A DNA stretch of 64,000 bases from an uncultured Oscillospiraceae bacterium (GTDB lineage: Bacteria > Bacillota > Clostridia > Oscillospirales > Oscillospiraceae), in contig CALWXH010000001.1 of NCBI GenBank assembly GCA_944385465.1, forward strand, positions 104,425 through 168,424, in the 5' to 3' direction. Under the pieces are notes generated by a model. That model was not told the origin of the DNA. It did not search any database and was given only the letters and a program-made list of their open reading frames with translations. This document shows, one piece after another, positions 1-64,000 of this stretch (within the stretch, counting starts at the first letter, position 1; each line of letters begins with the position of its first letter). Both the position numbers and the translations under genes were made by a program.

Positions 1-95
1 ATGTCATGGACCAGCGTCTCGCAGGAGGAGCCGAACATCTCGGCGATCCCCCGGGCGGTGCGGTCCAGAAATTCAAAGGCCTGGTCGCGGGTCAT
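1..95 (-). CDS. YheO-like PAS/HTH transcriptional regulator, N-terminal fragment
   Basis: Only the first 31 codons lie in the window; the gene runs off the left edge. They read MTRDQAFEFLDRTARGIAEM followed by FGSSCETLVHD. The pattern of a helix followed by an FG-x-x-CE-x-LVHD segment is typical of the start of the YheO-type PAS domain found in DNA-binding regulators, where the usual wording is close to GPNCEVVLHD. The start at 95 is supported by an AAGGAAG ribosome binding site a few bases upstream. A promoter and an 18-bp palindrome lie just upstream. The family call rests on about ten conserved residues, so it is tentative; the ligand and targets cannot be told. Confidence 0.5.
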   Translation of the reverse strand, partial: MTRDQAFEFLDRTARGIAEMFGSSCETLVHD

Positions 96-141
96 GGCGG
101 CACTTCCTTTCAACAGTTTGTCAACTTGCAGATCTGGTCAA

Positions 142-170
142 AGTATATCCGCTTTTTCCGGAAAAAGCAA
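142..170 (-). promoter_or_regulatory. Sigma-A promoter of the YheO-like gene with overlapping palindrome
   Basis: On the minus strand a -35 TTGCTT (170-165) and a -10 TATACT (147-142) are separated by 17 bp and point at the regulator gene. The perfect 18-bp palindrome GCTTTTTCCGGAAAAAGC (151-168) overlaps the -35 box and spacer, so it could be an autoregulatory operator. Confidence 0.5.
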
Positions 171-171
171 G

Positions 172-207
172 AAAAAACGCCGGGACGATCTGAGGACCGC
201 CCCGGCG
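172..207 (-). terminator. Rho-independent terminator of the ABC transporter operon
   Basis: On the minus strand a GC-rich stem (CGCCGGG pairing with CCCGGCG) is followed by TTTTTT, a few bases after the stop codon of the ATPase gene. Confidence 0.8.
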
Positions 208-211
208 AAGC

Positions 212-952
212 TCAATGTTCCATGAACCGGGAGAGAAAATCCCGGGTGCGCTGCTGCTGCGGGTTGGAGAACACCTGCTGAGGGTCGCCCTGTTCGCAGA
301 TGACCCCGTCGGACATGAACACCACATGGCTGGACACGTCCCGGGCAAAGGCCATCTCGTGGGTGACCACCAGCATGGTCATACCGTTTCGGGCCAGGTC
401 CCGCATGACGGAGAGCACCTCGCCCACCATCTCCGGGTCCAGGGCGGAGGTGGGCTCGTCAAAGAGGAGCACCTCCGGCTCCATGGCCAGGGCCCGGGCG
501 ATGGCCACCCGCTGCTTCTGGCCGCCGGAGATCTGCCGGGGCTTGGCCTTGATGTAGGGGGTCATGCCCACCTGGTCCAGGTACTTCATGGCGTTTTCCC
601 GGGCCTCTTCCCGGGACTTTTTCAGCACCTTCACCTGGCCCACCATGCAGTTGTCCAGCACGGTCATGTTATTGAACAGGTTGAAGGACTGGAATACCAT
701 GCCCACCTTGGAGCGGTACCGGGAGGGATTGACCCCCTTGCCGGTGACCTCCTGGCCGTGGAAAAGAATCTGGCCGCTGGTGGGGGTCTCCAGCAGGTTG
801 ATGCACCGCAGCAGGGTGGACTTGCCCGAGCCGGAGGCCCCGATGATGGAGGTCACGTCCCCCGTGCGGACGGTAAAGTCGATGTCTTTCAGCACCTCGT
901 GTTCCCCGAAGGACTTGCTCAGGTGCCGCACTTCCAGAATGGTCTCGCTCAT
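212..952 (-). CDS. Amino-acid ABC transporter ATP-binding protein (probable lysine/basic amino acid uptake)
   Basis: This 246-residue protein is the cytoplasmic ATPase of a polar-amino-acid (PAAT/GlnQ-HisP) importer. It shows Walker [10 protein letters not shown] near residue 37, the signature [14 protein letters not shown], Walker [14 protein letters not shown], and the H-loop VVTHEM. The length is normal for the family. It is the last gene of a three-gene operon. Its ATG overlaps the permease stop codon in a TAATG arrangement, which implies translational coupling, and a terminator follows. The substrate is inferred from the lysine riboswitch that heads the operon; by sequence alone the ATPase family does not separate lysine, arginine, glutamine and other substrates. 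Confidence 0.93.
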
Positions 953-1854
953 TACCGTTCCCCCCTGCTTCTTCCGTGTTTCAGTTCCTGGCGCTGGCGC
1001 TCCCGCTGCTCCGCATCCAGGGTTTTCTCCAGATTGCGCTCGTCAAAGGGTGTGCCCTTGCCGGGGTGGGTGTAGGTGCCGGCGGACAGGGTCAGCGCGT
1101 CGTCCTGTACCAGTTCATAGCTGCTGTTGCCGTCCAGCCACTTCTCCAGACGCCGCAGCAGGAAGGAGGCGATGAGGGTCATGGTGAGGTAGCCGATCAT
1201 CTCGATGGCGGCGGACTGGAAGTACATGTTGTTGTTGCCCACGATGTTCCGGTGCTGGCCGAAGAACTCGATGAAGCCGATGATGAACATCACGGAGGTG
1301 TCCTTGATGTTGATGATGAAGTTGTTGCCGATCTGGGGCAGGATGTTCCGGAAGGCCTGGGGCAGGATGACGCTGGTCATGGTCTGCACATGGGTCATGC
1401 CGATGGCCTTGGCCCCTTCGGTCTGGCCCGGGTCGATGGAGATGATGCCACCCCGCACCGACTCGGCCATGTAGGCGCCGGTGTTGATGGATACCACGAT
1501 GATGGCGGCCAGCCACAGCCCGCTGTTGCCCCGGAACATGATCTGCTGGTTGGTGAAGTAGGGCAGGCCGTAGTAGATGAACACCGCCTGGAGCACCATG
1601 GGGGTGCCCCGGAAGACCTCTACATAGATGCGCACGATCACCCGGATGAGCCTGAGCACAAAGCGCTTGGGGAGAGAGTCGTTTTTGGTGTAGGGGATGG
1701 TGTTCAGGATGCCGCACAGCAGGCCGATGACACAGCCGATGAGGGTGGCCACCACGGCCAGAATCAGGGTGCTGCGGATGCCCACCAGGTACCGGTCCCA
1801 GTACTGCATCCAGAGGGCGGCCATGTCCTGACCCAGTTCGATGAATTTATCCAT
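952..1854 (-). CDS. Amino-acid ABC transporter permease
   Basis: This 300-residue membrane protein belongs to the HisM/GlnP permease family. Several hydrophobic segments surround the cytoplasmic EAA loop, visible as [19 protein letters not shown] near residues 140-160, which docks on the ATPase. An AAAGGAG ribosome binding site precedes the start at 1854. The C-terminal 50 residues are charged and rich in Glu, Arg and Lys, longer than in most family members. It lies between the binding-protein gene and the ATPase gene. An intercistronic hairpin upstream may lower its expression relative to the binding protein. Confidence 0.92.
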
Positions 1855-1884
1855 GGGGGAGACGCGCTCCTTTCTGACACAAGG

Positions 1885-1916
1885 CCCTCCACCCGGCGCT
1901 CAGGCCGGGTGGAGGG
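1885..1916 (-). other. Intercistronic hairpin between binding-protein and permease genes
   Basis: A perfect 13-bp GC-rich stem (1885-1897 with 1904-1916) with a 6-base loop lies just after the binding-protein stop. No T-run follows on the minus strand, so it is better explained as an mRNA-stabilising or attenuating stem than as a full terminator. It would favour binding protein over permease and ATPase. Confidence 0.6.
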
Positions 1917-1935
1917 TGTGGAGGGTTGTGAAAAC

Positions 1936-2919
1936 TCAGATCTCGGGCTGAACGGCGATGGCCTCGGCCATGATGGCGTTGAACTGATCCTCGTTCAGCG
2001 CGCCGATAACGGTGTCCAGGGCGTCCTTCAGCTGGGTGTTGCCCTTGGCCACGGACATGCCGATGTTCACGTTCTCGGCCCGCTCCTCCTCACTGGCGAA
2101 CTGGAAGTCGCCGTCGGTGCCGGAGAAGTTCAGGATGACCAGATTGTCGTTCTTGGCCACAGCGGCGGTGGCGGTGGGCATATCGGTGCAGATGAAGTCC
2201 ACGGTGCCGCTCTCCAGGGCCATGATCATGGCCGGGGCGGTGTCCGCGGGGGCCTGGACCTGGGCGTCGGGGATCTGGGGCAGGCAGGATTCATACCAGA
2301 TGGTGCCGGACTGAGCGGTGCACAGGCCGCCGGACAGGTCGTCAATGGAGGTGGCGGAGGCGTACTGGCTGTCCTTGGTGGTGACGCACACGATGGTGGC
2401 GTAGTAGTAGGGGCCCGCCATGTCCACCTCTGCCAGACGGGTGGCGGTCATGGACTGGCCGGCGATGGCCACGTCGATGACGCCGCTCTGCAGCCCGGCG
2501 GTGAGGCCGCCCCACTCCAGGGCCATGACCTCCAGCTCCCAGCCGTAGGCCTCGCAGATGCGCTGGGCCATCATCACGTCATAGCCGTTGGCGTAGGAGC
2601 CGGGATTGTTGACGATGGGCACCGCGCCGTTGGAGTCGTCGGTCTGGGTCCAGTTGTAGGGGGCGTAGGTGCACTCCATGCCAACGGTGAGCACGCCGTC
2701 CTCCACGCCGGGGATGGCGCTGGTGTCCACGCCGGTGAGGTCCTCCACCGGGGGGATCTCCACGGCGGGGGCCTCAGACTCCACGGGGGCCTCGGAGACG
2801 GGGGACTGGGAATCGCCGGCGGGGGGCTGGGAAGTGCCGGCGTCGCCGCCGCAGGCGGTGAGGGTAAGGGCCAGGGCTGCGCCCAGCAGCAGGGCAAGGG
2901 TTCTTCTCTTCATGTTCAT
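1936..2919 (-). CDS. Amino-acid ABC transporter substrate-binding lipoprotein
   Basis: This is the extracellular solute-binding protein of the importer (family 3, 327 residues). The N-terminus has Lys-Arg, a hydrophobic stretch and a lipobox ending TLTAC, so Cys23 would be lipidated. A Ser/Pro/Glu-rich linker of about 40 residues follows. The family-3 fold begins at GVLTVGMECTYAPYNW and includes MMAQRICEAYGWELEVMALEW. A second ATG at 2913 is also well placed for the AGAGG ribosome binding site, so the start is uncertain by two codons. It is the first gene of the operon, behind a lysine riboswitch, which suggests lysine or a related cation as ligand. Confidence 0.92.
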   Translation of the reverse strand: MNMKRRTLALLLGAALALTLTACGGDAGTSQPPAGDSQSPVSEAPVESEAPAVEIPPVEDLTGVDTSAIPGVEDGVLTVGMECTYAPYNWTQTDDSNGAVPIVNNPGSYANGYDVMMAQRICEAYGWELEVMALEWGGLTAGLQSGVIDVAIAGQSMTATRLAEVDMAGPYYYATIVCVTTKDSQYASATSIDDLSGGLCTAQSGTIWYESCLPQIPDAQVQAPADTAPAMIMALESGTVDFICTDMPTATAAVAKNDNLVILNFSGTDGDFQFASEEERAENVNIGMSVAKGNTQLKDALDTVIGALNEDQFNAIMAEAIAVQPEI

Positions 2920-2959
2920 TTCCTCTTTCCTTTTGATATTTGCCTTTTCTGCTGCTGAC

Positions 2960-3101
2960 GCGCCGTGGTGTCACGCTCCGCCTGCTCGCGACGCGCGGCT
3001 TCCCTCCGACTCGGAACACAAACAGAATTGCACGGCAATTCTTGGTTTGTATTCCTCGCTCCAGTCCATCCGCGCTGCTCACGACGGCTCCGCGCTTCGC
3101 A
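2960..3101 (-). repeat. Long imperfect inverted repeat in the leader of the transporter operon
   Basis: Two arms of roughly 60 bases surround a core in which GAATTGC and GCAATTC flank a 3-base loop. The outer parts pair imperfectly (CGCGG and GAGC/GCTC blocks). It lies between the riboswitch terminator and the first ribosome binding site. It resembles an inserted intergenic repeat more than part of the riboswitch. Confidence 0.45.
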
Positions 3102-3103
3102 AC

Positions 3104-3138
3104 AAAAAAGACCATGAACCGCAGATGCGATCATGGTC
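3104..3138 (-). terminator. Riboswitch expression-platform terminator
   Basis: On the minus strand GACCATGA pairs with TCATGGTC around an inner CGCA/TGCG stem, followed by six T. It lies directly downstream of the lysine aptamer and is the likely switch that stops transcription when lysine is plentiful. Confidence 0.85.
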
Positions 3139-3159
3139 AACAAATACCCTCGGGAAAGA

Positions 3160-3345
3160 GGCGTGTTTCCGCCATGATAGCGCTTCACACGGGTGTGTGA
3201 CAGTCCGCCGGGTATTCCCCTGCGGCCCAGGCAACGCCCAGCCGGACCAGCTGCGCGCCCTTCGGCGGTACGGCCTTTCGCCGGAGGCAGTTGTCCATGC
3301 CCTCCGGGTACTCATCGGTACCGCGCCTCTATCATTGGTTCAATT
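3160..3345 (-). promoter_or_regulatory. Lysine riboswitch (L-box)
   Basis: Read on the minus strand, the leader has the conserved lysine-aptamer landmarks in order: GATAGAGGCGCG at its 5' end (from 3333), then GAGTACC, CCGGCGAAAGGCC, GCCGAAG, a CTGG...GGGC helix, and ACTGTCA. A small CACACCCGTGTG hairpin follows, then AAGCGCTATC at 3182-3176, which closes the P1 helix with GATAG. This order and wording match the known L-box consensus. A terminator follows. It implies repression of the transporter operon by lysine. Confidence 0.9.
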
Positions 3346-3352
3346 TGCGTGT

Positions 3353-3381
3353 ATTATAGCCCGGCCTGTCCCCGCTGTCAA
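3353..3381 (-). promoter_or_regulatory. Consensus sigma-A promoter of the lysine-riboswitch operon
   Basis: On the minus strand TTGACA (3381-3376) and TATAAT (3358-3353) are 17 bp apart, and transcription would begin just ahead of the aptamer. Confidence 0.9.
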
Positions 3382-3662
3382 CAGGAAAGTGAGAACTTTG
3401 GACACTTTTCCGTAAAATCAGGGGAACCGGCCCGGATGCTTTGACACTTCAGACGAGGAAAGTGAGGGCGGCAAAGCGGTTGGCGGGGGCGGGAAGCAGC
3501 CCGGCCTGCAAATTTGGCGCGGCGGGAGAATTTTGCCGGAAAATCTGCATCACCTCTTGCAAAACGCGGCGGGAAACGGTATACTCAGCTCGCCGGCAAG
3601 GATGTCGGAATTCGTCAAAGGGAGGAGCCGCGGCGGGAAGTGTCCCGGCGTGCAGAAACAGG
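3382..3662. other. Intergenic region between divergent promoter and yitT
   Basis: This GC-rich stretch separates the riboswitch promoter from the yitT start. A GGGAGG lies near 3620 but no convincing gene, promoter or hairpin is visible. Confidence 0.4.
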
Positions 3663-4520
3663 ATGAAGCGGGTGCTGAACAGGCGCACGGTGCTGGACTA
3701 TCTCTGGATCACTCTGGGGGCGGCCCTGGTGGCCGCGGGTGTATACTTTTTCAAATTCCCCAACAACTTTTCCTTCGGCGGCGTCTCCGGCCTGTGTGTG
3801 GTCCTGGCCCAGGTGCTTCCCTTTACGCCCGGCCAGTTGAACCTGGTGCTCAACCTGGCCCTGCTGGTGGTGGGGTGGATCGCCCTGGGAAAGAAATTCG
3901 CGGTGAAGACGGCCTTTGCCACGGTGGTGGTCTCGGTGCTCACCGAGCGGCTGGAGGTGTGGTGCCCCCTGAGCGGCCCGCTGACCGACGAGCCCCTGCT
4001 GGAGCTGATCTTCGCCATCCTGCTGCCTGCCGCGGGGACTGCCGTGCTGTTCCAGCACGCTGCCAGCAGCGGCGGCACGGACATCATCGCGGCCATCATG
4101 AAGGACCGCTCCGGCACCGACGTGGGGAAGGGGCTGTTCCTCAGCGATGTGGCCATTGTGGTGTTTGCCGCCTTTGTGTTCGATGTGAAGACGGTGCTGT
4201 TCTCCGCCATGGGCCTGCTGGCCAAATCCCTGGTGGTGGATGAGTTCCTGAGGAACATGAACCTGAGCAAGTGCTTCATCGTCATCTGCGACGACGCCAA
4301 GCCCATCTGCGACTTCATCACGGAAGTGCTCAACCGCAGCGCCACCGTAACGGAGGGCCACGGCGCGTTTTCCGGCCAGCCCAAGCAGCTGGTGTTCACC
4401 GTGCTCAAGCCCGCCCAGGCCTACCGCCTGCGCACCTACATTCATAAGGAGCAGCCTCACGCCTTCCTGATGATCTCCTCCAGCAGTGAGATTGTGGGAA
4501 AGGGATTCATGGATCTGTGA
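3663..4520 (+). CDS. YitT family membrane protein (DUF161/DUF2179)
   Basis: This 285-residue protein has a run of hydrophobic segments with the family motifs FPNNFSFGGVSGL near the N-terminus and SSGGTDIIAAIM in the middle. A soluble DUF2179 domain forms the last 80 residues (SATVTEGHGAFSG ... LMISSSSEIVGKGF). The family's transport function is not established; the C-terminal domain may sense a small ligand. I chose the ATG at 3663 because the family's usual N-terminal transmembrane segment begins right after it. The longer upstream open frame is not conserved-looking. The ribosome binding site is weak. A terminator follows directly. A second, divergent yitT copy lies at 34966-35838. Confidence 0.88.
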   Translation: MKRVLNRRTVLDYLWITLGAALVAAGVYFFKFPNNFSFGGVSGLCVVLAQVLPFTPGQLNLVLNLALLVVGWIALGKKFAVKTAFATVVVSVLTERLEVWCPLSGPLTDEPLLELIFAILLPAAGTAVLFQHAASSGGTDIIAAIMKDRSGTDVGKGLFLSDVAIVVFAAFVFDVKTVLFSAMGLLAKSLVVDEFLRNMNLSKCFIVICDDAKPICDFITEVLNRSATVTEGHGAFSGQPKQLVFTVLKPAQAYRLRTYIHKEQPHAFLMISSSSEIVGKGFMDL

Positions 4521-4538
4521 GCGCCGCGCCGCCGATAC

Positions 4539-4569
4539 AGCCGCCGGGAGCGTGTCCCGGCGGCTTTTT
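4539..4569 (+). terminator. Rho-independent terminator of yitT
   Basis: An 11-bp stem (AGCCGCCGGGA with TCCCGGCGGCT) is followed by TTTTTG, 18 bases after the stop codon. Confidence 0.85.
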
Positions 4570-4662
4570 GCTGGCCGCCGCGGGTGGAACGGCGGGAAAA
4601 CGGGACGGACCGCGCTGCCGGTTTATTCACAATTTCCTCTTTTTTCTCCCGCGGCAATGTGA

Positions 4663-4668
4663 TATACT
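4663..4668 (+). promoter_or_regulatory. Extended -10 promoter element for secA
   Basis: TGATATACT forms an extended -10 box about 110 bp upstream of the secA start. The -35 region is T-rich but has no good TTGACA match. The leader between here and the start is strongly GC-rich. Confidence 0.5.
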
Positions 4669-4779
4669 ACGAAATAATTGGGTCACTGTACCTACCCCGG
4701 GCCCTCGCGCCATCTGGCGCCCGGCCGCGCCGGCCGGGCGGGCCTGGACAAGGACATAGGAAGAAAGGACACAGAAGCT

Positions 4780-7569
<2,790 letters not shown>

Positions 7570-7719
7570 CGTCGTTGCGGCCGATGGGAGCGGCAGCGAT
7601 CCGCGCCCTTTGGCGCGTCAATGCGAGACGCCCGGCGGCGAGCATTTCCGAAGGCGGAATTCACTTCCGCCGAGGGGGATCCAATCAAGGGCTCCCATGG
7701 GGCCTCAGCCCATGGGAAA

Positions 7720-7800
7720 CGCAACGGCCCCTGCCCCTGCGGCAGCGGCCTGAAGTGGAAGAAGCGCACCTGTAAGGAATATCACCCGGATCTGAAGTGA
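7720..7800 (+). pseudogene. Duplicated secA 3' end (SEC-C tail remnant)
   Basis: These 81 bp repeat the last 81 bp of secA (7489-7569), including the stop codon. There are eight base differences: six are silent, one changes Asp to Gly and one changes the third zinc-ligand Cys to Arg. The copy lies exactly 231 bp (77 codons) downstream, and the 50 codons between the two stops contain no stop in the secA frame. The intervening 150 bp carry short inverted repeats (GCGCC/GGCGC, GGCGGAATTCACTTCCGCC). There is no start codon with a ribosome binding site for the copy, so it is probably a relic of recombination. Confidence 0.8.
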
Positions 7801-7915
7801 GAGCCGGTCAGAGTAAAACCGAGAGAGTGGAAGCGGCCTGAAAGTGAGCGGCGCCCGCTGGCCGGGCGCCGGGGGAGAGAGTATGGAGACCCACCCACAC
7901 GGAAAGGAGCGGCCA

Positions 7916-8728
7916 ATGAATATCATAGAACAGACACGGGGCGGCGTCCCCGTTCTCCAGGCGGATGGAATGCTGTCAGCCGGAGGGGTAGCCCACGGGT
8001 TCTCCACCCGGCTGGGCGGTGTGTCCCAGGGGATGTGGGCAGCCCTGAACCTGGGGGTGAGCCGGGGGGACGACCCGGATCATGTGCGGGAGAATTACCG
8101 GCGGTTTTTCGCCGCCATTGGCGCGGACGGGAAGAAGCTGGCCATGACCAACCAGGTCCACGGCGGCCGGGTCCGTGTGGTGACCTCCGCCGACTGGAAG
8201 GACGATCCCTACCAGCGGCCGGACTATGAGGCGGACGGCCTGATGACGGACACCCCGGGTGTGGTGCTGCTCATCTACTCCGCCGACTGCATTCCCATCC
8301 TGCTGTACGACCCGGTGCGCCGGGTGATCGCCGCCACCCACGCCGGCTGGCGCGGAACCGCCGCCGGCATCGCCGCCGCCGCGGTGGAGCGGATGAAGGA
8401 GATCTACGAGTGCCGGCCGGAGGATATCCTGGCGGCCATCGGCCCGGGGATCGGCCCGTGCTGCTTTGAGACCCATGAGGATGTGCCCAATGCCATGATG
8501 GCGGCGGTGTCCTCCGCGGCGCTGCCCTATGTGAAGGTGCTGGAAAACGGGAAGTTTACCCTGGATCTGAAGGGGATCAACGCCCAGCTGCTCACCAGAG
8601 CGGGGCTGGAGAAGGAGCACATTGCCGTGTGCCAGGACTGCACCGCGTGCATGCGGGAGAAGTACTGGAGCCACCGGCGCATGGGCACCAACCGGGGCTC
8701 CATGGCGGCGGCCATCCAACTGCTGTGA
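7916..8728 (+). CDS. pgeF: Multicopper-polyphenol-oxidase-like purine nucleoside phosphorylase (PgeF/YlmD/YfiH family)
   Basis: This 270-residue protein belongs to the DUF152/Cu-oxidase_4 family, whose members act on purine nucleosides and have been linked to peptidoglycan editing. The three zinc ligands are visible: His in TNQVHGGRV, Cys in YSADCIPILL and His in THAGWRGTAAGI. GPGIGPCCFE and the C-terminal RRMGTNRG are also family hallmarks. GGAAAGGAG precedes the ATG at 7916 with good spacing. The next gene begins two bases after the stop, so the two are probably cotranscribed. The substrate in this organism is not known from the sequence. Confidence 0.9.
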   Translation: MNIIEQTRGGVPVLQADGMLSAGGVAHGFSTRLGGVSQGMWAALNLGVSRGDDPDHVRENYRRFFAAIGADGKKLAMTNQVHGGRVRVVTSADWKDDPYQRPDYEADGLMTDTPGVVLLIYSADCIPILLYDPVRRVIAATHAGWRGTAAGIAAAAVERMKEIYECRPEDILAAIGPGIGPCCFETHEDVPNAMMAAVSSAALPYVKVLENGKFTLDLKGINAQLLTRAGLEKEHIAVCQDCTACMREKYWSHRRMGTNRGSMAAAIQLL

Positions 8729-8730
8729 AC

Positions 8731-10260
8731 GTGCGCCGGACGGCGACGCTGCTTCTGGCGGCGGCGCTGGCCTTCAGCCTGTGGGGGTGCACCGCCGGAG
8801 AGCCGGAGCCCACCCCCAGCGCCTGGTCGGAGCCCACCCCCAGCCAGCAGGTTCAGACCCTACCCTTCGCCCTGGCCTATGACCCCACGGCGTCCCTCCA
8901 CCCCATCACCAGCCAGAGCCAGGTGAATCTGGACCTGGCGGGACTGGTGTACGAGGGACTGTACGAGCTGGACCGGAATTTTGAGCCCCAGCCGGTGCTG
9001 GCCCGCTCCGCCGCGGTCAGCGGCGACGGGCTGAGCTGGACCATCACCCTGGACAGCGGCGCCCGGTTTTCCGACGGTACCCTTGTGACTGCCCAGCATG
9101 TGGCGGATTCCCTGAACACGGCCCGGGCCAGCGCGCTGTACGGCGGCCGGCTCAGCGCGGTCAGCGAGGTGACGGCGTCAGAGAGCGGAGCGGTGGTCAT
9201 CACCCTGTCCAGCCCCAACGGGGCGCTGGACGCCCTGCTGGATATCCCCATCGTGCTGGAGCAGGGGAATGGCATCCCCCTGGGGACGGGGCGCTACCGC
9301 TTTCTCCGGGACCGGGGGAAGCTGTGCCTGTCCATCAACGGGAACTACAGGCAGGCGCTGCCCTATGACACCATCCCCCTGCGGGAGGTGAGGGGGGCGG
9401 AAGAGCGCATCGCCGCCTTTGACAGCGGGGAGGTGACCGCAGCGGTCACCGACTTCTCCTCCGCTTACGCGCTGGGCTATTCCGGGACCTATGAGGCCTG
9501 TGATTTTCCCACCACCACCCTGCTGTATGTGGGGTTCCGGACCAGCGGGGGAGTCTGTGCCTCCGCCCGGGTGCGCCAGGCCTTTTCCCGGGCCTTTGAC
9601 CGGGCGTCCATGACGGCCTCCCTCATGGCGGGCCACGGAGACCTGGCCTGCCTGCCCGTCTCCCCCCTCCACGGGGCATATGACCAGGAGGCCGCCTCCG
9701 CGCTGGACTACGATGCGCAGGCGGCGGGGGAGCTGCTGACCCAGGCGGGATATGCGCTGGGGGCGGACGGGGTGCGCCGGCGGGGCAGCAGCCCGCTGCG
9801 GGTCACCATCGCGGTGAACAACGACAGCGCCTTCAAACAGTCCCTGGCGGAGTTTCTGGCCCAGTGCCTGGAGTCGCTGGGAGTGACGGTTACCGTGGAC
9901 GCCATGCCCTGGGAGAGCTATCAGAGCGCCCTGGCGTCCGGACAGTTTGACCTGTACATCGGTGAGGTGCGCATGACGGGGGATTTTGACCCCGGGGAGC
10001 TGCTCACCGGGAGCCTGAATTACGGCGGATATGCCAGCCAGACCATGACGGAGCTGCTCAGCGCCTGGCGGGGTGCCCGGGGCGCGGCCAGAGACCGGGC
10101 GGCCAGTGAGCTGTGGCAGGCCTTTGCCCGGGAGGCGCCCATTGCGCCCTTGTGCTTCAAGCGGGGGTCCCTGCTGGTGCGGTGGGGCATGGTGACCGGC
10201 GTGCAGCCCACCCAGGCCGACCTCTTCTGGAACATGGAGGAGTGGGAGCTGGCGCAGTGA
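8731..10260 (+). CDS. Family-5 ABC transporter substrate-binding lipoprotein (oligopeptide/nickel type)
   Basis: This 509-residue protein has an N-terminal Arg-Arg, a hydrophobic core and a lipobox ending LWGC, then a Pro/Ser/Thr linker and an SBP_bac_5 domain (ALAYDPTASLHPITSQSQVNLDLAGLVYEGL ... LSWTITLDSGARFSDGTLVTAQHVADSL; NVRQAFSRAFDR-like segment in the middle). It should capture peptides or similar solutes outside the membrane. A GTG start at 8731, two bases after pgeF, fits the signal peptide. No clear ribosome binding site is seen, so it may rely on translational coupling. No permease or ATPase genes lie next to it, making it an orphan binding protein. Confidence 0.87.
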   Translation: MRRTATLLLAAALAFSLWGCTAGEPEPTPSAWSEPTPSQQVQTLPFALAYDPTASLHPITSQSQVNLDLAGLVYEGLYELDRNFEPQPVLARSAAVSGDGLSWTITLDSGARFSDGTLVTAQHVADSLNTARASALYGGRLSAVSEVTASESGAVVITLSSPNGALDALLDIPIVLEQGNGIPLGTGRYRFLRDRGKLCLSINGNYRQALPYDTIPLREVRGAEERIAAFDSGEVTAAVTDFSSAYALGYSGTYEACDFPTTTLLYVGFRTSGGVCASARVRQAFSRAFDRASMTASLMAGHGDLACLPVSPLHGAYDQEAASALDYDAQAAGELLTQAGYALGADGVRRRGSSPLRVTIAVNNDSAFKQSLAEFLAQCLESLGVTVTVDAMPWESYQSALASGQFDLYIGEVRMTGDFDPGELLTGSLNYGGYASQTMTELLSAWRGARGAARDRAASELWQAFAREAPIAPLCFKRGSLLVRWGMVTGVQPTQADLFWNMEEWELAQ

Positions 10261-10345
10261 CAGCATACAGGGCCCGCGGCGCGGGCCTGACAAATAGGAG
10301 ACCCGGCCGGAACGGCCGGGGAAAGACAAAGGGAGAGAACAGGGA

Positions 10346-13300
10346 ATGAGCCAAGTATTTCGATGCTATGTGGAAAAGCGGCCCGGCTTTGACGTGGAGG
10401 CGGAAAAGACCCTGCGGGAGCTGCGGGACCAGCTGGGCATTGCCGGGCTGACCGGCCTGCGGCTGTTCAACCGCTACGATGTGGAGGGGGTGGACGAGGC
10501 GGTCTATCAGGCGGCCAAGCCCACGGTGTTCTCCGAGCCCCAGTGCGACGACATCTACGACGAGGTCTTGCCCGCCCTGGAGGCGGGGACCACCCTGCTG
10601 GCGGTGGAGGCCCTGCCCGGGCAGTATGACCAGCGGGCGGACTCCTGCGCCCAGTGCATGATGCTGCTGGCCGGAGTGGCCAAGCCCGCGGTGGCCAACG
10701 CCCGGGTGTATGCCATGACCGGGAGCATGAGCCGGGGGGATCTGGACCGGATCCGCGCCTATCTCATCAACCCGGTGGAGTGCCGGGAGGCCTCCATGGA
10801 CAAGCCGGCCACCCTGGCCCGGAGCTATGATACCCCGGACCACGTGGCGGTGCTGGAGGGCTTTACCACCCTGGATGAGGCGGGCCTGGAAAAGCTGCTG
10901 GCCGACTACGGCCTGGCCATGGATCTGGCCGACCTGAAGTTCCTGCAGGCCTATTTCCGGGACGAGGAGAAGCGGGACCCCACCATCACAGAGGTGCGGG
11001 TGGTGGACACCTACTGGTCCGATCACTGCCGCCATACCACCTTCTCCACCCACATCAACTCTGTGGAGATCATGGATCAGAAGGTGGCGGAGGCCTATCG
11101 CCGCTACCTGGACGCCCGGGTGGAGGTGTACGGCAAGGAGAAGGCCAGCGTGCGGCCCCAGACCCTCATGGACATGGCCACCATCGGGGCCAAGACCCTG
11201 AAGAAGCGGGGGCTGCTGAAGAACCTGGACGAGAGCGAGGAGATCAACGCCTGCTCCATCCGGGTGAAGGCGTCGGTGGACGGCGAGGAGCAGGACTGGC
11301 TGCTCATGTTCAAGAACGAGACCCACAACCACCCCACGGAGATCGAGCCCTTCGGCGGCGCGGCCACCTGTATCGGCGGCTGCATCCGGGATCCCCTGTC
11401 CGGCCGGGCCTATGTATACCAGGCCATGCGGCTCACCGGCTGCGGCGACCCCCGGGTAAGCATGGACCAGACGCTGGAGGGCAAGCTGCCCCAGCGCAAG
11501 CTGGCCCAGACCGCCGCGGCGGGCTATTCCTCCTACGGCAACCAGATCGGCCTGGCCACCGGCCTGGTGGACGAGGTGTATCACGAGGGCTATGTGGCCA
11601 AGCACCTGGAGGTGGGCGCCGTGGTGGGCGCCGCCCCGGCGGACAACGTGGTGCGGGAACGCCCTGCCCCCGGGGATGTGGTCATCCTGCTGGGCGGCCG
11701 CACCGGACGGGACGGCATCGGCGGGGCCACCGGCTCCTCCAAGAGCCATAACAAGGCCTCCCTCACCACCATGGCCAGCGAGGTGCAGAAGGGCAACGCC
11801 CCGGAGGAGCGCAAGATCCAGCGCCTGTTCCGCAACCCGGCGGTGACCCGGCTCATCAAGCGGTGCAACGACTTCGGCGCCGGCGGTGTCAGCGTGGCCA
11901 TCGGCGAGCTGGCCGACGGCCTGGAGATCAACCTGGACGCGGTGCGCAAGAAATATGACGGCCTGGACGGCACGGAGCTGGCCATTTCCGAGTCCCAGGA
12001 GCGCATGGCGGTGGTGGTGGCCCCGGAGGACGAGGTTGCCTTCATTGCCGCCGCCCAGGGGGAAAACCTGGAGGCATACCGGGTGGCCCAGGTCACCGAG
12101 AGCCCCCGGATGGTGATGACCTGGAAGGGACAGACCATCGCCAACCTGTCCCGGGCCTTCCTGAATACCAACGGCGCGGTGAAGCACACCACGGTGTTTG
12201 TCCCCGGCCGGAAGAGCGGGGCCCCCGCGCCCTATGCCGATCTGCGGTCGGTGGCGGCCAGCCTGAAATGCGGCTCCCGCCGGGGGCTCACTGAGCGGTT
12301 TGACGGCTCCATCGGCGCGGCCAGCGTGCTCATGCCCTATGGCGGCGCCGCCCAGCGCACCCCCACCCAGGTGATGGCGGCCACCTTCCCGGTGGAGCCG
12401 GGCAAGGTGACCGAGGCCTGCTCCGTGATGAGCTGGGGCTTCGACCCGGACTGGATGTCTGCCGACCCCTACGGCGGGGCCAGCACCAGCGTGGTGCTGT
12501 CCATGGCCAAGCTGGCGGCGGCCGGATGCGACCCGGATGCGGCCTATCTCACCTTCCAGGAATACTTTGAAAAACTGCGGGAGGAGCCCCAGCGCTGGGG
12601 CAAGCCCTTCCAGGCGTTGCTGGGCGCCCTGGACGCCCAGCTGGGCCTGGGCGCCGCCGCCATCGGCGGCAAGGACTCCATGTCCGGCTCCTTCCTGGAT
12701 ATGGACGTGCCCCCCACCCTCATCTCCTTTGCCGTGGCGCCCTCCCTGGCCGGGCAGGTGCTCTCCCCCGAGTTCAAGGCCCCGGGCCACCCGGTGTACC
12801 TGTTCCCGGTGGAGCGGCCGGACGACTACGAGGGCATGAAAAAGGCCTGGAGCTGCCTGCACAAGCTGGCCCGGGCGGGCAAGGTGGCCGCCGCCTGGGC
12901 GGTGGAGGCCGGCGGTGTGGCCGAGGGCGTGATGAAGATGTCCTTCGGCAACCGTGTGGGCTTCTGCGCTGACGGGGGGGTACAGGCCCCCTGGTACGGC
13001 CATATGCCCGGCGCCATTGTGGCCGAGCTGACGGAGGAGGTCTACGACGGCGCCGCGCTGCGCATCGGCGCCACCACGGCCGAGCCGGTCATCGCCATCG
13101 GCGGGGACCGGGCGGAGATCAGCGAGCTGCTGAAGCTGTGGGACGGCGTGCTCCAGGAGGTCTACTCCACCGATCCCGGCACCCCGGCCGATCCGGTGGA
13201 GCCCATCTCCTATGACCGGCGCTCTCCCGCGGTGTTCTGCGGGGAGATCGCCCGGCCCCACGCGGTGATCCCCGTCTTCCCTGGCACCAACTGCGAGTAC

Positions 13301-14053
13301 GACACCGCATCCTCCTGCCGGAAGGCGGGCATTGAGCCGGAGATCGTGGTGATCCGCAACCTGAGCCCGGAGGATCTGGCCCAGTCCGCCGACGCCTTGG
13401 CCGCCGCCATCGGCCGCAGCCAGATGATGGTGCTGCCCGGCGGCTTCTCCGGCGGCGACGAGCCGGACGGCTCGGCCAAGTTCATCGTGTCCTTCCTGCG
13501 CAACCCCAAGCTGACGGACGCGGTGCACGATCTGCTGAAGAACCGGGACGGCCTGATGCTGGGCATCTGCAACGGGTTCCAGGCCCTGGTGAAGCTGGGG
13601 CTGGTGCCCTATGGGGAGATCCGCCCCGCCACCCCGGACAGCCCCACCCTCACCTTCAACCTCATCGGCCGGCACCAGAGCCGGTATGTCACCACCCGGG
13701 TGGCCTCGGTGCGCTCCCCCTGGATGCTGCTGAGCCATGTGGGCGACCTGCACTCCATCGCCATCTCCCACGGGGAAGGCCGCTTTGTGGCCCCCCAGAG
13801 CGTGGTGGACGAGCTCATCGCCAACGGCCAGGTGGCCACCCAGTATGTGGCCCCCTTCACCGGCCTGCCCCACATGGGCATCGACTGCAACCCCAACGGC
13901 TCTGTGGCCTGCATCGAGGGCATCTTCTCCCCCGACGGGCGGGTGTTCGGCAAGATGGGCCATACCGAGCGCAGCGGGGTGCATATCGCCAAAAACATCC
14001 CCGGCGACAAGCTCCAGCCCATTTTCGAGTCCGGCGCGCTGTATTTCCGGTAA
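10346..14053 (+). CDS. purL: Phosphoribosylformylglycinamidine synthase, single-chain (PurL with fused glutaminase)
   Basis: This 1235-residue enzyme converts FGAR plus glutamine and ATP to FGAM in de novo purine synthesis. The synthetase half shows DTYWSDHCRHTTF, NETHNHPTEIEPFGGAATC and GRTGRDGIGGAT. The C-terminal glutaminase domain starts near residue 970 (HAVIPVFPGTNCEYD). It has the nucleophile Cys1075 in GICNGFQAL, GGFSGGDEPDGSA, and the late NPNGS...MGHTER segment. It is the large clostridial/proteobacterial-style form rather than the PurS-PurQ-PurL split form. The ATG at 10346 follows AAAGGGAGAGAACAGGGA. Two short GC hairpins lie in the 85-bp gap upstream. No other purine gene is nearby. 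Confidence 0.97.
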   Translation: MSQVFRCYVEKRPGFDVEAEKTLRELRDQLGIAGLTGLRLFNRYDVEGVDEAVYQAAKPTVFSEPQCDDIYDEVLPALEAGTTLLAVEALPGQYDQRADSCAQCMMLLAGVAKPAVANARVYAMTGSMSRGDLDRIRAYLINPVECREASMDKPATLARSYDTPDHVAVLEGFTTLDEAGLEKLLADYGLAMDLADLKFLQAYFRDEEKRDPTITEVRVVDTYWSDHCRHTTFSTHINSVEIMDQKVAEAYRRYLDARVEVYGKEKASVRPQTLMDMATIGAKTLKKRGLLKNLDESEEINACSIRVKASVDGEEQDWLLMFKNETHNHPTEIEPFGGAATCIGGCIRDPLSGRAYVYQAMRLTGCGDPRVSMDQTLEGKLPQRKLAQTAAAGYSSYGNQIGLATGLVDEVYHEGYVAKHLEVGAVVGAAPADNVVRERPAPGDVVILLGGRTGRDGIGGATGSSKSHNKASLTTMASEVQKGNAPEERKIQRLFRNPAVTRLIKRCNDFGAGGVSVAIGELADGLEINLDAVRKKYDGLDGTELAISESQERMAVVVAPEDEVAFIAAAQGENLEAYRVAQVTESPRMVMTWKGQTIANLSRAFLNTNGAVKHTTVFVPGRKSGAPAPYADLRSVAASLKCGSRRGLTERFDGSIGAASVLMPYGGAAQRTPTQVMAATFPVEPGKVTEACSVMSWGFDPDWMSADPYGGASTSVVLSMAKLAAAGCDPDAAYLTFQEYFEKLREEPQRWGKPFQALLGALDAQLGLGAAAIGGKDSMSGSFLDMDVPPTLISFAVAPSLAGQVLSPEFKAPGHPVYLFPVERPDDYEGMKKAWSCLHKLARAGKVAAAWAVEAGGVAEGVMKMSFGNRVGFCADGGVQAPWYGHMPGAIVAELTEEVYDGAALRIGATTAEPVIAIGGDRAEISELLKLWDGVLQEVYSTDPGTPADPVEPISYDRRSPAVFCGEIARPHAVIPVFPGTNCEYDTASSCRKAGIEPEIVVIRNLSPEDLAQSADALAAAIGRSQMMVLPGGFSGGDEPDGSAKFIVSFLRNPKLTDAVHDLLKNRDGLMLGICNGFQALVKLGLVPYGEIRPATPDSPTLTFNLIGRHQSRYVTTRVASVRSPWMLLSHVGDLHSIAISHGEGRFVAPQSVVDELIANGQVATQYVAPFTGLPHMGIDCNPNGSVACIEGIFSPDGRVFGKMGHTERSGVHIAKNIPGDKLQPIFESGALYFR

Positions 14054-14064
14054 GAACGGCAAGC

Positions 14065-14106
14065 AAATCGCCCCTTCCTCCCCGTGCGGGGAGGAAGGGG
14101 CGATTT
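14065..14106. terminator. Bidirectional terminator between purL and the convergent operon
   Basis: A perfect 19-bp stem (14065-14083 with 14088-14106) with a GTGC loop and A/T-rich ends lies between convergent genes. Confidence 0.88.
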
Positions 14107-14123
14107 CGTTTCAGCGGTGAACT

Positions 14124-14564
14124 TCAGCCCTGCGCCGCCCGCTCCAGGGCGGCCAGCACCTCCTTCTGCTTGGGCAGCAGGAAGCGGCGGCGGGGATAGC
14201 GGGCGGTATAGCCGGCCAGGATCCGGGCGGCGTCCTCCCGGGTGAGCTGATCCAGCAGGCCCAGGGTGAGGGACTCCGCCGCCTGAAAGGCCAGGCGGGA
14301 CTCGCTGTCATAGCCCTCGGCGGTGAGCAGCATATACTCCGTCGCCAGGGCGGCCAGCTGAGGATCCTCGTGGTCCAGATCCTCCATCAGCGTCTGCAGG
14401 GCGGTAAAGAACTGGTTCATGGCGTACCGGTCCATGGCGGAGGAGCCGGTGAGCAGCCGGGTCAGGCTCCGCATGGGCCCGCTCACCTGGGCCCGCTGGC
14501 GGCAGCCGTCCAGATAGTCCTCATAGCACTGGCGCAGCGCGGCAAACTGTTCTTCCCGGTCCAT
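14124..14564 (-). CDS. Hypothetical helical protein downstream of the TrpR-like gene
   Basis: This 146-residue soluble protein is predicted to be almost wholly helical, with no signal peptide or membrane segment and no family I recognise. It begins MDREEQFAALRQCYEDYLDG and ends KEVLAALERAAQG. The start at 14564 follows AAGGAGCGCTGAGC, where the ribosome binding site overlaps the end of the upstream gene and the stop is two bases before the ATG, so the two are translationally coupled. It may be a partner of the TrpR-like regulator; this is inference from position only. A bidirectional terminator follows. Confidence 0.72.
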   Translation of the reverse strand: MDREEQFAALRQCYEDYLDGCRQRAQVSGPMRSLTRLLTGSSAMDRYAMNQFFTALQTLMEDLDHEDPQLAALATEYMLLTAEGYDSESRLAFQAAESLTLGLLDQLTREDAARILAGYTARYPRRRFLLPKQKEVLAALERAAQG

Positions 14565-14566
14565 GC

Positions 14567-14866
14567 TCAGCGCTCCTTCTTTTCCTTGCGGCGCTGGATC
14601 ATTCTGCGGAACCCCCCGGCGCCGAAGGAGAAGATCCGGTTGACCCGGCTGATGGTGGCCGAGCTGGCCCCGGTCTTTTCCAGAATGTCGGTGTACACCA
14701 TTCCCTCGTCCAGGAGAATGGCCACATCGTACCGCTGCTCCAGGGCCCGCAGTTCGCCCACGGTGCACAGATCGTCGAAAAAGGCGCAGCACTCGTCCAG
14801 ATCCTTCAGCTCCAGAATACTCTCGTACAGCGCCATGCTGCGCTGTTTGTTGGTTACTTTCGGCAT
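14567..14866 (-). CDS. TrpR-like DNA-binding protein (YerC/YecD family)
   Basis: This 99-residue helix-turn-helix protein belongs to the Trp-repressor-like YerC family. The hallmark block is CAFFDDLCTVGELRALEQRY near residues 27-46, followed by a recognition helix region KTGASSATISRVNRI. The C-terminus is Arg/Lys-rich. Family members are found next to diverse genes and their targets are mostly unknown. AAAGGAGG precedes the ATG at 14866. A minus-strand promoter lies about 90 bp upstream. It heads a two-gene operon with the helical protein at 14124-14564 and is divergent from the metallophosphoesterase. Confidence 0.9.
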   Translation of the reverse strand: MPKVTNKQRSMALYESILELKDLDECCAFFDDLCTVGELRALEQRYDVAILLDEGMVYTDILEKTGASSATISRVNRIFSFGAGGFRRMIQRRKEKKER

Positions 14867-14948
14867 GATGTCCTCCTTTGATATGCCGCCCCTGCCCCGG
14901 GAGAGCGGACGGTTGGGGCAGATGATGTCGGACGGGCTTGTCACAGAC

Positions 14949-14977
14949 ATTCTATCAGATTGAAGCGGTAAAGTAAA
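14949..14977 (-). promoter_or_regulatory. Sigma-A promoter of the TrpR-like operon
   Basis: On the minus strand TTTACT (14977-14972) and TAGAAT (14954-14949) are 17 bp apart. Confidence 0.6.
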
Positions 14978-15011
14978 CAGCCTTTTGCTTCTCAATCACC
15001 GGGGAATGTGG

Positions 15012-15017
15012 TATACT
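15012..15017 (+). promoter_or_regulatory. Extended -10 promoter for the metallophosphoesterase operon
   Basis: TGGTATACT forms an extended -10 element 56 bp upstream of the start codon. It is divergent from the TrpR-like promoter, with 35 bp between the two -10/-35 elements, so a TrpR-like protein bound here could affect both directions. Confidence 0.5.
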
Positions 15018-15072
15018 GATAGAGCGCGATGACAAGGCCGCGGGTGCGGCAGAGAAGGGAGGCGTGTCAGAA

Positions 15073-16221
15073 ATGAGTCAGTTTGCCAAGGTCATCCGAC
15101 CGGACATCGCCCCCGGGCGCCGGGTGCTGGCCATCAGCGATATCCACGGCAACCTGCCCTTTTTCAAGGGGGTACTGGCCAAGGCGAAGTTCTCGCCGGA
15201 CGACGTGCTGATCCTGGTGGGCGACCTGTTTGAGAAGGGGCGGGACAGCCTGGCGCTGCTGCGCTTTCTGCTGGAGCTGGGGCAGAGGCGTACGGTGTAT
15301 CCCCTGTGCGGCAACTGCGACCACATCGACCGGGTATTTCTCAGCGGCCGGCCCGGGGTGGATCAGAGCCTGTGGCCGGTGTTCCAGGCCTGGCGGGAGC
15401 GCTCCCTCATCCTCCAGATGGCGGGGGAGCTGGGGCTGACCCTGCGCGCCCCGGAGGATCTGCCGGGCATCCGCCGGGCCATCTTGGACCACTTTCCCCG
15501 GGAGACCGGCTTCCTGCTGGGCCTGCCCCACATTCTGGAGGCTGGGCGATACCTCTTTGTCCACGGCGGCCTGCCCAGGGAGGACCGGCTGGAGGAACTG
15601 AAGGCCTACCCCTGTATGAAGGACGACGACTTTCTGGGCCAGGGCCTGTCCTTCCGCAAATGGGTGGTGGTGGGCCACTGGCCGGTGACCCTGTATCACC
15701 CCCGCATCCCCACGGCGCGGCCCCTGATCTGCCGGGACCGGCACATCGTCTCCATTGACGGGGGCTGTGTGCTCAAGCTGGACGGGCAGCTCAACGCCCT
15801 GATCATCCCGGATCTACAGGGGGACGAGATGGACTATGTGGCCTACGACGGGCTGCCCACGGTGGTGGCCGGGGAGGACCAGGCCCCCAGCAGCGACCCC
15901 ATCAACATCCGCTGGAGCGACAGCGCCATTGAAGTGCTCCGGGAGGAGGGGGACTGCTGCTGGTGCCGGCACCTGTCCACGGGGCGGGAGCTGTGGATCC
16001 TGAAAGAGTACATCTACCCCCGCAGAGCGGACGGGAAGATCCACTGCGAGGACACCACCGACTATCTGCTGCCGGTGACGGCGGGGGACCGGCTGAAGCT
16101 GGTGCGCCGCAGCAGCCGGGGAAACATTGTGAAAAAGGACGGCGTCACCGGCTGGTATCTGGGGCGCCTGGAGAACCTGCCAGGGGAAGGAGCGGCAACA
16201 GACCATGAACAATCAGTATGA
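15073..16221 (+). CDS. Metallophosphoesterase (calcineurin-like fold)
   Basis: This 382-residue protein carries the metallophosphoesterase motifs: LAISDIHGNL near the N-terminus (D-x-H), LVGDLFEKG (GD-x-x-x-x-G), LCGNCDHID (GN-x-D-type), FVHGG and VVVGHWPV (GH). These bind two metals for phosphoester hydrolysis. The segment after about residue 250 (WSDSAIEVLREEGDCCWCRHLSTGRELWI) is an extra domain I do not recognise. The ATG at 15073 is ten bases after GGGAGG, better than the GTG at 15064. The stop overlaps the next gene by 17 bp, so the two are cotranscribed. The substrate is unknown. Confidence 0.85.
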   Translation: MSQFAKVIRPDIAPGRRVLAISDIHGNLPFFKGVLAKAKFSPDDVLILVGDLFEKGRDSLALLRFLLELGQRRTVYPLCGNCDHIDRVFLSGRPGVDQSLWPVFQAWRERSLILQMAGELGLTLRAPEDLPGIRRAILDHFPRETGFLLGLPHILEAGRYLFVHGGLPREDRLEELKAYPCMKDDDFLGQGLSFRKWVVVGHWPVTLYHPRIPTARPLICRDRHIVSIDGGCVLKLDGQLNALIIPDLQGDEMDYVAYDGLPTVVAGEDQAPSSDPINIRWSDSAIEVLREEGDCCWCRHLSTGRELWILKEYIYPRRADGKIHCEDTTDYLLPVTAGDRLKLVRRSSRGNIVKKDGVTGWYLGRLENLPGEGAATDHEQSV

Positions 16222-17605
16222 CGTGATGATTCTAGGCACCGGAGAGGCGGGCATCTTCGCCGCCTGCGAGCTGGCCCGGAAGTGCCCCGGCGCCAGGGTG
16301 CTGGTGGTGGAGCAGGGACAGGACATCTATCACCGCAGCTGCCCCATTGTGGCGGGCAAGGTGAACAGCTGCATCCACTGCAAGGTGTGCGGCACCATGT
16401 GCGGCTTCGGCGGGGCGGGGGCCTTCTCCGACGGGAAGTTCAACTTCACCACCGCCTTCGGCGGCTGGCTCACCGACTTTCTGGAGCCGGCGGAGGTGAT
16501 GGAGCTCATCGACTATGTGGACTCCATCAACGTGGAGCACGGGGCCACCACCCAGGTGTTCTCCACCGCCACCCCTGAGGCCCGGGCCCTGGAGAAAAAG
16601 GCCCTGGAGCACGACCTGCACCTGCTCCAGGCCCGGTGCAAGCACCTGGGCACTGAGAACAACCTGCGCATCCTCACCAACATCTATGAGCACATCCGGG
16701 ACAAGCACACCTTCCGGTTCAACACCCCGGTGCAGGACATCGAGGTGAACCCCCAGGGGGGCTATACCCTGGTGACAGAGGGGGGCGAGCGGTATACCGC
16801 CCCTTACCTCATCGCCGGGCCGGGGCGCAGCGGGGCGGAGTGGTTTGCCAACCAGTGCAAGAAGCTGGGGCTGGAGCTGCTCAACAACCAGGTGGACATC
16901 GGCGTGCGGGTGGAGCTGCCCGCCACCATCTTCGAGCACATCACCGACGTGGTGTACGAGTCCAAGCTGGTCTACCGCACCAAGGGGTACGGGGATCAGG
17001 TGCGCACTTTCTGCATGAATCCCTACGGCCACGTGGTGGCGGAAAACGTGGAGGGCATCAACACCGTCAACGGCCACTCCTATTCCGACCCCGCCCTGCG
17101 CAGCGAGAACACCAACTTCGCCCTGCTGGTGTCCAACCGCTTCACCCAGCCCTTCAACGAGCCCTACCGCTATGGCAAGCACATCGCCTCCCTGTCCAAC
17201 ATGCTGGCGGGGGGCATCCTGGTGCAGCGGTTCGGGGATCTGATCTCCGGCATCCGCACCAACGACCACCGGCTGGGCAAGTCCTTCACCCGGCCCACTC
17301 TCACCGCGGCGGTGCCCGGGGACCTGTCCCTGGCCCTGCCCAAGCGGCAGCTGGACGACATCATCGAGATGATCTACGCCCTGGATAAGCTGGCCCCGGG
17401 CACGGCCAATTACGACACCCTGCTCTACGGGGCGGAGGTGAAGTTCTACTCCGCCCGCATCCAGCTGTCCAACCAGCTGGAAACCGCCCTGCCCGGCTTC
17501 TTCGCCGTGGGGGACGGGGCCGGCGTCACCCGCGGCCTGGCCCAAGCGGGGGCTTCCGGTGTGAAGGCCGCCCGGGTGGTGGCGCAGCGGCTGAATCAGG
17601 GGTGA
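16205..17605 (+). CDS. FAD-dependent dehydrogenase (COG2509-type)
   Basis: This 466-residue flavoprotein has an N-terminal Rossmann dinucleotide-binding site (DVMILGTGEAGIFAACELAR ... VLVVEQG). A Cys-rich insert follows, C-IHCKVCGTMCGFGGAGAFSDGKFN near residues 60-80, and a C-terminal FAD-binding segment GFFAVGDGAGVTRGLAQAGASG. This is the layout of the FAD-dependent dehydrogenases grouped as COG2509, whose substrates are not settled. The four nearby Cys (CxxCxxxC type) could hold a metal or redox centre. The gene overlaps the end of the phosphoesterase gene, indicating coupled translation. A terminator follows after about 110 bp. Confidence 0.85.
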   Translation: MNNQYDVMILGTGEAGIFAACELARKCPGARVLVVEQGQDIYHRSCPIVAGKVNSCIHCKVCGTMCGFGGAGAFSDGKFNFTTAFGGWLTDFLEPAEVMELIDYVDSINVEHGATTQVFSTATPEARALEKKALEHDLHLLQARCKHLGTENNLRILTNIYEHIRDKHTFRFNTPVQDIEVNPQGGYTLVTEGGERYTAPYLIAGPGRSGAEWFANQCKKLGLELLNNQVDIGVRVELPATIFEHITDVVYESKLVYRTKGYGDQVRTFCMNPYGHVVAENVEGINTVNGHSYSDPALRSENTNFALLVSNRFTQPFNEPYRYGKHIASLSNMLAGGILVQRFGDLISGIRTNDHRLGKSFTRPTLTAAVPGDLSLALPKRQLDDIIEMIYALDKLAPGTANYDTLLYGAEVKFYSARIQLSNQLETALPGFFAVGDGAGVTRGLAQAGASGVKAARVVAQRLNQG

Positions 17606-17717
17606 GGCCCCATCGGGCCAGGCCGCGGAGCAAATGGGGTCCCCGCAAAAGCGGAGCTTTTGTGGGGGGAGGAGCCGCAGCGGCTGAACAGATAAGCCCT
17701 GCCAGACCAAAAAGACA

Positions 17718-17767
17718 ACACTGCCGTGCAGCCCTCTCTTCCGGGAGGGCTGTGCGGCAGTGTTTTT
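17718..17767. terminator. Strong, probably bidirectional terminator between the FAD dehydrogenase and comF
   Basis: A stem of about 19 bp (ACACTGCCG...GCCCTC with GAGGGC...CGGCAGTGT) is followed by TTTTT on the plus strand, with TCTTTTT also found on the minus-strand side. The genes on either side converge. Confidence 0.88.
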
Positions 17768-17779
17768 GCGTGTTTGAGG

Positions 17780-18436
17780 TCACTTTGCCCGGGCGAAGGT
17801 GAGGGCCGTCACGGTCTGCGCGCCGGCGGCGCGCAGACAGGCGGCGCACTGGGACAGGGTGGCGCCGCTGGTGACCACGTCGTCCACCAGGATGACCCGC
17901 TTGCCGGCCAGATCTGTGCCCGGCCGGCAGGCGTACGCCCCCTGGACATTGGCCAGGCGGGAGGCGGAGGGGCTCAGCCGGGACTGGGCCTTGGTGTTCC
18001 GGATCTTGACCAGGGTGGGGACCACGCGCAGGCCGGTCACGGCGCCCACCTGGCGGGCCAGCAGTTCGGCCTGGTCATAGCCCCGGCGGCGCCGGCGCTG
18101 TTTGGACAGGGGCGCCCAGGTGATGAGATCCACAGGCTCCCGCCACCGGTCCTGGAGGCACTGGGCCATGAGGGTGCCAAAGAGACGGGCGTGGACCCGG
18201 CCCTGCTGGAACTTGTAGCGGTGCATGCCCTGGCGCACCCCGTCCCGGTACCACAGCGGGGACAGGCAGGCGTCGCAGTGCTCCACGGTTTTGGCCGGCG
18301 TCCCATCCTCGATCCAGGGCAGGGCGCGCTGACAGGCAGAGCACAGCCCGTCCTCTCCCCGGTTCAGCACCCGGCCGCAGAACGGGCACTTGGGCGGATA
18401 GATCAGGGAGAGGATCAGATCCAGCAGCCGGTTCAC
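17780..18436 (-). CDS. comF: ComF family protein (zinc ribbon plus phosphoribosyltransferase)
   Basis: This 218-residue protein has an N-terminal zinc ribbon (PPKCPFCGRVLNRGEDGLC-SAC, then CDACLSPLW near residues 15-60). Its phosphoribosyltransferase-like domain ends with the PRPP loop VILVDDVVTSGATLSQ. ComF proteins act in natural transformation and replication-linked DNA uptake; the enzymatic role is unclear. The length matches the family. Its ATG overlaps the TGA of the upstream small gene in an ATGA arrangement, so the pair is translationally coupled. It converges on a strong terminator. Confidence 0.93.
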   Translation of the reverse strand: MNRLLDLILSLIYPPKCPFCGRVLNRGEDGLCSACQRALPWIEDGTPAKTVEHCDACLSPLWYRDGVRQGMHRYKFQQGRVHARLFGTLMAQCLQDRWREPVDLITWAPLSKQRRRRRGYDQAELLARQVGAVTGLRVVPTLVKIRNTKAQSRLSPSASRLANVQGAYACRPGTDLAGKRVILVDDVVTSGATLSQCAACLRAAGAQTVTALTFARAK

Positions 18437-18624
18437 GGGGTGTCCTCGTCCGGGGGCAGCTCGATGGGGCCGTGCTGTTTCTCAAAGTCACGGATGCACT
18501 GGTTGACCAGATAGAGGATCTGCTTGCTCATGGAGCGCCCCTCATAGGCGGAGACATATTTGAACTTGTCGTGAGTGTCACGCAGCATGCGGATGCTGAG
18601 AAACGTTTTGTTTTTATCTTTCAT
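18433..18624 (-). CDS. Small ribbon-helix-helix (Arc-like) DNA-binding protein
   Basis: This 63-residue protein has a short basic N-terminus, a beta strand KTFLSIRML, and two helices (RDTHDKFKYVSAYEGRSMSK and QILYLVNQCIRDFEKQHG), the layout of Arc/MetJ-type ribbon-helix-helix proteins. Many such proteins repress their own operons, and some are antitoxins; no toxin gene is visible here. The ATG at 18624 follows AAAGGAG. The gene overlaps comF by four bases, so it is the first gene of the operon. An 8-bp inverted repeat flanks its ribosome binding site. Confidence 0.75.
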   Translation of the reverse strand: MKDKNKTFLSIRMLRDTHDKFKYVSAYEGRSMSKQILYLVNQCIRDFEKQHGPIELPPDEDTP

Positions 18625-18651
18625 TGGCTTGCACTCCTTTGTACAAGCCAA
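18624..18651. promoter_or_regulatory. Inverted repeat bracketing the ribosome binding site of the RHH gene
   Basis: TTGGCTTG (18624-18631) and CAAGCCAA (18644-18651) are perfect 8-bp arms with a 12-base spacer containing the AAAGGAG site. It could be the operator of the RHH protein or an RNA hairpin exposing or hiding the ribosome binding site. Confidence 0.55.
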
Positions 18652-18742
18652 CAATACCCTATAGCACTTGAAATTAGTCCTCTATGAGCTAAATGTTAGT
18701 TCTTAAATTTGGCGGATTGCGGCATGCCCCGGGCAGAAAAAA

Positions 18743-18872
18743 TTCGCGCCCGCAGGCGCGAAATATTGTGATCTGTTTTTCCCGGCGACATGTGCGTCGA
18801 GAAAAACTCTTCTCGGCCCGCAAGCGTGCGAACCGCGCCTTTTGCGGTGAGTGCGACGCAGCGGGGCGCAGC
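18743..18872. repeat. Structured intergenic repeat, copy 1
   Basis: About 130 bp with a terminal hairpin TTCGCGCCCGCAGGCGCGAA, a second hairpin (GTTTTTC with GAAAAAC plus GCGAC/GTCG), and a multi-branched GC block. A second copy lies on the opposite strand at 50607-50737. The two differ mainly by paired changes that keep the stems (ACCGC/GCGGT here, GCCGC/GCGGC there). Both are followed by a strong unrelated hairpin. It could be a structured RNA or a mobile intergenic repeat; the strand is not known. Confidence 0.7.
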
Positions 18873-18876
18873 TTGC

Positions 18877-18920
18877 TCAAATCAAAGGCCTGCCCCATTT
18901 GGGGCAGGCCTTTGATTTGA
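18877..18920. terminator. Terminator hairpin at the end of nifJ
   Basis: A perfect 20-bp stem (18877-18896 with 18901-18920) with a 4-base loop lies six bases after the nifJ stop. On the minus strand the 3' arm is T-rich but no clean T-run follows; on the plus strand ATGTTTTT follows. Confidence 0.75.
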
Positions 18921-18926
18921 ATGTTT

Positions 18927-22535
<3,609 letters not shown>

Positions 22536-22663
22536 TGGCGTTCTCCTCCTTAATTTGCCCGGGGAACCTTCCCGGACGTAAAATACAGCATGGGTTGTGT
22601 GCCCGGCCTGGGACCGCCGTCAGGGCACACCAAAGCAGCCTCACTGCGTGGGGCCACACCGAT

Positions 22664-22692
22664 AGTGTATCACGCTTTTTCTCCATTTGCAA
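22664..22692 (-). promoter_or_regulatory. Sigma-A promoter of nifJ
   Basis: On the minus strand TTGCAA (22692-22687) and TACACT (22669-22664) are 17 bp apart, giving a leader of about 120 bases. Confidence 0.6.
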
Positions 22693-23031
22693 TTGGAATA
22701 TGGGAATATCGTGATTTTTTTGGCAAGGCGGCGTGAAAAGATTTTTCCAGCGCTGGGACACGGCCGGAAAACGGCGCGGCAGATTGGAGCTGTAGTGACT
22801 TTCTGGGCGAAAATCCTGGGGGTACAGATGGAATAGAAGAGAAATTCAAACTTTTTCCGAAAACGGAGATGCCGTTGGACTGCGCGGAATTTTGTGTGAC
22901 AGTGGAGAGAACTCGCGGGCTGGGGCAGAGTGCGACGGGAGCGTGAACTGTCAATGAGGGGAGAGGCGGAGAGATACCGAGAAAATATTACTATTTATAA
23001 CATAAAAGGATGAAGCAAGAACATTAATCGC
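22693..23031. other. Intergenic region between nifJ and the first SLH gene
   Basis: I see no gene here. The last 60 bases are AT-rich, with a possible -10 TATAAC at 22996-23001 but a poor -35 (GATACC). The sequence upstream of the shared SLH block is unique to this copy. Confidence 0.4.
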
Positions 23032-23095
23032 AAGAAAATGGCTCATCTTCTTATGGCGGGTAAAGAGGGAAAAAACAAAAGGAGGAACATCCGAA
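23032..23095 (+). repeat. Shared SLH 5' block, copy 1 (palindrome plus ribosome binding site)
   Basis: The block starts with an imperfect palindrome (AAGAAAATG, GCT, CATCTTCTT). It continues through a purine-rich stretch to AAAAGGAGG and on into the signal-peptide codons. It is nearly identical in five places in the window (starts at 23032, 32681 minus, 42666, about 50272 minus and 63919), while the DNA upstream differs in each. A one-base difference here breaks the frame of the upstream ATG, which supports starting the protein at MRNLKK. Confidence 0.85.
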
Positions 23096-25657
23096 ATGAG
23101 AAATCTGAAGAAGATTCTCGCGCTGGTTCTGGCTCTGATGATGACCGTCTCCCTGATGGTTGTCGCCAGTGCCGCCAGCATTGAGGACTACGAGGACGCT
23201 GACAGCGTCAGCGATCAGTATGTGGAAGCTGTCGACGTTCTCACCGGCATGGGCCTGTTTAAGGGCGACGAGAACGGCTTCCGCCCCCAGGACCCCATCA
23301 ACCGCGCTGAAGTGTCCACCATCATCTACCGCATGATGAGCAAGGACACCGACGACAGCGACGTCGGAGCCTACGCCGGCTATGCCGACGAGAGCTTCAC
23401 CGACCTGGACACCCTGGGCTGGAACGCCGACGGCTACATCGGCTACTCCACCAACCTGAAGTATGTCATCGGCAACGGGGACGGCACCTTCAACCCCACC
23501 GGCAACATCACCGGTTACGAGCTGCTGACCATCCTGATGCGTCTGGTGGGCTATGACGAGAACGACGAGTTCGCTGAGAACTGGCCCATCAACGTCATGA
23601 AGGTGGTGGATGAGCTCGGCCTGCTGGCCGCCGGCTACATCGACAACCTGAACGCCCCCCTCACCCGTGAGGAGGTCGCCTATCTGATCTTTGCGACCCT
23701 CACCCAGGTTCAGAAGGTGTACTACACCCCTGCCTTCGGCTACCGGCCCTATCCGAATGCCAATATGGGCACCACCATCGGTAAGGACAACTTCAAGATG
23801 GATCAGTCTGACCTCGAGTCCATCGATGTCTGGGGCCGTCCCGGCTATGTCTGGAGCTATAACACCGGCAACAAGTCCACCACCATCGAGAGCGAGCCCG
23901 TGTACTCCAACACCGTGGCTGTCACCGAGTGCGACCTGTCCACCGCTCTGGGCCTGAAGGATGACGTGAATATGGTCACCTACACCAACGGTGAGGACAA
24001 CGAGACCCGTAACGTCAATGTGAATCCCGTGGATCGTCGCACTACTCTGGGCGGCCAGGGCACTGTGATGGAGGTCTACAAGGTTGCCGGTTATGACTCC
24101 GCTGCTACTGGCGGCGTGTCCAACTACTCTGGCTACATGGTTGTCTACATCGACACCTATCTGGCTGAGGTTGTCCGTGTTGTCGACGCTACCTATGACT
24201 CCGCCAACCACCTGAAGACTGAGGCTGCTCTGTACCTGAAGGTGTATGACGGCCGCGGCACTTCCTACGTGGTGGAGTACAACGAAGATGTCAACTACAC
24301 CTACTCTGTGGGCGACATGCTGCTGGTCAATGCCGTGGCTAAGACTGGCGCTCATACCACCAGCCTGCTCAGCACTTCCGCTGTTACCAGCTTCAACGGC
24401 AACAACTACTTTACCGCCTACCATATGGATATTCTGGGCGTTGCCACCAGCGTTGTGGGCACTCAGACCATCATCTGGAGCGATAAGGATCAGCACACCG
24501 TGAACGGCGAGACCAAGCCTGACGCCGCCCAGTACAACCACGACGCTGCCGGCAAGACCGCCAACAAGCAGTTCGTCTGGTATTTCGACCAGTTCGGCAA
24601 CCTGATCGGCTCCTTCGACTATGTCACCATCAAGAGCTACGCCACCATCTCCAGCATCCAGTGGATCAACCCGACCAGCACCAACGGCTATGCCCAGGCC
24701 ACTCTGGTGTACGCTGACGGCACCACCGCTTCCAAGATCGTCTACTCCATCGATCGGGATGGCAACGGCACCGTGGCTACCAATGAGGTTCTGAGCTACA
24801 CCGCTTTCCAGGGTGACTACAGCACTGGTTCTGTTTCTGCCAACTACTCCTACAACAATGTCGCTGGCCAGTCCTACATCGGCGTACACCTGTTTGAGGT
24901 GACCGAGGGTGCCAACAACGTGGTGACCCTGAAGCAGATCCAGACTCCTGTGACCGGCGCCACTGTGACCAAGGGCCAGACCACCATCACTGGCACCAAC
25001 GGTCCTGTGTACCTGGACAACAGCACTCAGATCCTGGTCCGGACCACCGCTGCTGACGGCAGCTATGTGTACACTCCCTACACCGGCTACAGCGCCATGC
25101 CCAGCCTGACTAGTGCCACTGTTTACGCTGTGAACACCGATGCTGACGCCGCTGCCGAGTACGTGTATATGTACGGCACTGCTGCTACCAGCACCAGCGA
25201 GATCGTGGTGTATGTGGACTCCTTGAGCTATGCTGAAGATGTCTCCAGACCCGGTTACGCTGTGCTGAAGGACGCCTATGTAAATGGTGTGAAGACTGAT
25301 GTCACCATCGATCTGGGCTGGCTCAGCTTGATGAACACTGGTTATACCTACTACATGAACGATCCTGACGGCAATGGCATCTATGATGGTTCCGGCAACT
25401 TGGTTGCCCTCACCGGCATGGCTGCTGCCAAGAACTTTGCCGACAGCAAGACCAGCGCCATCTGGCTGGACAACTACACCCTGCTGGCTGATGCCATTCA
25501 GGACACCACCACTACCGTGAACTATGCCACTGCTGGCGCCACTGTTTACAACTACAGTGACAACAGCAACCTGGGTGACGCCGATACCGACGTGGTTCTG
25601 GTGTATAACACCACCACTAAAGTTGTCTCCGCTGTCATCGTTGTTGATGCGATCTAA
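23096..25657 (+). CDS. SLH-domain surface protein 1
   Basis: This 853-residue exported protein has a signal peptide MRNLKKILALVLALMM... ending ASA-A near residue 26. Three S-layer-homology domains follow to about residue 205, with the usual motifs read as NRAE, TGYE and TREE; these bind wall polysaccharide. A conserved family segment follows (VWGRPGYVWSYNTG, then CDLSTALG and VYIDTYLAEV), then a long Thr/Tyr/Asp-rich beta region ending VVSAVIVVDAI. It is probably an S-layer or surface adhesin component. The start is set by AAAAGGAGG. It is convergent with an MQQT gene across a shared terminator. Four paralogues are in the window. Confidence 0.93.
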   Translation: MRNLKKILALVLALMMTVSLMVVASAASIEDYEDADSVSDQYVEAVDVLTGMGLFKGDENGFRPQDPINRAEVSTIIYRMMSKDTDDSDVGAYAGYADESFTDLDTLGWNADGYIGYSTNLKYVIGNGDGTFNPTGNITGYELLTILMRLVGYDENDEFAENWPINVMKVVDELGLLAAGYIDNLNAPLTREEVAYLIFATLTQVQKVYYTPAFGYRPYPNANMGTTIGKDNFKMDQSDLESIDVWGRPGYVWSYNTGNKSTTIESEPVYSNTVAVTECDLSTALGLKDDVNMVTYTNGEDNETRNVNVNPVDRRTTLGGQGTVMEVYKVAGYDSAATGGVSNYSGYMVVYIDTYLAEVVRVVDATYDSANHLKTEAALYLKVYDGRGTSYVVEYNEDVNYTYSVGDMLLVNAVAKTGAHTTSLLSTSAVTSFNGNNYFTAYHMDILGVATSVVGTQTIIWSDKDQHTVNGETKPDAAQYNHDAAGKTANKQFVWYFDQFGNLIGSFDYVTIKSYATISSIQWINPTSTNGYAQATLVYADGTTASKIVYSIDRDGNGTVATNEVLSYTAFQGDYSTGSVSANYSYNNVAGQSYIGVHLFEVTEGANNVVTLKQIQTPVTGATVTKGQTTITGTNGPVYLDNSTQILVRTTAADGSYVYTPYTGYSAMPSLTSATVYAVNTDADAAAEYVYMYGTAATSTSEIVVYVDSLSYAEDVSRPGYAVLKDAYVNGVKTDVTIDLGWLSLMNTGYTYYMNDPDGNGIYDGSGNLVALTGMAAAKNFADSKTSAIWLDNYTLLADAIQDTTTTVNYATAGATVYNYSDNSNLGDADTDVVLVYNTTTKVVSAVIVVDAI

Positions 25658-25687
25658 TTTCAAATTAACTGCGATATAGCCCAAAAT

Positions 25688-25727
25688 AAAAGACAGGCCT
25701 TCGGCATGTGCCGGAGGCCTGTCTTTT
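25688..25727. terminator. Bidirectional terminator between SLH gene 1 and MQQT gene A
   Basis: A 19-bp stem (AAAAGACAGGCC... with ...GGCCTGTCTTTT) with one G-U pair has T-runs on both strands and lies between convergent genes. Confidence 0.88.
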
Positions 25728-25738
25728 TAGTTTGATTC

Positions 25739-26191
25739 TCAATATCCCAGAACTACATAGACATATGTTTTTCCCTTCTCATTGAGCTGCATACTGGCGC
25801 TTTCAGAATACCATTGTACACTGTAGTCTGACCAAGTAAATGGTATGGAATAGCCGCCCCCGATGATTCCGGCGGTCATGGGCCGCATGACCAGGGTAGG
25901 CCAGTATAGGCCGGACGGCTCGATGGTACCCACCATAATCAGCACCGGGGTAAAGCCGACCTGGATCACGTTGGGGCTGCTCTCCCCGTGGGTGCCCGTC
26001 CCAATGTAGGTGCCGAAGGCCATGCGGCAGTTGTAGTTCCCGGCGCCCAGGTCAGCGGTGACCGCTGTCAGGCTTTCCTCCATTGTCTCCAACTGCTCCT
26101 CCACCTTCTCCATGTTGTCGTTGAGGGGAGTGGGCGAGAAATCGTCCGTCCCCTCGATGAGCTTGAATTGATATTTGCTGGTTTGTTGCAT
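25739..26191 (-). CDS. MQQT-family small tail-fibre-like protein A (type 1)
   Basis: This 150-residue protein has a conserved N-terminus MQQTSKYQFKLIEGTDDFSP, a short helical, coiled-coil-like stretch near residues 27-48, and a beta-rich C-terminal domain. That domain has the pattern FGTYIGTGTHGESSPN ... VGFTPVLIMV and ends in YVYVVLGY. Such C-terminal domains resemble tips of Firmicute phage tail fibres, but no phage structural genes are near. There is no signal peptide. Its N-terminus is identical to that of copy D for 33 residues while the rest diverges. The ribosome binding site lies in a hairpin. The function is unknown; a trimeric binding protein is a guess. Confidence 0.8.
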   Translation of the reverse strand: MQQTSKYQFKLIEGTDDFSPTPLNDNMEKVEEQLETMEESLTAVTADLGAGNYNCRMAFGTYIGTGTHGESSPNVIQVGFTPVLIMVGTIEPSGLYWPTLVMRPMTAGIIGGGYSIPFTWSDYSVQWYSESASMQLNEKGKTYVYVVLGY

Positions 26192-26193
26192 CT

Positions 26194-26221
26194 TTCATCC
26201 CTCCACTACGGGAGGGATGAA
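26194..26221 (-). promoter_or_regulatory. Hairpin sequestering the ribosome binding site of MQQT gene A
   Basis: A perfect 11-bp stem (TTCATCCCTCC with GGAGGGATGAA) has the minus-strand GGAGGGATGAA arm just before the ATG, so the ribosome binding site is base-paired. Confidence 0.75.
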
Positions 26222-26260
26222 GGTGGTTTGTTGCCTGGTTTCATGCAACGAAAAAGAAAA

Positions 26261-26576
26261 ATTTCCCCGCCCTGCGGGCGGGGAAATCCAGGCAAACGGG
26301 AGGGCTGGGGTGGTTGGGGATGTGAACGATCCGCCCTACACGGTAGAAAACCCGGAAAATCTGAGGAATAGGGCGGTTGGGAAAGCGAATGATCCACCCC
26401 GCATGGTGGGGAAAACCGAGCAAATCAGGAAGGCGGGGCCGGGCGCTGGACGGACGAAACGTCCGTCCTCGCCGGGGCCCTGCCGGGGCGGCGGGTTGTC
26501 CGTGGCCGGAAACGCCGGAACGTGCAGGGAAAATTAGGTGCTGAAACTTTTCTGTCTGCCCCGCGGGCGGGGAAAT
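26261..26576. repeat. Insertion between duplicated GC hairpins, with tandem units of about 63 bp
   Basis: A perfect hairpin ATTTCCCCGCCC-TGC-GGGCGGGGAAAT (26261-26287) is partly repeated as GCCCCGCGGGCGGGGAAAT (26558-26576). The 289 bp in between, absent from the equivalent place near 47119-47146 in the second module, hold two and a half degenerate tandem units. Each carries GATCC(G/A)CCC, GGTAGAAAACC- or GGTGGGGAAAACC-like, and AAATC(T/A)GAGGAA-like segments (26312-26374 and 26375-26440). No gene is seen. Confidence 0.6.
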
Positions 26577-26600
26577 TCCGCGCCGGATATGTCCCGGGCC

Positions 26601-26617
26601 GTACAACGTTGCACGCT
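26601..26617. repeat. 17-bp direct repeat, left boundary of the abiH cassette
   Basis: GTACAACGTTGCACGCT contains the near-palindrome TRCAACGTTGCA. It recurs in the same orientation at 28442-28458 (GTGCAACGTTGCACGCT) on the other side of abiH, and once, inverted, in the second module (47079-47095). Confidence 0.8.
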
Positions 26618-26632
26618 GCCGGCCGCCATGTT

Positions 26633-26661
26633 TTGACAAAACGCGGGCCCAGGCGTAGAAT
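26633..26661 (+). promoter_or_regulatory. Sigma-A promoter of abiH-like gene
   Basis: TTGACA (26633-26638) and TAGAAT (26656-26661) are 17 bp apart, 46 bp upstream of the start codon and inside the cassette bounded by the 17-bp repeats. Confidence 0.8.
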
Positions 26662-26707
26662 CAGAACTGATAAAACACTCCCCTGAGGGGAACAGGAGGA
26701 CCTGCGA

Positions 26708-28438
26708 ATGAAAGGATCGGAAAAGCACACCCCCGGCGGGCTGCCACTCACCCAGGAGCTGACCTGTACGGTCTGCGGTGGGAAATTCCTGTTCCGGGGC
26801 ATTGAGCGCCAGCGGTTTGCCCGGTGGGGCTGGCAGCCACCCAAGCGCTGCCCACTGTGCCGCCAGGCGGAAAAGGAGCGCCAGCAGCAGGAGGAAGAGC
26901 GGCTGGAACGGGAGGAATGGCAGCGCCGGACTGCCCAGGAGAAATTGGAATTTGAGACAGAACTGGTGTCCTGGAACGTGATTCCGGTAAAAAATGTCGT
27001 CCCCAGAAGCGACCGGGTGCTGTACATTCTGGGCAACGGCTTCGATCTGATGCACCGGGTGCGCTCCAGCTACTACGCGTTCCGGGACACGCTGGGAAAG
27101 AACAGCAACCTGCGCCAGTCGCTGGAGAACTATCTGACTCCGGCGGATATCTGGGCGGATTTTGAGAGCGCCCTGGCCCATCTGGACGTGCGGGCCATGG
27201 CCAGCCTGTCCAGGGTGGATAGTTGCCTTGATGTGGCGGGGTTCTACGAAAAGGACGCCGGCGCCGCTGCGTATTGCTGCGGCCTGGATCTGGCGGTCGA
27301 ACCGATGATCACCATCTCGGATCACTTGCACCGGCGCTTTCAGGACTGGGTGGACCAGCTGACAGTCGGGACAAAAGATCGCCCCCTGGCAGGGATGTTC
27401 CGCCGCGGCAAGGTGCTGTGCTTCAATTACACGGAATTTGTGGAGCAGCTCTATGGCATTCCGGAGGAAAACGTCTGCTACATCCACGGCTGCCGCCGGA
27501 AAAAGAAAGGCCGGCCCCGGGAGCGGCTGGTGCTGGGGCACATGCCCGGGGCCAGCGATGCGGCCTTTGACTTCCGGGACAACTCCGCAGTCTGGAAACG
27601 CAATCCCCGCCGGCGGCATCTGGTGGAACTGGCCCGGATGCAGGTCCTGCAGAGAATTGCCGATCAGGACGTGATACTGACCAAGGACAGCGAAGAGATC
27701 ATCGCCGCCCATCAGGACTTTTTCGATGGGCTAAAGGACATCGAGGATATTATCGTGATCGGGCACTCCTTTTTCCCGGTGGACTGGGGTTATTTCACCC
27801 GGGTGGCCGCCTCGCTGGCGGAGCCGGAAAACGTGCGTTGGCACTTCAGCTGCCACGGCCTGCAGGGGCTGAAAAATCTGGAGCGGCTGCTGCCGGAGCT
27901 GAACCTGACTCCGGCGGAGGTTTCGGTGTTCCGCACGGATGGCATCTCCACCGCGCCGCTCAGCGCCTCGGGCAGTCCGGTGGCGCACCATCCCACGGAA
28001 AAGATCCGGGGCGTCTCTCCGGATGGCAGGTGGGCGGCAAAATCTCTGGACAAGCTGCTGATGATCACGGAGCAGGCACAGGATGTCATTGACTGCGAGA
28101 TTGTCCTCTCCACACCCTTCAGCCGGGCATATTTCACGCCGGATGGGCAATCCCTGTTCATTTTTATCCGGGGCGTGGACCCGGGGGTGCTGCTGTTTTC
28201 CCTCCGGGACAGCCATTGGCGGTTTGTGGCCGAACTGATGGGCGCGTCCGGCCAGAGCCTGGTCAATCCCCGGCTGAAGCACGTGTTTCTCACCGGGGAA
28301 GAGGTGGCCTTTGTATACCATGGCCGGGTGCGCCGGTACCGGCTGGACACCGGAGAGCAGACAGAGAACCGTGTCATCCGGGACGGGGAAAGCCTGACCC
28401 TTCCGGGTGAAGATGTGCGCTCACAGTTCATGGGATAG
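26708..28438 (+). CDS. AbiH-family protein with N-terminal zinc ribbon and C-terminal propeller-like domain
   Basis: This 576-residue protein has three parts. Residues 20-51 form a zinc ribbon (C20-x2-C23 ... C48-x2-C51, TCTVCGGKFLFRGIERQRF...KRCPLCR) and a charged helix follows to about residue 89. The AbiH core (phage abortive-infection family) spans about 103-400. It has LYILGNGFDL (residues 105-114), CFNYTEFVEQLYG (FNYT at 239), YIHG (258) and IVIGHSFFPVDWGYF (GHS at 352-354). The last 150 residues contain repeated SPDGRW/TPDGQSLFIF-type beta segments like a partial beta-propeller. AGGAGG precedes the ATG. It has its own promoter and lies exactly between two 17-bp repeats in the surface-protein module. 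Anti-phage function is inferred from the family only. Confidence 0.85.
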   Translation: MKGSEKHTPGGLPLTQELTCTVCGGKFLFRGIERQRFARWGWQPPKRCPLCRQAEKERQQQEEERLEREEWQRRTAQEKLEFETELVSWNVIPVKNVVPRSDRVLYILGNGFDLMHRVRSSYYAFRDTLGKNSNLRQSLENYLTPADIWADFESALAHLDVRAMASLSRVDSCLDVAGFYEKDAGAAAYCCGLDLAVEPMITISDHLHRRFQDWVDQLTVGTKDRPLAGMFRRGKVLCFNYTEFVEQLYGIPEENVCYIHGCRRKKKGRPRERLVLGHMPGASDAAFDFRDNSAVWKRNPRRRHLVELARMQVLQRIADQDVILTKDSEEIIAAHQDFFDGLKDIEDIIVIGHSFFPVDWGYFTRVAASLAEPENVRWHFSCHGLQGLKNLERLLPELNLTPAEVSVFRTDGISTAPLSASGSPVAHHPTEKIRGVSPDGRWAAKSLDKLLMITEQAQDVIDCEIVLSTPFSRAYFTPDGQSLFIFIRGVDPGVLLFSLRDSHWRFVAELMGASGQSLVNPRLKHVFLTGEEVAFVYHGRVRRYRLDTGEQTENRVIRDGESLTLPGEDVRSQFMG

Positions 28439-28441
28439 GCT

Positions 28442-28458
28442 GTGCAACGTTGCACGCT
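28442..28458. repeat. 17-bp direct repeat, right boundary of the abiH cassette
   Basis: GTGCAACGTTGCACGCT begins three bases after the abiH stop codon. It is followed by ATCATTTTTTAG, exactly as in the single-copy site of the second module (minus strand, 47095 downwards). Confidence 0.85.
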
Positions 28459-28576
28459 ATCATTTTTTAGAGCTCCGTCGGAGGCAGGACGGACATTTTT
28501 CCCGGAAGCAAGCCGCCCCGCCAGCCTTCCCGGCAAGCGGTGCGCCCCGGAAGGGCCGCCCTCCGCAGGCGGCACC

Positions 28577-28862
28577 CGCATTATCTCACCCTGCGCATGT
28601 TGCGCCCCACACAGGGCACACGCGCTTTACCCTCTCTGCGCGGCTTGCACCCCCACGGGGAACGCGCCTTATCCCCTCTGTGCATCTGCGCCCCCACAGG
28701 GCGGCACACGCATTATCTCACTCTACGGTGCTACGCCCGCCAAGGAACATGCGTTATCCAGCCCCCGTGCGTGCTGCACCCCCACGGGGCGCCCGCGGCA
28801 CATTATCCGGTTCTTGCGCGTTTGTGCCCCAGAGGAAATGCGTTATCTCTCCCGGTATGTAT
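28577..28862 (+). repeat. Degenerate tandem array I, about seven units of 41-46 bp
   Basis: The units begin with CGC(A/G)TTATC-like segments. They continue with a pyrimidine-rich CTCTGTGCG part and close with GCGCCCCCACAGGGG-like inverted repeats. The spacing varies (unit starts near 28577, 28621, 28663, 28709, 28750, 28795 and 28839). GC-rich hairpins (GGGCCCCGCC...GGCGGGG type) flank it at 28466-28490 and 28865-28887. The same array is present inverted at 46775-47045. It is not a CRISPR: neither repeats nor spacers are regular and no cas gene is near. Confidence 0.7.
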
Positions 28863-28934
28863 TTAGGGCCCCGCCGGAGGCGGGGCACTAAAAAATCCAT
28901 TTTCGTTGCACCCAAATGGGCAACAAAACCCGGT

Positions 28935-28960
28935 TTATCCCTCCCTTATGGGAGGGATAA
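28935..28960 (+). promoter_or_regulatory. Hairpin sequestering the ribosome binding site of MQQT gene B
   Basis: TTATCCCTCCC and GGGAGGGATAA form a perfect 11-bp stem with a TTAT loop. The GGAGGG site lies in the 3' arm, eight bases before the ATG. Confidence 0.8.
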
Positions 28961-28964
28961 TATT

Positions 28965-29486
28965 ATGCAACAGACAACCAAATACCAATTCAACTTAGTG
29001 GACGCCACCGACGACTTTTCCCCGGACCCGCTGAACCAGAACGCCCAGAAGGCGGAGACCCTGATCGCCGGCCTGGAGACGGATCTGGCGGAGGGAATGG
29101 AAGAGGTGACGGACACCCTGGCCGAGCTCACCGCCAACGTGGGCAGCACCGGCCACAACGCCCGCATTGTCTACGGCTCTTATGTGGGTACGGGCACCTA
29201 CGGCCGCAACAGCAAGAACACCCTGAGCTTCGACTTCACCCCGGTGCTGGTGGTGACCAGCTCCAATGAGTACCACAACCACATCACCAACCCCACCATC
29301 TTCCTGCGGGGGCGCACCATTGCCTGTTCGGAAAACCTGTACAGCAACCTGGATCAGTGCCAAAAGCAGACGGTGAGCTGGTCGGACACCGGCGTCACCT
29401 GGTACTGCACGGATGACGCATGGGGTCAGAACAACGTCTCAGGGCGCACTTATTTCTATGTGGCCATCGGATATGACTCGGAATAA
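28965..29486 (+). CDS. MQQT-family small tail-fibre-like protein B (type 2)
   Basis: This 173-residue protein begins MQQTTKYQFNLVDATDDFSP. It has a helical stretch near residues 28-65 (AETLIAGLETDLAEGMEEV) and a beta-rich C-terminus (YGSYVGTGTYGRNSKNTL, FDFTPVLVV, and YFYVAIGYDSE at the end). Its N-terminus matches copy C, not copies A and D. The frame is open far upstream through the tandem array, and in copy C too. The conserved hairpin/ribosome binding site directly before MQQT, and its presence in the type 1 copies, argue for this start. It is convergent with SLH gene 2. Function unknown. Confidence 0.8.
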   Translation: MQQTTKYQFNLVDATDDFSPDPLNQNAQKAETLIAGLETDLAEGMEEVTDTLAELTANVGSTGHNARIVYGSYVGTGTYGRNSKNTLSFDFTPVLVVTSSNEYHNHITNPTIFLRGRTIACSENLYSNLDQCQKQTVSWSDTGVTWYCTDDAWGQNNVSGRTYFYVAIGYDSE

Positions 29487-29500
29487 GGGAGAGGGTAAAA

Positions 29501-29540
29501 ACCGTCCCCGGCTCCAAATGGAGCCGGGGACGGTCTTTTA
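29501..29540. terminator. Bidirectional terminator between MQQT gene B and SLH gene 2
   Basis: A perfect 15-bp stem (ACCGTCCCCGGCTCC with its complement) with an AAAT loop has CTTTTAA on one side and TTTTTACC on the other strand. Confidence 0.9.
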
Positions 29541-29576
29541 AGTGTCACTATCCGCTATGCGCAATTTGCGCCAGGA

Positions 29577-32500
29577 TTAGGAAGCGGTATTGTACACATA
29601 GTACCGGACGGTGTTATCCTCAGCAGTGACCTTAATGAGGACATAACCACCATTCAGCTGAGTGGTGTCGGTCACAGTAACAGAATCGCGCTCAGCCAAA
29701 TTCTTCTCTGCATTTTCAATGGTATCACCAGAGCCGATTTCAACTGTAGCCAAAGGATTCTTGGCCTGGACAGTCATCGTGAACTTGTTCTGAGCACCAA
29801 GCTTAACAGCGTTTTTCTCAGCAGCCTCTAATGTGTCACTGCCGCCGCTGGGAATGGTCACATCAGTACCGTCAACTTTAACGCTGGCCAACTGGGCGTT
29901 GCTGCTCTTCACGTTCCACTTCAGAATGACAGTGTAGCGCTCGGAATCAGTGCCGGCCTCGTTCCAAACAGTGACAGTTCTCTGATTATCAGTGTCATCT
30001 ACGTTCACTGTAACAGTGTGGAGCTTGGTATCAGTGCCGTTGTACACGATCACGCTGTTGGCATCGTTGGCAATGTAGGTCAGCTCGTCGGAAGTAGCGT
30101 CCTTAACAGAATTGACAGTGAAGGTCTTGGTGTCGGCATCATAGGTTACGGTGCCGTCCTTGGCATCAACGGTCAGGGCAACGCTCTCGTCCAGCTTGGT
30201 GCCAACGTAAACCACAGCGGCGTGGGTGGTCTTGATGTCATCGCAGATGACCCAGATGCCCTTGCTGGCGTCGATAACGCCATTGTTGCCTACGATCACA
30301 GTGTCAGCGTCCACAGTGTAGCTGTTGACAGCGTTGTACAGGGTGTTGCCGCTGTAGGTCACGGAGGACATGTAGTCGCAAACGGGCTCAATGTCTTCCT
30401 GCTCGTTCATCAGGTACAGCTCATCCACGAAGCCGTAGAAGCCGGCATAGGGATTGAGCTCCCAGGTCACATGGAACAGCTTGCCCACGTTGGCGGCCAG
30501 GTACTTCACGTTGTCCTCATTGGTCAGAATGTTGCGATCCACGCCGTCCACGTTCACGGTCATCTCGAAGGTGTTGGGGATACCAGCGTAACGGCCGTAG
30601 CTGGCGGTGGTGACAAACAGGTGGCTGCCCAGCTCGGCCTCGGCCACGCCGTTCTTCACGTACACCCGGGTGGCAACACCGTTGGTGGCGGTGTAGAAGA
30701 TCTCGGTGTTCTGGGCCAGCTCGGGCAGGTTGGCGCGGTTGTAGGAGCTGTAGGTGCCATCGCCGTTGCGCACCAGGAACTGGGTGTTGGCGGTGACGGT
30801 CAGCCGGGTACTGCCAGTCAGAAGGATGGCGCTGGAGTTGTTGTCCAGGGTGGCGTGGTAATCATAACCAACGGTGCCGCCGGCAGTGGTGGTCTCATCC
30901 AGGTCCACGGTGCCGTCGTCGTTGGTGGTGACCACATACAGGGCATAGCCCTCATAGAAGTCGTTGTACGTGCTGTCGCTGGACACACCGGGGAAGGCTC
31001 TGGTAGCATCACTCAGAACGGGAGCCTCGTCCTGTTTGCTAGCAACAGTGCTCCAATCATTCCCGTTGTAGGAGGGCCATCTGTTTGCAGGGATATCCTT
31101 GTCCAGACCGTCGAACTCGTCCACCACCACAGTGGCCTCAGAGCCGTCCATGTACACCAGGGTGGCCTCGGCATAGCCGGGAGTGCCCACCTTCCAGACG
31201 ATGTCCTTCAGGACAGCGTAGCTGGTGCGGTTCAGCTCAACGTTGCCGATGACATTGCCGAACTGATCCTTGAACCAGGTGAAGTTCTCGACCTTGGTGC
31301 GGCCAGCCTGATCCAGGTAGAAGTTGACAGCGTCGTTGTAAACAGTGTTGTTGATGGTGTGAGTCTCGTCGTTCCAGGTGAGGTAGGTCTGAGCGCCCAC
31401 GAAGGACTCAGCGGCCTGCACGGGCTTGACAGCATCCTTGGGATCCTTGGCAGCCTCATTGATGTTCACCAGGATGTACTCGTCCACGGTGTAGTCAATG
31501 CTCTTCATCGTCCAGAGATCAGCGGTGGCGTCGTCATACCAGACAGACAGATCGCTGTACGCGGCGGTGGCGGGGTGACCCTCGGAGTCAGTGGTGGCCT
31601 CGTGCACGGCATCGACCCGGGCCAGGTAGGTGTCGATGATCACCAGCTCGTCAGCGTACACCTCGATCCAGGTGCCCTGGGCGCCGATGGTCTTGGCCTG
31701 ATCCAGGGGATCAAAGTTCACGCCGGCCTTTACACCATTGGTGTAGACGTCCAGAGTGAAGTCGTCGTCCTGATCCAGATCCAGAGCGATGTCGCACTCG
31801 GAGATAGCCTTGTCATAGGTGGCAACGGGGGTCTCGGGGAAGATGGCCACGGTGCCGGCGTCGGTGCTCCACTCAGTCTGGGGGCGGCCCCAGATGTCGT
31901 GGGCGTTCTCGTTGCAGTCCAGGCCCAGCTGCTCCTCACCCATGGTGGTGGTGTTCACCTCATAGTGGCCGCTCCACCCGGTCTCATGCCAGGTGTTGGC
32001 GTTCAGAGCGTTGAAGATCATCTGAGCGGCCTGCTCACGGGTGACGGCGTTGCTCAGCACCACCTCGCTGCCCAGGCCCTTGAAGATGCCGGTGATCTCG
32101 CCCAGCACGGCGGCGTCGGTAGTCCAGTTGTCGCCACCGATCTCGTTGAAGTTGTTGTCACGGCCCAGAGCGCGCACCAGCATGGTGGTCAGCTCGTAGC
32201 CGGTGATGGCAGCTTCGGGGCTGTAGGTGCCGTCGCCGTTGCCCTGCACCCAGGCGTTGGTGTAGGCGTAGTTGATGTAGCCGGTGAACCACTCGTCAGA
32301 GGGCACGTCGTCGAACAGCTGGGTGGTGGGCAGTTCGTCCACCTCAGCGTCGGTGACGTCAGTGGTGAGCAGCCGGTACAGCAGCACGGCCACCTCGGCA
32401 CGGCTCAGGCTGTCCTGAGGACGGAAAGTGTCCTCACCGGCGCCGTCGCCCTGATAGATGCCGATTCCGGACAGCACTTCCACTGCCACGGCATACTTGT

Positions 32501-32618
32501 CGCTGATTTCTTCCTTATCATCGTAGTTGTCGATGTTGGCGGCACTGGCAACGACCATCAGAGAGACGGTCATCATCAGAGCCAGAACCAGCGCGAGAAT
32601 CTTCTTCAGATTTCTCAT
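29577..32618 (-). CDS. SLH-domain surface protein 2
   Basis: This 1013-residue exported protein has the shared signal peptide MRNLKKILALVLALMMTVSL. Three SLH domains follow to about residue 215 (SRAE, TGYE and TREQ motifs), then the family segment DIWGRPQTEWSTDAG and VIIDTYLARV. A long beta-rich body carries extra C-terminal modules not seen in copies 1 and 4, including NVKSSNAQLASVKVDGTDVT and a final KVTAEDNTVRYYVYNTAS, which look like immunoglobulin-like beta domains. AAAAGGAGG precedes the start. An upstream in-frame ATG exists but is not conserved in all copies. It is convergent with MQQT gene B. Its upstream side is insulated by several hairpins. Confidence 0.93.
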   Translation of the reverse strand: MRNLKKILALVLALMMTVSLMVVASAANIDNYDDKEEISDKYAVAVEVLSGIGIYQGDGAGEDTFRPQDSLSRAEVAVLLYRLLTTDVTDAEVDELPTTQLFDDVPSDEWFTGYINYAYTNAWVQGNGDGTYSPEAAITGYELTTMLVRALGRDNNFNEIGGDNWTTDAAVLGEITGIFKGLGSEVVLSNAVTREQAAQMIFNALNANTWHETGWSGHYEVNTTTMGEEQLGLDCNENAHDIWGRPQTEWSTDAGTVAIFPETPVATYDKAISECDIALDLDQDDDFTLDVYTNGVKAGVNFDPLDQAKTIGAQGTWIEVYADELVIIDTYLARVDAVHEATTDSEGHPATAAYSDLSVWYDDATADLWTMKSIDYTVDEYILVNINEAAKDPKDAVKPVQAAESFVGAQTYLTWNDETHTINNTVYNDAVNFYLDQAGRTKVENFTWFKDQFGNVIGNVELNRTSYAVLKDIVWKVGTPGYAEATLVYMDGSEATVVVDEFDGLDKDIPANRWPSYNGNDWSTVASKQDEAPVLSDATRAFPGVSSDSTYNDFYEGYALYVVTTNDDGTVDLDETTTAGGTVGYDYHATLDNNSSAILLTGSTRLTVTANTQFLVRNGDGTYSSYNRANLPELAQNTEIFYTATNGVATRVYVKNGVAEAELGSHLFVTTASYGRYAGIPNTFEMTVNVDGVDRNILTNEDNVKYLAANVGKLFHVTWELNPYAGFYGFVDELYLMNEQEDIEPVCDYMSSVTYSGNTLYNAVNSYTVDADTVIVGNNGVIDASKGIWVICDDIKTTHAAVVYVGTKLDESVALTVDAKDGTVTYDADTKTFTVNSVKDATSDELTYIANDANSVIVYNGTDTKLHTVTVNVDDTDNQRTVTVWNEAGTDSERYTVILKWNVKSSNAQLASVKVDGTDVTIPSGGSDTLEAAEKNAVKLGAQNKFTMTVQAKNPLATVEIGSGDTIENAEKNLAERDSVTVTDTTQLNGGYVLIKVTAEDNTVRYYVYNTAS

Positions 32619-32660
32619 TTCGGATGTTCCTCCTTTTGTTTTTTCCCTCTTACCCGCCAC

Positions 32661-32681
32661 AAGAAGATGAGCCATTTTCTT
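32661..32681 (-). repeat. Shared SLH 5' block palindrome, copy 2
   Basis: This is the palindrome AAGAAAATG-GCT-CATCTTCTT on the minus strand, the point where similarity to the other SLH leaders begins. The upstream sequence is unique. Confidence 0.8.
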
Positions 32682-32736
32682 GTGTTTGAGGGTCCAAATA
32701 TATCTATTGATGCATTTTTAAGGGATGTTGGACAAT

Positions 32737-32760
32737 AAAAAAGGCACCGTTTCTGGTGCC
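32737..32760 (-). terminator. Short terminator-like hairpin upstream of SLH gene 2
   Basis: On the minus strand GGCACC and GGTGCC pair around a 6-base loop, followed by TTTTTT. It lies just before the region where the SLH2 promoter should be. Confidence 0.65.
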
Positions 32761-32860
32761 CAAAAAGCAAATATTGGCGTCGCCATAGAGCTCGCGCCGC
32801 TCCAAGGGACAGAAGGCTACGTGGCTCAAACGGCGCCACTGAAAGCTCTGGCTCAAACAC

Positions 32861-32894
32861 AAAAACGCCGGAGCAAAGCGGACCTTGCTCCGGC
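32861..32894 (-). terminator. Second terminator-like hairpin upstream of SLH gene 2
   Basis: On the minus strand GCCGGAGCAA pairs with TTGCTCCGGC, followed by GTTTTTG. Confidence 0.7.
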
Positions 32895-32980
32895 ATCGAA
32901 AGGGCGGTGAACAGAACCACTGCCCAACGGCCCCTCTGGGCCGCGGCGCTTTTGCGGGGCCCCGCACCTCCTGATTGCAT

Positions 32981-33003
32981 AAAACGCGGTCACACCGCGT
33001 TTT
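32981..33003. other. Hairpin between tRNA-Gly and SLH gene 2
   Basis: AAAACGCGG pairs with CCGCGTTTT around a 5-base loop. It has A/T ends but no further T-run. Together with 33038-33071, 32861-32894 and 32737-32760 it makes four hairpins in a row in about 340 bp without a gene. Confidence 0.6.
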
Positions 33004-33037
33004 GCAGTGGAGGCAGTGAGTTCGTTCCTGCGCGGGC

Positions 33038-33071
33038 AAAAGAAAAGACAGGCCACCAAAGGTGACCTGTC
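33038..33071 (-). terminator. Terminator of tRNA-Gly
   Basis: On the minus strand GACAGGTCACC and GGTGGCCTGTC pair around TTT and are followed by TTTTCTTTT, directly after the tRNA. Confidence 0.9.
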
Positions 33072-33078
33072 CTTTTGC

Positions 33079-33154
33079 TGGAGCGAGTGACGAGGCTCGA
33101 ACTCGCTACCTCCACCTTGGCAAGGTGGCGCTCTACCAGATGAGCTACACTCGC
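33079..33154 (-). tRNA. tRNA-Gly (anticodon GCC)
   Basis: The 76-base cloverleaf on the minus strand has acceptor arms GCGAGTG and CACTCGC, D-arm AGCTCATCTGGTAGAGC, anticodon stem-loop CACCTTGCCAAGGTG with GCC in the loop, and T-loop GTTCGAGCC. An encoded CCA follows discriminator T. Confidence 0.97.
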
Positions 33155-33232
33155 AACGACAAAGGGAATTTTAACAGAATGGCCGCCCTTTGTCAAGAGA
33201 AAAACCGAAAAATCTTTTGCCGCCGCCGGTGA

Positions 33233-34327
33233 TTATTCGCAGGCCTGGTGCAGGCCGGCGGGCCAGCTGTAGCCCAGCGACTCCAGCTCGTCGTCCGTGT
33301 ACAGGGGCAGACTGCCTTCGCCGCTTCCGGCCCCGGCTCCGATGTCCTGGGAGAGCAGATGCCGGTAGCCCTCCTCCGTCTCCACAATCAGCCAGCAATA
33401 CGGCTCCTGGCCGAGGGAGCCCAACACCATGGAGGCCTCCAGCCCGGCCCGCTGGAACAGCAATTCCGCCGTGAGCAGCAGGCCCATATCATCTGCCGAC
33501 TGGCCGGCCAGCACCTCCGCGGGATCCTGGCTGCCGGCTTCATCGTAGCCCCCAAGGCCGCGAAGAATCCGGATCAGCTCCGCCGGGGTGTAGCTGCCGC
33601 CCTCCGGGGGATGCTCCTCCAGCAGCGCGTCCGTGCTCTGGGCCAGCAGGGCCGCCCGTTGGGACAGATCCCATCCGCTGCGGGGCCAGGTGACCGTAAG
33701 CTCCACAATGCGCTGGGATCCGCTGTCGGGGTAGAGCGAAAACGCCACCTGAACATCCGGGACAGCGTGGAGCGGGTCGCTGTAGCACTCCAGCCAGAAC
33801 AGCTCCTCCAGGTACTGCTCGGTCCAGCTGAAATAGGAGAAGCGGAAGGCGGCATGGGTGCCTCCATCAGAGACAAGGTCGCTGAACGCCTGGCGCAGCT
33901 CGGACAGGCCGCTGACAGAGCGGATTGCCTCCACCTCCTGGGACGAGCGGGAATAGATCAGGCTGAGGTTCACCTCATAGTAGGTGACGATCCGGGTGGT
34001 GTCATAGCGGATATCCCGCACGGCGTAGGCGCCCAGCGGGTCTTCGTTGAGGATTTCCGTGCAGGCGTTGGCCAGATCGGCCTCCACATCTCCGGTGTAG
34101 TTGTAGAGCCGGATGGTCCCCGTGGCGGCGTGGGATTCCACAAAATACAGGATGGAGTTCACCAGGCTCTGGTAGGTCTCCGCCCGGAGGATCGAGGGAT
34201 CTTCCTCCTCGGAGTCATAGTCCACGTGGGTGGTGGCCGATACATAGCTTCGCTCCAGCATGGCGGCGCAGCCGGAGCTCAGCGCCAGTGCGGCTGCCAG
34301 CAGAATCAGTCCCATGCGTTTTTTCAC
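33233..34327 (-). CDS. Hypothetical lipoprotein
   Basis: This 364-residue protein starts MKKRMGLILLAAALALSSGC, a clear lipoprotein signal with Cys20 as the lipidation site, so it sits outside on the membrane. The body is acidic and mixed alpha/beta. The C-terminal part (ADDMGLLLTAELLFQRAGLEASMVLG ... CWLIVETEEGYRHL) recalls the order of a transglutaminase-like domain but without a clear Cys-His-Asp triad, so this is only a resemblance. I recognise no named family. It may be cotranscribed with the LUD and yitT genes upstream, with a 28-bp gap. Confidence 0.72.
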   Translation of the reverse strand: MKKRMGLILLAAALALSSGCAAMLERSYVSATTHVDYDSEEEDPSILRAETYQSLVNSILYFVESHAATGTIRLYNYTGDVEADLANACTEILNEDPLGAYAVRDIRYDTTRIVTYYEVNLSLIYSRSSQEVEAIRSVSGLSELRQAFSDLVSDGGTHAAFRFSYFSWTEQYLEELFWLECYSDPLHAVPDVQVAFSLYPDSGSQRIVELTVTWPRSGWDLSQRAALLAQSTDALLEEHPPEGGSYTPAELIRILRGLGGYDEAGSQDPAEVLAGQSADDMGLLLTAELLFQRAGLEASMVLGSLGQEPYCWLIVETEEGYRHLLSQDIGAGAGSGEGSLPLYTDDELESLGYSWPAGLHQACE

Positions 34328-34355
34328 GGCGGCGCCTCCTCTCCGGGCGGGGTGT

Positions 34356-34946
34356 TCAATAGCCCAGCTCCTGTTTTACCACGATGATTTCCATCTCCGG
34401 GATATAGGTGGGACGCTGCCAGTAGAGCACCATGGCCGAGCAGATGCGCTCCGGGCTCTTGCAGTCGTAGCAGCGGTCCGCCTTGGCCGCGCAGGGGGTC
34501 TTCTTGTGCAGCCGCTGCGCGTTCTTCGGCGCGGCAATGTTCCGGGCCCGCCAGATGGCCCCGTCCAGATCCGGGGCAATCTTATTCGTGCCCAGGATGA
34601 AAATGACCTTCTCGTGGCCGTACAGGCCGGAGGCCACCCGATTGCCCGCTCCGTCGATGTTCACCAGCTCCCCGGTCTCGGCCACGCCGTTCAGCGAGGA
34701 GATGTAGACCTGCGCCCGGGCGGCTTGGTCCGTGTCCGCCTTCTCCCAGTGCCAGTAGCAGGTGTTGTCCCGGCTCAGGGCCTCAAACAGCCCCATCTCC
34801 CGGACGGTCATACTGCCGCCGAATCCGATGGTGCGCCCCTGCAGGCTGTGCTGCAGGTGGCACACCGCCTCCTGCGGCGTGTCGAACACCTGGCAGGCAT
34901 ATCCGCGGGCAGTCAGGTTCTGTCTCAGCTTTTCCAGGTCGGCCAT
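34356..34946 (-). CDS. LUD domain protein (LutC/YkgG-like, DUF1121)
   Basis: This 196-residue cytoplasmic protein has the LUD core: TIGFGGSMTVREMGLFEAL near residues 36-54, SLNGVAETGELVNIDGAGNR in the middle, and VIFILGTNKIAPDLDGAIWRARNIAAPKNAQRL. LUD proteins include lactate-utilisation subunit LutC, but stand-alone clostridial members have no proven role. A Cys cluster CAAKADRCYDCKSPERICSA near residue 155 could bind metal. The start MADLEK at 34946 has AAGGGAG nine bases upstream; the ATG three codons earlier abuts that site. It lies 19 bp downstream of yitT, in the same operon. Confidence 0.86.
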   Translation of the reverse strand: MADLEKLRQNLTARGYACQVFDTPQEAVCHLQHSLQGRTIGFGGSMTVREMGLFEALSRDNTCYWHWEKADTDQAARAQVYISSLNGVAETGELVNIDGAGNRVASGLYGHEKVIFILGTNKIAPDLDGAIWRARNIAAPKNAQRLHKKTPCAAKADRCYDCKSPERICSAMVLYWQRPTYIPEMEIIVVKQELGY

Positions 34947-34965
34947 CTGCGGCATCTCCCTTCTC

Positions 34966-35838
34966 TCACAGGTCGTCTTTTTTATAGGCGCGGAAGCCCT
35001 CGCCCAGCACCTCGTGGGCGGGGCAGACGATGAGGAACGCGCCGGGGTCAATCTCTTTGACGGTGGCTTTGATGCTGGCGATCTCCCGCTGCTTGAAGGC
35101 GCACATCAGGACCTTCTTTTCCGCGCCGGTATAGGCGCCCTGGCCCTGGAGGATGGTGACGCCCCGGTCCAGCTCTTTCACCAGCATATTGGCGATATCG
35201 TCGTTTTTGTCGCTGATGATATAGGCGACTTTGGCCTGGTCCAGGCCGTAAAGGATCCCGTCCATGGCGAGGGAGGAGATATAGAGGGCCACCAGGCCGT
35301 AGAGCAGGGTGCTCAGGGTGCGGAAGGTCAGCGCCACCAGCACGATGACCACCAGGTCCACGGCCATGAGCAGTTTGCCCATGGGCAGCCACGCCAGCTT
35401 CAGCTTCAGCAGCCGGGCGGCCAGATCCGTGCCGCCGGTGGTGGACCCCTGCTGGAACACAAACCCCAGGGAGCCACCCAAAGTCAGGCCGCCGAAGATG
35501 CAGGCCAGCCAGGGCTCCATCGGCTGCCAGTCCCACAGGGGAGTGAAAATATCAATGAAGATGGAGGAGATGAACATGGCGTACAGGGAGCCCAGCAGCA
35601 GTTTCCCCCCCAACAGGCGCCAGCCCAGCAGGAACAGCGGGATGTTGAGCACGATCACCGTGACGCCCACCGGGGCGACGGGGATGAGATAGTTGATGAT
35701 CTGGGCCAGGCCGGTGATTCCGCCGAAGGCGATACCGTTGGGTTCAAAACACCAGACAAACCCCAGCGCATAGACCGCGGAGGCCAGGGTGATGATGATA
35801 AAAGAGAGCACCTGCTTTTTAACCTTTGAGGGATTCAT
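34966..35838 (-). CDS. YitT family membrane protein, second copy
   Basis: This 290-residue protein has hydrophobic segments with FEPNGIAFGGITGLAQII near residue 32 and GSTTGGTDLAARLL near residue 130, the family's two signatures. A C-terminal DUF2179 domain follows (RGVTILQGQGAYTGAEKKVLMCAF ... AHEVLGEGF). It shares layout but little exact sequence with the copy at 3663-4520. The transport function of the family is not established. It lies between parC and the LUD gene, all on the minus strand, 42 bp after parC. Confidence 0.9.
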   Translation of the reverse strand: MNPSKVKKQVLSFIIITLASAVYALGFVWCFEPNGIAFGGITGLAQIINYLIPVAPVGVTVIVLNIPLFLLGWRLLGGKLLLGSLYAMFISSIFIDIFTPLWDWQPMEPWLACIFGGLTLGGSLGFVFQQGSTTGGTDLAARLLKLKLAWLPMGKLLMAVDLVVIVLVALTFRTLSTLLYGLVALYISSLAMDGILYGLDQAKVAYIISDKNDDIANMLVKELDRGVTILQGQGAYTGAEKKVLMCAFKQREIASIKATVKEIDPGAFLIVCPAHEVLGEGFRAYKKDDL

Positions 35839-35880
35839 GGGATTCAGCTCCTTCTTTCTGGGCGGCGGAGACCGCGCGGA

Positions 35881-38127
35881 TTACATCAGGGACATCTGGG
35901 TCTCCCCCCGGTCCTCCTCCTTGAGCAGGGCGCCGGCGATGGGCAGAGAACGGGCCCGGTAGCGGGCGACGTTGACAATGGGGGTCTGCGCCAGGGGCTT
36001 TGCCCACTCCAGCTGATACTTTGGCTTCAGGGTCATCACGTTGACGCCCTGGGTGGACCGGGTGGTCTTGGGGGTGAGGGAGGCGGTGTGGAACACCACG
36101 CAGCGCCCCTCGGTGGAACCCACGGCCACCTCCATATCCTCCTCCAGGATCATGGCGGACACCAGAGGCGCCTTGTCGGACAGGGCCCCTGTGAGCTTTT
36201 TGCGCCGGGTCTGGGTCTGGTACGCGGACAGCTCCACCCGGGCGGCCTTGCCGTTGGCGTAGAAGAACAGCAGGTGGGCGGAGTAGTCCCCGGGGTCGCA
36301 GGCCCACAGGACCTTTTCCTCCGGGTCCATGCCCAGTTTGGTGGGCAGATAGTCCCCCAGCACGCTGGCCTTGGTGTCGTCGAAATCGGACAGGCGGGTC
36401 TTGTAGCACTGCTGGCGGTCGGTGAACACCAGCAGCTCGTCCCGGTTGCTCCCCTCCCACTGGAGATAGGGCCCGTCCCCCTCCTTGTACTTCTGCTCCC
36501 CGCTCATGCGCAGGGACTGGGGGGTGATCTTCTTGAAGTAGCCCTCCCGGGAGAGGAAGACGTTTACCGGGTAGTCCGGGATCTCCTGGGCGGGGTCCAG
36601 CACCTCCTGGGCCAGCTGGTACTCATAGACGATCTCGGTGCGCCGGGGGGCGGCGTACTTTTTCTTCACGTGCTCCAGCTCGCCGGCCATCACCTTCTGG
36701 ATGCGCTTGGGGGAGTTGATGAGATCCTTCAGGTCGGCGATCTCCTCTTCCAGGGTGGAGACCTCCTCGATGCGCTTGAGGATATACTCCTTGTTGATGT
36801 TGCGCAGCTTGATGTCCGCCACATACTCCGCCTGAATCTGGTCGATGCCGAAGCCGATGATCAGGTTGGGCACCACCTCGGCCTCCTCCTCCGTCTCCCG
36901 GATGATGGCGATGGCCTTGTCGATGTCCAGCAGGATGCGCTTGAGGCCGCGGAGCAGGTGGAGCTTTTCCTCCTTCCGCTTGCACACATAGTAGGTGCGC
37001 CGGCGCACGCCGTCCATGCGCCAGGCAATCCACTCGTCCAGAATCTCGCCCACCCCCATCACCCGGGGGGTACCGGCGATGAGGATGTTGAAGTTGCAGG
37101 AGAAGCTGTCCTGCAGGGGGGTGAGCTGGAAGAGCTTGGCCATGAGCTTGTCCTGGTCGGTGCCCCGCTTCAGGTCGATGGCCAGCTTCAGCCCGTCCAG
37201 GCCGGTCTCGTCCCGCATGTCGGAGACCTCCCGGATCTTGCCCGCCTTCACCAGCTCGGCCACCTTGTCCAGGATGGCCTCCACCGTGGTGGAATAGGGG
37301 ATCTCATAGATCTCGATGAGGTTTTCCGCCTTCACATACCGCCACTTGGCCCGCAGCTTCACGCTGCCCCGCCCCGTGCGGTAGATCTCCGCCAGGGCCG
37401 CCCCGTCGTAGAGCAGCTGACCGCCGGTGGAGAAATCCGGGGCCTTGAGGATGGCCATGAGATCGGCGTTGGGGTTCTTCATCCGGGCGATGGCGGCGTC
37501 GCACACCTCCGCCAGGTTGAATCCGCACAGGTTGGAGGCCATGCCCACGGCAATGCCCTGGTTGGCCGCCACCAGCACGTTGGGGAAGGTGGTGGGCAGC
37601 AGGGTGGGCTCCTGGAGCTTGCCGTCGTAGTTGGGCACGAAGTCCACCGCGTCCTGGTCAATGTCCCGGAACAGCTCCTGGCAGATGGGGTCCAGCCGCA
37701 CCTCGGTGTACCGGGAGGCGGCCCAGGCCATGTCCCGGGAGTACACCTTGCCGAAGTTGCCCTTGGAGTCCACCAGGGGGTGGAGCAGGGCGCCGTAGCC
37801 CCGGGACAGGCGCACCAGGGTGTCGTAGATGGCGGCGTCCCCGTGGGGGTTGAGCTTCATGGTGGCCCCCACCACGTTGGCGCTCTTGGTGCGGCTGCCC
37901 CCCAGCAGGTGCATCTGGTACATGGTGTACAGCAGCTTGCGGTGGGAGGGCTTGAAGCCGTCGATCTCCGGAATGGCCCGGGAGACGATGACGGACATGG
38001 CGTAGGGCATATAGTTGACTTCCAGCGTCTCGGTGATGGGCTGTTCCAGCACCTGGGCCCGTAGGCCCATGACGTTGGGATTCTGGACCTTCTTGGCCCC
38101 CTCTTCAGGGGTTCTCTTTTTAGCCAT
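35881..38127 (-). CDS. parC: DNA topoisomerase IV subunit A (ParC-type; GyrA family)
   Basis: This 748-residue subunit breaks and rejoins DNA in a type IIA topoisomerase. It has the N-terminal PYAMSVIVSRAIPEIDGFKPSHRKLLYTM, NPHGDAAIYDTLVRLSR, and the catalytic Tyr in AASRYTEVRL near residue 125. GNFGKVYSRDMAWAASRYTE is followed by the usual breakage-reunion domain, a coiled coil, and a short C-terminal domain. I call it ParC because it is paired with a ParE-type subunit nearby and lacks an obvious GyrA-box. A distinction from GyrA would need a tree. Three accessory genes separate it from parE. The start follows the diguanylate cyclase stop by four bases. Confidence 0.88.
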   Translation of the reverse strand: MAKKRTPEEGAKKVQNPNVMGLRAQVLEQPITETLEVNYMPYAMSVIVSRAIPEIDGFKPSHRKLLYTMYQMHLLGGSRTKSANVVGATMKLNPHGDAAIYDTLVRLSRGYGALLHPLVDSKGNFGKVYSRDMAWAASRYTEVRLDPICQELFRDIDQDAVDFVPNYDGKLQEPTLLPTTFPNVLVAANQGIAVGMASNLCGFNLAEVCDAAIARMKNPNADLMAILKAPDFSTGGQLLYDGAALAEIYRTGRGSVKLRAKWRYVKAENLIEIYEIPYSTTVEAILDKVAELVKAGKIREVSDMRDETGLDGLKLAIDLKRGTDQDKLMAKLFQLTPLQDSFSCNFNILIAGTPRVMGVGEILDEWIAWRMDGVRRRTYYVCKRKEEKLHLLRGLKRILLDIDKAIAIIRETEEEAEVVPNLIIGFGIDQIQAEYVADIKLRNINKEYILKRIEEVSTLEEEIADLKDLINSPKRIQKVMAGELEHVKKKYAAPRRTEIVYEYQLAQEVLDPAQEIPDYPVNVFLSREGYFKKITPQSLRMSGEQKYKEGDGPYLQWEGSNRDELLVFTDRQQCYKTRLSDFDDTKASVLGDYLPTKLGMDPEEKVLWACDPGDYSAHLLFFYANGKAARVELSAYQTQTRRKKLTGALSDKAPLVSAMILEEDMEVAVGSTEGRCVVFHTASLTPKTTRSTQGVNVMTLKPKYQLEWAKPLAQTPIVNVARYRARSLPIAGALLKEEDRGETQMSLM

Positions 38128-38131
38128 GATA

Positions 38132-39253
38132 TCAATCCTCGTTTAAGGTGTTTTTCCCTGTCTGCGCCCTGGTTTTTGCCCGGTACATCCTGCTGTCCGC
38201 CACGCTGAGCAATTCATCCAGCGCCCCGGCGTCGACCGGAAAGGAGGCGGCGCCGCAGCTGAAGCCCAGGAAGGGGATGTCCGGGTCGGTGGACTGGATG
38301 GAAATGCCGCCAATCCGCTCCAGCATGGCGTCCCCGCGGGATTCCCCTTCCCGCAAAACCACAAATTCGTCCCCGGCAATGCGGTAGAGGGCGTCCTCAG
38401 CGCCATACTGCCGGGTGAACTCCCGGGCGAACTGCCTGAGGTACCAGTCCCCCGCTGTGTGGCCGTGGGTATCGTTGATGGATTTGAACCGGTCCAGGTC
38501 AAGAAACGCAATGGCAAATGGGCGCCCCGCCGCCACCAGCTGTTCCGCCCGTTCGAAAAAGGCCCTGCGGTTGCTCAGACCGGTCAATGTGTCAGTCAAC
38601 GACTCCTGCCGGTTCTGGACTGCGTACTGCCGGGCCTTGGTCAGGCCGTAAAGGGCATGGTACATCATCACGGTGTTCACCGCCATCGCGCAGATCAGGG
38701 CCAGCTTTGCCGCCAGGGACTCCGCTTTCAACACCCAGCCCGCGCAAAAAGTCAGCGTGCAGATAGAGAGGCTGAGGCGGAAGAGCATATTGCCCTTGTT
38801 GGGTTCCCCGTGGGCGATGACATAGAGCAGCTTTTCATGGAGCAGACGCAAAAAGGAACGCAGGGTTAGGGCATACGCCGCGGTCTGGATGATCAGCATG
38901 GCGGGCTGCTGAGCGGGCTCGGGAAAGAGCTGCCCCAGGTATTGGGCGAAGAGAAAGAGCAGCATGGTGTACGACCAGGACAGGCACATGACCGACACGG
39001 TGAGCTTGATCCCGCACCGGTACAGGAGGGCCAGGGGGATCACGTACAAAAAGCCGAAAATCACAAAAGAGCCCTCTCCATACCCCGGCAGGGTTGAGAT
39101 GGTAAGGGCGGAAAGCCCCAGAAGCAGCAGAGTGAACGCTGCCATCACAGGCACTACAATCACGGGAGAGGCCTTCCGCTCATGGCAGATATGGCCCACG
39201 TACAGATTGACGCAGAGCATTTCCAAAATCATCAGGACAAATACAGGTTGCAT
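38132..39253 (-). CDS. Membrane-anchored diguanylate cyclase (GGDEF domain, AGDEF variant)
   Basis: This 373-residue protein has about six or seven transmembrane helices in the first 210 residues and a C-terminal GGDEF domain. The domain shows DTLTGLSNRRAFFE, FAIAFLDLDRFKSINDTHGH and the signature RIAGDEF, in which the first Gly is Ala. AGDEF can still support cyclic-di-GMP synthesis in some enzymes. The inhibitory RxxD site is absent (GAED at that place). GAGAGGG precedes the ATG. It sits between parE and parC on the same strand, an unusual place. The signal sensed by the membrane part is unknown. Confidence 0.88.
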   Translation of the reverse strand: MQPVFVLMILEMLCVNLYVGHICHERKASPVIVVPVMAAFTLLLLGLSALTISTLPGYGEGSFVIFGFLYVIPLALLYRCGIKLTVSVMCLSWSYTMLLFLFAQYLGQLFPEPAQQPAMLIIQTAAYALTLRSFLRLLHEKLLYVIAHGEPNKGNMLFRLSLSICTLTFCAGWVLKAESLAAKLALICAMAVNTVMMYHALYGLTKARQYAVQNRQESLTDTLTGLSNRRAFFERAEQLVAAGRPFAIAFLDLDRFKSINDTHGHTAGDWYLRQFAREFTRQYGAEDALYRIAGDEFVVLREGESRGDAMLERIGGISIQSTDPDIPFLGFSCGAASFPVDAGALDELLSVADSRMYRAKTRAQTGKNTLNED

Positions 39254-39265
39254 CGGGATTCCCTC

Positions 39266-39958
39266 TCAATGATACAAAGGCCGGCGTCTGCCGCCGCAGA
39301 ACCAGCGCGCGGCACAACGCAAAGCCAGCAGTATGATGGCACCGGTTACAGCTTTCCCGGTTTTTGCGGCCTGAATTGGCCCTGTGCCGTTTGGTAGGCC
39401 CTCACTGCGGGGTGAAGCTCTGCAAACGTCACCTTTTTTGCCCCGAGACGGAGCAGCGCGTTCAGGCCAATTCGTTTTTGATGGGGGGGCCTGCTTATCC
39501 AAAACCCGCGTACTCAACACATAAAATTCCCACTGCTTCAGATCCAGCGGGTTTGCCGTCCCCGCGTCCTTGCAGGAAAACAGGCAGAACACATATACAT
39601 CGGCAGGACGGCTTTTGTCCTGCGCGTATGTGTTTGTTTCCTCGTCCCACCAGCGCTTTGGTGCGATGTCAAATTGAATGGCGGAAAATCGCTCCTGCCG
39701 CCAGGTTTGAAGATAGGAAGAGGCTTTCACCTCAATTTTGATTCCTTCTTCGGAGAGAACGTCAAACGCGTCCCACTCGGTCCTGTAGGGGGAATACGCT
39801 TGAACCGCGCAGCGGACGAGATACTCTGCCAGCTTCCCCCGTTCCGCGTTGGAAGCGATGTCTGAATGGGCCCAGGCCCAGTAGTCGCACAAAGTGTGGG
39901 GCATCCCGAGGAACGGCTCTCTCCCGGTCTTCTGTTCCACCTTGATTGTTTCGATCAT
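39266..39958 (-). CDS. PD-(D/E)xK nuclease-like protein, frameshifted at a homopolymer
   Basis: The protein as read begins MIETIKVEQKTGREPFLGMP and has GKLAEYLVRCAV, WDAFDVLSEEGIKIEVKASSYL and QFDIAPKRWWDEE. The E...D...EVK order resembles a restriction-endonuclease-like core. After VLDKQAPP the reading frame turns into low-quality sequence. Removing one C from the run of seven C (39483-39489 on the plus strand as G) restores a sensible end, HQKRIGLNALLRLGAKKVTF and onward to LHPAVRAYQTAQ, with a stop at 39346. So the gene is either broken, phase-variable at this run, or miscalled by one base. It lies 19 bp after the GNAT gene, in the same operon. Confidence 0.65.
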   Translation of the reverse strand: MIETIKVEQKTGREPFLGMPHTLCDYWAWAHSDIASNAERGKLAEYLVRCAVQAYSPYRTEWDAFDVLSEEGIKIEVKASSYLQTWRQERFSAIQFDIAPKRWWDEETNTYAQDKSRPADVYVFCLFSCKDAGTANPLDLKQWEFYVLSTRVLDKQAPPSKTNWPERAAPSRGKKGDVCRASPRSEGLPNGTGPIQAAKTGKAVTGAIILLALRCAARWFCGGRRRPLYH

Positions 39959-39977
39959 GGCACCTCGCCCTGCCTCC

Positions 39978-40442
39978 TCAGAGATTCGCCTGCCCGGAGG
40001 TTCTGCCCCTCCGCATGTACAGCAGGGGATACGGCCCGCCCTGCTCGTCCCGCTCCGTGCGCCGGTAGGTTTGAAAGCCCATGTGTTCATAAAACCCGAC
40101 GGCCTGGGGATTTTGCTCGTTGACGGAGACCTCCCGAAGGGCGTGGCGGTCCATGCCGTACCGGATCAGCCGCCGGCCAAGGCCCTGCCCCCGGGATTCA
40201 GGGGCCACAAACAACATCTCCAGCTTATCCCCCGCGAGCCCCATGAACGCCGCGGGGACGCCGCAATCTGTTAGGATCACCAGAATGGGCACCTGCGCCA
40301 GGGCGCTGGGAACGTATTCTTTGATGCGGGCGATTTCCTCCGCGGTCAGGAAGGTGTGGGGCGCCCGGACAGAGCGCTCCCACACGGCGAGCAGCTGGGT
40401 CAGCAGCGGCCCGCTTCTCTCTTGCACCTCAGTGAGTTCCAT
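39978..40442 (-). CDS. GNAT family N-acetyltransferase
   Basis: This 154-residue protein has the acetyl-CoA binding motif FVAPESRGQGLGRRLIRYGM (Q/R-x-x-G-x-G/A) and the following NEQNPQAVGFYEHMGFQ. These are the hallmarks of GNAT transferases, closest in feel to the YjaB type. The substrate cannot be told. It begins 17 bases after the parE stop and lies upstream of the nuclease-like gene, all on the minus strand. Confidence 0.9.
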   Translation of the reverse strand: MELTEVQERSGPLLTQLLAVWERSVRAPHTFLTAEEIARIKEYVPSALAQVPILVILTDCGVPAAFMGLAGDKLEMLFVAPESRGQGLGRRLIRYGMDRHALREVSVNEQNPQAVGFYEHMGFQTYRRTERDEQGGPYPLLYMRRGRTSGQANL

Positions 40443-40459
40443 GGCAAATCCCGCTCGTG

Positions 40460-42454
40460 TCAGGAGATATCCGCCAGTTCCAGATACTTGTATCCGTTTT
40501 CGGCAATGTGGTCCTTCCGGCCCTGGAGGTTGTCCCCCAGCAGCAGGTCAAACACCGCCGCGGTGCGCTCCACGTCCTCCGGCATCACCTTGATGAGCCT
40601 GCGGGTGTCCGGGCTCATGGTGGTCAGCCACATCATGTCCGGCTCGTTCTCACCCAGGCCCTTGGAGCGCTGGAGATCGTACTTTTTCTTCTCCCCGTCC
40701 AGCTGCTTGCAGATGGCGTTCTTCTCCTGATCGGAGTAGGCAAACCAGGTTTTCTCCTTACAGGTGATCTCGTACAGGGGAGACTCCGCGATATAGACAT
40801 AGCCCTCCTGGATGAGGGTGGGGGTGAGGCGGTAGAGCATGGTGAGGATCAGGGTGCGGATCTGGAAGCCGTCCACGTCGCCATCGGTGCAGATGATGAT
40901 CTTGTTCCACCGCAGGTTGCCCAGGTCAAACTCGGACAGGTCCTTGTTGTTCTTGTTTTTGACCTCCACGCCGCAACCCATGACCTTCAGAAGGTCGGTG
41001 ATGATCTCGCTTTTGAAGATCTTGGCGTAGTCCGCCTTCAGGCAGTTGAGAATCTTGCCCCGGACGGGCATGATGCCCTGGAACTCCGGGTCCCGGGACA
41101 GCTTCACGCTGCCCATGGCGGAGTCGCCCTCCACGATATACAGTTCCCGCCGGGACACGTCCTTGGTCCGGCAGTCCACAAACTTCTGCACCCGGTTGGA
41201 GATGTCCAGGGAGCCGGACAGCTTCTTTTTGATGCCCAGCCGGGTCTTCTCCGCCGTCTCCCGGGAGCGCTTGTTCACCAGCACCTGCCCGGCGATCTTC
41301 TCCGCGTCCATGGGGTTCTCGATGAAGTAGACCTCCAGCTGGCTGCGGAGGAAGTCGGTCATGGCCTCCTGGACGAACTTGTTGGTGATGGATTTCTTGG
41401 TCTGGTTCTCATAGCTGGTCTGGGTGGAGAAGTTGTTGGACACCAGCACCAGCGCGTCCTGGATGTCGTTGAAGGTGATCTTGCTCTCGTTTTTCTGGTA
41501 TTTGCCGTTCTGCTTCAACCAGCCGTCGATGGCGGAGACGAAGGCGGAGCGCACCGCCTTTTCCGGCGATCCCCCGTGCTCCAGCCAGGAGGAGTTGTGG
41601 TAGTGCTCGATGACCTGCACCCGGTTGGAGAAGCAGAAGGCCACGCTGAGTTTTACCTTGTATTCCGGCTTGTCCTCCCGGTCCCGGCCCCGGCGCTCCG
41701 TCTGCCAGAACACCGGCTGGGTGAGGGTGTCCTCCCCCGCCAGTTCCCGGACGTAGTCGATGATGCCGTTGTCATAGCGGAACTCGGTGGTCTCGAACTT
41801 GCCGCCCACCTGGTTGCGCAGCCGGAAGGTCACCCCGGCGTTTACCACCGCCTGGCGCTTGATGGTATCGGTATAGTAGTCCAGCGGGATGCGGATGTCG
41901 GTAAATACGTCCAGATCGGGCTTCCAGTGGAATTTGGAGCCGGTCTTCTTCCGGTCCGCGGGCTCCTTCTTCATCTCGCCCACGATTTCGCCCTTCTCAA
42001 AGTGAAGGGTGTATTTGAAGCCGTCCCGGTAGATCACCGCGTCGAAGTATTCGCTGGCGTACTGCGTGGCACAGGAGCCCAGGCCATTGAGGCCCAGGGA
42101 GTACTCATAGTTGTCCCCTTCGCCGTTGCCGTATTTGCCGCCGGCGTACAGCTCGCAGAACACCAGCTCCCAGTTATAGCGGCCCTCCGCCTCGTTCCAG
42201 TCCACCGGGCAGCCCCGTCCGAAGTCCTCCACCTCAATGGACTGATCCTCATACCGGGTGACGATGATCAGGTCCCCGTGGCCCTCCCGGGCCTCGTCAA
42301 TGGCGTTGGAGAGAATTTCGAACACCGCGTGCTCGCATCCCTCCAGCCCGTCGGAGCCGAAGATGACGCCGGGGCGCTTGCGCACCCGGTCGGCTCCCTT
42401 CAGGGCGGAGATCGCCTGGTTGTCATATTGGGCTTTGGATCTGGTTTTTGCCAT
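40460..42454 (-). CDS. parE: DNA topoisomerase IV subunit B (ParE-type; GyrB family)
   Basis: This 664-residue ATPase subunit has the GHKL motifs (EILSNAIDEAREGHGD, VEDFGRGCPVDW, LNGLGS), the transducer domain with KSKITFND-like NESKITFNDIQDALV, and the TOPRIM motifs ELYIVEGDSAMGSVKL and ICTDGDVDGFQIRTLIL. The wording is that of the clostridial ParE/GyrB-like second subunit. The start MAKTRSKAQYDN is preceded by AGTAGGTG. Its partner parC lies about 2.3 kb downstream on the same strand, separated by three accessory genes. A good promoter lies 36 bp upstream. Confidence 0.9.
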   Translation of the reverse strand: MAKTRSKAQYDNQAISALKGADRVRKRPGVIFGSDGLEGCEHAVFEILSNAIDEAREGHGDLIIVTRYEDQSIEVEDFGRGCPVDWNEAEGRYNWELVFCELYAGGKYGNGEGDNYEYSLGLNGLGSCATQYASEYFDAVIYRDGFKYTLHFEKGEIVGEMKKEPADRKKTGSKFHWKPDLDVFTDIRIPLDYYTDTIKRQAVVNAGVTFRLRNQVGGKFETTEFRYDNGIIDYVRELAGEDTLTQPVFWQTERRGRDREDKPEYKVKLSVAFCFSNRVQVIEHYHNSSWLEHGGSPEKAVRSAFVSAIDGWLKQNGKYQKNESKITFNDIQDALVLVSNNFSTQTSYENQTKKSITNKFVQEAMTDFLRSQLEVYFIENPMDAEKIAGQVLVNKRSRETAEKTRLGIKKKLSGSLDISNRVQKFVDCRTKDVSRRELYIVEGDSAMGSVKLSRDPEFQGIMPVRGKILNCLKADYAKIFKSEIITDLLKVMGCGVEVKNKNNKDLSEFDLGNLRWNKIIICTDGDVDGFQIRTLILTMLYRLTPTLIQEGYVYIAESPLYEITCKEKTWFAYSDQEKNAICKQLDGEKKKYDLQRSKGLGENEPDMMWLTTMSPDTRRLIKVMPEDVERTAAVFDLLLGDNLQGRKDHIAENGYKYLELADIS

Positions 42455-42489
42455 GTTCGCACCTACTTTTAGACATATCAAATCATTTT

Positions 42490-42519
42490 ATTATAACGCC
42501 AATTCCGCCGTATAGTCAA
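42490..42519 (-). promoter_or_regulatory. Sigma-A promoter of the parE operon
   Basis: On the minus strand TTGACT (42519-42514) and TATAAT (42495-42490) are 18 bp apart. Confidence 0.8.
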
Positions 42520-42665
42520 GAAAGAGGCGGTGGATTCCGCTCTGTATCCCCGCAGGGGTGTCAATGAGGTGATTTGGGGATGGGAAAAGCGGCGCAAAGG
42601 TACCGCTATATGCCCAGCGGCAGGCAACCGCAATCCAATTTTGCCCATTTTCGCGGTTTAATCAC

Positions 42666-42728
42666 AAGAAAATGGCTCATCTTCTTATGGCGGGTGAGAG
42701 GGAAAAAACAAAAGGAGGAACATCCGAA
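42666..42728 (+). repeat. Shared SLH 5' block, copy 3
   Basis: Palindrome AAGAAAATG-GCT-CATCTTCTT (42666-42686), purine-rich stretch and AAAAGGAGG, matching the other SLH leaders. The DNA between the parE promoter and this block (42520-42665) shows no clear promoter or gene. Confidence 0.85.
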
Positions 42729-45700
42729 ATGAGAAATCTGAAGAAGATTCTCGCGCTGGTTCTGGCGCTGATGATGGTGGTCTCCACCATGGTTTTCGCC
42801 AGCGCTGCCAGCCTCGAGGACTATGTCGATGGGGATGAAGTCAGCGCCGAGTACGCGGAAGCTGTCGAAGTCCTGACCGGCATGGGCATCTTCAAGGGCG
42901 ATGAGGAGGGCTTCCGCCCCCAGGACACCATCACCCGCGCTGAGGTCTCCACCTCCGTCTACCGCGTGCTGAGCGGTGACGTGACCGACTCCAAGGTGGA
43001 GGTCTGGAAGGAATACACCATGTTTGACGACGTGGCTTCCGACGCCTGGTACGCCGGCTTCGTGAACTACGCCGCCAACGTGAAGTGGGTCATCGGTGTT
43101 GGCAACAACAAGTTTGACCCCAACAGCGACGTGACCGGTTACGAGATGCTGGCCATCCTGCTGCGCGCCCTGGGCTACGACAAGAACCAGGAGTTCGCCA
43201 ACAGCGACGACTGGCGCATCGAGGTCGCCACCATCGCTGAGGAGATCGGCCTGACCGACGTGCTGGTTTCTGCCAACCCGAACCGGGCCATGACCCGTGA
43301 GCAGATTGCCGCCCTCATGTTCCAGGCTCTCCAGACCAGCAAGGTGAAGTACACCCTGGCTTACGGCTACCGTCCCACCGGCGAGCTGCTGGGCGACGAG
43401 CTGTTCGACCTGAAGAAGGTTGACCTGACCGAGGACGCTTGGGGCCGTCCCAGCTACGGCTGGAGCTACAGCACCGGCGACAAGGGCACCTACTGGGAGT
43501 ATGCCTCCACCCTGTACACCACCCCCGTGGCTGAGTGCGACGTGGTGGACGAGACTGGCGTGACCACCGCTGCCACCTACACCAACGGCAACGAGGGCAC
43601 CGTCACCCTGAGCGCCAACGCCACCAAGGCCACCATCGGCGAGCAGGGCCGTCAGACCTATGTGTACAACCTGCCCGGCACCATGACCGACCGCATCGTG
43701 TACATCGACACCTTCCTGGCTCTGGTGACCGACGTGACCACCACTGAGGTGGATGTCAACGGCCATCTGGCCCGCCAGGCCCTGCTCCAGCTGCGGGTGT
43801 ACAACGGTGTCAACGGCCAGAACGGCCAGCTGGTGTACAAGGTTTCTGACACCGACTGGAACTATGTCCGGGGTGAGATGCTGCTGGTGAACGCTGTCAC
43901 TACCAGCGCCGCCTCCTCCGCTGTGGATGTCACCGCTGAAACCCCGCTGGGCTACGGCAACCTCTACAACGTGGCCGACCACCTGGAGATCGTGGACAAG
44001 GCCAGCTCGTTTGTGGGCGCTCAGACCTACAACCAGTGGAACGCCAACACCCACACCATCAACGGCACCGTCTATAACGACGCGCTGTTCTATGTCCGGG
44101 ACGACGCCGGCATTGACCGCACCGAGAACTTCAACTGGTGGCTGGATCAGTACGGCAACGTCATCGGCTCCACCGCCATTGACCGCAACAGCTACGCCGT
44201 GCTGAAGGATCTGATCTGGATCGACGGCACCCCCGGCTACGCCCAGGCCACCCTGGTGAACATGGACGGCACTGAGTACACCGCCACCGTGGCCCTCATC
44301 GACGGCGACGGCAACTATGTGGCCGCTACCGTGTCCGGCTTCAACTGGGGCGCCATCGACTGCGTGCCCACCCTGTCTGACTCCTTCCAGGGCAACCCCT
44401 TCAACACCCTTACGAGCATTGCCCAGGTCTCTTCCAACAGCAACTACAACGGCACCTACCTGGGCTACGCCCTGTATCAGGTGACCACCCTGGACAACGG
44501 CACCGTGGTGCTGACCGGCTCCACCGCTGAGGGCCAGACCGACACCGTCATCAACTATGTGGCCAACGGCACCCTGTCCGCCAATGCCAGCACCATCCTG
44601 GCCAATGACGGATCCGCCCTGGCCCACATTGACGACAGCACCCGCATCATCGTGAACAATGGCGACGGCACCTACTCCGCCTACACCCGGAGCACCCTGC
44701 CCAACCTGGCCGGTCGGTCCATGGAGATCTTCTACTCCGTGGTGGACGGCGCGTTCACCCAGAACGTGTACATCAAGCGCGCTGTGGCGCAGGCTACCTT
44801 CGGCGACCACCTGTTCACCACCAGCAGCAGCAACTATGGCCATGCCACTGCCGACTTCGCTGACGGCCGGCAGGTGTGGGAGATCCCCGTGGTCGTGGAC
44901 GGCGTTTCCACCACCATCCGCACCATCAACACCAACATCGCTGCCGCTCTGACCGCCCAGGGCAACCAGGGCAAGCTGTTCCACGTGACCTTCGATCAGA
45001 CTCCTCTGGACACCGATGGCTCCGTCAACGAGACCTACGGCTTTGTCACCGACGTGGATCTGGTCACTGAGGCCACCGATGGCAACAATTGTGACTACCT
45101 GTATCCCTATGACGAGATCCACCTGGGCACCGGCACCATCGAGTGCGACGATGTGAGCTACAACGTCTCCAGCGCCACCACCATCGTGGAGCTGGACGGC
45201 ACCACCGTGGCTTACAATGTCCAGACCCTGGATGAAGCTCTGAAGAATGAGCAGCTGGCCGTGTGGGTTGTGGAGAGCAACAACCCCGCCACCAACGTGG
45301 CTGCCACCGTCTACATCGGCACCAAGCTGAGCGATAACACCGCTCTGGTCAATCCCACCGCCGTGGTGGGCACCGGCGATGACGCCAAGACCTACACCGG
45401 CACCTGGGACACCGCTCGCGACACCTACACCATCACCGTGCCCCATGGCACCACCACCTGGACTCTGACCGCCAGCGCCAATGCCGACTACGCTTACATC
45501 CTGACTGGCACCAACGGTGGCACCGGCGACTGGCTGAACCTCAACGGCCACGCCAAGAATGGTACCGCGACCTTCGAGGACAGCACCATTGTTTGGGCTG
45601 CCAGCAACACTGCCACTTATAGTGTAACTGTGTTCGCTGAGAATGATGCTGTGAGCAAGGGCTATACCATTAATGTCGTGGAGGCTCCCGCTCCCAACCA

Positions 45701-46070
45701 GGCTCTGAACATGATCGACTCCGTGACCCTGAACAACGATGCTCACATCCTGACGGTTCCCACCTCTTATGAGACCGCCGCCGAGGCTGTGAACAACGCT
45801 GTGAAGATCACCCTGACCACCGATGCTGCTCAGAGCTATGCCCTGACCGTCAACACCAAGCTGGTTGGCGGAACCACTCCCGCTTGGGGCGCGATTCAGG
45901 GGTATGGCGACAAGGCCGCTGCTCTGGCCTGCGACCTGGACGCCAGTGATAAGAGTTCTTCTCTGAACGGTACTCACACCTTTACCACCGTGGGCGAGGG
46001 CTACTACATTGTCATCATGACTGAGGTCAACGGTGATGTTGCTTACCACGCCTACTACTTCGGCAAGTAA
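42729..46070 (+). CDS. SLH-domain surface protein 3
   Basis: At 1113 residues this is the longest of the family. It has the signal peptide MRNLKKILALVLALMMVVST (slightly different after residue 16), three SLH domains to about residue 215 (TRAE, TGYE and TREQ), the family segment DAWGRPSYGWSYSTG and IVYIDTFLALV, and a long beta-rich body. The last 270 residues add modules (TYTGTWDTARDTYTITVPHG, then ALNMIDSVTLNNDAHILTVP and a final VNGDVAYHAYYFGK) absent from copies 1 and 4. It is surface-located and probably wall-polysaccharide bound. It converges on MQQT gene C. Confidence 0.93.
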   Translation: MRNLKKILALVLALMMVVSTMVFASAASLEDYVDGDEVSAEYAEAVEVLTGMGIFKGDEEGFRPQDTITRAEVSTSVYRVLSGDVTDSKVEVWKEYTMFDDVASDAWYAGFVNYAANVKWVIGVGNNKFDPNSDVTGYEMLAILLRALGYDKNQEFANSDDWRIEVATIAEEIGLTDVLVSANPNRAMTREQIAALMFQALQTSKVKYTLAYGYRPTGELLGDELFDLKKVDLTEDAWGRPSYGWSYSTGDKGTYWEYASTLYTTPVAECDVVDETGVTTAATYTNGNEGTVTLSANATKATIGEQGRQTYVYNLPGTMTDRIVYIDTFLALVTDVTTTEVDVNGHLARQALLQLRVYNGVNGQNGQLVYKVSDTDWNYVRGEMLLVNAVTTSAASSAVDVTAETPLGYGNLYNVADHLEIVDKASSFVGAQTYNQWNANTHTINGTVYNDALFYVRDDAGIDRTENFNWWLDQYGNVIGSTAIDRNSYAVLKDLIWIDGTPGYAQATLVNMDGTEYTATVALIDGDGNYVAATVSGFNWGAIDCVPTLSDSFQGNPFNTLTSIAQVSSNSNYNGTYLGYALYQVTTLDNGTVVLTGSTAEGQTDTVINYVANGTLSANASTILANDGSALAHIDDSTRIIVNNGDGTYSAYTRSTLPNLAGRSMEIFYSVVDGAFTQNVYIKRAVAQATFGDHLFTTSSSNYGHATADFADGRQVWEIPVVVDGVSTTIRTINTNIAAALTAQGNQGKLFHVTFDQTPLDTDGSVNETYGFVTDVDLVTEATDGNNCDYLYPYDEIHLGTGTIECDDVSYNVSSATTIVELDGTTVAYNVQTLDEALKNEQLAVWVVESNNPATNVAATVYIGTKLSDNTALVNPTAVVGTGDDAKTYTGTWDTARDTYTITVPHGTTTWTLTASANADYAYILTGTNGGTGDWLNLNGHAKNGTATFEDSTIVWAASNTATYSVTVFAENDAVSKGYTINVVEAPAPNQALNMIDSVTLNNDAHILTVPTSYETAAEAVNNAVKITLTTDAAQSYALTVNTKLVGGTTPAWGAIQGYGDKAAALACDLDASDKSSSLNGTHTFTTVGEGYYIVIMTEVNGDVAYHAYYFGK

Positions 46071-46107
46071 TCTGCTGATGCGTGATCGTCTGCTCACCTG
46101 AGCAGGA

Positions 46108-46143
46108 AAACAGCCCCCGGGCCAATTGGCCCGGGGGCTGTTT
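46108..46143. terminator. Bidirectional terminator between SLH gene 3 and MQQT gene C
   Basis: A perfect 36-bp palindrome with AAACAGCCCCCGGGCCAA as its left arm and the complement as its right, T-rich at both ends. Confidence 0.9.
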
Positions 46144-46152
46144 CTATCCATG

Positions 46153-46665
46153 TTATGCGACACCGTCATCATAGCCCAGCGCGACATAGAAGTACGTGCG
46201 GTTGCTGGCGTTCATCTGGAATTCATTGTTGTTATCCCGGCTGTACCAGCTCACGCTGTGTCCCTGCCAGGTGACATAGAGAAAAAAGGAATCATTGGTG
46301 ACGCAGGATTTTCCCACCTCAATGCCACTGTAGAAAATCCCCGGCCAGCAATTAAAACTTGGCTCTGTGGCAAACAGGATCACCATTGGTTTGAAGCCAA
46401 AGGTGAGGGTATTGGGGCTTCCGCTGCCTGCGCTTCCCGTTCCCGTATAGCTCCCCCAGGCGATGCGGCAGGTGTGCCCGCCGCTGCCCAGAGCCTCCTC
46501 CAGCTCGTCCAGCTGCCCGGAAATCTGGGTTTCCAGGGCCGCCAGGTCTTCTTCCACCCCCTCGATCAAATCCTCCGTCTTTTGGGCGTTCTGGTTCAGC
46601 GGCGTGGGGGAAAAGTCGTCGGTGGCGTCCACTAAGTTGAATTGGTATTTGGTTGTCTGTTGCAT
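46153..46665 (-). CDS. MQQT-family small tail-fibre-like protein C (type 2)
   Basis: This 170-residue protein begins MQQTTKYQFNLVDATDDFSP like copy B. It has a coiled-coil-like stretch near residues 28-60 (TEDLIEGVEEDLAALETQIS) and a beta-rich end (WGSYTGTGSAGSGSPNTL, FGFKPMVILF, and YFYVALGYDDGVA). The C-terminal half differs strongly from copy B apart from these framework residues. No signal peptide. The ribosome binding site lies within an 11-bp hairpin. It is convergent with SLH gene 3 and divergent from MQQT gene D across array II. Function unknown. Confidence 0.8.
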   Translation of the reverse strand: MQQTTKYQFNLVDATDDFSPTPLNQNAQKTEDLIEGVEEDLAALETQISGQLDELEEALGSGGHTCRIAWGSYTGTGSAGSGSPNTLTFGFKPMVILFATEPSFNCWPGIFYSGIEVGKSCVTNDSFFLYVTWQGHSVSWYSRDNNNEFQMNASNRTYFYVALGYDDGVA

Positions 46666-46669
46666 AATA

Positions 46670-46695
46670 TTATCCCTCCCATATGGGAGGGATAA
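46670..46695 (-). promoter_or_regulatory. Hairpin sequestering the ribosome binding site of MQQT gene C
   Basis: TTATCCCTCCC and GGGAGGGATAA pair perfectly around ATAT, the same 11-bp arms as at 28935-28960. The minus-strand GGAGGG is in the stem. Confidence 0.8.
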
Positions 46696-46774
46696 ACAGC
46701 GGTTTGTTGCACCCTTCTGTGCAACAAAAATGATTTTTTTAGGGCCCCGCCTCCGGCGGGGCCCTAAACACATA

Positions 46775-47045
46775 CCGGGAGGGATAAAGCATTTCCTCTG
46801 GGGGCGCAACATAAGGGCCGGAGACAACGCATGTTCCCCATGCGGGGCACAAACGCACAGGGAGGATAACGCGCGTTCCTTGGCGAGCGTAGCACCGCAG
46901 AGTGAGATAATGCGTGTGTTTTCTGTGCGGGGGCGCAGACGCACGGGGAGGATCATGTGTATGCCACCTGTGGGGGGACGGCCCTTCCGGGGCGCGCCGC
47001 TTGCCGGGAGGGCTGGCGGCGCGGCTTGCTTCCAGGGAAAATGTC
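46775..47045 (-). repeat. Degenerate tandem array II
   Basis: This is the inverted counterpart of array I. On the minus strand CGCATTATCTCACTCTGCGG, CGCGTTATCCTCCCTGTGCG and TGCGTTGTCTCCGGC-type units recur every 41-46 bp. GGGCCCCGCCTCCGGCGGGG-type hairpins flank it at 46741-46768 and 47047-47069. One stretch (AAGGAACGCGCGTTATC region) is almost the same as in array I. Confidence 0.7.
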
Positions 47046-47078
47046 TGCCCCGCCTCCGGCGGGGCCCTAAAAAATGAT

Positions 47079-47095
47079 AGCGTGCAACGTTGCAC
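47079..47095. repeat. Single 17-bp repeat, apparent empty site for the abiH cassette
   Basis: On the minus strand GTGCAACGTTGCACGCT is preceded by CCGCGCCGGATATTTGCCCG and followed by ATCATTTTTTAG. The left flank matches the left side of abiH and the right flank matches its right side, so this locus looks like the same site without the insert. Confidence 0.8.
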
Positions 47096-47189
47096 CCCCG
47101 GGCAAATATCCGGCGCGGAAATTCCCCGCCCTGCGGGCGGGGAAATTTTTTCTTTTTCCGTTGCATGAAATCAGGCAACAAACCACCTC

Positions 47190-47213
47190 CATCCCTCCCG
47201 CAGTGGAGGGATG
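47190..47213 (+). promoter_or_regulatory. Hairpin sequestering the ribosome binding site of MQQT gene D
   Basis: CATCCCTCC and GGAGGGATG form a 9-bp stem with a 6-base loop directly upstream of AAAGATG. Confidence 0.75.
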
Positions 47214-47217
47214 AAAG

Positions 47218-47682
47218 ATGCAACAAACCAGCAAATATCAGTTCAAGCTCATCGAGGGGACGGACGATTTCTCGCCCACACCACTCAACGACAACATGGA
47301 GAAGGTGGAGGAACAGTTTGAAAGCGTGGAAGAGAGCATTGCCGGGGTGTTGAGCGCCATGGGTTCCCATGGCAAGACCGCCCGCATCCAATGGGGGAGC
47401 TACACCGGAGACGGGCAGTACGGGGCCAGCCACCCCACCAGTCTCAGCTTTGGCTTTACCCCGGCCGCAGTGTTTCTGGCCTGCGCCGACGACATCTATT
47501 CCAGGCCAACTGTGCTGCTGCGCAGCATGTCCACGCTGCCCGGCCCCGGTGGGAATTTTGCCATCTCCCTGACTTGGAGCGGCAGCGGACTATCCTGGTA
47601 TTCCACCTACGACGCCTCGGCCCAGGGTAGCTCCGATGGCGTCACGTATTACTATGTGGCAGTGGGCTACGAGGCGGAATGA
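47218..47682 (+). CDS. MQQT-family small tail-fibre-like protein D (type 1)
   Basis: This 154-residue protein begins MQQTSKYQFKLIEGTDDFSP like copy A. A helical stretch (EKVEEQFESVEESIAGVLSA) follows, then a beta-rich domain with WGSYTGDGQYGASHPTSLSF, GFTPAAVFL and the ending YYYVAVGYEAE. Compared with copy A the N-terminus is identical for 33 residues, while the C-terminal domain is largely different, as if heads were exchanged or diversified. No signal peptide or phage neighbour is seen. It converges on SLH gene 4 across a terminator. Function unknown. Confidence 0.8.
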   Translation: MQQTSKYQFKLIEGTDDFSPTPLNDNMEKVEEQFESVEESIAGVLSAMGSHGKTARIQWGSYTGDGQYGASHPTSLSFGFTPAAVFLACADDIYSRPTVLLRSMSTLPGPGGNFAISLTWSGSGLSWYSTYDASAQGSSDGVTYYYVAVGYEAE

Positions 47683-47687
47683 GCAAA

Positions 47688-47715
47688 GCCCCCCGGCTCC
47701 GAAGAGCCGGGGGGC
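47688..47715. terminator. Terminator between MQQT gene D and SLH gene 4
   Basis: A perfect 12-bp stem GCCCCCCGGCTC with its complement around CGAA lies between convergent genes. AGTTACCGTTTTG follows on the plus strand. Confidence 0.8.
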
Positions 47716-47753
47716 AGTTACCGTTTTGTGATACGGGTTTGGCTGTCCTGAAC

Positions 47754-50210
47754 TTAGGTCAGGTCGGCATCCACCACGTAGATCAGGTCAACGTAACCAT
47801 AGTTGTCGTACTGGACAGCGATGCCGCAGTCAACGGTGTACTGGCCGAGCACGCTCATGCTGAGGGCGTCGCAGGTGCCGGTGGTGGCGTTCACCAGGTA
47901 GATGACGCAGTCATCGGCAACCGTCTTCTTGGCGCCATCCAGCTCCATAACGCCAGCCACGGGAGCGGTCCAGCTGCCCTTGTTGGCCTCGTTGACGGTC
48001 TCCTTCACCACGGTGTCCCAACCGTTGGTGGTGTGGTTGGTGTAGCTGTACAGGCCGGTGCCCTTACCAGTGACGTTGGCAGCGGCGGCGTTGGTGACCT
48101 GCAGCTGGCCGGGAGCGCCGTTGATCAGGGCCTTGGTGTAGGTGTGGAAGTCGTCGGAGATATCCACATAGTCACCCACGGTGGTGAGGAAGGCGTAGTT
48201 CTTCACGTCCTGGGTGGCGGGCTCCACCTGCTTGTTGGCGTTCTTCACCAGCACCACGTTGGCGTTCGTGCCATCCTTCAGAACCTCGATGTCCAGCTGA
48301 GTCTCAGCGCCGGTCTCGAAGTTGCCGGCATCAATGGTCAGATCCTTGATGTTCTTGAAGCCGGTGACGATGGAGTAGTTGGTAAAGACATAGGTCTTGG
48401 TGGCGTTCTGATAGGTGTAGTTGGCGATGAAGAACACCGTGTCATCATCCACCAGGTTGCTGCTGTTGATGGCGTTGGTCTCGCCGCTCTCCACGATCTG
48501 GCAGTTGGCAGTGATGCCCTTCTCGTAGGTGTACACGCCGTCGCCGTCAGCGTCGGTGTAGCTGATCAGGGTGTTCAGGCCCACGGCATTGGCGGCGGTG
48601 TCAGCCATATCCTCGTCCTGATAGTACACGCCATTAGTGGCAGTGGAATCGGTGAGATACACCTTGTCAGTGCTGCCGTCAGCCTGGAGAACGTCGGCCA
48701 CTACAACATGCTTGTTCAGCGCGATGCGCTCCACATCCAGGCCGGTGACCACGCCGTAGCCGGCGGTAGCAACGGAAACCTTGGCAAGCTTCAGCACGTT
48801 GCCGTGGGCGTCAGTCCATACGGTGTAGGTGCTGCCAATCGCGGTGGTGTCCAGCTTCGTGCCGGCGAAGGTGTAGTTGTACAGATAGCTGACGCCGTTG
48901 GTGCCCACAAAGCCAGCCTCGTCGCCGTTGGCGGCCTGAGTGATGGCCTTCACGGTGACCATGGTGGCAGACAGCTCAGTGAGGTTATAGGCGGGGTAGG
49001 TAGACAGCGGGCTGCCCAGGTACTGATCACCCTCGGTGATCTTGTTCAGAGACAGGACGTCGCCCTTGCTATAGGGATAGTCAGCGGTGTAGTCCTGTAC
49101 CGTGTACTGGACGGACTCATTCGTATAACCGTCACCAGAAATGGTGTAGGTCATGGTGGCGGGCTTCCAGGTATGGGAGGCCACGTCGTAGGTGCGGTCG
49201 GTCACGCTGTCCACCACGGCCACAAAGGTGTCGATGTAGACGATGGTGCCCTCGGTGGGCTTGTTGGCATAGATCTCGGTGCGGCGGCCCTGCTCACCCA
49301 GGGTGGACACCCGGTTGAGAGGATTGATGGTGTCGGCGGTCTCGTTGTTCTCGCCGTTGGTGTACACCTTGTAGTCAGCCTTCAGAGCGGCACCCAGGTC
49401 GGTGGCAATGTCGCACTCGGTCTCAGCGGTGTAGTAGACAGCCACGGGCTCATCCTCGAGGAAGGCCACGTTACTGTTGCTGTCGGTATACCACTGATCG
49501 CCGGGGCGGCCCCACTCATCCCGGTCACGCTTGCTGCCCAGGCCGATGAGGGTATCACCGGTGGGACGGTAGTTGCCGCTCCAGTTCCAGTAAGTTTGGA
49601 TCTGCAGAGCGTTGAAGATCATCTGAGCGGTCTGCTCACGGGTGGCGTCCTTGCTCATGAAGACGGAGGGCAGGTTCTCGTTGAGGCCCAGCTTGGCGGC
49701 CAGCACAGAGGCGTCCAGCGCCCAGTCGTCGCCGCTGATCTCCTCGCCCTCGGCGTCGCGGCCCAGAACACGCAGCAGCATGGTGGCCAGCTCAGCGCCA
49801 GTGACGTTGTTCTCGGGGCTGAAGGTGCCGTCGCCGTTGCCGATGACGTAGCCCTCAACATAGGCGTAGTTGACATAGCCAGCGTACCACTGGTCTTTGG
49901 ACACGTCGGTGAACTCGTCATAGCCGGCGTAGGTGTCCACCTTGGAACCGTCATAGTCACCGGTGGTCAGGCGGTACAGCAGGGTGGCAACCTCGGCCCG
50001 GGACAGGTTTTCCTGGGGGCGGAAGGTGCCCTCGGTGTCGCCCTGGTACATACCAATACCGGCGAGCACCTCAACGGCTTCAGCGTAAGTCTCATCGATC
50101 TGCTCCTTATCGCTGTAGTCGTCATAGCTGGCGGCACTGGCGACAACCATCAGGGAGACGGTCATCATCAGAGCCAGAACCAGCGCGAGAATCTTCTTCA
50201 GATTTCTCAT
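47754..50210 (-). CDS. SLH-domain surface protein 4
   Basis: This 818-residue exported protein has the shared signal peptide MRNLKKILALVLALMMTVSL. Three SLH domains follow to about residue 205 (SRAE, TGAE and TREQ), then the family segment DEWGRPGDQWYTDSN, CDIATDLGAALKADYKVYTN and IVYIDTFVAVV, and a beta-rich body ending GYVDLIYVVDADLT. It is the shortest of the family and closest in layout to copy 1. It has the best promoter of the SLH genes, 114 bp upstream. It converges on MQQT gene D. Confidence 0.93.
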   Translation of the reverse strand: MRNLKKILALVLALMMTVSLMVVASAASYDDYSDKEQIDETYAEAVEVLAGIGMYQGDTEGTFRPQENLSRAEVATLLYRLTTGDYDGSKVDTYAGYDEFTDVSKDQWYAGYVNYAYVEGYVIGNGDGTFSPENNVTGAELATMLLRVLGRDAEGEEISGDDWALDASVLAAKLGLNENLPSVFMSKDATREQTAQMIFNALQIQTYWNWSGNYRPTGDTLIGLGSKRDRDEWGRPGDQWYTDSNSNVAFLEDEPVAVYYTAETECDIATDLGAALKADYKVYTNGENNETADTINPLNRVSTLGEQGRRTEIYANKPTEGTIVYIDTFVAVVDSVTDRTYDVASHTWKPATMTYTISGDGYTNESVQYTVQDYTADYPYSKGDVLSLNKITEGDQYLGSPLSTYPAYNLTELSATMVTVKAITQAANGDEAGFVGTNGVSYLYNYTFAGTKLDTTAIGSTYTVWTDAHGNVLKLAKVSVATAGYGVVTGLDVERIALNKHVVVADVLQADGSTDKVYLTDSTATNGVYYQDEDMADTAANAVGLNTLISYTDADGDGVYTYEKGITANCQIVESGETNAINSSNLVDDDTVFFIANYTYQNATKTYVFTNYSIVTGFKNIKDLTIDAGNFETGAETQLDIEVLKDGTNANVVLVKNANKQVEPATQDVKNYAFLTTVGDYVDISDDFHTYTKALINGAPGQLQVTNAAAANVTGKGTGLYSYTNHTTNGWDTVVKETVNEANKGSWTAPVAGVMELDGAKKTVADDCVIYLVNATTGTCDALSMSVLGQYTVDCGIAVQYDNYGYVDLIYVVDADLT

Positions 50211-50253
50211 TTCGGATGTTCCTCCTTTTGTTTTTTCCCTCTTACCCGCCATA

Positions 50254-50272
50254 AGAAGATGAGCCATCTTCT
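50254..50272 (-). repeat. Shared SLH 5' block palindrome, copy 4
   Basis: AGAAGATG-GCT-CATCTTCT, a perfect 8-bp stem on the minus strand, followed by the same purine-rich leader and ribosome binding site. Confidence 0.8.
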
Positions 50273-50323
50273 CCCTCTCGGAAGGGTAGGATCTCCCCTT
50301 ATATTGGATTTCAGGGTACTGTG

Positions 50324-50353
50324 ATTATATCGGTTGTCCACCCGAAATGTCAA
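50324..50353 (-). promoter_or_regulatory. Consensus sigma-A promoter of SLH gene 4
   Basis: On the minus strand TTGACA (50353-50348) and TATAAT (50329-50324) are 18 bp apart, outside the shared 5' block. Confidence 0.85.
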
Positions 50354-50606
50354 TCGTTCCAGGGCAACTGTAACACAAGTGTAATAAAGCCAAGGCGGGC
50401 CAAAATGCCGGGAAGCTGCCCGATTCCGGCACTTTTTTGTGGGAAACAGCTTGTTTTCCCCGGCTTCCGGGGGGATTTGTCCACCGGCGGCGGCAGGCAG
50501 ATCCTGTCACAGTTCCCGTCCCACACCGGCCCGCCGGGGTGGAAAAGTTGCCCGGTTGCGTGCAACAGCATTCATTTGGAGAGAAAATTTCTCTCCAAAT
50601 GAGGGG

Positions 50607-50737
50607 GCTGCGGCCTGCGGCAGCGCACTCGCCGCAAAGGGCGCGGCTCGCACGTTTGCAGGCCGAGAAGTGTTTTTGGCCAGGTACACGCCCCGGCCAA
50701 AAACGGATTTTATATTTTTCGCGCCTGCGGGCGCGAA
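50607..50737 (-). repeat. Structured intergenic repeat, copy 2
   Basis: This is the minus-strand counterpart of 18743-18872. The first hairpin (TTCGCGCCCGCAGGCGCGAA) is identical. The second hairpin is rebuilt with different pairs (GTTTTTGGCC with GGCCAAAAAC). The GC block keeps its stems by paired changes (GCCTGC/GCAGGC here, GCCCGC/GCGGGGC there). A perfect palindrome (CATTTGGAGAG with its complement) follows. Confidence 0.7.
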
Positions 50738-50773
50738 CTCTGCGAGGCTGGCCATTCTGTAAGGCGGGATGGG

Positions 50774-51010
50774 TTGACAGGGGGACGGAACTGCGGTATT
50801 CTGGGGGCGGAAGCGGGCGGTCAGCCCGGTTTGGTTGGAAAAGCAGGGCTTTGGAAACCGTCACCGGCCAGGGTGGCGGTTGGGCCGTCTTGACACCGGG
50901 CGGCGGGTGTGGTATTCTAAAGGTGCAAAAGGGCACTGCCGCAAGCGGTCAGCCCTTACAGGTTAAAGGTTCTTTTAGAAGAAACCGTCACCGGCCAGGG
51001 TGGCGGTTTC
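50774..51010 (+). ncRNA. Two tandem promoter-hairpin units, candidate small RNAs
   Basis: Unit 1 has TTGACA (50774-50779), 17 bp, TATTCT (50797-50802). Unit 2 has TTGACA (50890-50895), 17 bp, TATTCT (50913-50918). Both then contain GCGGTCAGCCC or a close form, and end with an identical block starting GAAACCGTCACCGGCC that folds on its GGTGGCGGTT partner. No protein of convincing composition is encoded. A plus-strand terminator lies at 51242-51277. The units could be small RNAs or the remnant of a mobile element leader. Confidence 0.5.
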
Positions 51011-51241
51011 TGCGTTTTACGATGATCGTGACCGTGAAGGGCCCGATGTGCAAAGTAATCCGCACAGCCTCACCCCCTTTCGGGAGTTGTGGCTGACCAC
51101 CTGCCGTTTGTTGCAGTGCCCGAAGTCAGTGTATCAGACTTGTCGGAATTTGTCAAACTGGGGCTGACACTGGGTTTCGGCGGGGGCCCCATAAGGGCAG
51201 TGCCCATAGCCAAACCCACTATTTTCTGGAAACTTGTCAAT

Positions 51242-51277
51242 AGCGCCCCGCCGCAAGGCGGGGCGCTGTTTTTATTT
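51242..51277 (+). terminator. Plus-strand terminator overlapping the end of the murE-type gene
   Basis: AGCGCCCCGCC pairs with GGCGGGGCGCT around GCAA and is followed by GTTTTTATTT on the plus strand. It may end transcription from the 50.8-50.9 kb promoters, and the stem could also serve the minus-strand gene. Confidence 0.8.
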
Positions 51278-52720
51278 GTGTTCTTTCCGCCACTCCTCCA
51301 GCACCGCCCGCTCGGAGAAGGGGCGGCGCAGGCCACCCGCCTCGATGTACGCCTCATGCCCCTTGCCCAGCAGGGCCACCAGGTCCCCGGGCCGGGCCAT
51401 GGCCAGGGCGAAGCGGATGGCCTCCCGCCGGTCGGGGACGATGGTGTGGGGGATGGCGCCGTCCAGGGCGGCGGCCATCTGGGCGCAGATGTCCTCCGCC
51501 CGCTCGCTGCGGGGGTTATCCTCGGTGAACACGGCATAGTCCGCCCCCTGGGCGGCGGCCAGGGCCATGTCCCGGCGGCGCATGGGCGGGCGGTCGCCCC
51601 CCGCGCCCAGCACGGCGATGATCCGGCCGCCCACGTGGGGGCGCAGGGCGCGGAGCAGGGCGCGGACGCTCTGGCCGTTGTGGGCGTAGTCGATGAGGGC
51701 GTTCACCCCGCCCCCCATGGGGACGAGCTGGCACCGGCCGGGGACGGACGCGGCCGCCAGCCCCGCCCGGATGTGGGCGTCCTCCACCCCCAGGGCCCGG
51801 GCCAGGGCGATGGCAGCCAGGGCGTTTTCGGCGTTGAACCGCCCGGGCAGAGGGACGGGCCAGGGCTCCCGGCAGTCCGCCACCCACAGCCGGGAGGCCA
51901 GGGGGCGGGCGCTGTCGGGCTCCAGCTTCACACCCCGGCTCCGGGCCTGCGGCCCGAAGCCGAAGGTGACGGCGGGGACGCCGGCGGGGATCTCCCGGGC
52001 CACGGCGGGCCAGGCGGGGTCGTCGGCGTTGCCCGCGGCCAGGGCGCACTGGCGGAACAGGGCGGCCTTGCAGGCGCGGTATTCCGCCAGGTCGGCGTGC
52101 TCCCCGGGGCCGATGTGGTCGGGGGAGAGATTGAGAAAGACCGCCGCGTCAAACCGGATGCCCTCCACCCGGTGCAGCTTCATGGCCTGGGAGGACACCT
52201 CCAGCACCGCGTGGGTGCAGCCGCCGTCCGCCATGTCCCGCAAAAGGCGGTGCAGGGCCACCGGCTCGGGGGTGGTGTTGCCGGTCTCCTCCAGCAGCCG
52301 CTCCCCGGAGAAAGCCCCCAGGGTGCCCATCATGCCGGTCTTGTGCCCGGCGGCGGTGAGGATGGCGCGGAGCATGTGGGCCACGGTGGTCTTGCCCTTG
52401 GTGCCGGTGACGGCGATGGTGACCAGCGCCTGGTCCGGGCGGCGGTAGAACTCCCGGGCCAGCAGGGCCAGGGTTTTCCGGGGCTCCGGGACGGCAACGG
52501 TGGGGGCGGGGGCGTCCGCCTCCCCATGGATGAGCAGGGCGGCCGCCCCCCGCGCCAGCGCCTGGGGGAGAAAGTCCTGACCGTCCCGGCGGGCACCGGG
52601 GAGGGCGGCAAAGAGCATCCCGGGCTCCACCTGGCGGGAGTCGCAGGTCAGGCCGGTGATCTCGGGGTCCTCCGGCGGGCAGGGCAGATTCAGGGGGGCG
52701 AGCAGACGGGACAGCTTCAT
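51272..52720 (-). CDS. murE: UDP-N-acetylmuramyl-tripeptide synthetase, meso-diaminopimelate-type motif (MurE)
   Basis: This 482-residue Mur ligase adds the third residue of the peptidoglycan stem peptide in the cytoplasm. It has the ATP loop TVTGTKGKTT-like AVTGTKGKTTVAH near residue 107, TTPEPVALHRLL, the carbamylated-lysine region RACKAALF, IDYAHNGQSV, and the substrate motif FTEDNPRSE near residue 400. DNPR is the known signature for meso-diaminopimelate. The start MKLSRL at 52720 has GAGAGGAG upstream. A terminator separates it from the second murE-like gene, so it may have its own weak promoter (TTCACC, 18 bp, TAGACT). Confidence 0.9.
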   Translation of the reverse strand: MKLSRLLAPLNLPCPPEDPEITGLTCDSRQVEPGMLFAALPGARRDGQDFLPQALARGAAALLIHGEADAPAPTVAVPEPRKTLALLAREFYRRPDQALVTIAVTGTKGKTTVAHMLRAILTAAGHKTGMMGTLGAFSGERLLEETGNTTPEPVALHRLLRDMADGGCTHAVLEVSSQAMKLHRVEGIRFDAAVFLNLSPDHIGPGEHADLAEYRACKAALFRQCALAAGNADDPAWPAVAREIPAGVPAVTFGFGPQARSRGVKLEPDSARPLASRLWVADCREPWPVPLPGRFNAENALAAIALARALGVEDAHIRAGLAAASVPGRCQLVPMGGGVNALIDYAHNGQSVRALLRALRPHVGGRIIAVLGAGGDRPPMRRRDMALAAAQGADYAVFTEDNPRSERAEDICAQMAAALDGAIPHTIVPDRREAIRFALAMARPGDLVALLGKGHEAYIEAGGLRRPFSERAVLEEWRKEHK

Positions 52721-52785
52721 GGGCGGCGCTCCTCTCCACATTGCTGCCCCAGTCTATGACGCCGCTGAAAAAAGGGTGAATCCGC

Positions 52786-52822
52786 AAAAAGCAGGGCCTT
52801 CCCGCCACGGGGAAGGCCCTGC
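52786..52822 (-). terminator. Terminator between the two murE-type genes
   Basis: On the minus strand GCAGGGCCTTCCC pairs with GGGAAGGCCCTGC and is followed by TTTTTG, 18 bases after the stop of the upstream ligase. Confidence 0.85.
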
Positions 52823-52839
52823 CTGTGAAATATGGGATA

Positions 52840-54408
52840 TCAGGCCCCTGCCTGGCGGGGGGGAACTTCCTCCCCGGCGGCCTGGGCACGCTTCCGGGCG
52901 TCGTACTCCCGGAGAAAGGTCTGGGCGTACTCCACGTCGGAGGGGGTGTCGATGTACTCGATGCCCCGCTTCTGCCGGGTCTCCGCCCCCTTGCCGGTGA
53001 TGAGTAGCACCGAGGGCACCTCACAGCTCATCACCGCCCGGCGGATGGCCTCGCCCCGGTTGGTCTGGATCTCGTAGGGGCAGCCCTGCTGGGCCACGTG
53101 GCCGGAGATCTCCTGGCAGATGGACAGGGTGTCCTCCTCCCCGGAGTCCTCCTCGGTGAGCACCACCAGGTCGGAGTACTTGCCGGACACCTCGCCCAGG
53201 TCCCGGCGGCGCTCATAGGCCTTTTTACCGGGGCAGCCGAAGACGGTGACGATGCGCCGGCCGGGGTACTCCGCCCGGACGGACTGGAACAGGGTCTCAA
53301 AGCTCATGCGGTTGTGGGCGTAGTCCACGATGGCGGTGACCGAGGCGTCGGCGTTGGAGTAGACCTCCATCCGACCGGGCACCCGGGCCTTCTCCAGCCC
53401 GGCGGCAATGGCCTGCTCCGGGATGTCCAGCCCCCAGCAGATGGCAATGGCGGCCAGGGCGTTTTCCACGTTGAACAGCCCGGGCATGGTCAGGCGGAAC
53501 TCCCGGTCCAGCGCCCCGGCCTTCACGTGAAAGCAGATGTCGTGGCCCTGCTTGCGCACGTCGCTGCCGTACACGTCGGCGGCGGGATCCCGCCGGGAGA
53601 AGGTGCGCACGTGGGCGCAGTCCCGCCTGGCGGCGGCCAGGGCCTCTTCGGCGCGGTCGCAGTCCAGATTGACGCAGGAGAAGTCCGCCTGGGCGAAGAT
53701 CTTCAGCTTGGAGTGGAAGTAGTCCTCGAAATCCGGGTGCTCCACCGGGGAGATGTGGTCCCGGCCGATGTTCAGGAAACAGGCCGCGGCAAACCGGGTG
53801 CCCAGGGTGCGGTGGTACTTCAGCGCCTGGCTGGACACCTCCATCACCAGGTAGCCCAGGCCGGAGGAGAGGGCGTTGGCAAAGTGCTTTTGCAGCTCCA
53901 GCGGCTCCGGGGTAGTGAGGTGGGACTCGAAGTTCTCCACCCCATCGTAGGTGTCGATGGAGGAGATGACCCCGCAGGAGCTGCCCCTGGGGGCCAGGTA
54001 CTCATCCAGAATATGCTTCAGATAATAGGTGGTGGACGACTTGCCCTTGGTGCCGGTGACCCCGATCACCGGCAGGCGCCGGGAGGGATCGTTGTAGTAC
54101 TTCACCGCCAGCCGGGCCATGGCCCGGCGCAGGTCGGGCACCAGGATGCAGGGCAGCTCCACCTGGGGGTAGGGGGTCTCGCTCACGTAGGCAAAGGCCC
54201 CCAGCCGGACGGCGTCCACCAGGAATTCCGGTTTGAAATGGGCCCCCTTGCAAAGGAAGAGGGTGCCGGGCACCGCCTGGCGGGAGTCGCAGGACACCAG
54301 CTCCACCTGGCGTTCCAGCTCCAGATCGCTGGGCAGCGGGGCGGCCAGCAGGCCCTCCCCCTCCAGCAGGGCACAGTAGTCTTTCAGCGGATAGAGCTCC
54401 AGTTTCAC
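52840..54408 (-). CDS. MurE-like ligase lacking the DNPR motif
   Basis: This 522-residue Mur ligase has CDSRQAVPGTLFLCKG, the ATP loop VTGTKGKSSTTYYL near residue 117, TTPEPLELQ, FHSKLKIF, and VDYAHNRMSFETLF. At the place where diaminopimelate-type enzymes have DNPR it reads LTEEDSGEEDT, so the amino acid added is probably not meso-diaminopimelate. L-Lys or another amine is possible. The GTG start at 54408 follows GAGGTGA. It is the third gene of an operon with an aspartate-racemase-like and an ATP-grasp ligase gene. The tail after residue 490 is basic and not part of the usual fold. Confidence 0.85.
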   Translation of the reverse strand: MKLELYPLKDYCALLEGEGLLAAPLPSDLELERQVELVSCDSRQAVPGTLFLCKGAHFKPEFLVDAVRLGAFAYVSETPYPQVELPCILVPDLRRAMARLAVKYYNDPSRRLPVIGVTGTKGKSSTTYYLKHILDEYLAPRGSSCGVISSIDTYDGVENFESHLTTPEPLELQKHFANALSSGLGYLVMEVSSQALKYHRTLGTRFAAACFLNIGRDHISPVEHPDFEDYFHSKLKIFAQADFSCVNLDCDRAEEALAAARRDCAHVRTFSRRDPAADVYGSDVRKQGHDICFHVKAGALDREFRLTMPGLFNVENALAAIAICWGLDIPEQAIAAGLEKARVPGRMEVYSNADASVTAIVDYAHNRMSFETLFQSVRAEYPGRRIVTVFGCPGKKAYERRRDLGEVSGKYSDLVVLTEEDSGEEDTLSICQEISGHVAQQGCPYEIQTNRGEAIRRAVMSCEVPSVLLITGKGAETRQKRGIEYIDTPSDVEYAQTFLREYDARKRAQAAGEEVPPRQAGA

Positions 54409-54425
54409 GCAGGGTCACCTCGCAG

Positions 54426-55127
54426 TCAGATGGTACGCAGGGGATAGCCGCAGGCGGTCACCGCCCGCTGGGCCAGCACCGCCATGGCGTCCAGGTAGAA
54501 CGGCGGCAGGCTGTGATAGGTGGAGAAGACGGACAGCTCGGTGCAGGCCAGAATGGCGCAGTCGCACCCCGCCCGCCGGATGGCCCGGTCGATGTGGGCG
54601 AACTTCTCCCGGCTGCCCTGCTCCCCCTGTTTGATCTCGTCATAGATGATGGACATGACCAGCCGCTGGGTCAGCGCGTCGGGGGCCACCGCCTCCATCC
54701 CCACGGCGGCGCACTCCTTCTGGTACAGCCCGGTGCGGATGGTGCCGTCGGTGGCCAGGATGCCGGGGCGTTTCTTCCCCTGCCGGGCCAGCTCCTGGGC
54801 GGTCTCCCGGATCATGTGGAGAATGGGCACCCCCACATCCTCCTGCAGCTTGTCCACAAAGTAGTGGGAGGTGTTGCAGGGGATGGCGATGGCGGTGCAG
54901 CCGCAGTTCTCCAGCAGCCGGGCGTCCTTCAGCAGGCGCTGGTACAGCTCCCCCGTCTCGCCGGAGAGAATGGCCTGGGTCCGGTCAGGGATGCCCGTGT
55001 CCGACAGGATGAGGGCGGGGATGTGATCCTGGTCCCGGGCGGCGTCGGTGCGGTCCAGCACAAATTGATAAAACACCTGGGTGGCCTGGGGGCCCATGCC
55101 GCCCAGCACGCCTAATTTCTGTTCCAT
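54426..55127 (-). CDS. Aspartate/glutamate racemase family protein
   Basis: This 233-residue protein begins GVLGGMGPQATQVFYQFVLD, the aspartate-racemase start. It has the two catalytic Cys regions IAIPCNTSHYF near residue 85 and CDCAILACTELSVF near residue 195. It should interconvert L- and D-aspartate (or glutamate) without cofactor. The stop is 17 bp before the MurE-like gene and the start is nine bp after the ATP-grasp gene. D-Asp made here could feed the ligase for cell-wall branching; this is inference from the operon. Confidence 0.9.
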   Translation of the reverse strand: MEQKLGVLGGMGPQATQVFYQFVLDRTDAARDQDHIPALILSDTGIPDRTQAILSGETGELYQRLLKDARLLENCGCTAIAIPCNTSHYFVDKLQEDVGVPILHMIRETAQELARQGKKRPGILATDGTIRTGLYQKECAAVGMEAVAPDALTQRLVMSIIYDEIKQGEQGSREKFAHIDRAIRRAGCDCAILACTELSVFSTYHSLPPFYLDAMAVLAQRAVTACGYPLRTI

Positions 55128-55136
55128 GGCCCCTCC

Positions 55137-56372
55137 TTATCCCGCGGGCTTGTCGTTGTGCTTGTGGAAGCGCACATAGGTGCCGATGTGGTTTTTCCAG
55201 ATCCGCCAGATGCGCTTGGCGGTGTAGTCCGGCCGGTACTCCATGGAGTGGTGGTCGGTGCCGCGGCGGAAGAGCTTCTTCATCCGGGCGTGATAGGACC
55301 TGGGAATAAAGGTCAGGGCCAGCCGCCGGGGGATCATCCGCCAGATGGTCTCCCGCTCCACCACGGTGAGGGGCAGATCCTTCCCCTCCAGCAGGTCGCC
55401 CACCAGATACCGGGCGATGTTGGCCCCGGCCCCGGTGACGTAGTAGTTGCTGCGCCCCTGGCGGCAGTTGATCTCAAAGGCCTTGTACTTCCCGTCCCGC
55501 TGGTCATATTTGATGTCGAAGTTGGAGAAGCCCACGTACCCCTGGTCCTCCAGCATGGCCCGGATCTTGTTGCACAGGTTCTGGTCGTGCTCGGTGATGA
55601 TGACGGCGTGGTTGCCGATGCCGTGGGGGGAGTGCTCCTCCAGCAGCACGTGGCCCAGGCACATCATCTTCACCTTGCCGTGGGTGTCGGAGTAGTTGGT
55701 GAGCACCCGCATATAGGTGTCGTCCCCGGGGATAAACTCCTGGAGGATCATCTTGCCCGGATATCCGGCGGCGTACACCTCGTCCAGGGCGGCGAGCAGC
55801 TCCTCCCAGCTCTGGCACAGGTACACCTTCTTCAGCTCGCTGTGCCCCGTGGCCCAGTAGGCCACCCCGTCGGCGGGCTTGGCGATATAGGGGGGCTGCC
55901 AGGGCAGGGTGAAGTCGTGGCCCATGGCCCCGTCGTAGACAAAGGTAGCCGGATGGTCGATGCCATACCGGTCGCACAGGGCGTAGAACTGCTCCTTGTT
56001 GGTCAGCCGGTCCAGCATCTCCCCGCTGATGTAATTGCACTTCACATTGGCGGGGAACTGGTCCTTCAGATGGGCCGCCAGCTTCACATAGCTGTCCCCG
56101 CAGCCGATGACCAGCACGGTTTTGTCGCCGCACTCCGCCGCCACCGCCTTCACGTTCTTCAGGAAGGTCTGGGCGTCCTCATTGTCCAGGCAAGGGCGGT
56201 AATCGATGATGGAGCTGTAGGCGCAGGGGAAGGAGATGTATTTGCCAAAGGCGATGCTCTTCACTCCGTAGGCCTCGTGAAAGGCGCGGGCAACGCTGTA
56301 CACGTTGATATCGCCGCCGAACAGCAGCGGCTGGAACGCAGGCGTGGACATAGGGCGGATCATGCTCCTCAT
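55137..56372 (-). CDS. ATP-grasp ligase, D-aspartate-ligase-like
   Basis: This protein of about 411 residues has an N-terminal nucleotide-binding-like domain (PLLFGGDINVYSVARAFHE) and an ATP-grasp domain with PPYIAKPADGVAYW, MILQEFIPGDDTYMRVLTNY and the metal-binding FSNFDIKYDQRD ... FEINCRQGRSNYY. Its size and wording resemble the Asl-type enzyme that attaches D-Asp to the stem-peptide side chain. The start is uncertain: ATGs lie at 56372, 56363 and 56351, and GAGGAG sits between the first two. It is the first gene of an operon with the racemase and MurE-like ligase. A consensus promoter lies 70 bp upstream. Confidence 0.8.
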   Translation of the reverse strand: MRSMIRPMSTPAFQPLLFGGDINVYSVARAFHEAYGVKSIAFGKYISFPCAYSSIIDYRPCLDNEDAQTFLKNVKAVAAECGDKTVLVIGCGDSYVKLAAHLKDQFPANVKCNYISGEMLDRLTNKEQFYALCDRYGIDHPATFVYDGAMGHDFTLPWQPPYIAKPADGVAYWATGHSELKKVYLCQSWEELLAALDEVYAAGYPGKMILQEFIPGDDTYMRVLTNYSDTHGKVKMMCLGHVLLEEHSPHGIGNHAVIITEHDQNLCNKIRAMLEDQGYVGFSNFDIKYDQRDGKYKAFEINCRQGRSNYYVTGAGANIARYLVGDLLEGKDLPLTVVERETIWRMIPRRLALTFIPRSYHARMKKLFRRGTDHHSMEYRPDYTAKRIWRIWKNHIGTYVRFHKHNDKPAG

Positions 56373-56409
56373 ATCGTAATTTCTGTTTGGGAAAAAGCGG
56401 ACTCTCAGC

Positions 56410-56442
56410 GGGGCATCCGCGGAATCCCTCCGCGGATGCCCC
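56410..56442 (-). other. Hairpin at the 5' end of the ligase operon transcript
   Basis: GGGGCATCCGCGGA pairs perfectly (14 bp) with TCCGCGGATGCCCC. It lies immediately downstream of the -10 box, so the mRNA would begin with this stem. It may stabilise the message. Confidence 0.6.
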
Positions 56443-56445
56443 TAC

Positions 56446-56473
56446 ATTATAATATAGAATTTTTCTCTGTCAA
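56446..56473 (-). promoter_or_regulatory. Consensus sigma-A promoter of the ligase-racemase-murE-like operon
   Basis: On the minus strand TTGACA (56473-56468) and TATAAT (56451-56446) are 16 bp apart, just after the relA stop codon. Confidence 0.8.
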
Positions 56474-56476
56474 GCC

Positions 56477-58732
56477 TCAGCCTCCGGCCCGCTTCACCAG
56501 GAAGACGCCGGGGATCTGGGACAGCTTGTTGATGACGCCGGTGAGTTCGCTGCGGTCCTTGACGGACAGCTCCAGGGAGACCAGGGCGTAGCCGTCGGGC
56601 TGGCTGCGGGCGGAGAGGTTGTTCACCTTCACCTTCTGGGTAGACAGGGCCATGGCCACGTCCAGGGCCAGGCCGTCCCGGTCTTTGGCGGAGATCTCCA
56701 GCGAAGTGCGGTAGGAGGACTGCTCGCTCTCCACCCAGGACACCTGTACCCAGCGCCCCGCCTCCGCCTTCTGCTTCTCCGGCGTGGCGTTGGGGCAGTC
56801 CGCCCGGTGGATGGACACGCCGTAGCCCCGGGTGATAAAGCCCACCACCGGGTCGCCGGGCACGGGGGTGCAGCACTTGGAGAATTTCACCATACAGTTG
56901 TCCAGCCCCTCCACGATGATGCCGCTCTCCGAGTGGCGGGGGCGGTTGGAGGAACCGCCGGACTGCTGCGGCTTGGCCGCGGCGGGGAAAATGGCCTCGC
57001 CGGCGGCCAGGCTGTCCTGCATGGCCAGCCGCTCGGCGTTCTGCCGCTCCAGCCGGCCCTGCCGGGTCATCTCCTCCTTCATCCGGGCCACCGCCTTCTG
57101 GGCGGACATGCCGCCGTAGCCGATGGCGGCGTACAGCTCATCCAGGGAGTTGAAGCGCACCCGCTTGAGCAGGGTGTCCAGCAGCTCCGGCGTGGCGGTG
57201 ATGGCCGCCATGGTCAGCCCCATGTGCTTCAGCTCGGACTCGAAGGCCGCCCGGCCGGTGGCGATGTTCTCCTCCCGGCGCTCCTTCTTGAACCACTGGC
57301 GGATCTTGTTGCGGGCCTCGTTGGACTTGCAGATGTTCATCCAGTCCCGGCTGGGGCCCTTGGCGGACTTGGAGGTGATGATCTCCACGATATCCCCGTT
57401 TTTCAGCGGAGTGTCGTAGGTGACGATGCGCCCGTTCACCCGGGCCCCGGTCATGGAGTTGCCCACGGCGGAGTGGATGGAGTAGGCGAAGTCGATGGGG
57501 GTGGCCCCGGCGGGCAGGCTCTTCACGTCCCCGTTGGGGGTGAAGACGAACACCTCGTCGGCGAACATATCCACCTTCAGGGTGCGCACGAACTCGTCCG
57601 GGTCGGTGTCCTGCTGGCTCTCCAGCAGCTTGCGCACCCACTCGAATTCCTTTTCGGTGCCCAGCTTGCTGTTGGCCATGCCCTGTTTGTATTTCCAGTG
57701 GGCGGCCACGCCGTATTCGGCGGTCTGGTGCATCTCCCAGGTGCGGATCTGCACCTCGAAAGGGATGCCGTCGTTGCCGATGACGGTGGTGTGCAGGGAC
57801 TGGTAGCCGTTGGGCTTGGGGGTGCTGATATAGTCCTTGAACCGGCCCAGCACCGGTTTGAACATATCGTGGATGCAGCCCAGCACGTTGTAGCAGGCGG
57901 AGACATCCGCCACAATCACCCGGAAGGCGTAGATGTCGAAGATCTCCTTGATGGTCTTGCTCTGGGCGTACATCTTCCGGTAGATGGAGTAGATGTGCTT
58001 GAGCCGGCCGTAGACGGTGCACTGGATGCCCTCCTGGGCCAGCCGCTCCTCGATCTGCTTCTGCATCCGGGCCAGGAACTCGGAGTTCTCGGTGGTGAGG
58101 GCGTCCAGCTCCTGCTGGACCTCCTTGTATCCGATGGGGTCCAGATACTGCAGGGACAGGTCCTCCAGCTCCCACTTCAGCCGCTGCATGCCCAGCCGGT
58201 GGGCGATGGGGGCGTAGATCTCCATGGTCTCCAGGGACTTTTCCTTCTGCTTGCGCTCGGACTGGTACTGGAGGGTGCGCATGTTGTGCAGCCGGTCGCA
58301 CAGCTTGATGAGGATGACCCGCACGTCCTTGGCCATGGCCATGAACATTTTGCGCAGGTTCTCCATCTGCTCGTCCTCTTTGGAGGTGTACTGCATCCGG
58401 GTCAGTTTGGTGACCCCCTCCACCAGATTGGCCACCGTGGCGCCAAAGCGCTTGGCGATGTCGTCATGGGTGGAGTCGGTATCCTCGATGCAGTCGTGGA
58501 GCAGGGCGGAAATGATGGAGTCCATGTCCAGATCCAGCTCGGCCACGATTTCCGCCACGGCGATGGGGTGGGTGATATAGGGCTCGCCGCTCTTGCGCAG
58601 CTGGCTGCCGTGGTGGGCGTTGGCGTATTCAAAGGCGGCGCGCAGTCGGCCCGTGTCCGCGTGGGGATTGCTCTCCAGCACCCGGCGCTCCAGCTGTTCG
58701 TAACGCGCCTGGATATCGTTTGCCACGTCCAT
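56477..58732 (-). CDS. relA: Bifunctional (p)ppGpp synthetase/hydrolase RelA/SpoT
   Basis: This 751-residue stringent-response enzyme has the HD hydrolase domain (HHGSQLRKSGEPYITHPIAVA, SALLHDCIEDTD near residues 35-85) and the synthetase domain (RLKHIYSIYRKM, IYAFRVIV, TPKPNGYQSLHTTVIG, EVQIRTWEMHQTAEYGVAAHW near 240-350). A TGS domain (DEVFVFTPNGDVKSLPAGAT near 395) and a C-terminal ACT domain follow. All are present with both catalytic centres intact, so it should both make and degrade (p)ppGpp. GGAGG precedes the ATG, which follows the recJ stop by two bases. Confidence 0.97.
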   Translation of the reverse strand: MDVANDIQARYEQLERRVLESNPHADTGRLRAAFEYANAHHGSQLRKSGEPYITHPIAVAEIVAELDLDMDSIISALLHDCIEDTDSTHDDIAKRFGATVANLVEGVTKLTRMQYTSKEDEQMENLRKMFMAMAKDVRVILIKLCDRLHNMRTLQYQSERKQKEKSLETMEIYAPIAHRLGMQRLKWELEDLSLQYLDPIGYKEVQQELDALTTENSEFLARMQKQIEERLAQEGIQCTVYGRLKHIYSIYRKMYAQSKTIKEIFDIYAFRVIVADVSACYNVLGCIHDMFKPVLGRFKDYISTPKPNGYQSLHTTVIGNDGIPFEVQIRTWEMHQTAEYGVAAHWKYKQGMANSKLGTEKEFEWVRKLLESQQDTDPDEFVRTLKVDMFADEVFVFTPNGDVKSLPAGATPIDFAYSIHSAVGNSMTGARVNGRIVTYDTPLKNGDIVEIITSKSAKGPSRDWMNICKSNEARNKIRQWFKKERREENIATGRAAFESELKHMGLTMAAITATPELLDTLLKRVRFNSLDELYAAIGYGGMSAQKAVARMKEEMTRQGRLERQNAERLAMQDSLAAGEAIFPAAAKPQQSGGSSNRPRHSESGIIVEGLDNCMVKFSKCCTPVPGDPVVGFITRGYGVSIHRADCPNATPEKQKAEAGRWVQVSWVESEQSSYRTSLEISAKDRDGLALDVAMALSTQKVKVNNLSARSQPDGYALVSLELSVKDRSELTGVINKLSQIPGVFLVKRAGG

Positions 58733-58734
58733 TC

Positions 58735-60834
58735 CTATACCTCCTCTCTTCTCCTGGGCCCCGGGCCCAGAATGGCCCGCAGCCGTTTCATCATCTCGGC
58801 CTGCTCCAGATCCACCTTGCCCTGCCGGGGCCGCACGCAGACGGAGATCTCCTCCCCGGACAGGGAGAGCTGGATCAGCCCCCGCTCATCCATCACGTGC
58901 AGGCACACCAGGGCCCGCCCGTAGGAGCAGCGCCCCGTCTGGCCCCGCACGGCGTGGCGCACCAGCTGGTCCAGCCGGGAGACGGTGGGGCCGCCGGCGC
59001 AGCTGTGCTCCAGAAAACGCCACAGGTGGGCAAAATCCTGCCGGTCAGGCAGCAGCAGGGACGCCTCCCACCGGGACAGGGCCTCCCCCTGCTGCAGCCG
59101 CCGGAACAGAGCCTGTTCCAGCTGAGCCCGGGTAGGGGCGGGGCGCAGGTCGCACAGCTGAAGCTGCACGGTGCGGTTGCCCCGGTATTCATTGACCTGG
59201 AGGTGGAAGGCCAGGTCCAGCCGTTCCCCGGGGGCAATGCCGCAGGCGGCGGTGTTGGCGGAAAAGAAGATGGTCTCCAGCACCACGCCGTCCCGGCGGA
59301 CCTTCATTTTCAGGTGCCGGCCGCCCCCCACGTCGGCGCAGGAGAGCACGCAGGCCGAGCGCAGCAGGAAGACCGGCTTGGGATTGCCCGCCCCGAAGGG
59401 CTCCAGCAGGGACAGCGCGTCCACCTCCTGGCAGTTCAGAAGGGCGCAGTTGTCGATCTCCACGTCCACGTCCAGGGCCGTGACCATGGGTTGGCCGTTG
59501 GAATAGCCGGACACCAGGCGGGCCATGGCCGCGCGGAACGCGGGGATGTTTTCCTCCCGGATGGTGAAGCCGGCCGCCAGCTCGTGCCCGCCGTACTCCT
59601 CCAGCAGGGGGGCGCACCGCTCCAGGGCGGCGAACAGATTGAACCCGCCGAAGGAGCGGCAGGAGCCCTTGCCCCGCCCGTGATCCAGGCTGATCATAAA
59701 GGCGGGGCAGGCGTATTTTTCCGACAGGCGGGAGGCCACAATGCCCACCACCCCCTGGTGCCAGCCCTCACCGGCCAGTACGATGGCGGGGGTGGCCAGC
59801 TGGGGCTGCCGGATGAGCAGGCTGTCGCACTGCTCGTAAATCTCCAGTTCGATGGCCTGCCGCCGCCGGTTGAGCTCACACAGCTCCACGGCCATGGCCT
59901 GCCCCTGCTCCTCACTGCGGGTGAGCAGCAGGTTCAGCGCCACATCCACCTGTTCCATCCGGCCGGCGGCGTTGATCCGGGGGGCCAGGCCGTAGCCCAC
60001 GGTGACAGCGGTGGGCAGCCGGCCGGGCTCGCAGCCCGCCTCCCGCAGCAGAGCCCGCAGGCCGGGCCGCCGGGTGTGGCTCAGCAGGGCAAGCCCCAGG
60101 CGCACCAGGGCCCGGTTTTCGTCGGTGAGGCGCATGACGTCGGATATGGTGCCGATGGCGGCCAGCTCCCCGTACCGGTGCAGCACATCCTCCCGCCTCT
60201 CCGGCGGGACCAGGGCCAGGGCCAGCTTCAGGGCCACGCCCACGCCGGCCAGCTCCTTGAAGGGGTAGGGGCAGTCCGGCCGGCGGGGATCCACCACCGC
60301 GGCGGCGCCGGGCAGCTCCCCCTTGCACTGGTGATGGTCGGTGACCACCACATCCACCCCAAGGCCCTTGGCATAGGCCACCTCCCGGCTGGCGGTGATG
60401 CCGCAGTCCACGGTGACAATCAGGCGCACCCCGGACTGAGCCAGGGCGTCAATGGCCCCGGTGTTCAGCCCGTATCCCTCATGGGTCCGGTCCGGGATGT
60501 AGGGCACCGCCTGCCCGCCCAAAGCCTGAAGGGCCTCCAGCAGCAGGCAGGTCGCGGTGATGCCGTCCACATCGTAATCCCCGTAGACGGCGATGATCTC
60601 CCCCGCCGTCAGGGCCCGGCGGATGCGCGCCACCGCCCGGTCCATATCCCGCAGCAGGAAGGGATCCCGCTGGAGCACCGGGGTCTCGGCCAGAAAACCG
60701 GCCGCTTTTTCCGGGGTGTCCAGCCCCCGGGCGCACAGCACGGCCGCGCACAGGGGCGGCAGTCCCGCCAGCTCCATGCGGCGCAGGGCGTCCACCCCCG
60801 GGGCCGGGGACAGATTCCACTGTTTGTATTTCAT
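58735..60834 (-). CDS. recJ: Single-stranded-DNA-specific exonuclease RecJ
   Basis: This 699-residue 5'-3' exonuclease of the DHH superfamily has AVYGDYDVDGITATCLL near residue 75, VDCGITAS, VVVTDHHQC, GVGVALKLA and the DHHA1-type GRGKGSCRSFGG and GGHELAAGF segments, with an OB-fold and a C-terminal extension. It acts in recombination repair. The start MKYKQWNLSP is preceded by GAGGATG at suitable spacing; the longer frame upstream overlaps the promoter. The order recJ-relA, coupled by a two-base gap, is common in Firmicutes. Confidence 0.96.
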   Translation of the reverse strand: MKYKQWNLSPAPGVDALRRMELAGLPPLCAAVLCARGLDTPEKAAGFLAETPVLQRDPFLLRDMDRAVARIRRALTAGEIIAVYGDYDVDGITATCLLLEALQALGGQAVPYIPDRTHEGYGLNTGAIDALAQSGVRLIVTVDCGITASREVAYAKGLGVDVVVTDHHQCKGELPGAAAVVDPRRPDCPYPFKELAGVGVALKLALALVPPERREDVLHRYGELAAIGTISDVMRLTDENRALVRLGLALLSHTRRPGLRALLREAGCEPGRLPTAVTVGYGLAPRINAAGRMEQVDVALNLLLTRSEEQGQAMAVELCELNRRRQAIELEIYEQCDSLLIRQPQLATPAIVLAGEGWHQGVVGIVASRLSEKYACPAFMISLDHGRGKGSCRSFGGFNLFAALERCAPLLEEYGGHELAAGFTIREENIPAFRAAMARLVSGYSNGQPMVTALDVDVEIDNCALLNCQEVDALSLLEPFGAGNPKPVFLLRSACVLSCADVGGGRHLKMKVRRDGVVLETIFFSANTAACGIAPGERLDLAFHLQVNEYRGNRTVQLQLCDLRPAPTRAQLEQALFRRLQQGEALSRWEASLLLPDRQDFAHLWRFLEHSCAGGPTVSRLDQLVRHAVRGQTGRCSYGRALVCLHVMDERGLIQLSLSGEEISVCVRPRQGKVDLEQAEMMKRLRAILGPGPRRREEV

Positions 60835-60871
60835 GACTTCATCCTCAAAACAGAGATAAAAAATTAGTTTT

Positions 60872-60900
60872 ATTATAACAAATGTGGCTGCCTGTTTCAA
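60872..60900 (-). promoter_or_regulatory. Sigma-A promoter of the recJ-relA operon
   Basis: On the minus strand TTGAAA (60900-60895) and TATAAT (60877-60872) are 17 bp apart. It is divergent from lexA, with 71 bp between the two -35 boxes. Confidence 0.85.
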
Positions 60901-60961
60901 CCGGCGGCCGGACGGCGAACTGCCCAAATTTCAGCAAAAACCAGCCCTTGGCACAAATTTA

Positions 60962-61000
60962 GAACAAATGTTTGACATTGTGGCCGGACTATGGTACAAT
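60962..61000 (+). promoter_or_regulatory. lexA promoter with SOS (LexA) box
   Basis: TTGACA (60972-60977) and TACAAT (60995-61000) are 17 bp apart. GAACAAATGTTT (60962-60973) fits the Gram-positive GAAC-N4-GTTC/T LexA box and overlaps the -35, so LexA would repress its own gene. Confidence 0.85.
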
Positions 61001-61041
61001 GTCCGTGCAACCTGAGATTCTGCGGGAAGGAGACTGCTTTT

Positions 61042-61641
61042 ATGAGCAAATTATCCCCCAAACAGCAGCAGATTTATGACTTTATCCTGAATTTCGCGGA
61101 TGAGCACGGCTATCCCCCCTCCGTGCGGGAGATCGCCCAGGCGGTGGACCTGCGCTCCCCCTCCACCGTGCACTTTCATCTGAAGGGATTGCGGGAGGCG
61201 GGGCTCATCGAGCAGGCGGAGGGCAAGACCCGGGCCATCACCGTCACCGACGGGGCCCACAACCGCCGCAACCAGGTGCCCCTGCTGGGCTCCGTCGCCG
61301 CCGGCAGCCCCATTCTGGCGGAGGAGTGCATCGAGGACTACCTCACCTTTGACACCGGCGGCCGGGTGGGAGAGCACTTTGCCCTGCGGGTCCGGGGCGA
61401 GTCCATGCTGGAGGCCGGCATTCTCCCCGGAGACGTGGTGGTGGTCCACCAAGAGCAGCAGGTGCGAAACGGGGACATTGTGGTGGCCCTGTTTGAGGAC
61501 GAGGCCACGGTAAAGACCTTCCGCAGGGAGAACGGGCACATCTGGCTCTACCCGGAGAACTCCAGCCCGGAGTATCAGCCCATTGACGGCGAGGGCTGCC
61601 GCATCCTGGGCAGGGTGGTGGCCGTCGTCCGGCGGTACTGA
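61042..61641 (+). CDS. lexA: SOS repressor LexA
   Basis: This 199-residue repressor has an N-terminal winged helix (SPKQQQIYDFILNFADEHGYPP, then SPSTVHFHLKGLREAGLI), an Ala-Gly cleavage site in LLGSVAAGSP near residue 86, the catalytic Ser in RGESMLEAGI and the catalytic Lys in EDEATVKTF. RecA filament triggers self-cleavage and derepression. AAGGAGA precedes the ATG at 61042. An SOS box overlaps its own promoter. A terminator follows 33 bp after the stop. Confidence 0.97.
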   Translation: MSKLSPKQQQIYDFILNFADEHGYPPSVREIAQAVDLRSPSTVHFHLKGLREAGLIEQAEGKTRAITVTDGAHNRRNQVPLLGSVAAGSPILAEECIEDYLTFDTGGRVGEHFALRVRGESMLEAGILPGDVVVVHQEQQVRNGDIVVALFEDEATVKTFRRENGHIWLYPENSSPEYQPIDGEGCRILGRVVAVVRRY

Positions 61642-61674
61642 CCGCGAGGGCGTTTCAATTTCTTGATCTATCTG

Positions 61675-61710
61675 GTTCCGGCTTTTCTGGGGAAGGGCCG
61701 GAACTTTTTT
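61675..61710 (+). terminator. Terminator of lexA
   Basis: GTTCCGGC pairs with GCCGGAAC around a 14-base loop and is followed by six T. Confidence 0.85.
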
Positions 61711-61794
61711 GCCTGCGAGACTTTTCTTTTGCCGCCGGGTGTGGTATCATGACTTTGACTCTGCAATACGCTAAAGTGAGAGAGGCGATGTCCA

Positions 61795-62565
61795 ATGAAA
61801 ATCGTGGTCAAAGTGGGGACCTCCACCCTGGCCTATGCCACCGGCCGGCTGAACATCCGCCATGTGGAGGAGCTGGTGAAAACCCTCTCTCATCAGAGCA
61901 GCGCCGGGCACGCGCTGATCCTGGTGTCCTCCGGCGCCATCGGGATGGGTGTGGGCAAGCTGAATCTGCCCGGAAGGCCCGCGGATATGCCCACCAAACA
62001 GGCCGCCGCCGCGGTGGGGCAGTGCGAGCTGATGTATACCTACGACCGGTTGTTCTCCCAGTACAACCACACGGTGGCCCAGCTTCTGCTCACCGGGGAG
62101 GACATCGACCATGAGGACCGGCGTCAGAACTTTGAGAATACCGTCAACCGGCTGCTGGAGCTGGGCGTCCTGCCCATTGTCAACGAAAACGACACCGTGG
62201 CCACGGCGGAGATCTCCGTGGGAGACAACGATACCCTGGGCGCGGTGGTGGCCTGCACCACGGGGGCGGATCTGCTGGTGCTGCTGTCCGACATCGAGGG
62301 GCTGTATACCGCCGACCCCCACCGGGACGCCAGTGCCGCCCTCATCCCGGTGGTGGAAACCATCACGCCGGAGATCGAGGCCCTGGCCGGCCAGGCGGGC
62401 AGCGCCCTGGCCACCGGCGGCATGGCCACCAAGCTCAAGGCGGCCCGGATGGTGACCCAGCAGGGCTGCGACATGGTGATCGCCAACGGCGCCAGGCCGG
62501 AACTGCTCTATGAAATCGTGGCGGGAGCTCCGGTGGGGACCCGGTTTCTCGCCCGGCGGAATTGA
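61795..62565 (+). CDS. proB: Glutamate 5-kinase ProB
   Basis: This 256-residue amino-acid kinase phosphorylates glutamate in the first step of proline synthesis. It has [11 protein letters not shown] at the N-terminus, [24 protein letters not shown], and [10 protein letters not shown] followed by [13 protein letters not shown]. It lacks the C-terminal PUA domain found in many ProB proteins, which is common in Clostridia. GAGAGG precedes the ATG. A weak -10 (TATCAT, 61744-61749) is seen upstream. It is followed 19 bp later by proA in an operon. Confidence 0.96.
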
Positions 62566-62584
62566 TTGCAAGGAGGACATGTCC

Positions 62585-63841
62585 ATGACAACTCAGGAAC
62601 TGCTGCACCGTGCCCGGGCGGCCAAAACTGCCGTCGCGCTGGCCGGCACGGACAAAAAGAACGCCGCGCTGCTGGCCATGGCCGATGCGCTGGAGGCCCG
62701 GATCTCCCCCATTCTTGCGGCCAACGCCGAAGATCTGGCCGCGGCCAGAGGGACCATGTCCGACGTGATGCTGGACCGCCTGGCCCTGAGCGAAGAACGC
62801 GTGCGCGGCATGGCCGCCGGCATCCGGGAGGTGGCCCAGCTGCCCGATCCCGTGGGGCAGGTTCTGCGCCGGGTGGAGCGGCCCAACGGCCTGGTCATTG
62901 AAAAGACCTGCGTCCCCATGGGCGTCATTGCCATCATTTATGAAAGCCGCCCCAACGTCACCTCGGACGCCGCCGCCCTGGCCCTGAAGGCCGGCTCGGC
63001 CTGTGTCCTGCGAGGCGGGAAGGAGGCCCACCGCTCCGCCGCCGCCATTGTCACCGCGCTGCGCGCCGGACTGGCCGGCGCCGGCCTGCCGGAGGACGCC
63101 GTGGTTCTGGTGGAGGACACCTCCCGCCAGTCCGCCAACGAGCTCATGGCCGCCCGGGGACTGGTGGACCTGCTCATTCCCCGGGGGGGAGCGGGACTCA
63201 TCCGGGCCTGCGTGGAAAACGCGGCCGTCCCGGTCATCGAAACCGGCACCGGCATCTGCCACATCTATGTGGACAAGGACGCCGATCCGGCCATGGCCCT
63301 GGACATCGTGGAGAACGCCAAATGCAGCCGGCCCAGCGTGTGCAACGCCGCCGAGGTCTGCCTGGTCCACCGGGACATCGCCCCGGAGTTTCTCCCGGCA
63401 CTGAGGGAGCGCCTGGTGGACCGGCGCGCCGCCGCCGGCCAGCCTCCCGTGGAGCTGCGGCTGGATCCGGCGGCCGCCTCCGTCATCCCCGGCACCCCCG
63501 CCGGGGAGCGGGACTTCGACACGGAATTTCTCAACTACATTCTGGCTGTGAAGGTGGTTGACAGCCTGGAGGATGCGGTGGCTCACATTTCCGCCCACTC
63601 CACCGGGCACTCCGACGCCATCATCACCGCCGACGGCCAGGCCGCCGCCCGGTTCCTCTCCTGCGTGGACAGCGCCGCCGTCTACTGGAACGCCTCCACC
63701 CGGTTCACCGACGGCGGAGAATTTGGCCTGGGCTGCGAAATGGGGATCTCCACCCAGCGCCTTCACGCCCGGGGGCCCATGGGCCTGACCGAGCTGTGCA
63801 GCTACAAATATATCATCCGGGGAACGGGACAAATCCGTTAA
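62585..63841 (+). CDS. proA: Gamma-glutamyl phosphate reductase ProA
   Basis: This 418-residue NADPH-dependent enzyme makes glutamate-5-semialdehyde for proline synthesis. It has [45 protein letters not shown], the catalytic Cys in [15 protein letters not shown] near residue 242, and [28 protein letters not shown] near the end, all family hallmarks. The ATG at 62585 is eight bases after AGGAGG; the ATG two codons earlier is too close to it. A terminator follows 24 bp after the stop. Confidence 0.97.
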
Positions 63842-63865
63842 AAAGGAAATAGAGGATTATAAATA

Positions 63866-63903
63866 CAAGAGCCGCCTGAAAATGGCGGCTCTTGTTGATT
63901 TTT
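63866..63903 (+). terminator. Terminator of proBA
   Basis: CAAGAGCCGCC pairs with GGCGGCTCTTG around a 7-base loop and is followed by TTGATTTTT. Confidence 0.88.
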
Positions 63904-63918
63904 GGGTGCTTAAAGGCG

Positions 63919-63981
63919 AGAAGATGGCTCATCTTCTTATGGCGGGAAACGAGGGAAAAAACAAAAGGAGGAACATCCGAA
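63919..63981 (+). repeat. Shared SLH 5' block, copy 5
   Basis: The perfect palindrome AGAAGATG-GCT-CATCTTCT (63919-63937) is followed by the same purine-rich leader and AAAAGGAGG. Only 15 bp separate it from the proBA terminator, and I see no promoter there. Confidence 0.85.
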
Positions 63982-64000
63982 ATGAGAAATCTGAAGAAGA
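63982..64000 (+). CDS. SLH-domain surface protein 5, first codons only
   Basis: The first six codons (MRNLKK) and the beginning of a seventh are identical to the other four SLH genes, preceded by the shared leader and ribosome binding site. The rest lies beyond the window. The product is assigned only from this shared 5' block. Confidence 0.75.

Follow-up and report, generated by a model that had tools for sequence, protein, structure and literature searches.

The window (the whole 64-kb stretch of DNA that was analysed) contains two related gene modules, each built as SLH> <MQQT ... MQQT> <SLH from S-layer-homology (SLH) genes and small tail-fibre-like MQQT genes, and the two modules are mutually inverted (Table 1). 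The centre of module I is occupied by a promoter-like site and a single gene, abiH, with a copy of the 17-mer GTRCAACGTTGCACGCT on either side. The centre of module II contains the 17-mer once, on the minus strand owing to the inversion of that module. The anatomy of the motif is that of a spacerless 14-bp palindrome, and the copies upstream of MQQT genes A (~410 bp) and B (~520 bp) point toward the MQQT starts. The only tRNA found in the window by ARAGORN is a tRNA-Gly at 33079, which was also the only Rfam match at gathering level between 22500 and 51000; among six other loci, Rfam returned two lysine riboswitches. The 5' ends of the SLH genes are nearly identical (23063-23191, 32518-32651, 42667-42835, 50115-50243 and 63951-64000; up to 98% over 129 nt, with 50 nt identical at the contig end), which suggests recombination among the surface genes.

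Table 1. Coordinates of the features of modules I and II.
Feature	Position	Strand	Remarks
SLH-domain surface protein gene 1	23096..25657	+	convergent with A
MQQT gene A	25739..26191	-	small tail-fibre-like protein
MQQT leaders	26189-26266, 28890-28967, 46663-46740, 47143-47220	-, +, -, +	predicted hairpin covering the ribosome site
Second length difference (module I longer by 289 bp)	26274..26576	+	two 14-bp copies of GCGGGCGGGGAAAT
Left copy of palindromic motif, GTACAACGTTGCACGCT	26601..26617	+	end of gene A unit
abiH promoter-like site, TTGACA-17-TAGAAT	26633..26661	+	11/12
abiH, 576 aa	26708..28438	+	stop 28436-28438; right motif copy begins 3 bases on
Right copy of palindromic motif, GTGCAACGTTGCACGCT	28442..28458	+	end of gene B unit; followed by ATCATTTTTT
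Gene B leader	28890..28964	+	GTTGCAC..GGCAAC hairpin and ribosome-site hairpin; similar before A, C and D
MQQT gene B	28965..29486	+	
SLH-domain surface protein gene 2	29577..32675	-	convergent with B
SLH-domain surface protein gene 3	42672..46070	+	convergent with D
MQQT gene D	46153..46665	-	
Single fused palindrome copy, module II	47079..47095	-	without abiH
MQQT gene C	47218..47682	+	structure-modelled
SLH-domain surface protein gene 4	47754..50267	-	convergent with C

With up to three mismatches the 17-mer gave 7 matches, against a shuffle mean of 0.22 and a largest shuffle count of 2, palindromes being scored on both strands. The 14-bp core GTGCAACGTTGCAC, with at most one mismatch, is present at only three places in the 2,118,638-base genome, all of them here; under a uniform base model, 0.34 sites would be expected in the genome and 0.0006 partners at 2 kb or less from any given copy. 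Folded as single strands, the palindrome copies do not stand out clearly from shuffles (z -1.2 to +1.9), which gives no support to a strong hairpin function. The first-pass annotation had described the 17-bp palindromic repeats around promoter and abiH, the empty site in module II with both flanks matching, and a 1.84-kb unit that holds one complete transcription unit with no transposase or integrase inside it, and all of this was confirmed. The right flanks of modules I and II are 89% identical over 123 nt (28442-28564 and 46973-47095) and the left flanks 83% over 60 nt (26558-26617 and 47079-47138), both values being those of ungapped repeats, as MAFFT misaligned the palindrome and a gap-tolerant alignment split the left side arbitrarily. 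Since the flanks match on both sides, the breakpoints of the 1.84-kb presence/absence difference fall precisely at the palindrome. The target is present in one copy in the empty module II and in two in the occupied module I, the modules being paralogous and not allelic. The copies of GCGGGCGGGGAAAT at the second length difference begin at 26274 and 26563, and one related copy is present in module II. This 289-bp segment is bounded by GC-rich hairpin repeats and, by eye, contains a tandem-like pair of ~60-75 bp. On the right, the tandem-like DNA has a third length difference; there are gaps on both sides, and module II is net shorter.

The product of abiH is like the AbiH abortive-infection proteins (PF14253) in its AbiH domain (residues 105-380; 146.3 bits against a cut-off of 30.9) and its PADLOC match to AbiH (5e-20). 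It is unlike them in adding an N-terminal treble-clef zinc domain (PF13451; 25.2 bits, just over the cut-off of 24) and ~195 C-terminal residues; two relatives in the family, at 48-49% identity, have both additions. The C-terminal residues (380-576) have no Pfam match. From its sequence, abiH would act as an ordinary antiphage gene from its own promoter, and the right motif copy may perhaps help to end its transcript. The gene is present in 1 of 42 genomes of the genus, the one described here, and in 4 of 400 sampled genomes of the family, this one included; two of the other three family matches are full-length at ~50% identity and one is partial at 26%. An alignment-based search of named genomes gave 16 relatives, mostly from Clostridia and one from an Atopobiaceae MAG, a single-protein search of named genomes gave none, and none was found in the viral contigs. 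Two of the relatives, L072 and L076, apparently lie on the same contigs as G081 and G411, so that there are fewer relatives than the two lists suggest. The neighbouring genes differ between the relatives L066 and L067 (two listed). A tRNA-borne island was also considered and rejected, ARAGORN finding no tRNA in L066 or L067.

The 17-bp repeat had been taken for a cassette repeat of abiH. This was rejected: the core is present at the borders of abiH in 0 of 15 relatives scanned (of the 16, L087 was left out; L076 and L080 have little DNA upstream of abiH), and it marks the ends of MQQT/SLH units instead. Only one of the relatives' loci, L083, contains the core anywhere, at 996 and, inside the gene itself, at 6954. 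A test for direct repeats in the flanks was valid for 13 relatives (void for L077 and L086) and gave a single 11-bp pair in L084, at unmatched distances, which was taken as chance. On these comparisons, with the gene occurring so sporadically and the relatives having no core at their borders, abiH is a putative defence gene of patchy distribution to which the palindrome does not belong.

Of 33 distinct MQQT starts in the other genomes of the genus, 18 (two of which share one site) have the core CAACGTTG in the 600 bp upstream, where 0.29 sites were expected, and 0 of 33 have it downstream, as a control; these genus counts are not phylogenetically independent. When the murE, nhaC and fused groups were collapsed by hand, 9 of 24 MQQT starts retained the core, still far above chance. 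The exact core is missing upstream of 15 of the 33 starts, and G004 and G018, whose MQQT proteins are nearest to those of the window, are without the motif altogether. The pattern GTRCAACGTTGMM gave 28 site rows outside the window's own genome, in 16 of 41 genomes, and loci were examined for 27 of them. Of the sites examined, read as GTRCAACGTTG, 24 of 27 are directed at an MQQT gene whose start lies at a distance of 82-729 bp, the exceptions being L110, L120 and L132. The window copies continue inward with CAC or TAC and the copy of G015 with CAT; the common inner flank elsewhere is ACYTT. An extended 16-mer is present in 5 of 400 family genomes, three of them outside the genus, and these three have no MQQT gene in the 3 kb fetched. 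Among viral contigs the 17-mer was found in 3 and the 16-mer in 25; as these matches came without an MQQT or SLH hit they were taken as chance, and a phage origin of the motif was rejected. Judged by these sequence associations, the motif belongs to MQQT/SLH surface-gene units and marks many of their ends. The first-pass annotation had named wide scattering of the repeat without cassettes as evidence against a cassette mechanism; the repeat is indeed common without abiH, but it is not scattered, since it sits at unit ends.

In most of 17 loci the motif lies directly behind the neighbouring gene, such as at the stop codon of murE or the terminator of nhaC (a gene we take to be nhaC from its translation); in L020 and in G040 C79 it apparently lies, by eye, ahead of the start of a divergent gene. 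Where a unit follows murE directly, with its MQQT start at most 400 bp away, the core is present at the end of murE in 11 of 12 loci; it is so in 0 of 18 in which no unit was seen, three of which (L144, L155 and L160) end ~400 bases or less behind murE. The sample covers 30 loci out of 42 genomes with murE, the pattern scored was CAAC[GA]TTG, and the twelfth unit locus, L143, has CAATGTTG. Fisher's test of the contrast gives 2e-7, with no correction for shared ancestry; the murE-adjacent motif doubles as the codons ending murE and the loci share ancestry, so that the counts are not independent. Compared over 60 bp, the flanks of the nhaC group are 73-92% identical outside the motif and 50-67% inside, and those of the murE group 68-85% outside and 50-72% inside, against a random baseline of 56 +/- 4%; further in, at 60-120 bp from the motif, the shared leader starts, and there 6 of 21 pairs of the murE group are at least 80% identical. 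The opposite is seen in G034, where C13 and C55 (L125 and L131) are identical inside from the motif at 176 of 176 positions and unrelated outside (60%), and in the pairs G009/G039 (93% inside, 63% outside) and G030/G032 (83% inside, 63% outside). G034 C13 and G040 C79 resemble each other in their outer flanks, but on the G034 side this resemblance ends 41 bp away from the motif. The identical 176-base block of L125 and L131 is followed by divergence within the MQQT gene, and it is possibly a gene-conversion block. Sequences alike inside and unrelated outside cannot be ascribed to constraint on the host gene, so the motif is the limit of the shared block; it looks like a unit terminus or a recombination junction.

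Complete units between inverted motif copies, 8.5-9.1 kb apart, were found in L048, L051 and L058. All three hold MQQT and SLH genes, and L048 and L058 also small toxin-like ORFs; no evident recombinase was seen in their plain ORF lists, which were read without a profile scan, and no duplication of a host target was found (longest shared word 3-4). Fused, empty palindromes are present in module II and in G015, which is another species. In G031 two motif copies stand head to head with 32 nt between the cores; to their left comes a toxin-like gene, and no MQQT gene is reached before the end of the contig. The head-to-head copies of module I are 1.82 kb apart, and abiH is the only full gene seen between two such copies. 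The annotation had proposed a search for further genes in this position; with the 14-mer or the 17-mer as the paired repeat, searches of 42 and 300 genomes gave no other gene. The place of abiH with respect to the motif is the one that murE or nhaC has elsewhere.

The structure model of MQQT protein C (pLDDT 84, pTM 0.64) matched five predicted phage proteins of BFVD at E ≤ 0.001, the best of them named tail fibre (E 2e-8, TM 0.55, 38% identity). Sequence and fold searches of the PDB with the MQQT proteins gave nothing at E ≤ 0.001, and there was no Pfam family at cut-off and no PHROGs family at E ≤ 0.1. In most MQQT leaders a GTTGCAC..GTGCAAC-like hairpin precedes the ribosome-site hairpin. 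In the latter, 10 of 10 predicted pairs have both sides changed in at least one of 30 sequences (pair counts only, with no shuffle control), and three leaders fold beyond shuffles (z -3.9 to -5.2). Toxin-like ORFs of 27-31 aa are present between motif and MQQT leader in 7 of 20 loci (L041, L042, L046, L048, L049, L056 and L058), with a remnant in L055 and further copies elsewhere in L042. Three of the peptides have no Pfam or NCBIfam match, and no toxin-like ORF was found in the window.

We propose that modular MQQT/SLH surface-gene units end in this palindrome, which would be their boundary element. Each module would have two such units head to head, with their ends fused in one palindrome in module II; in module I the promoter and abiH, a putative single-gene phage-defence unit, would lie between units that each keep a boundary copy. 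Most likely the unit ends in module I would have been fused too when abiH arrived, through recombination at the palindrome, with the activity supplied in trans and a palindrome copy left on each side. We put the chance that the palindrome is the unit boundary and that abiH came in by this route at about even. We infer the motif as crossover point, the gain in module I and any enzyme, and a recombination role for the junction is suggested by the mosaic structure. With a palindromic motif, unit ends that are inverted to each other look like direct repeats as well, and the direct-repeat appearance of the abiH borders is partly explained in this way; the GCT behind both copies, which is not required of inverted ends, would slightly favour a true duplication. 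The 289-bp neighbour counts against boundary recombination, since with its unrelated short repeat it fits generic short-repeat deletion or duplication. It is also one of the two reasons why loss from module II would be a serious rival to gain in module I, the other being the CTATCATTTTTT retained in module II although there is no abiH there to terminate. On the loss reading abiH already stood between the ends of the two units when the modules had yet to diverge, or did so in some earlier arrangement; slipped replication, or recombination of the two palindromes as short repeats, then removed it from module II and left the ends fused. Bacteria commonly lose DNA that lies between short direct repeats. 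Module II is net shorter at each of the three length differences between the centres, and for two of these module I has short direct repeats at the borders. The GATAG at the end of abiH can pair with CTATC behind the right copy, before TTTTTT, in a terminator-like arrangement, though this hairpin is weak (z -1.2 against shuffles). Such a history, however, needs a gain and then a loss where one gain would be simpler, abiH is present in 0 of the 41 other genus genomes, and the fused junction of G015 is without it; we regard the loss as possible without thinking it probable.

A regulatory role of the motif, as an operator or part of a promoter, with the neighbourhood of abiH due to an unrelated illegitimate event, would account for several features of the units. 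In those with toxin-like genes the TTGAC of the motif serves as the -35 box in a good promoter, such as the TTGACT-17-TATAAT recognised by eye in L004, the half-site GTTGCAC/GTGCAAC returns in the leader hairpin ahead of MQQT genes, and identity would likewise drop inside if a conserved host gene had a functional site at its edge. It leaves unexplained the identical insides with unrelated outsides, as in the G034 pair, and the start and end of the abiH segment at the two copies, and we hold it to be quite improbable. Transfer of abiH by a known cassette system (an integron, p-dif/XerCD modules or a transposon with target duplication) is very improbable. In outline the abiH segment is similar, being a promoter and gene with short direct repeats on either side and no recombinase of its own; against such a transfer stand the absence of an attC-length structure, of an 11-6-11 dif-like site and of terminal inverted repeats, and the lack of a second pair of motif copies in the genome. 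Inverted repeats are not seen at the interior ends of the abiH segment either, since 460 of 500 random pairs score as high. Beyond the entry of abiH by trans recombination at the unit boundary, it is conceivable, though we think it unlikely, that within this one genus an undescribed trans-acting, site-specific recombination system, with CAACGTTG as the core of its palindromic site, delimits the units, allows them to move from one chromosomal place to another and loads their ends with single guard genes (type-I-toxin-like, abiH).

Should the motif prove to be a true end of the units, it would offer a handle on the rearrangement of S-layer-like and tail-fibre-like surface genes, and on why defence and toxin-like genes adjoin surface genes. 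One odd gene position would then become a testable rule on what lies between head-to-head boundary motifs. Within the titles and opening lines of abstracts on AbiH, p-dif modules, S-layer recombination and the CAACGTTG palindrome, no description of such an element was found. An integron cassette consists of one gene followed by a palindromic site, and its insertion duplicates the core; the attC site behind the gene is ~57-141 bp long and has R''/R' core boxes. The abiH segment is like such a cassette in its one gene, the palindromic site behind it and the duplicated core, and unlike it in having no attC-like structure, no array, and an abiH with its own promoter. An integron gene cassette was rejected, as there is only the spacerless 14-bp palindrome and GTGCAAC does not fit RYYYAAC. 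A transposon or MITE with target duplication was rejected for want of terminal inverted repeats, although the copy count (one and two) fits. The sites of p-dif modules are XerC/XerD sites of 28 bp with 11-6-11 anatomy, thus with a 6-bp spacer, and are present on both sides of the module. In outline, the dif modules of Acinetobacter plasmids are genes between short site-specific recombination sites (PMC12907356, PMC6449649). The locus resembles them, so far as that outline goes, in genes between short sites that would be shuffled as modules; it differs in a spacerless 14-bp palindrome located at the ends of chromosomal surface-gene units, with one defence gene only, and a p-dif module was rejected because the site is not a 28-bp one with a 6-bp spacer. 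In the sap system of Campylobacter fetus, surface-protein genes are rearranged at defined sites. CwpV of C. difficile is summarised as a phase-variable clostridial surface protein (PMC2784873). Unlike in these two, the boundary motif lies outside the genes here, and no inversion was seen; like them, the units described here are surface-protein genes whose DNA would be rearranged at defined sites.
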